Positions 1 through 34,965 of a stretch of 34,965 nucleotides of DNA are shown piece by piece. The DNA is taken from IMG/VR virus record IMGVR_UViG_3300009508_002371, positions 1 to 34,965 of that record; one strand, given 5' to 3'. The stretch is from a virus. Made by a program: the position numbers and the translations under genes. A model generated the notes under the pieces. That model saw only the letters and a program-made list of their open reading frames with translations. It had not been told where the DNA came from and searched no databases. Every line of letters starts with the position of its first letter. The first letter of the stretch is position 1.

Positions 1-1185
1 ATGAACGGAAAAATACGATTAGATACAAGGAAAGGTGAAGAGCGAAAAAACGGATTTCCTGTTTGTGTGTTTCTGCATCATAAAGGTAAACAGAAAAAAG
101 TAAATTTAGGTATCTATTTTGAATTAAAGGATTGGGATCTGAAAAATCAGATTCCGAAAAGAAACCCGAAATTGAATTTGTTTCTCCGAAAAAAACAACT
201 GCTCCTGGATGAACTTATTTTTGAATATAAAACAACCAGAAAAGCAGATTTAGAAGGCGCGAAAAAAATATTATTAGGTGGTATTGGTGTTAATTCGATT
301 TCTTTTTATGAATTCTATGAAATGTATCTGCAGGAATTGCAGAAAAAAAATAAAATATCAACTTACAATATTTATAAAACTGCTTTAGATCAACTTAAAA
401 AGTATAGGGTTGAATTAAATTTTGATGATCTGGATTATAATTTGCTAAATGGTTTTAAAGATTGGCGCATACAATTAAATAATTCAAAAAATACCATACA
501 CACGTATTTAAGGAAATACAGGGCAGTTTATAACGAAGCTGTTAAAAGAGGTGTAATTGAAGATAAAAAGCCTTTTGCTGATGCTTTTGTGGGTGTTACC
601 GTTAAAAGTAATAGAACCAAAAAAAAGAATATTAATAAACAGGATATTTTAAAAATGGAAAACGCCGAAAATTTAACTTTTGCAGATCAAAGAACAATTG
701 ATTTATTTTTACTACTCTTTTATTTTGGTGGTCAAGATTTAAAAGATTTGTATTATCTGGAGCGCAAAAAAATAGCAAATAACCGTATTTACTTTACACG
801 TGGTAAGTTGGATGAAACTGGATACGAATTTGATTTAAAAATAGTGCCTAAAGCGCAAAAAATTATTGATAAATACCAGGTAAAGGGTAAATACTTGTTT
901 AAATGGCGCAAAGATTATGCTGGCTATAAAACTTTTAGAGATAATTTTAGACGTAGTTTGTTGCGTGTGCAGAAAGATTTAGAAATAAATGTGCAGCCTT
1001 TGGGTGGTAATTTGGGTATAAAAGTGGCTAGGCATACCTTTGCAACGTTTGGGAAAAATTTATTTATTGATACAGATTTGCTGCGTGAATTAATGGGTCA
1101 TGAAAGAAATGATGTAGATACTATTTACAAAGATAAATATCCTGAAAAGGTAAGGGATTTGGCGCACGAAAAAATTATAAATTAA
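1..1185 (+). CDS. int: Phage integrase, tyrosine recombinase (Bacteroidota type)
   Basis: Site-specific recombinase expected to integrate and excise the phage genome. An N-terminal arm-type DNA-binding region (about 1-95) is followed by a SAM-like core-binding domain (about 100-205) and a C-terminal catalytic domain. Near the C-terminus the second catalytic box reads VARHTFAT, then LMGHERNDVDTIYKDKY supplies the late His and the nucleophilic Tyr. Box I is odd: YFGGQDLKDLYYL stands where relatives usually show an Arg, and the His before ARHTF is Lys. The 394-aa length is normal for this group. The gene starts at base 1 of the window, so its promoter and attP/attL are not visible. It converges with the leftward lysogeny genes that begin 3 bp downstream. 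Confidence 0.93.
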   Translation: MNGKIRLDTRKGEERKNGFPVCVFLHHKGKQKKVNLGIYFELKDWDLKNQIPKRNPKLNLFLRKKQLLLDELIFEYKTTRKADLEGAKKILLGGIGVNSISFYEFYEMYLQELQKKNKISTYNIYKTALDQLKKYRVELNFDDLDYNLLNGFKDWRIQLNNSKNTIHTYLRKYRAVYNEAVKRGVIEDKKPFADAFVGVTVKSNRTKKKNINKQDILKMENAENLTFADQRTIDLFLLLFYFGGQDLKDLYYLERKKIANNRIYFTRGKLDETGYEFDLKIVPKAQKIIDKYQVKGKYLFKWRKDYAGYKTFRDNFRRSLLRVQKDLEINVQPLGGNLGIKVARHTFATFGKNLFIDTDLLRELMGHERNDVDTIYKDKYPEKVRDLAHEKIIN

Positions 1186-1187
1186 CT

Positions 1188-1328
1188 TTATTTAGTTAAT
1201 ATTGGAGTTAAATATAAGATAGCTAAAACTAAACCTATAATTAAATACCAAGCAATAAATTGTAGGTTATTTTTTATAGATTTAAGAAGTTTAATTTTAG
1301 TTTCTTCAGCTGTTAGTTCTTTTTCCAT
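1188..1328 (-). CDS. Small single-span membrane protein, 46 aa
   Basis: Not recognised. A charged N-terminus (MEKELTAEETKIKLLKSI) leads into one hydrophobic segment (FIAWYLIIGLVLAILYL), ending TPILTK. It starts 1 bp beyond the stop of the upstream 112-aa gene on the same strand, so the two are probably co-transcribed, and it ends 2 bp from the integrase stop. Membrane proteins next to a repressor on the lysogenic strand are often expressed in the prophage state, for example in superinfection exclusion; that role is only an inference from position. Confidence 0.6.
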   Translation of the reverse strand: MEKELTAEETKIKLLKSIKNNLQFIAWYLIIGLVLAILYLTPILTK

Positions 1329-1329
1329 T

Positions 1330-1668
1330 TTAAAATAATTCTAATTTTAATGTAATTGTTTTTTCGTCAAAAAAAATGATAGATGCTTTTTTATTATTTG
1401 GATTTTTAGAAATGTAGTCGTGTATTTTTTTATTAAAAATAGTTCCTAATAGTTCATTTTCTCTATCTTTTGAGCTTGGGCAATAAAATCTTATTTCTTT
1501 TGTATCTGGTTTAATCCAAACATTTACTTTGTCTTTATTTTTGTAACTATCTAATTCGTTTTTATGAATATTAAAAGTGTAGTTTTTAGAAAAAGGTGGC
1601 TTAATTTTTTTACTAGTTAATTTAATTACTACAAAAATAACAATTATTATACATACGAATTCTATCAT
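1330..1668 (-). CDS. Membrane-anchored hypothetical protein, 112 aa
   Basis: Not recognised. The N-terminus is a clean hydrophobic anchor (MIEFVCIIIVIFVVIKLTSK) followed by about 90 mostly polar residues that would face one side of the membrane. A TATATTTG -7-type element lies 23 bp upstream on the same strand. It is the first gene of a two-gene leftward unit with the 46-aa membrane protein and lies between the integrase and the repressor, which suggests expression in the lysogen. A lysogenic-conversion or exclusion function is possible but unsupported by any motif. Confidence 0.65.
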   Translation of the reverse strand: MIEFVCIIIVIFVVIKLTSKKIKPPFSKNYTFNIHKNELDSYKNKDKVNVWIKPDTKEIRFYCPSSKDRENELLGTIFNKKIHDYISKNPNNKKASIIFFDEKTITLKLELF

Positions 1669-1690
1669 AGTTTTTGTTTAAAAAAAAAGT

Positions 1691-1698
1691 CAAATATA
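1691..1698 (-). promoter_or_regulatory. Leftward -7-type promoter element
   Basis: CAAATATA on the + strand reads TATATTTG on the - strand, matching the Bacteroidota TAnnTTTG -7 box. It lies 23 bp upstream of the 112-aa membrane protein gene. No TTG box at the usual 19-23 nt distance was found, so confidence is modest. Confidence 0.4.
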
Positions 1699-1717
1699 TT
1701 AAAAAAGTGTTAATTAC

Positions 1718-1751
1718 TTGTAATAATCTTATTTTATACAAATTAGCTTTG
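1718..1751 (+). promoter_or_regulatory. Rightward Bacteroidota-type promoter
   Basis: TTG at 1718-1720, a 23-nt gap, then TAGCTTTG at 1744-1751 fits the TTG-N19-23-TAnnTTTG consensus. Transcription would start near 1758 and read the 44-aa frame at 1821. It could also produce RNA antisense to the 3' end of the repressor gene. Confidence 0.5.
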
Positions 1752-1820
1752 TAAACTATTTAAAATTAAATATATTGGTATTTCCCCTTTTTTTATCGAT
1801 TAAATTAAAGCCCCGTTAAA

Positions 1821-1955
1821 ATGTGCTATAAATTGTTGAAGGAGTACTTGTTATTTAAAAAAAATGAGGATGAATATACATCATCAGAAAAAGAAAAAAT
1901 TTTAAATTCTATAAAACAAGAATTGCAATCTAAAAATACAACAATTACTTTGTAG
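1821..1955 (+). CDS. Small hypothetical protein, 44 aa
   Basis: Not recognised. A short frame starting MCYKLLKEYLLFKKNEDE with a charged, probably helical C-terminal half. It is preceded by a good promoter match and its last 11 bp overlap the convergent end of the repressor gene. The opposing arrangement could let its transcription interfere with repressor expression. It may not be translated; the small size limits certainty. Confidence 0.4.
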   Translation: MCYKLLKEYLLFKKNEDEYTSSEKEKILNSIKQELQSKNTTITL

Positions 1956-2364
1956 TTTGTTGTAACTTAATATCCTCAAAAGTTAAAGATAGTTGTAATA
2001 AAGCCTCGCTAATTACTTCTAATTTTTCGTTCGTTTCGTTTTGTTGGTTGAATAATATATTCAATTTATCATCAATCTTTAAACTGCTAAAATCGTTTTG
2101 GTAGTTTATAGGTGTTTCTGCAACGTGCTTATTTCTGTATTCGGTGGTGTATTTTTTTTTAATTTCTAACTGACCTTTTGTACCTACAATTGCGTTTTCT
2201 AAATATTCTAAAATGATATTTAGAGTTTTTGCTTTCGTATTTATTTTGGAATCGTTTAAAATATTTCGAACAGTATTGACTGAAATTGACGTGTTTTTTG
2301 CAATTTCATAAGCAGTTATGTTGTTTTCTTTAACTAAATCCTTAATTAATTTCTTTAAATCCAT
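1945..2364 (-). CDS. CI-like lysogeny repressor with XRE-type HTH
   Basis: Likely master repressor of the lytic genes. The N-terminal 60 residues form an XRE-type helix-turn-helix (ITAYEIAKNTSISVNTVRNI), and the C-terminal half (about 85-139) is a charged, heptad-like helix (LNILFNQQNETNEKLEVIS) that could mediate oligomerisation. No protease-sensitive LexA-like domain is visible, so induction may not use RecA-stimulated self-cleavage. It is divergent from the early operon, with a 172-bp control region between them holding three phased direct repeats and two palindromes. 139 aa is short for a CI but typical of simple phage repressors. Confidence 0.8.
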   Translation of the reverse strand: MDLKKLIKDLVKENNITAYEIAKNTSISVNTVRNILNDSKINTKAKTLNIILEYLENAIVGTKGQLEIKKKYTTEYRNKHVAETPINYQNDFSSLKIDDKLNILFNQQNETNEKLEVISEALLQLSLTFEDIKLQQTTK

Positions 2365-2418
2365 GTCTTAACTATTTGATAATCAATATAATGTAATTTA
2401 TATTAAAAATAATTCACA

Positions 2419-2446
2419 TAAATTGAATTATATTGACCTAAATTGA
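2419..2446 (+). promoter_or_regulatory. Triple 10-bp-phased operator repeats
   Basis: TA(A/T)ATTGA occurs three times at exact 10-bp steps (2419-2426, 2429-2436, 2439-2446), so all copies face the same side of the helix. The first overlaps the TTG box of the early promoter and the last ends next to its -7 box. This is the expected place for a repressor array to block early transcription. Confidence 0.65.
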
Positions 2447-2456
2447 CATATATTTG
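2423..2456 (+). promoter_or_regulatory. Early lytic promoter
   Basis: TTG (2423-2425), a 23-nt gap and TATATTTG (2449-2456) fit the Bacteroidota promoter pattern. The predicted start near 2463 falls at the first palindrome of the adjoining operator. It would drive the Cro-like gene at 2537 and the long early operon behind it. Confidence 0.65.
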
Positions 2457-2463
2457 TATCACT

Positions 2464-2512
2464 GTTTAGTAAATACTCTACAAAGATATATAATTAAAAC
2501 AGTTTACTAAAC
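2464..2512. promoter_or_regulatory. Paired palindromic operators (GTTTAnTAAAC)
   Basis: GTTTAGTAAAT at 2464-2474 and the perfect GTTTACTAAAC at 2502-2512 are two copies of one palindrome; together they also make a 10-bp inverted repeat. They lie between the predicted early transcription start and the Cro-like gene, so they would suit a dimeric regulator, possibly the Cro-like protein acting on its own transcript. Their sequence differs from the phased repeats, hinting at two regulators. Confidence 0.5.
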
Positions 2513-2536
2513 TAAATACATTAAAATGCTATAAAT

Positions 2537-2773
2537 ATGGTAGTTGAAAAGTTAGAAGGTAGTGAGGAGTTAAGAGAAAGTTTGCCTTATGGTGCAATTG
2601 AAGAAATTGCAAAAACATTTGAGCATACTGCAGCTTGGGTTGCTCAAGTAATTGCTGGTAGAAAAAAAGGAAATACTTTAATTATTGAATGTGCTTATAA
2701 AATTTCTGATGCAAATTACGAAATTAAAGATAAGGTTCAAAAAATACTAGAAGGTTATGGACCCACTAACTAA
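2537..2773 (+). CDS. Cro-like small HTH regulator, 78 aa
   Basis: First gene of the rightward early operon. Residues 19-50 (GAIEEIAKTFEHTAAWVAQV then GRKKGN) have the shape of an XRE/Cro helix-turn-helix. By position, facing the CI-like repressor across the operator region, it is the candidate lytic-side switch protein. It overlaps the next gene by 17 bp, so translation is probably coupled. The HTH call is from pattern only. Confidence 0.65.
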   Translation: MVVEKLEGSEELRESLPYGAIEEIAKTFEHTAAWVAQVIAGRKKGNTLIIECAYKISDANYEIKDKVQKILEGYGPTN

Positions 2774-3083
2774 ACAAGAAAACAACATTGCAGAATTAAT
2801 TGCATTTGGTTTTTCGGAAAAGGAAATATCATCAAAATTATTTATTGCAGAAAGCACAGTGCATACGCATGCAAGGAATATCCGCAGAAAAATAGATGCA
2901 CGTTCTGCTGTAGATGTGGCAAGGTTTTACATTTTAGAAAATCCGAAAAAATTCTTTGTGGCTGTTTTCTTTTTATTGCTACAATCTTTTATGATGTTTC
3001 ATGGCCAACATTACGAAATGAGAAAACCGTTAACTGCCAGAACTGTAAGAACTGCTAAAACAAGAAGAAATGAACATTGCTAA
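2757..3083 (+). CDS. LuxR-type HTH protein with membrane segment
   Basis: The N-terminal 65 residues are a GerE/LuxR-type DNA-binding domain: LTKQENNIAELIAFGFSEKE, then SSKLFIAESTVHTHARNIRR. A hydrophobic span follows (FFVAVFFLLLQSFMMF, about 80-95) and a short basic tail. There is no receiver or ligand-binding domain, so this is a stand-alone HTH tethered to the membrane. It overlaps genes on both sides, consistent with translational coupling. It likely regulates transcription, but neither signal nor target is visible. Confidence 0.7.
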   Translation: MDPLTKQENNIAELIAFGFSEKEISSKLFIAESTVHTHARNIRRKIDARSAVDVARFYILENPKKFFVAVFFLLLQSFMMFHGQHYEMRKPLTARTVRTAKTRRNEHC

Positions 3084-3285
3084 ACTACAAATTAAGCGTA
3101 TCAATATACTTTTTACCTTTAAAAGGCTTGGTTTTCGGGGGAGAACTGCATTCTATAACGTGTGCAAAAGTATAGATGTTACGCTTAGTAGTTTAGATAT
3201 TATAAATTTTTATGATCATGAGTTTGTATCTGAAAATTTAGTTACAAAAATGGAGGGTTTCATCGAAAAATTAAAAAATGAGTAA
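3070..3285 (+). CDS. Hypothetical early protein, 71 aa
   Basis: Not recognised. A basic N-terminal half (LQIKRINILFTFKRLGFRGR) and an acidic C-terminal helix (KMEGFIEKLKNE) could form a small nucleic-acid-binding protein. It overlaps the LuxR-type gene by 14 bp and the next gene by 8 bp, so it is part of a tight early gene chain. Confidence 0.6.
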   Translation: MNIAKLQIKRINILFTFKRLGFRGRTAFYNVCKSIDVTLSSLDIINFYDHEFVSENLVTKMEGFIEKLKNE

Positions 3286-3427
3286 GAAAGATACAATTGC
3301 CGAAAATTTAGTGAACTGTTGGATTAAAATGTTGAGAGAGGAAGGGTTTTCTTATGATGAAATGATTGAGATTTTTAGAACAGTAAAGTTAAAGGCAGAT
3401 TGTTTAATAGCAAAAGCGCAATTATGA
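3278..3427 (+). CDS. Small hypothetical early protein, 49 aa
   Basis: Not recognised. Starts MSKKDTIAENLVNCWIKMLR and looks wholly helical. It overlaps the preceding gene by 8 bp and shares an ATGA with the next gene (3424-3427). This start/stop coupling at both ends is the main reason to believe it is a real gene despite its size. Confidence 0.6.
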   Translation: MSKKDTIAENLVNCWIKMLREEGFSYDEMIEIFRTVKLKADCLIAKAQL

Positions 3428-3720
3428 ATGTAATATCTATTGATGAACTTGTAGCAAGAGGTTTAATTATTGTTCATAAAAAACAATTTTTAGATTTATT
3501 GGTAGAAGTAAACGTAAAAACTTCTGTAGATAAGCGTGTAAAGTGGATTGATAGAAAAACGGTAATTGATAAATATGGTGTTACCAGGTATTGGTTAGCA
3601 GATGCAGAAAAAGACCCTTTTTCTTATTTGCAAGTAATGAAAGGCAAAACCAAAACAGCGCCTAAAAAATATTTAGAGAGTAGTATAATAGATGAACAAC
3701 AAAGACAAGCTGAATGTTAG
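3424..3720 (+). CDS. Excisionase-like winged-helix DNA-binding protein
   Basis: Start chosen at 3424 because it forms an ATGA overlap with the previous stop; a start at 3400 would add eight residues. The central part (KWIDRKTVIDKYGVTRYWLA) resembles the MerR/excisionase-type winged helix common in Bacteroidota mobile elements, where such proteins bend DNA for excision or act as regulators. Its place in the early operon suits a Xis role with the integrase at the left end, but nothing shows att binding. The 98-aa length is typical. Confidence 0.55.
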   Translation: MNVISIDELVARGLIIVHKKQFLDLLVEVNVKTSVDKRVKWIDRKTVIDKYGVTRYWLADAEKDPFSYLQVMKGKTKTAPKKYLESSIIDEQQRQAEC

Positions 3721-3872
3721 AAACAACCAATTTTAATGCGAGTGAAATTTTAGGGCAAAATTGTAGAATAGGGAAAACGTATCCTAGTAATTGTGTGCCT
3801 GGTGTTCTTTGTTCGCCTAAAGATGAATTTGATATGATTGAAGGCTGTAATAAATGTGATAAACAAATTTGA
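3714..3872 (+). CDS. Cysteine-rich small protein, 52 aa
   Basis: Not recognised. Five Cys residues in 52 (NCRIG, NCVPG, VLCSP, GCNKC) suggest a small zinc-binding or ribbon fold. The start overlaps the end of the preceding gene by 7 bp. Such proteins in phage early operons may bind nucleic acid or host proteins; no specific role can be named. Confidence 0.55.
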   Translation: MLETTNFNASEILGQNCRIGKTYPSNCVPGVLCSPKDEFDMIEGCNKCDKQI

Positions 3873-3894
3873 ATAACTAAAAATAATTAATAAG

Positions 3895-4317
3895 ATGGAC
3901 AAACAAATTTTACAAGACGTAAGTCAAAAGCAACGAAATGAGTATTTAAAAGACTCTTGTGTAAAAACAGAAAATTTTACATATCCAAAACATTTGGAGC
4001 AGGCAGATTTAACAAAAGAACGTAACGATTTTACGCAGAATGCAATTAAGGTATCTATTGAAGATGCAAAGTTAAAAGAAGCGCGTGAAAATTACAAAGC
4101 AGCAACCAAGCCTGTAAAGTTAGAGATGAAAATGCAAATGTCTAAAATTAGAACAGGTGTAGATGAAGTTACAGGAACTGTTTATTTAATGGATGATCAA
4201 GAAACTGGAGAAATGGGGTATTACAATGAATCTGGAGTTTTGGTGTATCAAAGACCATTGTTGCAGGAGGAAAGACAATTAAGGTTAGTAAATGATAATT
4301 CTAAAATAGCAAACTAA
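3895..4317 (+). CDS. Conserved-looking early protein, 140 aa
   Basis: Family not named. The first two thirds are highly charged and helical (YKAATKPVKLEMKMQMSKIR), and the last third is a beta-type stretch (GTVYLMDDQETGEMGYYNES). It ends 1 bp before the next gene, and the two look like a functional pair in early phage metabolism. Cytoplasmic, with no signal or membrane segment. Confidence 0.7.
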   Translation: MDKQILQDVSQKQRNEYLKDSCVKTENFTYPKHLEQADLTKERNDFTQNAIKVSIEDAKLKEARENYKAATKPVKLEMKMQMSKIRTGVDEVTGTVYLMDDQETGEMGYYNESGVLVYQRPLLQEERQLRLVNDNSKIAN

Positions 4318-4318
4318 A

Positions 4319-5023
4319 ATGAAAGATTTAAATATTACAGTAACAGATGGTGTAAAAACAATTGAAGTTTTACAAGGTGAAGCGCAAAAAAGAACAGAAC
4401 CAACGAATGTAAATGTAGCTGGTTTAATTTCTGCACCAAAACAATATTTAAAACAGCGTAAAGATTTTATTGAGGTGGAAAAATGCCACTTAATCGTAGA
4501 TAAATCTGCTGGTAGTTTAAAATTGGTTGTTGATGAAAAAAGTAAGTATGTAGATGCTATTTCTGGTGCGTTAAAAATAAATCCTGATTTCGAAAATTTT
4601 GGAATTAATGAAGGTGTGCAAAGAGATACTTTTAAGTTGGCAAATTTTATTAAAATGAATCGTTTTTTCTTTTCTGATAAAAATGTTGCTATAAAATTAG
4701 TATCAGAATTAAAGAATTTTAAAGCTAAAGTTAATAAGCAGGTTGAAGCTTCTGAAAACGATAGAGGCAATGCAAGATTTTTGTTAGATCAAGTTGTAGA
4801 ATCTAATATTCCTGTTGGTTTTGATATTGATATTGCAATTTTTAAAGGTCAACCAAAAAAAACTTTTAAGGTTGAAATAAATATTAATTCCCAAAATTTT
4901 GAATGCACATTAATTTCTCCAGATGCAAAAGATTTGGTAAACGAGTTAAAGGAAAAATTGATTAATGATGAGTTAAAGGTTATTGAATCTTTATTGCCTG
5001 GTTTAGTAATTTTAGAGGTTTAG
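4319..5023 (+). CDS. Early phage protein, possibly DUF2303-like, 234 aa
   Basis: A full-size early gene. Features include an N-terminal segment (VLQGEAQKRTEPTNVNVAGL), a middle with GALKINPDFENFGINEG followed by FKLANFIKMNRFFF, and a C-terminal half ending in LNELKEKL-type helices. The layout recalls phage proteins of the DUF2303/YfdQ type, whose role is unknown, but I hold this loosely. It is tightly packed after the 140-aa gene (1-bp gap), so the two are probably expressed together. Confidence 0.7.
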   Translation: MKDLNITVTDGVKTIEVLQGEAQKRTEPTNVNVAGLISAPKQYLKQRKDFIEVEKCHLIVDKSAGSLKLVVDEKSKYVDAISGALKINPDFENFGINEGVQRDTFKLANFIKMNRFFFSDKNVAIKLVSELKNFKAKVNKQVEASENDRGNARFLLDQVVESNIPVGFDIDIAIFKGQPKKTFKVEININSQNFECTLISPDAKDLVNELKEKLINDELKVIESLLPGLVILEV

Positions 5024-5025
5024 TT

Positions 5026-5184
5026 ATGTGTGGAAAAGAAGCAGAAACAAAGAAATTACCTTATTGGATAACAGGAGTTAATCCAGTAACAGGAATGCAT
5101 GAGCCACAAAGTTTAAATCGTGTTAGGTTTGGTTTATCAACCATAAAAATACCTAAAAGGGAACAAAACAGGTATAGCAATTAA
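5026..5184 (+). CDS. Small hypothetical protein, 52 aa
   Basis: Not recognised. Starts MCGKEAETKKLPYWITGVNP and ends with a basic tail (KIPKREQNRYSN). It fills the gap between two good genes, starting 2 bp after the previous stop and ending 11 bp before the next start. No membrane segment or clear motif is visible. Confidence 0.5.
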   Translation: MCGKEAETKKLPYWITGVNPVTGMHEPQSLNRVRFGLSTIKIPKREQNRYSN

Positions 5185-5195
5185 AAATTAACAAC

Positions 5196-5468
5196 ATGAA
5201 AACGAAAGTTAAAAAATTAAGAAAAGTTTTAAAAACTGTTGAAAGTTGCGAATGCAAAAGAGCAGTTGAATTAGTGTATTTGTCAATTGTTTTTCTAGGT
5301 TATAAAATACCAAAAGTAGCTAAGTATTTTAAATTGTCTGAAGCAAATGTGCAGGCATCTTTAATAAAATGCGGTGTTCGCTTAAAAAAAGATAAGGAAT
5401 TCAAGGAAAAAATGCAGAAAGCTGTTAGGGTGTATAATGTGGATGAAAATTTAAAATTGGTAGCTTAA
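5196..5468 (+). CDS. HTH protein with DnaA-C-like helices, 90 aa
   Basis: A basic N-terminus (MKTKVKKLRKVLKT) precedes a helix-turn-helix-like core (YKIPKVAKYFKLSEANVQAS) that resembles the DNA-binding segment of DnaA domain IV or other tetrahelical HTH proteins. It lies just before the replication genes and its TAA overlaps the next ATG. It may be an early regulator or a replication accessory; DNA binding is an inference from pattern. Confidence 0.6.
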   Translation: MKTKVKKLRKVLKTVESCECKRAVELVYLSIVFLGYKIPKVAKYFKLSEANVQASLIKCGVRLKKDKEFKEKMQKAVRVYNVDENLKLVA

Positions 5469-5677
5469 TGCAGACTAAGAAGCAATCTTTAATTGAATCT
5501 GTTTCCAATACTTTGATTGGTTTTGGAATCAGTTTTCTATCAACTTTTATAATTTTCCCTTTAGTGGGTGTTGATAGTAGTTCTGGTAAGAATTTAGTAA
5601 TAACTATATTTTTTACGGTAGTTAGTGTGGTTCGTGGTTATGTTTTAAGAAGGTTTTTTAATAAGAAATTTAAATAA
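5468..5677 (+). CDS. DUF7220-like two-span membrane protein
   Basis: 69 aa with two hydrophobic segments (about 15-35 and 42-60) and a basic C-terminus (VLRRFFNKKFK). The arrangement of ESVSNTLIGFGISFL, FPLVGV, NLVITIFFTVVSVVRGYVLR matches a small membrane protein widespread in phages that I know as DUF7220; its function is unknown. Both ends use TAATG overlaps, tying it to the HTH gene before and the replication initiator after. Confidence 0.7.
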   Translation: MQTKKQSLIESVSNTLIGFGISFLSTFIIFPLVGVDSSSGKNLVITIFFTVVSVVRGYVLRRFFNKKFK

Positions 5678-6594
5678 TGAGTAGAAGTCATTCCTTTAGT
5701 GTAGATGTTGCAGGAGCGTATAATGTAGATATTGCATTGATGTTACAGCACATTTGTTTCTGGTACGAAAAAGTGGTTTCAGATGATGTGAATAAGTTTA
5801 AAAACGAGCATTGGGTGCGTATGAAATTAACGCAAATGAATCATCAATTTCCTTATTGGGGTATTTCTAAAATACGCCATTTAATCGATAAAATGTTAGA
5901 TGAAAAATTGATTAAAAAAGGGGAATTTAACACCAAGAAAAACGACCGCACAAAATGGTATACTTTAACTCAAAAAGGTAAAAATTTATTAAATATTTCT
6001 GGTGCAAAAACACCTAAAAAAGTGAGTGCCGAAATTGGCAATAACAAGAGTGCCGAATTCGACAGTCTGACTGCCGAAATTGGCAACTCTAAATATAAGG
6101 AAGTAGATATAAAAGATATATACTTCTACTACAGTGAAAAAATAATTTCAAATAAATCTTTATTAGAAATAATTGCAATGCAAAATAGAATTAAAATAAA
6201 TACCATAAAAAACAAAATTGAAGAGTTTGTTTTGCATTGTAAATCAACTGAAAAAAAACACAACAACGATGGTGATATTTTTAGTCACTTTTCGAGTTGG
6301 ATTAGAAAGCAAAATTTACAGGATGCGAATTTAGAAACTGAACTAAATTGGTTTATTGATGTTTTTAATAAAACAGCAAATTCAGAATATAAAATTACAG
6401 ATACTTTAAAACAATTATTTGCAAAACAGTTTGCTGTTGGTTTTTCTGGAGCAGATTTTAGAAAGGCAATTGCTAATTTGTACAGTTCATCACCAGTAAA
6501 CAAATTTCATGTGCAACACCATTTCAAATTTGCAACTCCAGAGTATTTGCTAAAAGATGAAAATATGAACAAATATTTAAATTTTAGAAAGTAA
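5677..6594 (+). CDS. Phage replication initiator-like winged-helix protein
   Basis: 305 aa. The N-terminal 110 residues look like a winged-helix replication protein (HSFSVDVAGAYNVDIALMLQ, then WVRMKLTQMNHQFPYWGISK and a KWYTLTQKGKNLL wing), as in phage O/DnaD-type initiators. A hydrophilic linker (about 111-150) joins a helical C-terminal domain. The DNA for this linker carries three iteron-like repeats and an AT-rich inverted repeat, as in lambda O where the origin lies inside the gene. The RecA-fold ATPase gene two places downstream supports a replication module. It probably binds the origin and recruits the host or phage helicase. Confidence 0.75.
   Translation: MSRSHSFSVDVAGAYNVDIALMLQHICFWYEKVVSDDVNKFKNEHWVRMKLTQMNHQFPYWGISKIRHLIDKMLDEKLIKKGEFNTKKNDRTKWYTLTQKGKNLLNISGAKTPKKVSAEIGNNKSAEFDSLTAEIGNSKYKEVDIKDIYFYYSEKIISNKSLLEIIAMQNRIKINTIKNKIEEFVLHCKSTEKKHNNDGDIFSHFSSWIRKQNLQDANLETELNWFIDVFNKTANSEYKITDTLKQLFAKQFAVGFSGADFRKAIANLYSSSPVNKFHVQHHFKFATPEYLLKDENMNKYLNFRK
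6027..6126. other. Candidate replication origin inside the initiator gene
   Basis: TGCCGAAATTGGCAA is present twice exactly (6027-6041, 6072-6086) with a diverged copy TGCCGAATTCGACAG between them (6051-6065); starts are 24 and 21 bp apart. Each unit is itself near-palindromic (TGCC-N6-GGCA). They are followed by an AT-rich stretch and an 11-bp inverted repeat with one mismatch (6100-6110 and 6116-6126, 5-nt loop). The order iterons then AT-rich DNA, within the linker of an initiator gene, is that of lambda-type origins. They also encode an (S/T)AEIGN protein repeat, the main alternative reading. Confidence 0.55.
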
Positions 6595-6595
6595 G

Positions 6596-7111
6596 ATGAA
6601 AACAGCAAATCAACAAAAAATAGAAGATAACGCAAATCATTGGGATGTGGAGAAGTCTGGTAAAAGATTGCTTTGGCGTTTCTCACAAGATGAAAAAGGA
6701 AACTTTAAAAACTTTACACCAAATGAAAACGATTACAATGCGTTAAAATCTGTTTTAAGTTGGATAAATAGGCAATCTTCTGGAATTATAGATAACAGTC
6801 CTTTGTATGCTAAATTGTACATTTTGCAGTTGGTTGGTGAGATTAGAGAGAATAAAACAACCGTTTTTAATGATCTTGTTTTTGATAAGATTTCAAATCA
6901 ATTATCAAAACCTTTAGAGTTGTTTTATAGCACTTTTTATGAAGATTTATGCTCCAATCAATTGAATAGATTAACAACCGAAAACTTTACAGATGTAGAT
7001 GGTAAAGCTGTTTTAATGGATGAAAAGAGATTTAGAGAAACGTTTCCATTGAGTTTGGTAGTTTCTAAAATGAATGAGCGAATGATTGCAACCCTACATA
7101 GACGAAGTTAA
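6596..7111 (+). CDS. Hypothetical replication-module protein, 171 aa
   Basis: Not recognised. Mostly helical with an aromatic-rich N-terminus (HWDVEKSGKRLLWRFSQDEK). It sits 1 bp after the initiator and 1 bp before the RecA-fold ATPase, so its role is probably in phage replication, perhaps as a helicase-loader or DNA-binding partner. No catalytic motif or membrane segment is seen. Confidence 0.65.
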   Translation: MKTANQQKIEDNANHWDVEKSGKRLLWRFSQDEKGNFKNFTPNENDYNALKSVLSWINRQSSGIIDNSPLYAKLYILQLVGEIRENKTTVFNDLVFDKISNQLSKPLELFYSTFYEDLCSNQLNRLTTENFTDVDGKAVLMDEKRFRETFPLSLVVSKMNERMIATLHRRS

Positions 7112-7112
7112 G

Positions 7113-7934
7113 ATGTTTGATTTAGAAAAAAAAGTAGAGGAGCCAAAGGATTCCGAAAGTTTCTTAAAGGATATTTTATCTAAAAGAATACAGTCTACAG
7201 ATGTAATTACATCAGCAGAATATTTAATGAAGATTGATGGTGTTAAGAAAATAAGCAAAGATAATATCTCTGGTTTTATTGGTTTAGCAAAGAGTAGAAA
7301 GTCGTTTGCTGTTACTATGTTTGTTTCTGCTTTGGTTGGTGGTTTGAATTTGTATAATAAGTTTCAGGCATTAAAAAAATGCAAAGTTTTAGCAGCAGAT
7401 ACAGAACAAAGTGCAGATGATGTGCAGTTGGTTACAAAAAGAATAAAGCATTTAGTGGGCGATGAAGTAAATCTATTTATGTACGCGTTAAAACCATTCA
7501 ATCCTACAGAAAGGTTGAATGCTATAGAGTTATTATTGATTGAGCATAAGCCAGATGTGTTGGTGATTGATGGTATTAAAGATTTGATATATAACATCAA
7601 TGATCCTGTGGAGTGTACAAACGTAATGTCAAGGCTTCAAAAATGGAATGTTGAATTTGATATTCATATCTGCTGTGTGTTGCATCAAAATAAAGGTGAT
7701 GGTAATGCAAGAGGTCATATTGGTACAGAATTGAATAACAAGTGTCAAATTTTAATAAGAGTAACACAGAACGAAAATGATAAAACAATTAGTCATTTTG
7801 AGGAAGTGTTTGGTAGAGGAAAAGGAATTGATGGTTTTGATTTCTTTGTAAACAATGAGTATAAAGATTTTGGTATTCCAGAAGTAGTTACAACTGGTTT
7901 TACTGAAGGAGATTTAACAGCTGATCCTTTTTAA
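7113..7934 (+). CDS. RecA-fold ATPase (AAA_25/RepA-like)
   Basis: Start chosen at 7113, one base after the previous stop; an earlier ATG at 7086 would add nine residues. The Walker A region at about 54-64 reads GFIGLAKSRKSF, where the second Gly of GxxxxGK(S/T) is Arg, a variant known among Bacteroidota mobile-element ATPases. Walker B is PDVLVIDGI (about 147-155), and HQNKGDGNARGHIGTELNNK matches the loop region of hexameric RecA/DnaB-like enzymes. The likely role is a replicative helicase-type motor or loader with the initiator upstream. 273 aa fits the single-domain family. Confidence 0.8.
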   Translation: MFDLEKKVEEPKDSESFLKDILSKRIQSTDVITSAEYLMKIDGVKKISKDNISGFIGLAKSRKSFAVTMFVSALVGGLNLYNKFQALKKCKVLAADTEQSADDVQLVTKRIKHLVGDEVNLFMYALKPFNPTERLNAIELLLIEHKPDVLVIDGIKDLIYNINDPVECTNVMSRLQKWNVEFDIHICCVLHQNKGDGNARGHIGTELNNKCQILIRVTQNENDKTISHFEEVFGRGKGIDGFDFFVNNEYKDFGIPEVVTTGFTEGDLTADPF

Positions 7935-7935
7935 A

Positions 7936-8187
7936 ATGCAAACAAAAGAACTAAATATTGATATAAATAAAGCTATGAGTATTTGTATAAGGAATGGTGT
8001 AAAAGTATATCCTGTTCCTGTTGGTAGAATGTTTGCTATTGAAGTAGATAAAAGTTCTGGTGAGTTAAGAAGGTATGATAATTTAGTTAGTTCTAAAGAA
8101 GTGGCAACAGCGCAAAGGAAAACATACATAGCTTGGGCTAAATTAATATTAAAACAACAACAAGATGCCGAAGTTACCAACAGTTAA
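7936..8187 (+). CDS. Hypothetical protein, 83 aa
   Basis: Not recognised. A compact start (NIDINKAMSICIRNGVKVYP) and a helical C-terminus (AQRKTYIAWAKLILKQQQ). It begins 1 bp after the ATPase stop and overlaps the HNH gene by 23 bp, bridging the replication and packaging modules. Confidence 0.65.
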   Translation: MQTKELNIDINKAMSICIRNGVKVYPVPVGRMFAIEVDKSSGELRRYDNLVSSKEVATAQRKTYIAWAKLILKQQQDAEVTNS

Positions 8188-8488
8188 AAAGAAACCATGG
8201 CAACAGGAAAGAGTTGTTCAAGGTAGAAGGTTGCATGATAACTCTAAGTTTTATAACGATCGTAAATGGCGTAAAGTTAGTAAGGCTTATAAGTTGGCAA
8301 ATCCTTTGTGTGAATGTAAAGATTGTAAAGAAAAAGAGTTGTTAAAACCAGCTCATGTAACAGATCATGTTAGAGGTTTGCAGTTCTTATTAGATAACAA
8401 GCTAGATCCTTATGATTATAAAGAATTACAAGCAATGAATTCGAGTTGTCATAATAAAAAATCTGGAAGAGATGCTCATAAAAAGTAA
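8165..8488 (+). CDS. HNH endonuclease of the packaging module
   Basis: Small HNH nuclease (107 aa). A Cys pair region (CECKDCKEK) and the HNH core (VTDHVRGLQ, then LQAMNSSCHNKKSGRDAHKK) are clear. In HK97-type cos phages an HNH protein encoded just before the terminase genes helps the terminase make specific cos cuts; the position here, immediately left of a candidate cos region and terS, fits that role. The basic N-terminus (VKKKPWQQERVVQGRRLHDN) suits DNA binding. Confidence 0.85.
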   Translation: MPKLPTVKKKPWQQERVVQGRRLHDNSKFYNDRKWRKVSKAYKLANPLCECKDCKEKELLKPAHVTDHVRGLQFLLDNKLDPYDYKELQAMNSSCHNKKSGRDAHKK

Positions 8489-8618
8489 ATAAAATAGGGG
8501 TATGGGGTAAAATCACTAGACGTGAAAAACGCTGTACATCGCCTATAAGTTAGAAAAATACTCATAGTAAAAATTAAGGTAAGGGGGGTATAAATCAATA
8601 AGTTATAAAAATATAAAG
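8489..8618. other. Candidate cos (packaging) region
   Basis: This 130-bp non-coding stretch between HNH and terS has two G-runs followed by AAATC, unusual in such AT-rich DNA: GGGG-TAT-GGGGTAAAATC at 8497-8514 and GGGGGGTATAAATC at 8583-8596. From memory, many HNH-encoding cos phages carry paired G-rich boxes flanking the cut at the same place. The exact overhang cannot be read from the sequence. No gene or terminator is seen here. Confidence 0.45.
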
Positions 8619-9113
8619 ATGGATATTGTACATAATAATTCAGGGAATAAAAAGCAAGATGATAAAGAAAATGAGGTTTCATCTTTGTATCTAATTTTAG
8701 AAAAACTACCAAAGCCAGAAACTTCTATGAAGTTAAATGCAGCTCAAAAAAAATGGTGGTATTGGTTTGGTAAAGAATTTGTTTCAACAAAGCAATTTTC
8801 TAAAGTCGATTTAATCCATTTGCAAGATATATCTGTTGCAATGGATATGAAATGTAAATTGATAAATTTAATTAACACAGAAAATAAAAAATCTGCATCA
8901 GGTGTTGGTGGTATTGTTCAAAAATTTACTTCTGGAGCAACAAATATTACAGGTTACCAATCTGCTTTAAAGGATCAAATAAAAATACTATCTGATGTTT
9001 CTGCACATTTTGGTTTATCAATAAAAGATAGAAACAAAATAAAAGCTGTAGAAACTTCTACAGGTGGCCAATTAGATTTATTTGAAGAAGTAATGAAAAA
9101 ACTACATGGATAA
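8619..9113 (+). CDS. terS: Terminase small subunit, P27 family
   Basis: DNA-recognition subunit of the packaging motor. Evidence is the position between HNH and terL, the 164-aa length, an N-terminal helical domain (MKLNAAQKKWWYWFGKEFVS), and the family-like C-terminus FGLSIKDRNKIKAVETSTGG. It probably binds the adjoining cos region. It overlaps the 76-aa gene that separates it from terL by 8 bp. Confidence 0.85.
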   Translation: MDIVHNNSGNKKQDDKENEVSSLYLILEKLPKPETSMKLNAAQKKWWYWFGKEFVSTKQFSKVDLIHLQDISVAMDMKCKLINLINTENKKSASGVGGIVQKFTSGATNITGYQSALKDQIKILSDVSAHFGLSIKDRNKIKAVETSTGGQLDLFEEVMKKLHG

Positions 9114-9336
9114 TATGAAAACTAAAATCACTTTTTGCTTTAAAAATGATGAACCTGTTCTAGAATCAATTGTCAAAGAATTTTCACAAATAGAATTTAT
9201 TATTGAAAAAAAATATTCAGAAAACTATACTGTAATCTTTTTAACAATTGAATCAAATGTGGATGTTATTGATTATGAATATATTTCTTTGGATGGTTCT
9301 TTGTGTCAATTTGAATCTATATCTTTTATAAACTAA
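9106..9336 (+). CDS. Hypothetical protein between terS and terL, 76 aa
   Basis: Not recognised. Alternating beta-like pattern with many acidic residues (FSQIEFIIEKKYSENYTVIF). It overlaps terS by 8 bp and ends directly before the terL start, so it is in the packaging transcript. terS and terL are usually adjacent, so this may be a small inserted gene. A start at 9115 is equally possible. Confidence 0.55.
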   Translation: MDNMKTKITFCFKNDEPVLESIVKEFSQIEFIIEKKYSENYTVIFLTIESNVDVIDYEYISLDGSLCQFESISFIN

Positions 9337-11076
9337 ATGCAAATACCACAAGAAATACAAAATTCAATTCCTTTTCAATATGCAAAAGATGTTTCTTCAG
9401 GTAAAATAGTTTGTGGTATTAGAATAAAACAAGCTGTTAAAAGGTTTTATAAATGGATAGAAACTGCAGATGAAGATGGTTATGAAATCGATTTTAAAAA
9501 AGCTAAAGTAGCAATAAATTTCTTTCCTGCTTTATTGAATCATACAAAGGGATCAATGGTTGGAAAACCTTTTGAATTAGCTCCATTTCAGCAATTTACG
9601 ATATTTAATGTTTTTGGTTGGGTTCATAAAAAAACTGGTAGAAGAAGAATTCGAAGAGTTTACGATAAGCGAGGTCGTGGAAATGGTAAAACAGCAGAAA
9701 TGGCTGGTTTGTGTTTGCTGATGCAAAGTTTTGAGAACGAAAGTCAATCCGAAGTTTATATAATAGCAACTAAAGAAGCGCAGGCAAAAATATGTTGGAA
9801 GTTTGCAAAAAACTATATTATTCATCAGCAGGCAAACCCAATGTTAAAAAAATTAGGTTTTAGAGTAAATCAAAGAGAAATATTCTTTGATCCATTAACA
9901 TCAGTTATGGAACCATTAGGCAAGGAGTCTAAAACACAAGATGGCTTGTCAGCTCATTTTTTATTAGTGGATGAATATCATGCACACGCATCAGATGAAT
10001 TAAAAGAAGTTTTAGAATCTTCAATGTTAAAAAGAGAACAGCCTTTAACTTATCATATTACAACTGCAGGTTTTAATGTTTTTGGAGTTTGTAAAATGTA
10101 TGAAGATATGTGTTTATCAGTATTAGAAGGTGTTAATAAAGACGATAATTTATTTATAATGATTCATGATTTAGATGAAGGTGATGATTGGCAATTGCAA
10201 GAAAATTGGGAAAAGTCAAATCCGCTTTGGAATTATGGTTTAAATCTAAATGAATTAAAAGATTCTTATAAAGATACTATCAACCAACCCAGTAAAATAC
10301 CAAATTTTCAAACAAAACATTTAAATATGTGGGTAGATGCGCCTACAGTTTGGGTAGAAAGTAAGTATTGGGATGCTTGTATGGTTCCTATTCAATATGA
10401 AAACTTTGCAAAATTAGGTAATTGTGGTGGTTTAGATTTAAGTTCTACTACAGATATTACAGCATTCGCAGTTGTAAGTGAGCCAGATGCAGAAGGTTTT
10501 AGAGATTTAGAAGTTTGGTGCTTTTGTCCTTTAGATACCATTGAAAAAAGAAGTAAAGAAGATAGAGTTCCTTATAGATATTGGTCAAATTTAAAAAGAG
10601 AAAACGCTAAAGATGATAATGATACGTATTTAATTGCAACACCTGGTAATATGGTTGATTATAGAGTTGTTTTTAATAAAGTGGAGGAAATATGTGCAGA
10701 AAGAAAAACTAAACATGTTGAGTATGATAGAAAGTTTTCAGCAGGTTTAATTTTGCCTTTGCAGGAAGCAGGTATTGAATTATCTCCTTTCACACAAACG
10801 TTAATGAATTATACAAGTCCTACAAAAGAATTTGAACGTTTATTGATGTCTGCAAAATTACGATCAGGAAATAATCCTATTTTAAAATGGATGCTTTCAG
10901 GTTGTGTTCCAATCACAGATACAAATGAAAATGTAAGATTAGATAAATCAAAATCAACAAAACGTATTGATGGAATTATTGCATCAATAATGGCAATAGC
11001 AGGAACTTTATCCGAAGAAAAAGAACCAGAAACTAGTAAATACAATGATCCAGATGTAGAGATTGTTTTAGGGTGA
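9337..11076 (+). CDS. terL: Terminase large subunit
   Basis: ATP-driven packaging motor and nuclease, 579 aa as expected for the Terminase_1 group. The ATPase half has Walker A RGRGNGKT (about 112-119) and Walker B FLLVDEYHAH (about 208-217, with Asp-Glu). The RNase-H-like nuclease half shows metal-binding acids in NCGGLDLSSTTDITAF (about 367), VEYDRKF (about 463) and KRIDGIIAS (about 543). In HK97-like phages the portal gene usually follows directly; here an 8.9-kb insert separates them. Confidence 0.96.
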   Translation: MQIPQEIQNSIPFQYAKDVSSGKIVCGIRIKQAVKRFYKWIETADEDGYEIDFKKAKVAINFFPALLNHTKGSMVGKPFELAPFQQFTIFNVFGWVHKKTGRRRIRRVYDKRGRGNGKTAEMAGLCLLMQSFENESQSEVYIIATKEAQAKICWKFAKNYIIHQQANPMLKKLGFRVNQREIFFDPLTSVMEPLGKESKTQDGLSAHFLLVDEYHAHASDELKEVLESSMLKREQPLTYHITTAGFNVFGVCKMYEDMCLSVLEGVNKDDNLFIMIHDLDEGDDWQLQENWEKSNPLWNYGLNLNELKDSYKDTINQPSKIPNFQTKHLNMWVDAPTVWVESKYWDACMVPIQYENFAKLGNCGGLDLSSTTDITAFAVVSEPDAEGFRDLEVWCFCPLDTIEKRSKEDRVPYRYWSNLKRENAKDDNDTYLIATPGNMVDYRVVFNKVEEICAERKTKHVEYDRKFSAGLILPLQEAGIELSPFTQTLMNYTSPTKEFERLLMSAKLRSGNNPILKWMLSGCVPITDTNENVRLDKSKSTKRIDGIIASIMAIAGTLSEEKEPETSKYNDPDVEIVLG

Positions 11077-11156
11077 TTTGTTAAAATAAATACTAAACCA
11101 AACGAACACCTACAGTTTACGATTAATTATATACGGTGTTCTTAAATGTAAAAATT

Positions 11157-11339
11157 ATGCAAGAAAATTTTAAAGAAGAACTTACACATCAGGAAAAATT
11201 AGAGTATTGGAAAAAATATGACCCTATACACTACAGCGAAATGACAAGCGACCCTTGTGGGCATAACACAGAATCTAGTTGGTTTGGTATAATTATTTTT
11301 TTATTGGCAGTAATAACGTTCTTAATTTTTATTTTTTAG
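11157..11339 (+). CDS. C-tail-anchored small membrane protein, 60 aa
   Basis: Start taken at 11157 because the spacer 5' of it (GTGTTCTTAAATGTAAAAATT) recurs nearly intact before the gene at 15706, which marks the cassette edge; the earlier ATG at 11136 lies inside that repeated spacer. A charged N-terminus (HQEKLEYWKKYDPIHYSEMT) precedes one C-terminal membrane span (WFGIIIFLLAVITFLIFIF). First unit of the cargo array after terL. Function unknown. Confidence 0.55.
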   Translation: MQENFKEELTHQEKLEYWKKYDPIHYSEMTSDPCGHNTESSWFGIIIFLLAVITFLIFIF

Positions 11340-11378
11340 AACGGCTACGGGTATGTTGTCGTTTATTAATAAAAAAGA

Positions 11379-11546
11379 ATGAATAAAATAGCAATTATAG
11401 GACATAATAATACAGGACTAACCACAACGTTCATGTTTATGAAATGTTGCGAGTTTGACAACGAGGAATTTCCAACGGAAATTCAGAAGTTGGCAAAGAA
11501 GCAACTACCAACGAACAAAGCACGAACCAAAAGCAATTTTTTATAA
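11379..11546 (+). pseudogene. Truncated gene fused into a repeated element
   Basis: A 55-codon frame opens MNKIAIIGHNNTGLTTT, which looks like the start of a nucleotide-binding or Rossmann-type protein, then runs at 11426 straight into the 131-bp repeat that recurs at 13787. In the repeat the frame reads MFMKCCEFDNEEFPTEIQKL in both copies, then diverges after a 1-nt indel. This is best read as a gene whose 3' part was replaced when a spacer or neighbouring cassette was joined in. It could still make a short peptide. Confidence 0.45.
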
Positions 11547-11557
11547 ACGGTGTTGGC
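11426..11557 (+). repeat. Long cassette-boundary repeat, copy 1
   Basis: 132 bp matching 13787-13917 with about four substitutions and one 1-nt indel by eye. It contains a perfect 8-bp hairpin (GAATTTCC-AAC-GGAAATTC) and ends in a short unit bounded by CCAAC (11508-11512) and GTTGG (11552-11556), with ATAAACGGTGTTGGC at the right edge. The shared frame MFMKCCEFDNEEFPTEIQKL shows a synonymous GAG/GAA change, so part of it may be former coding DNA. Confidence 0.7.
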
Positions 11558-11612
11558 AACTGATAAAAAGCCACATTAATTTTGATAAAAATTAAAATAC
11601 ACAACAATTGAA

Positions 11613-11635
11613 CGATTAAAAACTACCTTTAATCG
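11613..11635. repeat. Hairpin upstream of the 11734 operon
   Basis: CGATTAAA (11613-11620) and TTTAATCG (11628-11635) form a perfect 8-bp inverted repeat with a 7-nt loop, just left of the tandem operators. It could be a further regulator site or a terminator-like barrier to transcription entering from terL; no T-run follows, which argues against a terminator. Confidence 0.4.
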
Positions 11636-11639
11636 AATA

Positions 11640-11694
11640 AACGTAAAATAATTACGTTTTATAGTTGTTTATCGTAAAATAATTACGATATTTG
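11640..11694 (+). promoter_or_regulatory. Promoter with two identical palindromic operators
   Basis: The 15-mer CGTAAAATAATTACG occurs twice (11642-11656 and 11673-11687) inside longer palindromes (11640-11658, 11671-11689). Centres are 31 bp apart, three helical turns. A promoter-like pair, TTG (11665-11667), 19 nt, GATATTTG (11687-11694), lies between and against them, so a dimeric repressor on both sites would block it. The 63-aa HTH protein in the operon is the natural candidate. Confidence 0.65.
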
Positions 11695-11733
11695 TATAAG
11701 CAATAATGCTAAAACAATTTTAAAATAAATATT

Positions 11734-11922
11734 ATGGACTTTATTAAAGGATTTTTTTCAGAAGAAGTAGCACAAGAAGAAAGATTAAACGTTTTAAAAC
11801 ACATTGAAGAAAAAACAGCTTACGGTGTTAATTTTACAGATGCAGTTGTAGTTGAGGGTGAACCAATTGATAGTTTTGTCGGTGTTTTACCAAGGTGGGA
11901 TGTTAAATTGATTAGAAAATAA
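11734..11922 (+). CDS. Hypothetical protein of a self-regulated cassette, 62 aa
   Basis: Not recognised. Starts MDFIKGFFSEEVAQEERLNV and ends with GVLPRWDVKLIRK. First gene of a two-gene operon with its own promoter and operators upstream and a terminator after the second gene. The TAATG overlap with the HTH gene implies coupled translation. The regulator-plus-small-protein layout recalls toxin-antitoxin or moron units, but no toxin fold is recognisable. Confidence 0.6.
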   Translation: MDFIKGFFSEEVAQEERLNVLKHIEEKTAYGVNFTDAVVVEGEPIDSFVGVLPRWDVKLIRK

Positions 11923-12113
11923 TGGAAATAATTAATCAAAAAATAAAAGAGCTTTACAAAAATGATAAAGCTCTTTTTGCAGAAAAGATAAATGTTGCTC
12001 CTAAAAATTTATCTAAAAAGATAAAAACGGTTGAAAATAAAATTGAGTTTGTAAATGAGTTTCTAAACTATTTAGATTTAGAAGTAATAATAATCTCAAA
12101 GCCACAACAGTGA
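11922..12113 (+). CDS. Small XRE-like HTH regulator, 63 aa
   Basis: The whole protein is little more than a helix-turn-helix: IKELYKNDKALFAEKINVAP, then KNLSKKIKTVENKIEFVNEF. It follows the 62-aa gene with a 1-bp overlap and is followed by a terminator that overlaps its stop. The likely role is autorepression through the paired CGTAAAATAATTACG palindromes. Confidence 0.65.
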   Translation: MEIINQKIKELYKNDKALFAEKINVAPKNLSKKIKTVENKIEFVNEFLNYLDLEVIIISKPQQ

Positions 12114-12125
12114 GGTGGCTTTTTA
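12098..12125 (+). terminator. Intrinsic terminator of the 11734 operon
   Basis: AAAGCCAC (12098-12105) pairs with GTGGCTTT (12115-12122) across a 9-nt loop, and the right arm runs into a T-rich tail. The hairpin overlaps the stop codon of the HTH gene. It isolates this mini-operon from the methyltransferase gene downstream. Confidence 0.75.
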
Positions 12126-12131
12126 TTTGTT

Positions 12132-12215
12132 GCCAACGGACAGCTATAAGATTAAGCGATAGCGACCCGCAGGGTTAATTTTATAGCGTGTTAGTTACTG
12201 TGTGTAAGCGTTGGC
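12132..12215. repeat. attC-like palindromic spacer, site A
   Basis: Outer boxes GCCAACG (12132-12138) and CGTTGGC (12209-12215) are perfectly complementary. A 4-nt gap leads to an inner stem GCTATAA (12143-12149) / TTATAGC (12181-12187), extended by ATTAA/TTAAT; the right gap is 21 nt and starts GTGTTAGTTACTG. The same geometry with a different inner stem occurs at 14241. It separates the 11734 operon from the first methyltransferase. Confidence 0.65.
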
Positions 12216-12234
12216 TTAATGAGTGTAGTAAAGG

Positions 12235-12250
12235 GTTGCTTTTTTGCAAC
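12235..12250. repeat. Small hairpin before methyltransferase 1
   Basis: GTTGC-TTTTTT-GCAAC, 29 bp upstream of the start codon, inside a 5' flank that is nearly identical before both methyltransferase genes (second copy 14353-14368) and has a wobble version at 16875-16890. It may act in the mRNA leader or be part of the cassette boundary. Confidence 0.5.
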
Positions 12251-12279
12251 TGTTTACGATAATAAGAAAATAAAGAATT

Positions 12280-13497
12280 ATGAAACCAATAAATGTAGTA
12301 TCACTTTTTAATGGAATGAGTACAGGACATACTGCACTTGATAACCTCAATATTCCAGTAGGAAACTATTATAGTAGTGAGATAAAACCACACGCAATAG
12401 AATTAACACAATACCACTACCCAAACACGATACAAGTTGGCGATGTTAATAATTGGAAAGAATGGGATATTGATTGGAAAAGTATTGATTTGGTTTTAAG
12501 TGGTTCGCCTTGTAAAGATTTATCTATTGCCGGAAAGAGAAAAGGAATAAACGGATCTAATAGTGGTTTGTTTTGGAAATTTATTGAAATACTTAACCAT
12601 ATTAAAAGCCTAAACCCAAATGTTTTATTTTTTCAAGAAAACGTAGGTTCTGCACCAAAAGAAGATATTGGAATAATGAGTAGAGCAATGGGAATTTATC
12701 CAGTAAGATTTAATAGTAGTTTAGTTACTGCACAATTAAGAGATAGATATTATTGGTCTAATTTTAAAGTTACAGAATTTGGAATGTTTGACGATTTAGT
12801 TACAGATATTCCTGCACCAAAAGATAGAAAAATAATGTTTAAAGACATTTTAGAAAATGGATATACTAATAATGAAAAATCACAAGCATTATTAGAAAGT
12901 GAAGCAAAAACATTTGGTTACAAGAATATGGAAAAGTTTACCAACCTAATGAAAAGACGAACCGAAAAAGGAAAGCAATTACCAAATATGGTTTTTGTAG
13001 ATAAAGACAAAGCGAATTGTATTTTAGAAAGTGAAAGCCGACCGCATAATAACCAGGACAGTCTTTTGAAAAGAAGCGGAAAAGGATTTACAAATATTGT
13101 TTACGTTGAAAAAGAAGAAGTAAGAGTAAAAACCAATACAGTAAAAGGCTATGATGTTTTAACAGAAAATGACTGTTTAAACTTATCGTTTCCAACTTCT
13201 AAAACAAGAAGAGGAAGAGTTACAAAAGGAAAATCACCTTGTTTATTAGCAGGAAATGAGCCTTTATACTCTCTAAAAGATTATACAGTTAGAATATTAT
13301 CTAAAGTGGAATTATGCAGATTACAAGGCTTTCCAGATAATCATTGCGAAATACTAACAAGAAATAAAACAGCATCTTTAATCGGTGATGGTTGGACTTT
13401 GCCAATGGTAGAACACTTTTTTAAATACATACCAGAAGCAATAAATTTAGGAAATAAACACGAACCTTTAAAAAGCAATGAACTTGTTAAAGCGTAG
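12280..13497 (+). CDS. Solitary C5-cytosine DNA methyltransferase, 405 aa
   Basis: All core C5-methyltransferase motifs are in order: motif I VVSLFNGMSTGHTAL, motif IV GSPCKDLS with catalytic Cys about 78, motif VI FQENV with Glu about 120, motif VIII QLRDRYYWSNF about 152, then a 170-residue target-recognition region, RILSKVELCRLQGFPD and GDGWTLPMVEHF (motif X). It transfers a methyl group from SAM to cytosine in a sequence set by the recognition region. No restriction enzyme is nearby, so it probably protects phage DNA from host enzymes. Its 5' and 3' flanks match those of the second methyltransferase. Confidence 0.92.
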   Translation: MKPINVVSLFNGMSTGHTALDNLNIPVGNYYSSEIKPHAIELTQYHYPNTIQVGDVNNWKEWDIDWKSIDLVLSGSPCKDLSIAGKRKGINGSNSGLFWKFIEILNHIKSLNPNVLFFQENVGSAPKEDIGIMSRAMGIYPVRFNSSLVTAQLRDRYYWSNFKVTEFGMFDDLVTDIPAPKDRKIMFKDILENGYTNNEKSQALLESEAKTFGYKNMEKFTNLMKRRTEKGKQLPNMVFVDKDKANCILESESRPHNNQDSLLKRSGKGFTNIVYVEKEEVRVKTNTVKGYDVLTENDCLNLSFPTSKTRRGRVTKGKSPCLLAGNEPLYSLKDYTVRILSKVELCRLQGFPDNHCEILTRNKTASLIGDGWTLPMVEHFFKYIPEAINLGNKHEPLKSNELVKA

Positions 13498-13499
13498 GC

Positions 13500-13577
13500 G
13501 GAAAAAGGGAAATGTGTTGCTTTTTCGCAACTCTTTTACCGAGTGTTGGAAAAAAGCGGTGGCAGACACATTGTTAC
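13500..13577 (+). repeat. 3' flank of methyltransferase cassette 1
   Basis: This 78-bp stretch recurs at about 15070-15148. It contains a hairpin GTTGC (13516-13520) / GCAAC (13527-13531), flanked by GGAAAAAG and CTTTTACC that can extend the stem with one mismatch, then GAGTGTTGGAAAAAAGCGG. The second copy has GGTGC/GCACC in the hairpin, a compensatory change. Confidence 0.65.
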
Positions 13578-13611
13578 CTGACGAAGTGAACTGTTTAAAA
13601 TACTATTTATT

Positions 13612-13788
13612 ATGAAAAAATGGACTAAAGAAGAAGAAAAAGAATTAGTGAGGCTTACTGAAAATGCTTGGGATTGGAACTTTCCAGGTTATGATTGGGT
13701 AAGAACTCTCTTAGAAATTGATTACCCGAACGGTCGAACCGTGAATGCAATTAGGCAAAAGTACTATAGTATTTTAAATTGCAGGTAA
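13612..13788 (+). CDS. Myb/SANT-like small DNA-binding protein, 58 aa
   Basis: KKWTKEEEKELVRLTENAWD, then WVRTLLEIDYPNGRTVNAIR and QKYYSIL has the spaced Trp/aromatic residues and three-helix shape of a Myb/SANT-like domain: W-T-x-E-E at the front and RTVNAIRQKYY as the recognition helix. The protein is little more than that one domain. Its TAA runs directly into the 131-bp repeat, so gene and spacer abut. Likely a small regulator carried as cargo. Confidence 0.6.
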   Translation: MKKWTKEEEKELVRLTENAWDWNFPGYDWVRTLLEIDYPNGRTVNAIRQKYYSILNCR

Positions 13789-13917
13789 CGTTCATGTTTA
13801 TGAAATGTTGCGAATTTGACAACGAGGAATTTCCAACGGAAATTCAGAAGTTGGAAAATGAGCAACTACCAACGATAAAGCACGAACCAAAAGCAATTTT
13901 TTATAAACGGTGTTGGC
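13787..13917 (+). repeat. Long cassette-boundary repeat, copy 2
   Basis: 131 bp, near-identical to 11426-11557, with the same GAATTTCC-AAC-GGAAATTC hairpin and the same CCAAC (13869-13873) to GTTGG (13912-13916) end unit. Here the embedded frame runs 42 codons (13794-13922) without the indel of copy 1, so this copy may be closer to an original coding form. Confidence 0.7.
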
Positions 13918-13966
13918 TTTAGTTTTGGTTTAGAAAATAAAATAACAAATTATAAAGTAAATAATT

Positions 13967-14239
13967 ATGGATAAAAAGCAAATAGTAGCGTATTTAAATA
14001 TGCTAAAAACGGATATTACAACTACAAACAGGGATGAGATTATAGATTATTGCATTAATGAAACAAAACAAAATATCGAGAGAGAAACTAAAGAAAAGGA
14101 AATCTTGGAATTGTTAAGTGGGCTTGTTTCAGATGTTGGTAATCTTTTATGTGACGTTGCTGATTTAGATTATGAATGGCAACAAGCAGGTTATTATGAG
14201 GGCTCAAAACTTTATTTAAAAGAACTAAGTAAAAATTAA
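13967..14239 (+). CDS. Hypothetical cargo protein, 90 aa
   Basis: Not recognised. Helical and acidic, with a heptad-like stretch (NIERETKEKEILELLSGLVS) and an aromatic C-terminal part (DLDYEWQQAGYYEGSKLYLK). It occupies one unit of the array between the copy-2 repeat and palindromic site B, whose left box begins 1 bp after its stop. Confidence 0.6.
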   Translation: MDKKQIVAYLNMLKTDITTTNRDEIIDYCINETKQNIERETKEKEILELLSGLVSDVGNLLCDVADLDYEWQQAGYYEGSKLYLKELSKN

Positions 14240-14240
14240 T

Positions 14241-14334
14241 GCCAACGGATAAGTTTATGGCACGTTTGCCTATTTATCCGAGTGATTTGCAAATGGGCTA
14301 TAAACTGTGTTAGTTACTGTGTGTGAGCGTTGGC
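14241..14334. repeat. attC-like palindromic spacer, site B
   Basis: Same outer boxes as site A, GCCAACG (14241-14247) and CGTTGGC (14328-14334), the same 4-nt left gap and a 21-nt right gap starting GTGTTAGTTACTG. The inner stem is different but again perfectly paired: AGTTTAT (14252-14258) / ATAAACT (14300-14306). A further TTTGC/GCAAA pair lies inside. Structure is kept while sequence is not. Confidence 0.7.
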
Positions 14335-14352
14335 AAAAGGGAGTAGTAAAGG

Positions 14353-14368
14353 GTTGCTTTTTTGCAAC
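14353..14368. repeat. Small hairpin before methyltransferase 2
   Basis: GTTGC-TTTTTT-GCAAC within the same leader as at 12235, ending 28 bp before the start codon. The leader up to the start codon is almost the same as that of methyltransferase 1, although the two coding regions are not alike. Confidence 0.5.
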
Positions 14369-14396
14369 TATTTACGATAATAAGAAATAAAGAATT

Positions 14397-15056
14397 ATGA
14401 AATATAGAATATTAAATTTATATGCTTGTTTAGGCGGAAATCGTTTTAAATGGGATGAAATAGCAAAAGAATTAGGTATTGAATTAGAAGTAACTGCTGT
14501 TGAATTAGATGTTTTTTTAGCTGAAATGTACCAGCTTCGTTTTCCTGGAGATAGAGTTATTTGTACAGATGCTCATAGATATTTATTAGAACACTATAAA
14601 GAATATGATTTTATATGGAGTTCTCCACCTTGCCCAACACATAGTAAAGCAAGATTTGCAAGACACGAAACAACAAAATCTGAATACCCAGATATGAAAC
14701 TTTACCAAGAAATAATATTCTTAAAAAACTATTTTAAAGGTAAATTTTGCGTTGAAAATGTAGTGCCATTTTATGAACCATTAATTCCTGCAAAAAAACG
14801 AGGAAGGCATTTGTATTGGACTAACTTTAATTTACCAAACTCTTTAAATGAAAGAAAGTGTGCTTTTATGGAAAGTAAAAATGAAGTTCAAAAATGGAAT
14901 GAATTTCATCAAATAAATGTAAATGACTATAAAGGAACTCAAAGAAAAGATAAAATAGCAAGAAATTTAGTTGATTATGAAGCTGGTAAAACAATATTAG
15001 AAACTGCATTTGGCATTATAAAAAAACAAGATGTTAGCCAAGTTGCAATGTTTTAA
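14397..15056 (+). CDS. Compact C5-cytosine DNA methyltransferase, 219 aa
   Basis: Motif I ILNLYACLGGNRFKW, motif IV SSPPCPTHSK (Cys about 79) and motif VI FCVENV (Glu about 120) identify a C5-cytosine methyltransferase. The C-terminal part is short (GKTILETAFGIIKK), with little room for a separate recognition domain, as in other phage-encoded compact forms of 200-230 aa. No restriction partner is present. It lies between the same flanks as methyltransferase 1, and its likely role is modification of phage DNA against host restriction. Confidence 0.85.
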   Translation: MKYRILNLYACLGGNRFKWDEIAKELGIELEVTAVELDVFLAEMYQLRFPGDRVICTDAHRYLLEHYKEYDFIWSSPPCPTHSKARFARHETTKSEYPDMKLYQEIIFLKNYFKGKFCVENVVPFYEPLIPAKKRGRHLYWTNFNLPNSLNERKCAFMESKNEVQKWNEFHQINVNDYKGTQRKDKIARNLVDYEAGKTILETAFGIIKKQDVSQVAMF

Positions 15057-15064
15057 TTAAAGTG

Positions 15065-15149
15065 GAGACGGAAAAAGGGAAATGTGGTGCTTTTTCTGCA
15101 CCTCTTTTACCGAGCGTTGGAAAAAAGCGGTGGCAGACACATTGTTACT
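15065..15149 (+). repeat. 3' flank of methyltransferase cassette 2
   Basis: Second copy of the 13500-13577 element. Its hairpin is GGTGC (15086-15090) / GCACC (15098-15102), where copy 1 has GTTGC/GCAAC, so a T-A pair became G-C on both sides. The element continues as CGAGCGTTGGAAAAAAGCGG, then TAACGGCTACG, a motif that also follows the gene ending at 11339. Confidence 0.7.
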
Positions 15150-15220
15150 AACGGCTACGTATAACGATAGTTGCTGAATGAAAAATAACATTAACAAATA
15201 ATAATAAAAAAAATAAAACG

Positions 15221-15433
15221 ATGAAAGCAAAACATTTAAAAAAAGTACCAGAAGCAATTGAAAACATCTACAAACAAATCAGTGAAGCAAATTCAAATAA
15301 CCAATTTAAATGCTTTTTACCTCACTTTATTTATGTAACTGATGAAACTAGATTGCAATTAATAAAAGATGGATACAAAATTTACGAAGGTAATTGGGAC
15401 TCATTAATTACAGGGTTAATAATCGAATGGTAG
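15221..15433 (+). CDS. Hypothetical cargo protein, 70 aa
   Basis: Not recognised. Starts MKAKHLKKVPEAIENIYKQI and ends DGYKIYEGNWDSLITGLIIE-W. Small soluble protein with no motif I can name. It sits alone between the methyltransferase 2 flank and the large nested hairpin at 15480. Confidence 0.55.
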   Translation: MKAKHLKKVPEAIENIYKQISEANSNNQFKCFLPHFIYVTDETRLQLIKDGYKIYEGNWDSLITGLIIEW

Positions 15434-15479
15434 TTTTATTTTTTTGTAATGATTGAAAAACGACCATTGTAAAAAAAGA

Positions 15480-15594
15480 AACGACCTAAGCAATTATTGT
15501 TATACGGTGTTCTTAACAGTTGCCTAATAACACGTACTGATTGGTTTTGAGTAAGGCAATTGTTTAGAACGTTCGATGTATATGGTTAGGCGTT
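15480..15594. repeat. Large nested palindrome with attC-like ends
   Basis: Inner arms of 17 bp (15509-15525 and 15554-15570) pair with two mismatches around a 28-nt loop. Outside them TATAC pairs with GTATA, and outermost AACG-a-CCTAA (15480-15489) pairs with TTAGGCGTT (15586-15594). The right end contains GTTAGGC, a match to the GTTRRRY box of integron attC sites. The region 15434-15705 is otherwise empty of genes. Confidence 0.6.
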
Positions 15595-15705
15595 GTTCCG
15601 AAGGAACAAAAGACTAAGCAAGTACAGAAGAACCATTGATAAATTATTGAAGAAATAAAATAACCGAACGCTTAAATATATACAGTGTTCTAAAATGTAA
15701 AAATT

Positions 15706-15897
15706 ATGGCATTTAAAAAAGAAATTAAGTATTTAGAAGCAAAAAAATTAAAAGTAAAAGAAAGAATTTATGATTATGAAAATAGTGAATTAATAAAGCA
15801 CAATAAAACTTTACAGTATTGTGTAAAAAAGCGAAAAAAAGAGGTTAAAATCTTAGAAAATATAATTGAAGCTTTATCTAAAATTGATGATAATTAA
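15706..15897 (+). CDS. Coiled-coil cargo protein, 63 aa
   Basis: Not recognised. Almost entirely Lys/Glu-rich helix (KKEIKYLEAKKLKVKERIYD, KKRKKEVKILENIIEALSKI), probably a short coiled coil. The 28 bp before its start repeat the spacer before the gene at 11157, and the DNA after its stop (TTTTTAGAACG) matches that after the same gene, so both edges of this unit are shared with the first array unit. Confidence 0.6.
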   Translation: MAFKKEIKYLEAKKLKVKERIYDYENSELIKHNKTLQYCVKKRKKEVKILENIIEALSKIDDN

Positions 15898-15968
15898 TAA
15901 TTTTTATTTTTTAGAACGAATAAGTTTAAGGATAGTTGCGATTTAATAATTAATAAAAACAACAAAGA

Positions 15969-16283
15969 ATGACTGAAAGAGAAGAAATAATAATACTTAA
16001 AAAAGGATTAAAGTTAGCTGAATCTATATTAAAATATGAACAAGATAGAAACAAAAAACTTGTAGCTTCAAATAGAGAATTAACCAAGCAATTATCTTTA
16101 AACAGTGTTGGTTGTAGTTATTCTTTGCAAGAAGTTCGTGAAATAGCACTAGAGCTTACTAATGCATCTATGTACGGACACTCACATAAGTTAACAAGAT
16201 TTGAACTGAAGGATAAATTAAGCGAAATAAAAACCAAACACGGATTAGATTATAAAGAAGGTATAGATTATGTTTTAGAATAA
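15969..16283 (+). CDS. Helical cargo protein, 104 aa
   Basis: Not recognised. A long N-terminal helix (EIIILKKGLKLAESILKYEQ) and a second helical half (YSLQEVREIALELTNASMYG). Charged and soluble. It is followed 6 bp later by the CCAACG box of the next spacer. Confidence 0.6.
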   Translation: MTEREEIIILKKGLKLAESILKYEQDRNKKLVASNRELTKQLSLNSVGCSYSLQEVREIALELTNASMYGHSHKLTRFELKDKLSEIKTKHGLDYKEGIDYVLE

Positions 16284-16289
16284 TTACTA

Positions 16290-16388
16290 CCAACGAATAG
16301 TAATATGAAAAGTTGCTGAATTAAGCACAAAACTTGGTAAATAAGCCAAAAAATAAAACCCTTTTTTAGCGTTGGGGATTGAACGCTA
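16290..16388. repeat. Palindromic spacer, site C (weaker)
   Basis: CCAACG (16290-16295) and CGTTGG (16370-16375) form the outer pair as in sites A and B, but no matching inner stem was found. A separate 7-bp hairpin TAGCGTT (16367-16373) / AACGCTA (16382-16388) overlaps the right box. AGTTGCTGAAT inside it also occurs in the spacer near 15170. Confidence 0.45.
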
Positions 16389-16408
16389 TAACTTAAATAA
16401 ATAGTAAA

Positions 16409-16699
16409 ATGGCAAAATTTAGGAAGAAGCCTGTGGTAATTGAAGCCTTCCAATTAACTTACAATGTTGCAAAAGGCAAAGAGCCAATACCAACTTGGGC
16501 AAAAAAACAAAGCGAAAACGGTACGCTAAAAGTTACTGTTACTGATAAAATAGAAAACTCGCAGTTTGCAAGTATTAAAACACTTGAAGGCGAAATGAGA
16601 GCTGATGCAAATGACTTTATTATACAAGGTGTAAATGGCGAAATATACCCTTGTAAGCCTGATATTTTTGCAAAGACTTATGAAGCTGTAGAAGCCTAA
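16409..16699 (+). CDS. Widespread small phage protein (RKKPVVIEAF type), 96 aa
   Basis: The start AKFRKKPVVIEAFQL and end FIIQGVNGEIYPCKPDIFAK are the signature of a small protein found in many unrelated phages, often among accessory genes; its function is not known. The middle (FASIKTLEGEMRADANDFII) also fits the family. It is the only array protein clearly recognised as a common phage protein besides the methyltransferases. Confidence 0.8.
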   Translation: MAKFRKKPVVIEAFQLTYNVAKGKEPIPTWAKKQSENGTLKVTVTDKIENSQFASIKTLEGEMRADANDFIIQGVNGEIYPCKPDIFAKTYEAVEA

Positions 16700-16772
16700 A
16701 CCAAAAAGCGTTGGCAGAAAAAGGGTTTTATTTTTCTTTCGGTTAAGCACTAAAGTTAGATTAAAAGACCGA

Positions 16773-16831
16773 ACCAAGCAATTTTTTATATTACGTGTTA
16801 AGTACTGGTTGCCTAACACGTAATGCTTGGT
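16773..16831. repeat. Long hairpin in the 16700-17011 non-coding stretch
   Basis: ATTACGTGTTA (16790-16800) pairs perfectly with TAACACGTAAT (16814-16824) around a 13-nt loop, and ACCAAGC (16773-16779) with GCTTGGT (16825-16831) outside. Further elements follow: GTTGC-T6-GCAAT (16875-16890), GTGTTAGTTACTG (16903-16915) and a TGGTTTT/AAAACCA hairpin (16934-16951). The stretch 16700-17011 holds no gene I can support and looks like collapsed spacer pieces. Confidence 0.55.
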
Positions 16832-17011
16832 TTTTGAAAGGGCAACTTGTACTTAACGTATAGTAATAAGATACGTTGCTTTTTTGCAATGGATTTTATT
16901 ACGTGTTAGTTACTGCTGATAAAAAAAAGCCAGTGGTTTTGTGAAAAACCAAACCCATAACAGTGAGAATAATTTAATAAACATCTTTATTTATTGAAAA
17001 TATCATAATAA

Positions 17012-17071
17012 TTAGGTAAATACCTAAAATAAGTTGATTTTTATTTGTGTATGTTTAGGTAATTGCCTAAA
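17012..17071. promoter_or_regulatory. Two palindromic operators (TTAGG-type)
   Basis: TTAGGTAAATACCTAA (17012-17027) and TTTAGGTAATTGCCTAAA (17054-17071) are two versions of one palindrome, centres 43 bp apart, about four helical turns. They lie directly upstream of the gene at 17099, whose start context follows them. A TTTATTTG sequence between them may be the -7 box. A dimeric regulator, perhaps the HTH-bearing protein at 17484, is expected to bind. Confidence 0.6.
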
Positions 17072-17098
17072 TTTACATATAATTTAAAACCAAATATT

Positions 17099-17473
17099 AT
17101 GCAGACAGTTAAAGCAATAAAAGAAAGTGTAAATGTAAGTGAAGTACTTTCTAACGATGTAAATGAGATTTATGAAGGATGTACTGAAAAACAAGTAATT
17201 AATTGGACAACAGCCTCTAATATTTCAAGACTAATTGAAAATGTATCTAAAAGATTTTCAAATCAAGTATCTTATAGTGTTACTAATATTTATTTCGAAA
17301 TCACTAACGAAGAAGTTATTAATCTTTTTAGAGAATTATATAAATTAACTTCTAATAAATTTGTAAAATCTGTGTTAGTTTCTGTTGGTAAAAATAAAAA
17401 ATTTACAGAAAAACAATTGATTACAATAACTGATGAAATTATAAAATTTGAAAATCTAACAATTAACTTTTAA
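17099..17473 (+). CDS. Hypothetical protein of a second self-regulated unit, 124 aa
   Basis: Not recognised. Start taken at 17099, since a start at 17063 would lie inside the second operator palindrome. Sequence is helical with a C-terminal part KSVLVSVGKNKKFTEKQLIT. First of two genes 10 bp apart behind paired operators, the same plan as the 11734 operon. Confidence 0.6.
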   Translation: MQTVKAIKESVNVSEVLSNDVNEIYEGCTEKQVINWTTASNISRLIENVSKRFSNQVSYSVTNIYFEITNEEVINLFRELYKLTSNKFVKSVLVSVGKNKKFTEKQLITITDEIIKFENLTINF

Positions 17474-17483
17474 TATAAAAATT

Positions 17484-17951
17484 ATGATAACAGTAGAATT
17501 AATGGATGTATTATCCGAAGCAAAAAAAACAGGTGTTATAGGTTGGTTAAAAATAAAAGATTCAAGTAAAATTGTTTCTAATTCATCTGGTACGTATTCA
17601 ATAAACCCAACTATTTATATTCAAAATTATGTACAAAAAGAAGTAGGTGACGAAATATTAATGTTTGGAAAAAAACAACTAAATATTACTAAGCTTGAAG
17701 AAGATTTGAAAAAGTATATAGGAATGGATGTTTCTTTTTTTGTTGGAGGAATTTCTTTTAATGGTGTTTTATTAAATACAACTATCGAAACAATTAAAAA
17801 AGAACTAGATATTGATAACTCAGATTTTGCAGAAATGTTTAATTATAAAAATGCAAATAGTTTTGCAACTTCTTCTGCTTATAAAAGGATATTAAAAGGA
17901 TTAGTTTCTTTTTACAAACTAATAAAAGAGAGTGATAACATACAGCCGTAA
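17484..17951 (+). CDS. Protein with C-terminal HTH-like region, 155 aa
   Basis: The N-terminal two thirds are unrecognised. The C-terminal part (IKKELDIDNSDFAEMFNYKN, then SAYKRILKGLVSFYKLIKE) looks like a helix-turn-helix of XRE type. If so, it would be the regulator acting on the TTAGG palindromes upstream. Co-transcribed with the 124-aa gene. Confidence 0.55.
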   Translation: MITVELMDVLSEAKKTGVIGWLKIKDSSKIVSNSSGTYSINPTIYIQNYVQKEVGDEILMFGKKQLNITKLEEDLKKYIGMDVSFFVGGISFNGVLLNTTIETIKKELDIDNSDFAEMFNYKNANSFATSSAYKRILKGLVSFYKLIKESDNIQP

Positions 17952-17971
17952 AGATTGGATGGCTTTTTTTT
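17944..17971 (+). terminator. Weak intrinsic terminator
   Basis: AGCC (17944-17947) and GGCT (17961-17964) form a short stem with a long loop followed by an unbroken T-run to 17971. The stem is weak; the T-run and the position just at the end of the 17099-17951 operon are the support. Confidence 0.35.
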
Positions 17972-18033
17972 AGCAGTTGTTACTAACACCCCAATAACAA
18001 CACCTTAATAATAACTCAATAATACAAAGAAAA

Positions 18034-18849
18034 ATGAACAACAAAACTGCTATTATCGAAAAATATAAACACTTATTAAGTTTAAAATACAGTAGGAGAA
18101 CTATAGAAAGTTATTCAAATTATGTAGATGATTTTTTAAAGTTTTCAAAGAATGCACCATTAAGAATTACAAACGAAGATTTTCTAAATTATAATATTTC
18201 TTTAGTAAAAATGAAGGTAGCTGATTCAACCAGGAATGTTGCAATTTCTGGAGTTAAATTATATTTTAAATTTATACTCAGTAAAAAAATTAAAGAAAAT
18301 ATAGCTATTAGACCAAAAGACAAAAAGAAAGTTGTAAGGCATATAGAACATTTTACTTTAATGGAAAAAATAAGCAATACAAAAAACTTAAAAGCAAGAT
18401 TAATTTTAACTTTAGGGTATGGTTGTGGTTTACGTTCAGATGAAGTAAGGAGTTTAAAAAGAGCAGATGTAAATTTAAAAGAAAAATTTATTATTGTAAA
18501 TGGTAAAGGGTCTAGACAAAGAAAAATGCCAATTAGTAATAATATTATAGATCTTATTTTAGAATATGGCTTTAAATACAAACCAAAAGATTATTTCTTT
18601 AATGGTCAGGTAGTAAAAGGAATTGCAAAACCACAATATTCTGCACAAAGTATATTATCACTCGTTAAAAAGAATATTGGTGACCATAGATTTCACGATT
18701 TAAGGCACAGTTTTGGAATGAAGTTATACAGCCAAGGTATTCCTTTGGAGCAAATAAGGAAATTAATGGGCCACAAAAAAACGGAAACCACAGAAGTTTA
18801 CGCTTACGCATCAGAAAATATGCTTTTATCTGTAGAAATGCCAATATAA
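18034..18849 (+). CDS. Compact tyrosine recombinase (XerD-like)
   Basis: Second tyrosine recombinase, 271 aa. It has an N-terminal SAM-like domain (RRTIESYSNYVDDFLKFSKN) and a complete catalytic set: Arg134 (GCGLRSDEV), Lys158 (GKGSRQRKMP), His221 and Arg224 (FHDLRHSF), His247 (LMGHKK) and Tyr256 (TTEVYAY). It lacks the extra segment that marks integron IntI enzymes and is shorter than the phage integrase at 1-1185. It follows the cargo array and precedes the small genes before portal. It could act on the palindromic spacers, resolve multimers, or be a relic of the element that inserted here. Confidence 0.9.
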   Translation: MNNKTAIIEKYKHLLSLKYSRRTIESYSNYVDDFLKFSKNAPLRITNEDFLNYNISLVKMKVADSTRNVAISGVKLYFKFILSKKIKENIAIRPKDKKKVVRHIEHFTLMEKISNTKNLKARLILTLGYGCGLRSDEVRSLKRADVNLKEKFIIVNGKGSRQRKMPISNNIIDLILEYGFKYKPKDYFFNGQVVKGIAKPQYSAQSILSLVKKNIGDHRFHDLRHSFGMKLYSQGIPLEQIRKLMGHKKTETTEVYAYASENMLLSVEMPI

Positions 18850-18919
18850 AGTAAGGTTAAGTTATTGTAAAACCGAACTTTATCCCGAAATTTGTAGAGA
18901 ACAAAAGCAAATTAACTAC

Positions 18920-19168
18920 ATGCAGCAATCTCCAGAAGAATTTAAAAGATTTATAGAATCTAAAGTGTTGCCAATAGCACAAAAATTAGGTACTCGTCAA
19001 GGTTTTTTTGAGTATTGGTTTAAAATTCTCCCAAAATGCAAGAGCCATCAAGATGCTTTTGATCTTGTAAACTTAATGCACTTAAAAATATTTAAAGAAG
19101 AAAAATACAGTTCCTTTACTTCTTTTAAAGTACAAAAATCAAGGTATTTAAAAAAAACATCATTATGA
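18920..19168 (+). CDS. Hypothetical protein, 82 aa
   Basis: Not recognised. Starts MQQSPEEFKRFIESKVLPIA with aromatic-rich helices (RQGFFEYWFKILPK). Begins 70 bp after the recombinase and overlaps the next gene by an ATGA. It opens a chain of five small genes leading to portal. Confidence 0.6.
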   Translation: MQQSPEEFKRFIESKVLPIAQKLGTRQGFFEYWFKILPKCKSHQDAFDLVNLMHLKIFKEEKYSSFTSFKVQKSRYLKKTSL

Positions 19169-19350
19169 GTGAAGTTCAAGATTTGCAAGATAAAAAAGAA
19201 GTAATTATTTTAGATTTGTTCTTAACAACCCAAAACAATTCTGTAAATGAAATTGTAAGCACATTGTTGGTAGAGCATCAAATAGAAATAAAAAAACACA
19301 CAGTACATACTGTAATTAACAGGTACTTAAAGAATTTACAAAGAAAATGA
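19165..19350 (+). CDS. Small HTH-like protein, 61 aa
   Basis: NSVNEIVSTLLVEHQIEIKK then HTVHTVINRYLKN reads like a small helix-turn-helix domain. ATGA overlaps at both ends couple it to its neighbours. A regulator of the late region is possible. Confidence 0.5.
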   Translation: MSEVQDLQDKKEVIILDLFLTTQNNSVNEIVSTLLVEHQIEIKKHTVHTVINRYLKNLQRK

Positions 19351-19532
19351 ACAGCATTAAATTATTAGCAATTGTTTTTGGTACTTTTATAATTGGTTTT
19401 TTAACATCATTATTGTTAGATATGCCAGTATTCCAGAATCCTGTAAGATATGTTTTAGTAATTCTACTAATTTTAATAGAGCTCTATTTTGGATTTCTTA
19501 TGTATCAATTTATATCAACTAAAAAAGAATAA
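19347..19532 (+). CDS. Two-span small membrane protein, 61 aa
   Basis: Two hydrophobic segments (about 4-25 and 32-53) joined by a short loop (LLDMPVFQNPVRY), ending FLMYQFISTKKE. The DNA for the last ten residues and the following bases is duplicated 170 bp downstream, so the next gene has the same C-terminus. Holin-like in size, but far from the endolysin. Confidence 0.6.
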   Translation: MNSIKLLAIVFGTFIIGFLTSLLLDMPVFQNPVRYVLVILLILIELYFGFLMYQFISTKKE

Positions 19533-19534
19533 TT
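19499..19534 (+). repeat. Direct repeat, copy 1 of 36 bp
   Basis: Identical to 19669-19704; with one mismatch the match continues over AAATGAA, the start of the next gene, giving 44 bp. It covers the 3' end of the membrane gene and the start of the following gene. Confidence 0.85.
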
Positions 19535-19537
19535 GAA

Positions 19538-19702
19538 ATGAAAAAACCAATATATAATTGTCAAGATCGAAAAGAAATTAGGGAAATAGATTGTACGCTT
19601 ACTGCTTTTAAAAAACTAAATTTAGCTTTATTACATTTATTAAGAGATTTCGAAAATAATTTTAAAAATATGTATCAATTTATATCAACTAAAAAAGAAT
19701 AA
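19538..19702 (+). CDS. Small protein with duplicated C-terminus, 54 aa
   Basis: Not recognised. Its first 44 residues are unique and helical (KKLNLALLHLLRDFENNF), but the last ten, MYQFISTKKE, are the same as in the preceding membrane protein because of the 36-bp duplication. The duplication probably joined a different coding segment to this tail, making a chimaeric gene. Confidence 0.5.
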   Translation: MKKPIYNCQDRKEIREIDCTLTAFKKLNLALLHLLRDFENNFKNMYQFISTKKE

Positions 19703-19704
19703 TT
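19669..19704 (+). repeat. Direct repeat, copy 2 of 36 bp
   Basis: Second copy of 19499-19534, offset by 170 bp. Both copies end just before an ATGAA start, so a tail and the next ribosome entry region were duplicated together. Confidence 0.85.
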
Positions 19705-19707
19705 AAA

Positions 19708-19854
19708 ATGAATATACAAGAAGCTAAATTGCAGATAGATAAAACTTATGCAGCATCTAAAAGTCTATGTTTAGAATTGGATAGGTTATCAGAATCTATT
19801 AAAAAAATGACTGCTCCAATACCTCCTAAACCAAAATCAAAATTTCATAATTAA
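19708..19854 (+). CDS. Small protein with Pro-rich tail, 48 aa
   Basis: Not recognised. A helical part (EAKLQIDKTYAASKSLCLEL) is followed by TAPIPPKPKSKFHN. Lies directly behind the duplicated segment and before portal. Probably a real small late gene, given close spacing to neighbours. Confidence 0.5.
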   Translation: MNIQEAKLQIDKTYAASKSLCLELDRLSESIKKMTAPIPPKPKSKFHN

Positions 19855-19901
19855 AACAAAGTAATCATTGATTACCTAATTAACTTCAAATAACCACCAA
19901 T

Positions 19902-19926
19902 TTTACACCATCTAAAAAGGTGTAAA
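19902..19926. promoter_or_regulatory. Hairpin abutting the portal start codon
   Basis: TTTACACC (19902-19909) and GGTGTAAA (19919-19926) pair perfectly over a 9-nt loop, ending 1 bp before the GTG start of portal. No T-run follows, so this looks like a translational control hairpin or protein-binding site rather than a terminator. A small palindrome GTAATCATTGATTAC lies at 19861-19875. Confidence 0.5.
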
Positions 19927-19927
19927 G

Positions 19928-21145
19928 GTGTTATTTTCAGCAATACAACATAATAATCAAACAAGATCTGCAGCAACAACTGTTGGGTCTTCTGGTTTGT
20001 TTAATTGGTTTGGTGGTGCATCAACCAAAAATGGAACACCCGTAAATACATCTTCAGCAAAAACACTATCCGCATTTTATAACGGAATTACAATTCTTTG
20101 TAATGATTATGCAAAATTGCCTAAATCTGTAATTATAAAAGATGGCAATAAACGCACAAAAGACACTTCACACCCAGTAAATAGGCTAATTTCTAAAAGG
20201 CCTAATCAATACATGTCTGCTTTTAATTATGATAGTATTATGATGCAATGTGCCATTTTAAAAGGAAACGCATATTCAGAAATAATAAGAAACCCTATTA
20301 CAGGTAAAATAGAATCTAGGCAATTTATCAACGAAAATGATACACCTGTTACTGTAAAGAAATTTAATAATCAGCTGTATTATCATTTTGATGGTAATGT
20401 AATTGAAGCTAAAAATATAGAACATGTAATTGGTTTTTCAGAAAACGGAATTACAGGAATTGGTGTTGTTGCTTATGCTGCCAAATCTTTAGGAGTTGCT
20501 TTAAGTAGTCAAGAATTTGCAGAAGAATACTATGCTTCAAGAGGTGTAGGAATGGCTGTTGTAACATCATCAAAAGCTATTGAAAATCAAGCAAAAATAA
20601 GATATGCAGGTGAAATTGAATCTCGTTTTACATCAAAAGCAAACTACAAAGTAGCTGTAATTGATGATGCTTCAACTTTTCAACATATTTCTTTAACGCC
20701 ACAAGAATCTATGTTTTTAGAGACCAACAAACACGCTATTGGCGAAGTTGCACGTTGGTTAAATATTCCTACACACAAATTAAAAGATACAGAAAACAGC
20801 AATTATTCCAATATGGAAAGCCAGAATATAGATCATATTTCTAATTCTGTTTTGCCTTGGTCCATGAAGTTTAGACAAGAACAATCTGAAAAGCTTTTCA
20901 CAGAAACCGAAATTGAGCAAGGATATCAAGTACAACATAATTCAAATTCTCTTTTAGAAGCTGATAAAAAAACACAAGCAGCGTTTTTATCAACAATGAT
21001 TTATGCAGGTGTTTTTACTAGAAATGAAGTAAGAGGTTTGTTTGATATGAATGAAATTGAAGGTTTAAACGATCCATTAACGGCTGTTAATATGCAAACC
21101 AAAGAGCAAATAGATGCAAATCTTAAAAAATTAAGTGATGAGTAA
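19928..21145 (+). CDS. HK97-family portal protein
   Basis: Forms the dodecameric portal through which DNA enters the head. 405 aa, the usual size; family-like stretches are SAKTLSAFYNGITILCNDYA, NRLISKRPNQYMSAF and FLETNKHAIGEVARWLNIPT. The start is GTG at 19928, since the first internal ATG would remove conserved sequence. It overlaps the protease gene by 8 bp. Separated from terL by the cargo insert, it begins the head gene cluster. Confidence 0.92.
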   Translation: MLFSAIQHNNQTRSAATTVGSSGLFNWFGGASTKNGTPVNTSSAKTLSAFYNGITILCNDYAKLPKSVIIKDGNKRTKDTSHPVNRLISKRPNQYMSAFNYDSIMMQCAILKGNAYSEIIRNPITGKIESRQFINENDTPVTVKKFNNQLYYHFDGNVIEAKNIEHVIGFSENGITGIGVVAYAAKSLGVALSSQEFAEEYYASRGVGMAVVTSSKAIENQAKIRYAGEIESRFTSKANYKVAVIDDASTFQHISLTPQESMFLETNKHAIGEVARWLNIPTHKLKDTENSNYSNMESQNIDHISNSVLPWSMKFRQEQSEKLFTETEIEQGYQVQHNSNSLLEADKKTQAAFLSTMIYAGVFTRNEVRGLFDMNEIEGLNDPLTAVNMQTKEQIDANLKKLSDE

Positions 21146-21737
21146 AGATATTAGAATGGTTACTAGAGATGCTTTTGTGAGAAATACAACTGCAGAACAA
21201 TTAGAAAACAGACAAGTGGAGTTTGTAATTTCTTCTGAAGCTGTAGATAGTTATAGAACTGTTTTTAAAATGGATGGTTGGGATTTAGCTTCTTATGAAA
21301 GAAATCCAATTGTTTGTTATCAACATAGAGCGAATTCAGATGATCCAGATAATATTATTGGCACATCAACTGTAAGAATTGAAGATGGTACTTTAATTGG
21401 AACTATAACTTTTGAAGATGCAGAAGTAAATCCTAAAGCCGAAAAGATTTTTAGAAAAGTACAATCTGGTACTTTAAAAATGGCAAGTATTGGTGCAAGT
21501 GTTCAAAAAGCAAGATTAGGTTTAGAGGAAAATGGAGAGGAAAAAGATGTTTTGTATTTCACAGAACAGCGTTTAATGGAATGGTCTATTGTTTCTATTG
21601 GTTCAAATCCAGATGCTCAAAAAAGGAATGCGCAAACAGTAGAAGAATTAAGAGAGTCGTTTAAAAATAAAACAAAAACCACTTTCGATGAAAATAAAAG
21701 AAGTCTGCGAGAAGCAGAATTATTGGTTAATAATTAA
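21138..21737 (+). CDS. HK97-type prohead maturation protease
   Basis: Serine protease that processes the scaffold part of the capsid precursor. The fold is shown by RQVEFVISSEAVDSYRTVFK at the front, the catalytic His in CYQHRANSDDPDNIIGTS, and the Ser in LKMASIGASV, followed by EWSIVSIGSNPDA. Start taken at ATG 21138; the GTG three bases earlier would add one residue. 199 aa, normal size. Overlaps portal and precedes the capsid gene by 10 bp. Confidence 0.9.
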   Translation: MSKDIRMVTRDAFVRNTTAEQLENRQVEFVISSEAVDSYRTVFKMDGWDLASYERNPIVCYQHRANSDDPDNIIGTSTVRIEDGTLIGTITFEDAEVNPKAEKIFRKVQSGTLKMASIGASVQKARLGLEENGEEKDVLYFTEQRLMEWSIVSIGSNPDAQKRNAQTVEELRESFKNKTKTTFDENKRSLREAELLVNN

Positions 21738-21747
21738 ATAAATAAGA

Positions 21748-23022
21748 ATGAAAAGTTCAGTAGAATTAAAACAAGAACGCGCTTCTCTAAAAGACAAGCA
21801 AACAGCTTTAATTAATAAAGCTAAAACAGAAAAAAGAGAAATGTCAGTAGAAGAAAACACTTCTTTTGATGAGTACATGGATCAAAGAAATGCTTTGGAT
21901 GCTCAAATTAAAAGAGTTGAACAAATTGAAGCAGATCAAAGAGAAGCTTCTAAAAACGGAAAAACTGTTGGTGGAGAAAGAAATGCAGAAACTCCAGAAG
22001 TAGAGCAACCATTTTCTTTTCAAAGAGCAATTAACAATGCTCGTAAAAACCAAGTTCAAACAGGAGCAGAAAAACGTGCTTTAGAAGAAGGTTTAAAAGA
22101 AATTCAATCAAGAGGTTTAAATATTCCAGAAGGTATTGGAGTTGCTATTCCTTCAGAAATGTTGGTTGGTCAAAGAGCGCAAACAGTTACAGGGAATTCT
22201 GGAACTAAAGGAGGTGCTTTTGTAGAAACTGCAACTGCAGTTGTTATGCCTTTGTTACCTTCTTTAAAAGTAGAAGAAATGGGTGCAAATGTTATGACTG
22301 GTTTAAAAGGTAATTTAAAATTACTTTCTGGTGGTCAATTTACATTCTCTTATGTTGCAGAAAACGCAGATGTTTCTCCAACAGATGTTGTAGTTGATGG
22401 TGTTACTTTATCGCCAAAAAGATTATCTGGTGTTGTAGATATTTCTAACCAATGGTTAATTCAAACAACTCCTGCAGCAGAAGCGCATATTAGAATGTTA
22501 ATTGGAAACGGAATTCAGAACGCAATTACTACTGCTTTTATTAATGGTCCAGGAGGTGTTGCTCCAACAGGTTTATATTCTGTAATTACAACCAATGTAC
22601 AAGCAGGTATTGCAGGTGCTCCTACTTGGGATAATGTTGTTGGTTTAGAAACTTCAATTATTTCTGCAAATGCTACAGAAGAAAACTTGTATTATTTATC
22701 TGATGCTCCTTTAAAGGGAAAATTAAAAACCACTAAAAAAGATGCAGGTTCTGGTATTTTCTTATCAGAAAACGGAATGTTAAATGGTCATAAACATGTT
22801 TCTACATCTTTAATGCCAACTTTAGATTCTGGAGTAAGCCATCCTTTAATTTTTGGAGATTTTGGACAAGCAACAGTTGGTTTCTGGTCTGGTGTATCTT
22901 TTATTGTTGATCCTTTAACACAGGCAACAAAAGGTATGACAAGATTAATTTTTAACATCTATAATGATGTTGCAGTAGCAAATGAAAAAGCATTTGCAAT
23001 TCGTAAAAACTTTACAGTATAG
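21748..23022 (+). CDS. HK97-fold major capsid protein
   Basis: Major head protein, 424 aa. The first 100 residues are a charged coiled-coil delta domain (VEENTSFDEYMDQRNALDAQ) expected to be cut off by the protease. The mature part has typical HK97 segments: GGAFVETATAVVMPLLPSLK, VSPTDVVVDGVTLSPKRLSG and GDFGQATVGFWSGVSFIVDP. A strong terminator follows, so the gene can be produced in excess. Confidence 0.93.
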   Translation: MKSSVELKQERASLKDKQTALINKAKTEKREMSVEENTSFDEYMDQRNALDAQIKRVEQIEADQREASKNGKTVGGERNAETPEVEQPFSFQRAINNARKNQVQTGAEKRALEEGLKEIQSRGLNIPEGIGVAIPSEMLVGQRAQTVTGNSGTKGGAFVETATAVVMPLLPSLKVEEMGANVMTGLKGNLKLLSGGQFTFSYVAENADVSPTDVVVDGVTLSPKRLSGVVDISNQWLIQTTPAAEAHIRMLIGNGIQNAITTAFINGPGGVAPTGLYSVITTNVQAGIAGAPTWDNVVGLETSIISANATEENLYYLSDAPLKGKLKTTKKDAGSGIFLSENGMLNGHKHVSTSLMPTLDSGVSHPLIFGDFGQATVGFWSGVSFIVDPLTQATKGMTRLIFNIYNDVAVANEKAFAIRKNFTV

Positions 23023-23055
23023 TTTTAGTTGATTATTAGATTAGTTGTTCATTGT

Positions 23056-23086
23056 AAAAGCCTTTGTTGTGTTGGCAAAGGCTTTT
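23056..23086 (+). terminator. Strong intrinsic terminator after the capsid gene
   Basis: AAAAGCCTTTG (23056-23066) and CAAAGGCTTTT (23076-23086) form a perfect 11-bp stem with a 9-nt loop and a T-rich end. It should limit downstream transcription relative to capsid. Confidence 0.9.
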
Positions 23087-23105
23087 ATTTAAAAAATTAG
23101 TAAAA

Positions 23106-23255
23106 ATGGCAAAACCAAAAACAGTAAAAATTAAAGTTTTAGAGCCTTTAGCAGGTAAGTATCTGTTATCTCACAATGTTGGAGAAATTGTTACTATGGA
23201 AGAGAAACAAGCTATCATATTGGTAGAAAACAAAGATGCAGAATTCGTAAAATAA
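23106..23255 (+). CDS. Small head-region protein, 49 aa
   Basis: Start taken at 23106; an earlier in-frame start at 23064 would begin within the terminator stem. The sequence MAKPKTVKIKVLEPLAGKYL, then SHNVGEIVTMEEKQAIILVE resembles the small barrel-like protein often found between capsid and connector genes. Function unknown; may be a head or neck accessory. Confidence 0.65.
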   Translation: MAKPKTVKIKVLEPLAGKYLLSHNVGEIVTMEEKQAIILVENKDAEFVK

Positions 23256-23259
23256 AACA

Positions 23260-23841
23260 ATGGCTAGTTATATAGAAATTCCGTTTTCGGCAGAAGAAAC
23301 GCCAGCGCTAATTGTAACGCTTGCAGATTTTAAAAAGCAAATAAAAGAAGTTGCTCCAAATGAAGCTCATGATGAGGATGATATTTGGCAACTCTATTTA
23401 GATGCTTCTGTAGAAGAATGTGAAGCTTATATAAATAGAGCTATTGAAACTAAGAAATACAAAATTTCTGGTAAATCGTTTGCGGAAATTGTAAACCATA
23501 GCCTACACACAATTATTTCTATTGATAAAATTGAATACAAACCAGAAAACTTTACTTCTGGAGAATTAACAGTTTTACCTACAGAAAATTACTCTTTGCA
23601 AAGAGTAGATAATGTAGAGAATAAACTAGAATATAATGAAGGTGTTGCTTTACCAACAGTAAAAGAATATACACCAGATGCAGTACAGATTTACATAACT
23701 GTAGGTTTAAGTAAAGTATCAAAAAAAATAAAGCAGGCAATTTTATTAAAAGCGTCTGCTATGGATCAGTTGAGAACTGATTATGTAAAAAACAAAACAA
23801 CTGCATCAGAAACATTGTTGCAGTCTTTTAAAAAATATTAA
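23260..23841 (+). CDS. Head-tail connector, gp6-like
   Basis: Neck protein expected to bind the portal. 193 aa; the pattern LYLDASVEECEAYINRAIET, the YSLQRVDN region and KQAILLKASAMDQLRTDYVK fits the phage gp6-like connector family. Position first after the head genes agrees. The stop abuts the start of the next gene. Confidence 0.75.
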   Translation: MASYIEIPFSAEETPALIVTLADFKKQIKEVAPNEAHDEDDIWQLYLDASVEECEAYINRAIETKKYKISGKSFAEIVNHSLHTIISIDKIEYKPENFTSGELTVLPTENYSLQRVDNVENKLEYNEGVALPTVKEYTPDAVQIYITVGLSKVSKKIKQAILLKASAMDQLRTDYVKNKTTASETLLQSFKKY

Positions 23842-24174
23842 TTGAAAATACAACTTGGCAATTTTAAAAGTAAAATACAAATTTTAAGCAAAACCAAAAC
23901 AAAAGATGCTTTAGGTTCTGCTACAGAAAATGTTGCCATTTTAAAAACCTGTTGGGCACAGCAAATAGAAGTTGCTGGTAGTGAAGATGATGAGGGTAAA
24001 GTAAGGGTAATGTTTGATGCAGCTTTTATAATTAAATACGATAAAGATTTACATAAAGGCAAAGCTGTTGGTATGGTTGTTAAAGATCAAGATGATTTTG
24101 AGTTTGATGTTTCATCAATTATAGAAGTTGAATTTCGTAAATATTTACGAATAAATGCAGTAAAAAGTGAGTAA
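23842..24174 (+). CDS. Head-tail adaptor (joining) protein
   Basis: 110 aa, the size of SPP1 gp16/HK97 gp7-type adaptors. The segment IQILSKTKTKDALGSATENV then CWAQQIEVAGSEDDEGKVRV matches the family's beta-sandwich opening. The start is TTG at 23842, directly after the previous stop, with no suitable ATG. It overlaps the next gene by 8 bp. Confidence 0.75.
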   Translation: MKIQLGNFKSKIQILSKTKTKDALGSATENVAILKTCWAQQIEVAGSEDDEGKVRVMFDAAFIIKYDKDLHKGKAVGMVVKDQDDFEFDVSSIIEVEFRKYLRINAVKSE

Positions 24175-24640
24175 AGATTTTATTGAAGTAACAGGTTTTC
24201 AGCAGTTACAGGATAAGTTAAAATCTATTTCAAATGATAAGGTAAAAGAAAAAGAGGTTTTAAAGCTTTTAGGGCAGTTAGCGAACCCGATGGTTAAAGC
24301 TGTTAAAGATATTACACCAGTATCTAAAAAAGTTCATATTCAGAAAAGGAAAAAACAAAAGTTTGGTACTTATATAAAGCCAGGGACTGGAAAGAAAAGT
24401 ATTGGTAAAACAATAATGCGTAAAGCAAGAAACCCGACAATTTATATAAGTCCAAGAAGTACAAAGAGAGCTGATGGTTGGTACTTAAGGCAATTTGTAA
24501 TTAAAGGTACAAAAAATATAGCTTCTAATAATTTTGTTGATAGAGCTCATAGAGCTAATCAAGGAACTATCACAAAATCAGCAGAAGTAAAGATTGCAAA
24601 ATATATTCAAAAACAAATAGATAGGTTAAGTAATGCTTAA
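24167..24640 (+). CDS. HK97 gp10-like tail completion protein
   Basis: 157 aa, basic. VTGFQQLQDKLKSISNDKVK, then VKAVKDITPVSKKVHIQKRK and FVDRAHRANQGTITKSAEVK are typical of the HK97 gp10 group, which helps join tail to head. Start is GTG at 24167, overlapping the previous gene; ends 8 bp into the next. Confidence 0.78.
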   Translation: MSKDFIEVTGFQQLQDKLKSISNDKVKEKEVLKLLGQLANPMVKAVKDITPVSKKVHIQKRKKQKFGTYIKPGTGKKSIGKTIMRKARNPTIYISPRSTKRADGWYLRQFVIKGTKNIASNNFVDRAHRANQGTITKSAEVKIAKYIQKQIDRLSNA

Positions 24641-25001
24641 AGATTTTTCAGAACAAATAGTTACAGATTTAAATGCTTATCAGCCTTTGAAAGACTTGTT
24701 AGATTCAGGTAGTGTTTCTGCTTTAATTTCTGAAGAAGAGGATGGTTTAAATTTTTGCAATTACTATTTAAAAAAGAATCCAGGTATTACAAAAGATAAT
24801 GCTTCTGAATATCAATTAATAGTAGAAAGTTGGTCTGATACCTATACAAAAAGTATAACGATTGCAGATGAAGTTGCAAATGCTTTAGAAGCTTCAGAAA
24901 ACCATTATACGTATTTAACAGCAGAAAGTGATCCTATAAGATTAGCAGATGCAAAACAAACATTTACAGTAACAAAACAAATTTTTAATATTAAACAGTA
25001 A
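24633..25001 (+). CDS. Tail terminator-like protein, 122 aa
   Basis: By order (after gp10-like, before the tail tube) and size this is the tail terminator or DUF3168-type protein. The core VESWSDTYTKSITIADEVAN resembles that family. It likely caps the tail tube and sets the junction with the neck. Confidence 0.65.
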   Translation: MLKDFSEQIVTDLNAYQPLKDLLDSGSVSALISEEEDGLNFCNYYLKKNPGITKDNASEYQLIVESWSDTYTKSITIADEVANALEASENHYTYLTAESDPIRLADAKQTFTVTKQIFNIKQ

Positions 25002-25006
25002 ATATT

Positions 25007-25414
25007 ATGGCTTTAGATTATAATGGAAATATGCGTGTAAAAACGTCTACAAAAACAGTGTTGCATGAGCAGGAATCTTCTTTGTCTATGACAGTTGCAA
25101 TGCAAGAAATAGCAACAAAAGATATTGTTGGTAAACAATACAATCCTCAAGATTTAGACTGGTCTATTTCTGGATCTGGAATTTTAGACAATTCAGAAGG
25201 TGCTGCACAAATGGATGCTTTGGCTTTGGCAAATGCTTTTAAGGCAAAAGAATTAGTTCCTGTAGAATTTACAGATGATGTTGCTGGCAATTTAGCAGTT
25301 TCTGGTTCTGGGTATTATGAATCTTTTAATATCAAATCTACCAACAAAGAAAAAGTAACGTTCGATTTTTCTATTAAAGGAATTGGTGAGCCAATATTTG
25401 CTTTAAACACTTAG
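25007..25414 (+). CDS. Major tail tube protein
   Basis: 135 aa, beta-rich. KTVLHEQESSLSMTVAMQEI, DLDWSISGSGILD and FDFSIKGIGEPIF match the tail tube proteins of long-tailed phages, especially the GxSxSG-type strands. It precedes the frameshifted tail chaperone and tape measure, the standard order. Confidence 0.78.
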   Translation: MALDYNGNMRVKTSTKTVLHEQESSLSMTVAMQEIATKDIVGKQYNPQDLDWSISGSGILDNSEGAAQMDALALANAFKAKELVPVEFTDDVAGNLAVSGSGYYESFNIKSTNKEKVTFDFSIKGIGEPIFALNT

Positions 25415-25425
25415 AATAAAAATCC

Positions 25426-25773
25426 ATGGAAATTAGTATCAACAACAAAGAGTATAAAATAGTTTTCAATTACAAGTTTGTAAAATTTGTAATGAAAAAG
25501 AATAATTGGACAAAGTTTTCTGAATACGATAAGTTTCTACGAAAGTTTGGTTTTGATGAAAAAGAATTCGGACCCGAACATTTAGAGTTATTTGCAGATT
25601 TAGTTTTGCTAGGTATTTCAGCAGAAAAAGGAAAAGCAATTGCAATTCCTTTAGATGATATTGTTGCGTGTTTTTGGGCTGATATGGATTTGTTAAAAGA
25701 AGTTTCTACTTTTTTTATGGAGTGCCAGCCAAAATCAAAAGAGGTTGTTGATCCTGTTGCCAGGGGAAATTAG
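25426..25773 (+). CDS. Tail assembly chaperone, gpG-like short form
   Basis: 115 aa. Helical chaperone (NYKFVKFVMKKNNWTKFSEY, then HLELFADLVLLGISAEKGKA) ending VVDPVARGN. By position between tail tube and tape measure it equals lambda gpG. The last codons contain a slippery heptamer, so a minority of ribosomes should continue into the -1 frame to make a gpGT-like form of about 237 aa. It binds the tape measure during tail assembly. Confidence 0.85.
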   Translation: MEISINNKEYKIVFNYKFVKFVMKKNNWTKFSEYDKFLRKFGFDEKEFGPEHLELFADLVLLGISAEKGKAIAIPLDDIVACFWADMDLLKEVSTFFMECQPKSKEVVDPVARGN

Positions 25774-25804
25774 AAGGATCAAATGAACCAGTTTCATTTG
25801 ATCC
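25764..25804 (+). promoter_or_regulatory. Programmed -1 ribosomal frameshift signal
   Basis: Slippery heptamer G GGA AAT (25764-25770) sits in the correct phase right before the TAG stop (25771-25773). After a 5-nt spacer a perfect 12-bp hairpin follows (25776-25787 with 25793-25804, 5-nt loop). The -1 slip yields GGG AAA TTA and enters the open frame that runs to 26138. Confidence 0.92.
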
Positions 25805-26138
25805 AACTTTTGACGATTTAGAAATATTAGCTTGTGGCGAAATTGGTTTAAAAATCAATTATTTCTACAGTTTAACACCAAGACAATTTGATAATATTTT
25901 AGAAGGTTACAGACGTAAAGAAGAAGCAACTGTAAAGCTAAAATACGAATTAAACAGGGATTTAGAATTTTCAATTATATCACCTTATTTAGATGATAAA
26001 AATTCTAAACATCCAAAAACTATTTTAGAGTATAAAAAATTCCCTTGGGAAACTGCTCAAAAACAAATTGAATTTAAAAAACCTAAAACAAAAGCAGAGC
26101 AACAAGCTTTTTGGGATAAAGTAGATAAAAATAAATAA
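25770..26138 (+). CDS. Tail chaperone C-terminal extension (gpT-like), via -1 frameshift
   Basis: An open -1 frame of 122 codons after the slip, starting LEGSNEPVSFDPTFDDLEIL and ending KAEQQAFWDKVDKNK. It has no ATG start of its own, so it is only made as a fusion to the gpG-like protein. The C-terminal part is charged and helical, as expected for the T region that contacts tail proteins. Its TAA overlaps the tape measure start (TAATG). Confidence 0.88.
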   Translation, partial: LEGSNEPVSFDPTFDDLEILACGEIGLKINYFYSLTPRQFDNILEGYRRKEEATVKLKYELNRDLEFSIISPYLDDKNSKHPKTILEYKKFPWETAQKQIEFKKPKTKAEQQAFWDKVDKNK

Positions 26139-28297
26139 TGGCTGGTTTAGCGTCTATAAATATTAAGTTTTCTGCAGATCTGAAAGGGTTTTCTACTGCT
26201 ATGCAAAACAGTTCTCGAAAAATTGAAAAATTCGGGAAACAAATGCAAAGTGTTGGGCAAAATCTTACGATTGGTTTAACTGCTCCTTTAGTTGCGTTTG
26301 GTGCAGTTGCTTTAAAGAATTTCGATAAACAAGATAAGGCTGTTGCACAATTAAATGCGGGTTTAAAATCTTCTGGTAGGTTTACAGATGAATTATCAGA
26401 TAAATTACAAAAACAAGCTTCTGAATTACAAAACAACTCTTTGTTTGGTGATGAGGATATTTTAGCAAATGCAACTGCACAAATTTTAACGTTTACAAAT
26501 ATTTCTGTAGATAAAATTGCAGAAGTAAATTTGGCTTCTGCAAATTTAGCAACACGTTTAGGAACAGATTTAAAGTCTGCTTCAATTCAGTTAGGGAAGG
26601 CTTTAAATGACCCAATTACAAACTTATCTGCTTTGTCTAGATCTGGTATTCAGTTTTCTGAAGATCAAAAAGCAATGATTAAATCTTTGGTAGAAACCAA
26701 TAGAATTGGTGAAGCACAAACTTTAATTTTAGCGGAATTAGAAACACAATATGGTAATTCTGCAAAAGCAGCATCTTTGGCAGGTTTAGGTGGTTTAAAA
26801 CAATTAAGTAATTCTTTTGGAGATTTAACAGAAGATATTGGAGGTATTATTGCAGGTGCAATTTTGCCTTTTGTAGATACTATTAAAGGTTTAGTTACAT
26901 CGTTTCAAAACCTATCACCAGAAACAAAAAAGTGGATTGTTATTTTAGGAGGTGTTGGTGCAGTAATTGGTCCTATTTTAGCGTTAGCAGGTACAATATT
27001 GCCAGCAGTTTTAGCGGGTTTTGGTTTTTTGATTAGTCCTATTGGGTTAATTATAGCAGGTTTAACAACGGTTGGTGTTATTATTTATAAAAATTGGGCG
27101 CCAATAAAAGCACAATTAGTAAATATTGCTAATTATTTTATCGATTTATACAACGAATCTACAGGATTTAGAATTGCAGTTGAAGCTGTTGTGTTAACTT
27201 TTAAAAGCTTATGGTCTGTAGGTAAGTTTGTATTGTCTGGTATTGGTTCTTTGTTATCTAATTTAGGGGAAGCGTTTGTTTTAAATGTAGATATAATGGG
27301 TAAAGCTTTAAAAGCGGTATTAACCAACCCACTTTCTGCAGCAGATGCTTTAAAAGATTTGTTTTCAGATTTGGCAAAGGGTGCAATAACCACTTTTGCT
27401 AAAACATCGGCTTCTTTAAATAATGATTGGCAGAATTTATTAGGTAATTTAAATACAAATACTAAAGAAGCTTTCGATAATATTAGTAAGCGTGCAAAAA
27501 TAAAGTTATTAAAAGAAAATGTAGATACTGATGCTTTGTCAGATATTACTACAACAATTCCAGAGATAAAGATACCTGTAAGTTTAGTTCCAAAAACAAT
27601 TACATCTAGCGCAAATAAACCTACTGAAGCACAGCTTGGTGAAATGACTAAAGTTGATGCTCAAGAAGTTGTTGAAAATTCTAGTGGCCCATTATCTTTT
27701 GAGGATTGGAAAAAGGAATTATTAACCTTTGAGCAACGTTTAGAATCATTTAGTATTAATGTTTCAGAGATAATGTCTTCTGCAGCTAAAGGAGCTTTAG
27801 AAGGTTTAGGGGTTATGATTGCAGGTTTAGCTACAGGTAATCTAACTTTAGGTGATGTTGCTGGTAATTTACTAAGAATTATTGGAGATATGGCTACTTC
27901 TTTAGGTAAAGCAGCTATTGAGTTAGGTGTTGGTATGTTGGCTGTAAAAGCAGCTTTTACGAATCCGTTTGCTGCAATTGCAGCAGGTGTTGGTTTAATT
28001 GCTTTGGGTGCTATAATTTCTTCAACAGCAAATATTACTTCTGGGAAAGATGCAGGTGCATTTGCTAATGGTGGTATAGTTGGTGGTTCTTCTTTTGTTG
28101 GGGATAAATTGTTTGCGCGTGTAAATAGTAGAGAAATGATTTTAAATGAACCACAGCAAAGGAATATGTTGGGTTTAATTGGTGCAGGGAATTCACAGCC
28201 TGTAAATGTAACCTTGCAACCTTCTATAGATTTTGTTGGTGATAAGTTTAGAGTGATGTTAAATAAGGTTGATAAACGTAATTTCAGAAAGAAATAA
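26138..28297 (+). CDS. Tail tape measure protein
   Basis: 719 aa. N-terminal coiled helix typical of tape measures (TAMQNSSRKIEKFGKQMQSV), repeated helical central region, a hydrophobic block at about 265-325 (ILGGVGAVIGPILALAGTIL) and another near 620-655. Length sets the tail length; at the short end for siphophages, so a rather short tail is expected. Starts with a TAATG overlap with the chaperone and ends with one into the next tail gene. Confidence 0.9.
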   Translation: MAGLASINIKFSADLKGFSTAMQNSSRKIEKFGKQMQSVGQNLTIGLTAPLVAFGAVALKNFDKQDKAVAQLNAGLKSSGRFTDELSDKLQKQASELQNNSLFGDEDILANATAQILTFTNISVDKIAEVNLASANLATRLGTDLKSASIQLGKALNDPITNLSALSRSGIQFSEDQKAMIKSLVETNRIGEAQTLILAELETQYGNSAKAASLAGLGGLKQLSNSFGDLTEDIGGIIAGAILPFVDTIKGLVTSFQNLSPETKKWIVILGGVGAVIGPILALAGTILPAVLAGFGFLISPIGLIIAGLTTVGVIIYKNWAPIKAQLVNIANYFIDLYNESTGFRIAVEAVVLTFKSLWSVGKFVLSGIGSLLSNLGEAFVLNVDIMGKALKAVLTNPLSAADALKDLFSDLAKGAITTFAKTSASLNNDWQNLLGNLNTNTKEAFDNISKRAKIKLLKENVDTDALSDITTTIPEIKIPVSLVPKTITSSANKPTEAQLGEMTKVDAQEVVENSSGPLSFEDWKKELLTFEQRLESFSINVSEIMSSAAKGALEGLGVMIAGLATGNLTLGDVAGNLLRIIGDMATSLGKAAIELGVGMLAVKAAFTNPFAAIAAGVGLIALGAIISSTANITSGKDAGAFANGGIVGGSSFVGDKLFARVNSREMILNEPQQRNMLGLIGAGNSQPVNVTLQPSIDFVGDKFRVMLNKVDKRNFRKK

Positions 28298-30795
28298 TGG
28301 ATATTAACTATGTAGACATACAAATAATAGATACACAAGAAAACGATCGTGTATTGTCTTTTGAAGATACTTCTGTAGATGCTGTAAAGTTAATTTATAA
28401 TGGCCAAGATGATAAATTTGCTAATATATTAACCTCTGAGTTGCAATTTACATTTTTAGTAAAAGATAATACAGAAGGTAAGTTTTTTCATTTGTTTACA
28501 GGTTCTGAGACGCGTTATAAGGTGGAGTTGTTAGATGTTTCAAACCCTACTTACCCAAAAAACATTTGGACTGGTTTTTTGTTATCAGAACAATTTGAGG
28601 AGCCATATAAAAACAGTGGTTATTTTATAACGTTTGTGGCAACAGATAGGTTGGCTTTGTTAAAAAACACTAATTATGTAGTAAAAGCAAAACAATCTAT
28701 ACTTAATGTTATTAATAGTTGTGTTTTAAAAACAGGCTTAAGTTTTCCTATTTTCTTTTCAGAAGCTATACAAAATGCTGGTTTTAATATCGATTATTTA
28801 GATTTAGAAGTAGATACAGCATCCTATTTTAAAGAGGAGGAAGGTTTAAGTTATTTTACTGTTTTAGAGCATGTTTTAAAAAGTATTGGTTGTTTGTTGT
28901 TTTTGTTTGAAAACAAGTGGTATGTAATTGGTTTAAATAAATTTAAAGAACAAACAATTTCTTTCAAAAAATATACTTCAGGCATTTTTCAGGAGTTAGA
29001 GTTGCAACAATCTTCTAATTATACAAGAGCTGTTTTAAATGATAAATTTATTGCAACACCTGTTATTAGTATTGCATCCCCTTTAAAAAATGTTACCATT
29101 AATTGGGATGCTGATTATGGAGAATCTTTATTTCCAGAAGATTTAGTAACGCATTTACCTGTAAATATTGAAGCAAATATCGATGATAGAACTGTAAAAT
29201 ATTGGGAGGTTGTAACAAATAAAAGTGTGTTGGTATCAGTTTGGTTGTTGTTGTTAGATCCTTCTTTTGATTATACAACCATAGATTTTTTAAGCTACTA
29301 CCAAGGTTATAAAGCTGTAAAAAATACAAGTTTAGAAGATGTAAATCAAGGGCCATTTTTATTTATAAATTCTATAAATGCAGGAACTGTTGTTTTAGAA
29401 GATTTAGAAACTAATTATATAACATTGTTAGAAGATGTGTATATAAAAGGATCATCAGATTTAGAGCGTTTTGCTTCTTTAGAGTTGGAGTTTTTTATCC
29501 AGAAAAATATTAATAAAACCCAAGCAGAAGTACAAGCTTACTTTGGTATTGGTGGTAATATTACAGCAGTTGCCAATAATGGAAGTGGTAAGGCTAGAGT
29601 TACAAGTGCTGGGCATCAATTAACCACTGGCGATTTTATTCAGATTTCTAAAACTACTGTTTATGATGGTGCACAAGCTGTTACAGTTATAGATGGTAAT
29701 GTTTTTGATATTGATATTGATTTTGATAACAATAGAATTGGTGAATTTAAAATTTTGCCATTTGCAAAAAATTTCTTTTACGCAATTACAAGAAAAGAGC
29801 ATAAAACATCTACAGAAGAAGAAATTGTGTTATCGAATTTTACAACTGTTGGGATTCCTGAAAATAAATTTGGGTTTGATATTTCTTTTCAAGATTTTGA
29901 TATTAAAGGAGTATTAAATGTAGAAAAATTTCTTTTAGAGGAAGATGGTTTTTATAACATTCGCTTATATCCGCAAATAACAAATCCGTTTTTAGGAGAT
30001 TTTTTAATTTACAAAAAATGTAATTTTAATTTAGAAGGTTTAAGTGAAATTGATTTTAATAAAAAACGAGCAATCGATTATACTACAAAATTAGATTTAG
30101 ATGTTTTTCATTCGTCGAGTGCTTTAAATTTATCTAATAGGTCCTTTACGTTTTCCGATAGTTTTAAGCAACAACTTTTAGATGGTGATATTGTTCCTGG
30201 ACAATTAATTGTAGAACCAATTTCTTACAGTTCGGAAGTTAAATATTTAAATGGATTCCCTTTTTACACAGCAATTGAAGTGGTTTTAACAAAAGGAGAT
30301 TATTTAAAAATTAGTGCTGGATATACAGTATATGTAGTTAAAGTGGGTGAAACTGAATTCACAGAAATTACAGCAGATAGTTATATTTTAAATGAAAATG
30401 AAGCTGGGGAGTTTGTGTTAGTGCAATTGGTGTATTCTAGTTCTACGTTTGTTACTATTGATGAAACCGATGTAATTTATATAAAAGCAGAAGATTTAGG
30501 AGTGAGTTTAAATTATGCAGAATACTGGCTAGATAAATGGCGAATGTATGATGAGGAAAACGATGTGCCAATGTATGAGGTGCTTGTAGATATGTATCAT
30601 AGCCTTTTGTGTGAATATAATTTGTTGGTAAATGGCACTATCTTAAATCTAGTTTCTCCATTAGAGTTTATTGCTTTTTCTTTTAAAGGAGATCGCTTTT
30701 TTTACCCTGTAAATCTGGAGTTGAATATTCATCAAAATACAACAGAATTAACAATGATTGAAGCTAAAAACCAAATTATATCAGATTATGAGTAG
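28297..30795 (+). CDS. Tail hub/distal tail protein, 832 aa
   Basis: Large structural protein directly behind the tape measure, where the distal tail or hub is encoded. The N-terminal part (ELQFTFLVKDNTEGKFFHLF, FTGSETRYKVELLD, YFITFVATDRLALLK) has the beta-rich, enzyme-free look of Bacteroidota phage baseplate hub proteins. No catalytic motif is evident. It likely links the tail tube to the receptor-binding protein downstream. Confidence 0.7.
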   Translation: MDINYVDIQIIDTQENDRVLSFEDTSVDAVKLIYNGQDDKFANILTSELQFTFLVKDNTEGKFFHLFTGSETRYKVELLDVSNPTYPKNIWTGFLLSEQFEEPYKNSGYFITFVATDRLALLKNTNYVVKAKQSILNVINSCVLKTGLSFPIFFSEAIQNAGFNIDYLDLEVDTASYFKEEEGLSYFTVLEHVLKSIGCLLFLFENKWYVIGLNKFKEQTISFKKYTSGIFQELELQQSSNYTRAVLNDKFIATPVISIASPLKNVTINWDADYGESLFPEDLVTHLPVNIEANIDDRTVKYWEVVTNKSVLVSVWLLLLDPSFDYTTIDFLSYYQGYKAVKNTSLEDVNQGPFLFINSINAGTVVLEDLETNYITLLEDVYIKGSSDLERFASLELEFFIQKNINKTQAEVQAYFGIGGNITAVANNGSGKARVTSAGHQLTTGDFIQISKTTVYDGAQAVTVIDGNVFDIDIDFDNNRIGEFKILPFAKNFFYAITRKEHKTSTEEEIVLSNFTTVGIPENKFGFDISFQDFDIKGVLNVEKFLLEEDGFYNIRLYPQITNPFLGDFLIYKKCNFNLEGLSEIDFNKKRAIDYTTKLDLDVFHSSSALNLSNRSFTFSDSFKQQLLDGDIVPGQLIVEPISYSSEVKYLNGFPFYTAIEVVLTKGDYLKISAGYTVYVVKVGETEFTEITADSYILNENEAGEFVLVQLVYSSSTFVTIDETDVIYIKAEDLGVSLNYAEYWLDKWRMYDEENDVPMYEVLVDMYHSLLCEYNLLVNGTILNLVSPLEFIAFSFKGDRFFYPVNLELNIHQNTTELTMIEAKNQIISDYE

Positions 30796-30916
30796 TAATA
30801 ATGTAGTGCATAAAATTTCAGTTTCTGTAAAAGCGCATTTTGGAGATCCAAAAAGAAAGTTCGAAAATGTTGCTGAAGATGATTTAGCAGAAGATGGTTT
30901 GTTTGAATTTAGTTAA
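30788..30916 (+). CDS. Small tail-region protein, 42 aa
   Basis: Not recognised. Starts MSSNNVVHKISVSVKAHFGD and ends with an acidic tail (EDDLAEDGLFEFS). Overlaps the hub gene by 8 bp and ends 11 bp before the receptor-binding protein gene, so it is part of the tail transcript. Confidence 0.55.
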   Translation: MSSNNVVHKISVSVKAHFGDPKRKFENVAEDDLAEDGLFEFS

Positions 30917-30927
30917 AATATAAAGAT

Positions 30928-33642
30928 ATGGCTTTAGTTAAAAGAGGTGAAAAAGGTTCTCCAATAAGTGGTTCAGAATATGATGCAGTTGTAGAGCAGG
31001 TAGAAATTAATGATGCTGCAATACAAGTTGTGCAATCAACAATACAAACATCGGAAGTTATTTTTTCAGTAGCTTCTGAAGCAGCAATGACTGCAAAGTA
31101 TAATGATGAAGTTACAGCAGGTAGAACTCCAATTGATGGTAAAGAGCAAGTTTTTAGAACAGATTTAAACGAGTTCTGGAAATGGAATAGTAGTTTAACT
31201 GTAAAAGGTGAGTTTTCTAGAACTTACTTAGAAGTTGCAACAGAAATCACAGAAAATAACCCTGATTTAGTTCCTTCTAGTTTGTTATGGACTTTAAAGC
31301 AAGCTATAGATGAAGCTTTAGGGGATAAATTTAATACTGCTGATTTAGAAGGTTTAAGCACATCAAACCCAGATGATGAAGACCAAACTAAACTTGCACA
31401 AATTATTGCTGTTAAAGCTTATGCAAATTCAAAAGTAAAAAACACTTTTGATGCCACTAATGAAGTAGATGCTGGTAGTATGAAAGCAACCTTTGATAAA
31501 TTTAATCCTTTAGGAGATTTTACTATCACTAATTTTGAAGAAAAAGTATATAATGCTAGTAATTTAACGGGTGTAGCTTCTGTTAATGAGTATACTTCTC
31601 AATTAATTCCAGTTGAAGATATTTTTATATTTTCATCAACAATATTTAGAAGTATATCAGAAAATTTTTCGTCAGGAGTTATAGGTTTTACAGATGAAAA
31701 TGAAAGTAACCCTCAAATGTTGCTTACAGGTTGGGATTTTGCAGTTCCAAATAGTTCAGTTGTTACATTAACTGATTACGAGTTAACAATTCCTGCTACT
31801 ATTAATTTTGTAAAACTAACAAATAGAAAAACAAATCCTTTTTCTTATAAGAGAAGATTTACAACAAGTGAAAAAGTATCTTTTGAAATACTTTCAAAAA
31901 CAGCAAATTCATCAGAAATTTTAAAAACTTCTGAAAAATTAGAGGTTGGTAAAGAAATTTACAATAAAGTAAATAAAGAAATAATTAATGCTGATAAAAT
32001 ATTAGTTGATATTTTAAAAGATACTTTATTTACCGATAATGAAGGCTTAAAAGTTTCAGACTTAACACCACACACAAATAATGATGAAAGGGTTTCAGAT
32101 TTAATATCTGTTGAGAAATTTGTTTTAATTTCTACTTCTTTATGGAAAAGTTCTAGTCCTTTATTTTCAAGCGTAATAGTCGGTTATGAAGATGTTAGTT
32201 CCACAAATCCTACAATTTTAGTAAATGCAAATGATTTTTCTAATCCAACATCAAGCACAGTTACGTTAACTGATTATAAGTTAACAATACCTGAAAATAT
32301 AAAATTTGTAAGAGTTCCAAACAGAAAAACAGCACCTTTTAAAATAGAAAAACTAACAAATTTTGAAGGTGTTTCATCAGAATTAATTGGAAAAGTAATT
32401 GATTCAGAAAACGCATCTATTTTATCAGAAATTTCAGAAAATAAATTAGACGCACGTGGAGAAATGATTATAAATAATTCAAGATTGGCATCTTTAGAAA
32501 CACATTCTCAATTACACGATTCTCAAATTTTAGTAGATAAAATAGCAGGAAAATTAAGAATTTTAGTTTTTTACAGAACGATTGATAAGTATGTTTTATC
32601 TATCATTTCAGCAGTTACTTATGAATTAATTGAAACAATAGATGTTACTTCTACAGTTGGGTGGGCTCCAAGGATGTATAAAAAAGATGCAAATACTATT
32701 AGACTTGTTTATACAATTAGTAAAACAGATGTTTTTTATAGAGATTTTTCTTTGGTTGATGGAACATTAGGAACTCAAACAACTTTTAAGGTTGCTATTA
32801 AAGTAGATGCTTCAACTTATGACACAGCAGTAGCATTAACTTTAGATAGATTTTTAGACCACGTTGAAAACACAACAGGAATAGACTATAGAGATAGTGC
32901 TTATGATACTTTTGCAAGTAGAAACGTTTTGGTTGAAGATACACAACAAATTCAAAAAGTAGGAAATATCTATTATTTAACTTGTCAAATTCTGGCAGAT
33001 ACTATGCCTAATGGAGATACAGGAGGTATTGCTTGTTTAATGTCGTCTACAGATTTAGATACTTGGAAATTATTAGACCCTATTTCTATTTCTACAGATG
33101 TTAACGAACAAAGAGACCATGAAGTAAGTGCTACTTATTTAAATGGAAAATGGCACGCATTAACTCGTTATAACATTGGAGGTTTAAATATTGGTGCTCC
33201 AGCAGGTTATATGTACTACACTTCTAATGATGGTAACTCTTGGACAGATGGTGTTTTATTAGATTTACCAGACGCGTTAAATGGAATTAGACATGGTATT
33301 TTTAAACATAAATTAAGATTAGCACAGCCATTTGGTACAAGTTCAAATAAAACAGATAAAGAAGTAGCGTTGTTTATTTATCAAAAAATTCCATCTATTT
33401 ATGGAGTTAAAGAATTTGATAACACAACTCACAAATTAAGAACAGAATTAGTATTGTGTTATACAACTGATTTTATAAATTTCACAAAAATAGCGAACAT
33501 TTCAGATAGGGATAGCTTGACTTATCCTTCAATTACTGTTCATCAAGACACTGTTTATTTGTCTTGGAGTTCTGGTAAATTGAATGGGTTGTTTACATCT
33601 GCTATTGTTTGGAGTAAATATAATCTTTCTAAAATTTTGTAG
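30928..33642 (+). CDS. Receptor-binding tail protein with sialidase-like propeller
   Basis: 904 aa. A helical N-terminal part probably attaches to the tail. Two related modules follow (about 225-311 and 392-475), sharing the pattern VTLTDYELTIPATINFVKL and NRKT(N/A)PF, likely beta-sandwich binding units. From about 540 the protein becomes beta-rich and propeller-like, with an Asp-box type turn SNDGNSW at about 766 and similar STDLDTWKL and TTDFINF turns, as in sialidase-fold proteins. It probably recognises host surface glycans; hydrolase activity cannot be judged. Confidence 0.7.
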   Translation: MALVKRGEKGSPISGSEYDAVVEQVEINDAAIQVVQSTIQTSEVIFSVASEAAMTAKYNDEVTAGRTPIDGKEQVFRTDLNEFWKWNSSLTVKGEFSRTYLEVATEITENNPDLVPSSLLWTLKQAIDEALGDKFNTADLEGLSTSNPDDEDQTKLAQIIAVKAYANSKVKNTFDATNEVDAGSMKATFDKFNPLGDFTITNFEEKVYNASNLTGVASVNEYTSQLIPVEDIFIFSSTIFRSISENFSSGVIGFTDENESNPQMLLTGWDFAVPNSSVVTLTDYELTIPATINFVKLTNRKTNPFSYKRRFTTSEKVSFEILSKTANSSEILKTSEKLEVGKEIYNKVNKEIINADKILVDILKDTLFTDNEGLKVSDLTPHTNNDERVSDLISVEKFVLISTSLWKSSSPLFSSVIVGYEDVSSTNPTILVNANDFSNPTSSTVTLTDYKLTIPENIKFVRVPNRKTAPFKIEKLTNFEGVSSELIGKVIDSENASILSEISENKLDARGEMIINNSRLASLETHSQLHDSQILVDKIAGKLRILVFYRTIDKYVLSIISAVTYELIETIDVTSTVGWAPRMYKKDANTIRLVYTISKTDVFYRDFSLVDGTLGTQTTFKVAIKVDASTYDTAVALTLDRFLDHVENTTGIDYRDSAYDTFASRNVLVEDTQQIQKVGNIYYLTCQILADTMPNGDTGGIACLMSSTDLDTWKLLDPISISTDVNEQRDHEVSATYLNGKWHALTRYNIGGLNIGAPAGYMYYTSNDGNSWTDGVLLDLPDALNGIRHGIFKHKLRLAQPFGTSSNKTDKEVALFIYQKIPSIYGVKEFDNTTHKLRTELVLCYTTDFINFTKIANISDRDSLTYPSITVHQDTVYLSWSSGKLNGLFTSAIVWSKYNLSKIL

Positions 33643-33648
33643 ATAAAA

Positions 33649-33732
33649 ATGGGTAAAGTAAAAAACACCATAACAAACATTTTAGGCTTAATCTTTTGGG
33701 GTTTTTCTGTTTGGGAAATGAGAAAGAAATAA
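33649..33732 (+). CDS. Tiny single-span membrane peptide, 27 aa
   Basis: MGKVKNTITNILGLIFWGFS then VWEMRKK: one hydrophobic segment between basic ends. It lies 6 bp after the receptor-binding gene and 18 bp before the next membrane protein, inside the lysis-side gene group. A holin-accessory or other lysis role is possible. Very small, so translation is unproven. Confidence 0.45.
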   Translation: MGKVKNTITNILGLIFWGFSVWEMRKK

Positions 33733-33750
33733 AAATAATACAATAAAAAT

Positions 33751-34062
33751 ATGGAAAACCTAACCCTCCTACAACAAATTTTTGCCTTTCTAGGAACTTT
33801 TATCACTGGTATAGGTACATTCTGGACGTGGGTAAAATTCAGAAAAACCAACGAAAAAAAGAATTTATTAGAGCAATTAAATACCATGTTAGATGAAGTT
33901 TCTAAAATGAGTGAGCAAATGTTAGAGGATAGGTTGAAACTCTCCAAGTCTAAGACTATGGAAATTCAATATAAAACAGCAATTGAACGCATTAAAAATG
34001 CATGCAATGAATGTTCGGAAAAGGTAGATGTTGTTTTAACCCAGTTAAATTTAAAGCAATAA
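33751..34062 (+). CDS. Holin/spanin-like membrane protein with coiled coil, 103 aa
   Basis: One N-terminal membrane span (LLQQIFAFLGTFITGIGTFW, about 5-25) followed by a long charged coiled coil (LLEQLNTMLDEVSKMSEQML). This layout resembles inner-membrane spanins or class III-type holin partners. Position two genes before the endolysin supports a lysis role, but no outer-membrane spanin lipoprotein is seen in the window. Confidence 0.55.
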   Translation: MENLTLLQQIFAFLGTFITGIGTFWTWVKFRKTNEKKNLLEQLNTMLDEVSKMSEQMLEDRLKLSKSKTMEIQYKTAIERIKNACNECSEKVDVVLTQLNLKQ

Positions 34063-34451
34063 TGGCAAATCTTATTCAAAATAAAATAGACGAAATAAAC
34101 AAGGTAATTTCAAGAGCAAAAAAAATGACTTTTGAAAATTTAGTTACTTGGGAAGAGCTTTCTAACTGGGCAATTGGAGAGCAAAGAAATATTAGTGGTT
34201 CCTTAAATTTAAAAATTTTAGAGGAAGATAATATCATGATTTTCAAAACTACCATTCCAGATGAATTTGTTAACCATTGGCACGATTTCTTTGAAAGTAA
34301 TTTCTTGGTAAAAGGTAAATTAAAAGATAAAAAAAGGATCTACAAAAAAGGAGATTGGATGTATTATAAATTATTGGAACCTCATTTTATAAAGAATCTA
34401 AAAGAATCTATGAGTGAGCCTGCAGAATTAATAGTAATTTTTACGAGATAG
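34062..34451 (+). CDS. Cupin-like hypothetical protein, 129 aa
   Basis: Start at 34062 (TAATG with the previous stop); the longer frame from 34011 reads out of the previous gene. HWHDFFESNFLVKGKLKD, then YKKGDWMYYKLLEPHFIKN has the His-x-His, Glu and late His spacing of a cupin barrel with a metal site. What it does beside an endolysin is unclear. Family call is by motif only. Confidence 0.5.
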   Translation: MANLIQNKIDEINKVISRAKKMTFENLVTWEELSNWAIGEQRNISGSLNLKILEEDNIMIFKTTIPDEFVNHWHDFFESNFLVKGKLKDKKRIYKKGDWMYYKLLEPHFIKNLKESMSEPAELIVIFTR

Positions 34452-34455
34452 CTTT

Positions 34456-34965
34456 ATGGATAAACTAACATACCAAAGAATAGAAAAAGCACATCCTTTA
34501 ATTAGAGAGGAATTAAAAGTACTTTATACAAAAGCAAACAATGCTTTGGGTAAAGGTGTTCGATTGCGATTTTCTTGGGTTTTTAGAACTCCAGCAGAAC
34601 AAAGTAAATTGTTTAAAAAAAGACCAAAAGTAACGAATGCAGATTCTTGGCAATCTATACATAACTATGGTTTAGCATTTGATATTGTTTTACTTTATGA
34701 TAATGATGGAAATGGAACATTTGAAGAAGCTTCTTGGAACACGTTAAGAGATGGAGATAATAATGGTGTTGCAGACTGGCTAACAGTAACTCAAATATTT
34801 GTAAAGGCAGGGTATCAAAATGGATTTATTAGCAATGGTAAAAAGTGGGATTTACCACATTTTCAAAAATCTTTTGGTTTAAAATGGAGAGATTTAAAAA
34901 AGTTAATGGATTCTAATAAAACAATTACAGATAATGGAATTGTTTATCCAAAAATTTGTGCTTAA
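34456..34965 (+). CDS. Endolysin, M15-type L-Ala-D-Glu peptidase
   Basis: Cuts peptidoglycan cross-bridges for host lysis. Metal-binding residues of the VanY/M15 family are clear: His69 and Asp76 in SIHNYGLAFDI and His135 in WDLPHFQ. The front RLRFSWVFRTPAEQSKLFKK also fits. Between them lie Asp-rich loops (DNDGNGTFEE and DGDNNGVADW) that resemble calcium-binding loops. The stop is the last base of the window. Confidence 0.92.
   Translation: MDKLTYQRIEKAHPLIREELKVLYTKANNALGKGVRLRFSWVFRTPAEQSKLFKKRPKVTNADSWQSIHNYGLAFDIVLLYDNDGNGTFEEASWNTLRDGDNNGVADWLTVTQIFVKAGYQNGFISNGKKWDLPHFQKSFGLKWRDLKKLMDSNKTITDNGIVYPKICA

Follow-up and report, generated by a model that had tools for sequence, protein, structure and literature searches.

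The locus and its cassettes

The marine phage record IMGVR_UViG_3300009508_002371 (34,965 nt, the whole stretch analysed, referred to here as the window) carries 10–11 cassettes in tandem at 11108-17987, and the downstream end of the array is an attI-like site followed by a second tyrosine recombinase gene (18034-18849). Each cassette corresponds to one two-part hairpin (L and R arms) that has integron attC geometry, strong covariation and fixed G.T wobbles. The features are as follows, with the basis of each cassette assignment in brackets and cassette boundaries marked by a caret.

1-1185, phage-type integrase with an arm-binding domain, separate from the array recombinase
9337-11076, + strand, TerL, left flank of the putative inserted integron unit
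11108-11342, + strand, cassette 1: R'' start GTT at 11138, 60-aa ORF 11157-11339, end AGAAC^ (own start/end complementarity, AAC^ boundary)
11343-11428, + strand, cassette 2, probable remnant: ORF start only, without R'' arm (read from the sequence)
11429-12137, + strand, cassette 3: 123-nt attC-like site, R'' at 11552, ORFs 11734-11922 and 11922-12113 (strict stem site, own R arm with 12/13 pairs, covariance model)
12138-13789, + strand, composite cassettes 4/5: R'' at 12190; fusion, near 13566-13577, of a C5 cytosine methyltransferase unit (gene 12280-13497) with a unit carrying a 58-aa ORF (13612-13788) (covariance model, comparison)
13790-14246, + strand, cassette 6: 122-nt site, R'' at 13912, ORF 13967-14239 (strict stem site, own R pairing, covariance model)
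14247-15152, + strand, cassette 7: 62-nt site, R'' at 14309, short C5 methyltransferase-like gene 14397-15056 (strict stem site, own R pairing, covariance model)
15153-15570, + strand, cassette 8: 18-bp L stem spanning 356 nt, ORF 15221-15433 within the loop, R'' at 15509 (long-stem search)
15571-15917, + strand, cassette 9: R'' at 15687, ORF 15706-15897 (own start/end complementarity, covariance model)
15918-16294, + strand, cassette 10: 16-bp L stem, ORF 15969-16283 crossing the R'' arm at 16107 (long-stem search)
16295-16857, + strand, cassette 11: 18-bp L stem spanning 502 nt, ORF 16409-16699 (phrog_419) within the loop, R'' at 16797 (long-stem search)
16858-17987, + strand, cassette 12: 47-nt site, R'' at 16905, ORFs 17099-17473 and 17484-17951 (own start/end complementarity, strict stem site, covariance model)
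17976-18004, + strand, attI-like insertion point: ...TTACTAAC^ACCCCAATAACAACACC; site proper AAC^ACCCCAATAACAACA, 17988-18004
18034-18849, + strand, array-linked tyrosine recombinase, 271 aa
18920-19168, + strand, right-flank gene, directly after TerL in array-less relatives

An earlier sequence-only reading had placed about ten units at 11097-17100. The array itself is real, but it reaches as far as 17987, where an attI-like site and a recombinase gene, both beyond that interval, mark its end; with these two elements, which the reading had missed, the cassette region becomes a complete integron-like unit.

Structure of the attC-like sites

Recurring words and palindromic spacers had been noted between the genes, and these occur far above chance. 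Strict sites of the form AAC^-stem-TGTT number six on the + strand of the 7.0 kb array, with one on the minus strand and three in the other 27.9 kb; 200 dinucleotide shuffles averaged 0.25 such sites and never gave more than 2. Stems of at least 13 bp, at any distance up to 1.5 kb, number four in the array and 0.04 in shuffles, with none in the rest of the window and none on the minus strand. A covariance model run with filters off matched four window sites on which it had not been trained (E 6e-9 to 1.7e-6), each where predicted. In 69 cassettes picked by their L stem only, 9.64 of the 13 positions paired between R'' and the R' of the same cassette, compared with 6.77 ± 0.19 (maximum 7.36) after permutation. 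L-stem covariation was 0.614 (0.168 when shuffled and at most 0.14 when slid), and double changes were seen at 15 of 16 pairs.

The boxes of the CCAAC/GTTGG type that had been described are genuine and take the more general form YNAAC..GTTRRY, while CCTAA/TTAGG was not upheld as a second class. The base after AAC is G in most sites, as it also is in most known attC sites (PMC2727003). The L stems are 10-20 bp long and bulge-free, and the + strand fold is the more stable at 77 of 85 sites, partly by selection; because the search accepted unbulged stems only and counted G.T as a pair, the lack of extrahelical bases and the stability difference between the strands are both partly built in. The description of the palindromes as spacers between genes proved inexact: hairpins are indeed there, but their stems pair over distances of up to 1.1 kb with genes enclosed, two genes lie within an attC loop (15221-15433 and 16409-16699), and another runs through the R'' arm (15969-16283).

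Cassette turnover among related phages

The sequence-only reading had proposed a cassette-exchange region related to integrons, a proposal that would be refuted if all relatives kept the same gene order and spacers or if breakpoints never fell in the spacers. Neither is the case, and the proposal is supported. Relatives with 68-69% identical TerL (L141, L145 and others) have no array, TerL being directly joined to the 18920-type gene, while L143 and L161 have an array with a different recombinase. The decisive evidence of turnover comes from Polaribacter phage Freya, of which 10 isolates carry seven distinct arrays on backbones that lie 0-4 nt from Freya_10 over the 42.9 kb outside the array (one representative per array type). 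All gains and losses have their breakpoints within a shared AAC, either that of a predicted cassette end or that of attI, and the attI-like motif beside the recombinase is the fixed right edge. In F1, F2, F5 and F9 the stretch between a predicted cassette end and attI has been deleted, with only AAC in common; F8 has lost one 902-bp cassette (common CAAC); and F6 has an additional 472-bp cassette precisely at attI, whose sequence is missing from other isolates. Over the stretches compared, isolates 2, 3 and 4 have the same array, as do isolates 6 and 7.

Exchange also extends between phages. Freya_10 and Danklef_1 have in common a 1,169-bp block, 99.6% identical, that runs from AAC^ to AAC^, and the window and P12002L, a phage of another genus, have 227 bp in common at 96%; the 58-aa ORF unit is 96% identical to a unit in Polaribacter phages P12002L/S. 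Cassette 8 has a relative of its gene in Cellulophaga phage Ingeline. The edges of the blocks that differ between P12002L and P12002S lie at AAC, as does the breakpoint of a one-cassette difference among Danklef isolates (two states in the five compared). The N-terminal half of the Danklef recombinase gene has been replaced, and P12002L/S carry arrays with no detected relative of the window recombinase, so action of a host integrase in trans, or older events, must be allowed for.

The attI-like site and the recombinase

An attI beside the integrase gene is indicated by comparison, in the form of a fixed AAC^ACCCC edge conserved across phages, and related motifs lie upstream of the recombinases in Ingeline, Leef, L023 and L161. 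The recombinase at 18034-18849 retains R134, K158, H221, R224, H247 and Y256, and the Freya recombinase is 74% identical to it. It is without the IntI-specific domain, seen as an alignment gap of about 45 aa; its score against TIGR02249 (integron integrase) is 95.7 bits, far under the cut-off of 265, and in relatives the TIGR02249 matches are interrupted at model positions ~181-238. This domain has been reported as required for integron recombination (PMC9668308, PMC8138268). Among PDB sequences the best match is archaeal XerA (E 1e-23), followed by IntI4 (7e-12); fold comparison was tied (Z 21.1 for IntI4, 20.6 for XerA), leaving IntI and Xer unseparated, and was not used for membership. Viral contigs scanned with the single recombinase sequence gave no match, and with a two-sequence alignment (A2) only distant tyrosine recombinases. 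The array-linked enzyme probably catalyses cassette recombination.

Chromosomal arrays and gene polarity

Running a covariance model of the sites on genomes, as had been suggested, located the site class in 135 of the 149 genomes in one Flavobacteriaceae sample, figures that are probably minima since under default filters the model overlooked the sites of the window, which were found with filters off. Chromosomal sites of the same class adjoin related recombinases, and one genome has about 50 sites in 42 kb beside such a gene. Polarity differs: cassette genes are inverted relative to attC in 15 of 15 clear phage cases, facing attI rather than away from it, whereas the chromosomal relatives have canonical polarity in 37 of 39 cassettes. 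The phage genes are always on the + strand and so are read along with the phage operon. A search of 299 family genomes found neither the 70-aa cassette gene (15221-15433) nor the phage-type recombinase (E<=1e-60); TerL had no match in eight host-family genomes, and a search of the window's own genome, the record being a virus contig, returned only the window.

Interpretation and alternatives

It is likely (probability about 0.8) that the region is a phage-borne integron variant, in which the phage's own XerC/IntI-like recombinase acts on hairpin attC sites and an adjacent attI. The comparative evidence behind this reading covers sites, covariation, breakpoints, cassette exchange, polarity and the absent domain. 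The enzyme would recombine cassettes at attC and at the attI beside its own gene. On the + strand a cassette would read AAC^ - 5 nt - L' - arc A - L'' - 2 nt - R''(GTTRRY...) - arc B - R'(...AAC)^, with genes in either arc or across R''. Once the cassette is excised as a circle, L'/L'' and R'/R'' would merge into a single stem of about 30 bp. Crossover would take place inside the AAC of R', the + strand corresponding to the integron 'bottom' strand. Cassettes would enter at attI, the downstream end beside the recombinase, and leave through attC x attI or attC x attC exchange. Single-strand folding is presumed, and the strand is probably chosen through the asymmetric spacer (5 versus 2 nt) and the fixed G.T wobbles, which would become A.C mismatches on the opposite strand, rather than through extrahelical bases read by an IntI-specific domain. 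The cargo, including two methyltransferases, may serve counter-defence.

An unlikely alternative is that the array is a phage CALIN, whose cassettes are shuffled in trans by a host chromosomal integron integrase or host XerC/D while the adjacent recombinase has another role, such as lysogeny. Host-family genomes have large arrays and related recombinases, P12002L/S have arrays but no detected relative of the window recombinase, the Danklef copy is broken, and one P12002L attC was recombined by IntI1 in E. coli (PMC9892861). However, the window already encodes another integrase, of phage type and with an arm-binding domain, at 1-1185, the second recombinase is the immediate neighbour of the attI-like edge that stays fixed in the Freya exchanges, and Freya, with an intact recombinase, has seven arrays where Danklef, with a broken one, has two states of one cassette in five isolates. 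A CALIN has no integrase beside its array, whereas 18034-18849 abuts this one, which would still count as a CALIN if the IntI domain defined the integrase.

Ordinary recombination between intergenic repeats, whether homologous or illegitimate, is very unlikely. The spacers do have common words and some long repeats (~126 bp at 11429 and 13790), and the 13566 boundary is a fusion at 12-nt homology, not at AAC^, which such recombination may explain. For the Freya events it is contradicted, as junctions in all seven arrays share only 3-4 nt, always the same AAC of the predicted ends, and it gives no reason for own-cassette R pairing or covariation. That the stem-loops serve to terminate transcription or as RNA elements separating the genes of an operon, with no part in recombination, is highly improbable: some cassette ends are terminator-like (GAGGTGGCTTTTTAT near 12110-12125) and a side role in termination is possible, but as a main function this is contradicted by stems that span up to 1.1 kb including genes and coincide with recombination breakpoints, and no Rfam family reached its gathering score in the array. 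It is equally improbable that the Freya differences are assembly artefacts; the array is where the records are linearised and where some metagenome contigs stop, but differing junctions with 3-4 nt of common sequence cannot arise by repeat collapse, isolates 2, 3 and 4 agree with one another over the stretches compared, as do isolates 6 and 7, and F6 has sequence that the others lack. Dif-like sites have an 11-6-11 layout, and pdif/Xer modules were rejected because these sites are two-part hairpins sharing a 3-4 nt AAC with no such core; shufflon-type inversion was rejected because all units seen keep a single orientation.

The phage-borne integron variant is probably a working, unusual integron form of a kind that current integron-finding methods appear to miss. 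It also seems fairly likely that it represents a separate integron class, common across the Bacteroidota and mostly missed by current tools, with domain-less recombinases and strand choice by G.T and spacer, including a phage lineage that has flipped polarity, genes in the attC loop and accessory-gene turnover quick enough to differ among isolates of one bloom. The sites spread over 135 of the 149 genomes amount to a large and seemingly unexamined cassette pool in major marine polysaccharide degraders, and for phages the system would provide a concrete mechanism by which unrelated phages swap accessory genes, DNA methyltransferases among them, quickly and precisely. The need for the IntI domain becomes testable, as the system appears to work without it, and the isolates of Freya, together with their host and the gene order of the phage, offer a ready laboratory model.

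Comparison with known systems

Like integrons (IntI/attI/attC; class 1, Vibrio superintegron), the array has cassettes in tandem, each with one structured hairpin attC, gene-less mini-cassettes, crossover in an AAC/GTT R box and an insertion point by the recombinase gene; comparison of natural isolates indicates gain at attI and loss through attC. Unlike them, the recombinase is ~45-50 aa shorter without the IntI-specific domain, the R arms are ~16 nt with fixed G.T rather than 7-nt R boxes, the L stems are unbulged (only unbulged ones being searched), and the phage genes are inverted relative to attC and sometimes inside its loop. The covariance model gave no match to a Vibrio or a Shewanella integron array.

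It had been suggested that the array may be an undescribed relative of integron arrays, which stands in part. Qi et al. (2023) reported attC clusters and integrons in phages, including two attC sites of P12002L, one of them recombined with IntI1 on the bottom strand (PMC9892861). The P12002L array is of the same site class as the window's. It was reported as integrase-less with divergent attC directions, whereas the rule used here gives one direction, and neither a phage-linked domain-less recombinase nor isolate-level turnover was described there; the recombinase-linked form with inverted genes and a domain-less integrase was not found in the open-access papers searched. In the 'atypical' chromosomal integrons of Treponema (PMC3607928) the integrase faces attI and cassettes are canonical, whereas here attI lies upstream of the integrase and the cassette genes face attI. 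Also close are XerA, XerC, XerD and the 'integron-like' simple tyrosine recombinases (PMC8138268), of which archaeal XerA gives the window enzyme its best PDB sequence match and a fold score tied with IntI4. The array-linked family is nevertheless tied to cassette arrays, whereas Xer recombinases act at a short dif site in chromosome resolution.

Organization of the array and its sites

The source of the window, a virus record 34,965 bases long, is a tailed phage in which short plus-strand genes are arrayed between TerL and the portal, followed by a second tyrosine recombinase.

Features of the window (AAC^, predicted cassette end)
1-1185: phage-type integrase
9337-11076: TerL
11107, 11342, 11428, 12137, 13789, 14246, 15152, 15570, 15917, 16294, 16857, 17987: cassette boundaries, AAC^
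17987 boundary: attI-like point, AAC^ACCCCAATAACAACA; recombinase start codon 46 nt further on
18034-18849: second tyrosine recombinase, 271 aa, Phage_integrase with N-terminal SAM_4 domain
19928-21145: portal

The spacers, which the sequence-only reading took for attC-like palindromes in a cassette array, follow a repeated plan (...AAC^, ~5 nt, L' arm, loop, complementary L'' arm, ~2 nt, GTTRRY), and the recurring words it had pointed out were confirmed in the window as parts of this plan. Strict sites number six in the array against a shuffle mean of 0.25 (maximum 2 in 200 shuffles); the minus strand has one, and the other 27.9 kb of the window has three. The array has four stems of at least 13 bp spanning no more than 1.5 kb, compared with 0.04 in shuffles and zero in the window outside it. 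The start of a cassette (GTTRRY...) also pairs with the end of the same cassette (...YNAAC), giving the R arms. In a non-circular test on 69 cassettes defined solely by adjacent L-stem sites, own R arms paired at 9.64 of 13 positions, while permuted ends paired at 6.77 ± 0.19 (maximum 7.36). L-stem covariation was 0.614 versus 0.168 when shuffled, with changes on both sides in 15 of 16 pairs; this score is inflated because the sites were chosen for pairing, a bias to which the R-arm test is not subject in the same way. The hairpins are established comparatively, and in an excised circle the L and R arms would form one long hairpin, which is the attC layout. A G.T pair is nearly fixed at R position 11 (41/46) and at one L pair (34/35).

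Cassette genes include one for a C5 methyltransferase and a short one (14397-15056) for a C5 methyltransferase-like protein of 219 aa, which matches its family over the N-terminal part only and may be either incomplete or a new, shorter type; others encode a Myb-like 58-aa protein or small unknowns. The gene sits within the L loop in cassettes 8 and 11 and extends across the R'' arm in cassette 10; genes likewise lie in the loop in the Polaribacter phage Freya, where a 1,103-nt loop contains two. A nucleotide-binding-like ORF (MNKIAIIGHNNTGLTT) begins in a cassette stub at 11343-11428, which lacks an R'' arm. Two cassettes are apparently fused at 13566-13577 at a shared 12-nt word, ACACATTGTTAC, which closes one cassette and opens the other.

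Cassette gain and loss among phages

The closest recombinase among public phages (74% identity) is that of the North Sea phages Freya_1 to Freya_10, whose genomes range from 43,978 to 48,920 bp. This range is given in their description, in which a text search did not find the words "integron" or "insertion" (PMC8776804). The variation maps directly upstream of the recombinase. Relative to Freya_10, types 1, 2, 5 and 9 have lost everything between a predicted cassette end and attI, with only AAC shared; type 8 is missing precisely one cassette, of 902 bp (shared CAAC); and type 6 has an additional 472-bp cassette at attI. Isolates 2, 3 and 4 are alike across the compared array stretch, as are 6 and 7; outside the array, the seven types, compared through representatives, are within 0-4 nt of each other across 42.9 kb. 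In five isolates of the sister species Danklef, a 781-bp methyltransferase cassette occurs in two states with edges at TAAC. Breakpoints at predicted cassette ends are established by comparison of genomes.

Cassettes are also common to different phages. Freya_10 and Danklef_1 have in common 1,169 bp at 99.6%, AAC^ to AAC^, in differing array neighbourhoods, and a related cassette is present in the window and in the Cellulophaga phage Ingeline. The window and the Polaribacter phage P12002L have 227 bp in common at 96%; the left edge of this match is a 12-nt homology rather than AAC^, so that two cassettes seem to have been fused at this junction.

The terL-portal junction, which the sequence-only reading had singled out for comparison, varies among relatives. 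In L141 and L144-L150 (TerL 68-69% identical), a homologue of window 18920-19168 follows TerL directly and the array is absent there, whereas in L143/L161, two contigs from one genome, TerL is followed by an array, and that homologue is preceded by a different recombinase (42% identity). Array, attI and recombinase therefore occur, or are missing, as one block. Several contigs stop close to either the recombinase or the TerL junction, as expected of a variable region. L145 has sites elsewhere (114-257, 3890-4032, 5652-5723), though no array at terL. A different viral contig, L158, encodes at 620-1834 a portal 100% identical to that of the window, a possible route to array variants of this phage.

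The recombinase and a proposed mechanism

The recombinase retains the key residues in alignment and is predicted to fold as a full tyrosine recombinase, with IntI4 and XerA tied as its likeness. An internal stretch of ~45-50 aa that two true integron integrases have, the IntI-specific domain, is missing from it and from every aligned array-linked relative. Integron-integrase model matches in 11 Bacteroidota genomes are interrupted at model positions ~181-238, and none reached the model's cut-off. Domain loss is established by comparison. In a quick tree, five of six phage enzymes form one clade adjoining L027, nested in a large, mostly Bacteroidota family; three host Xer proteins are separate.

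We infer that this recombinase catalyses the exchange on a folded single strand, the plus strand, cutting within the AAC of R'. Circles would enter at attI beside its gene, and cassettes would be excised between AAC sites. The folded-strand G.T pairs, A.C on the other strand, could together with the uneven spacer set strand choice and so dispense with the IntI domain. Inverted cassette genes would be read through by the phage's own transcript, making an integron promoter unnecessary. A host integrase recombining phage cassettes in trans is a serious alternative, because P12002L/S and Danklef have arrays while an intact relative of the recombinase was not detected in them; in all five Danklef isolates the N-terminal half of the gene is replaced by other sequence (L009 7000-7840).

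Chromosomal relatives and known integrons

Sites of the same class adjoin related recombinases in Flaviramulus, Polaribacter vadi, Olleya, Flavivirga, Chryseolinea and others. Of the chromosomal family members that were scored, 24 have one or more strong sites in the DNA retrieved. A search with a covariance model trained on 35 sites, as the sequence-only reading had suggested, found them widely: in 135 of 149 sampled Flavobacteriaceae genomes (the Flaviramulus family) and in 15 of 17 others, chiefly from Bacteroidota and neighbouring groups, the two without matches being a Treponema and a Delongbacteria. Dozens of same-class sites, in long clusters or spread over many contigs, occur in Thermoflexibacter ruber (G171), Chryseolinea (G008) and genome G028. 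Gene direction relative to the site, by comparison, is canonical on chromosomes in 37 of 39 clear cases and inverted in phages in 15 of 15.

In the open-access papers searched, integrons are already described in phages, P12002L with two attC sites among them, and one of these two sites recombined with IntI1 (PMC9892861); Bacteroidetes integrons are reported to be very rare (PMC9024848). The model did not match one Vibrio and one Shewanella integron array. The arrays suggest that recombinases without the IntI-specific domain do run cassettes. In Flaviramulus, a domain-less recombinase (G007 C5:409514-410302) adjoins ~50 sites on one strand in 42 kb (C5:410767-453028) with genes in the canonical direction, a superintegron-like region in Bacteroidota.
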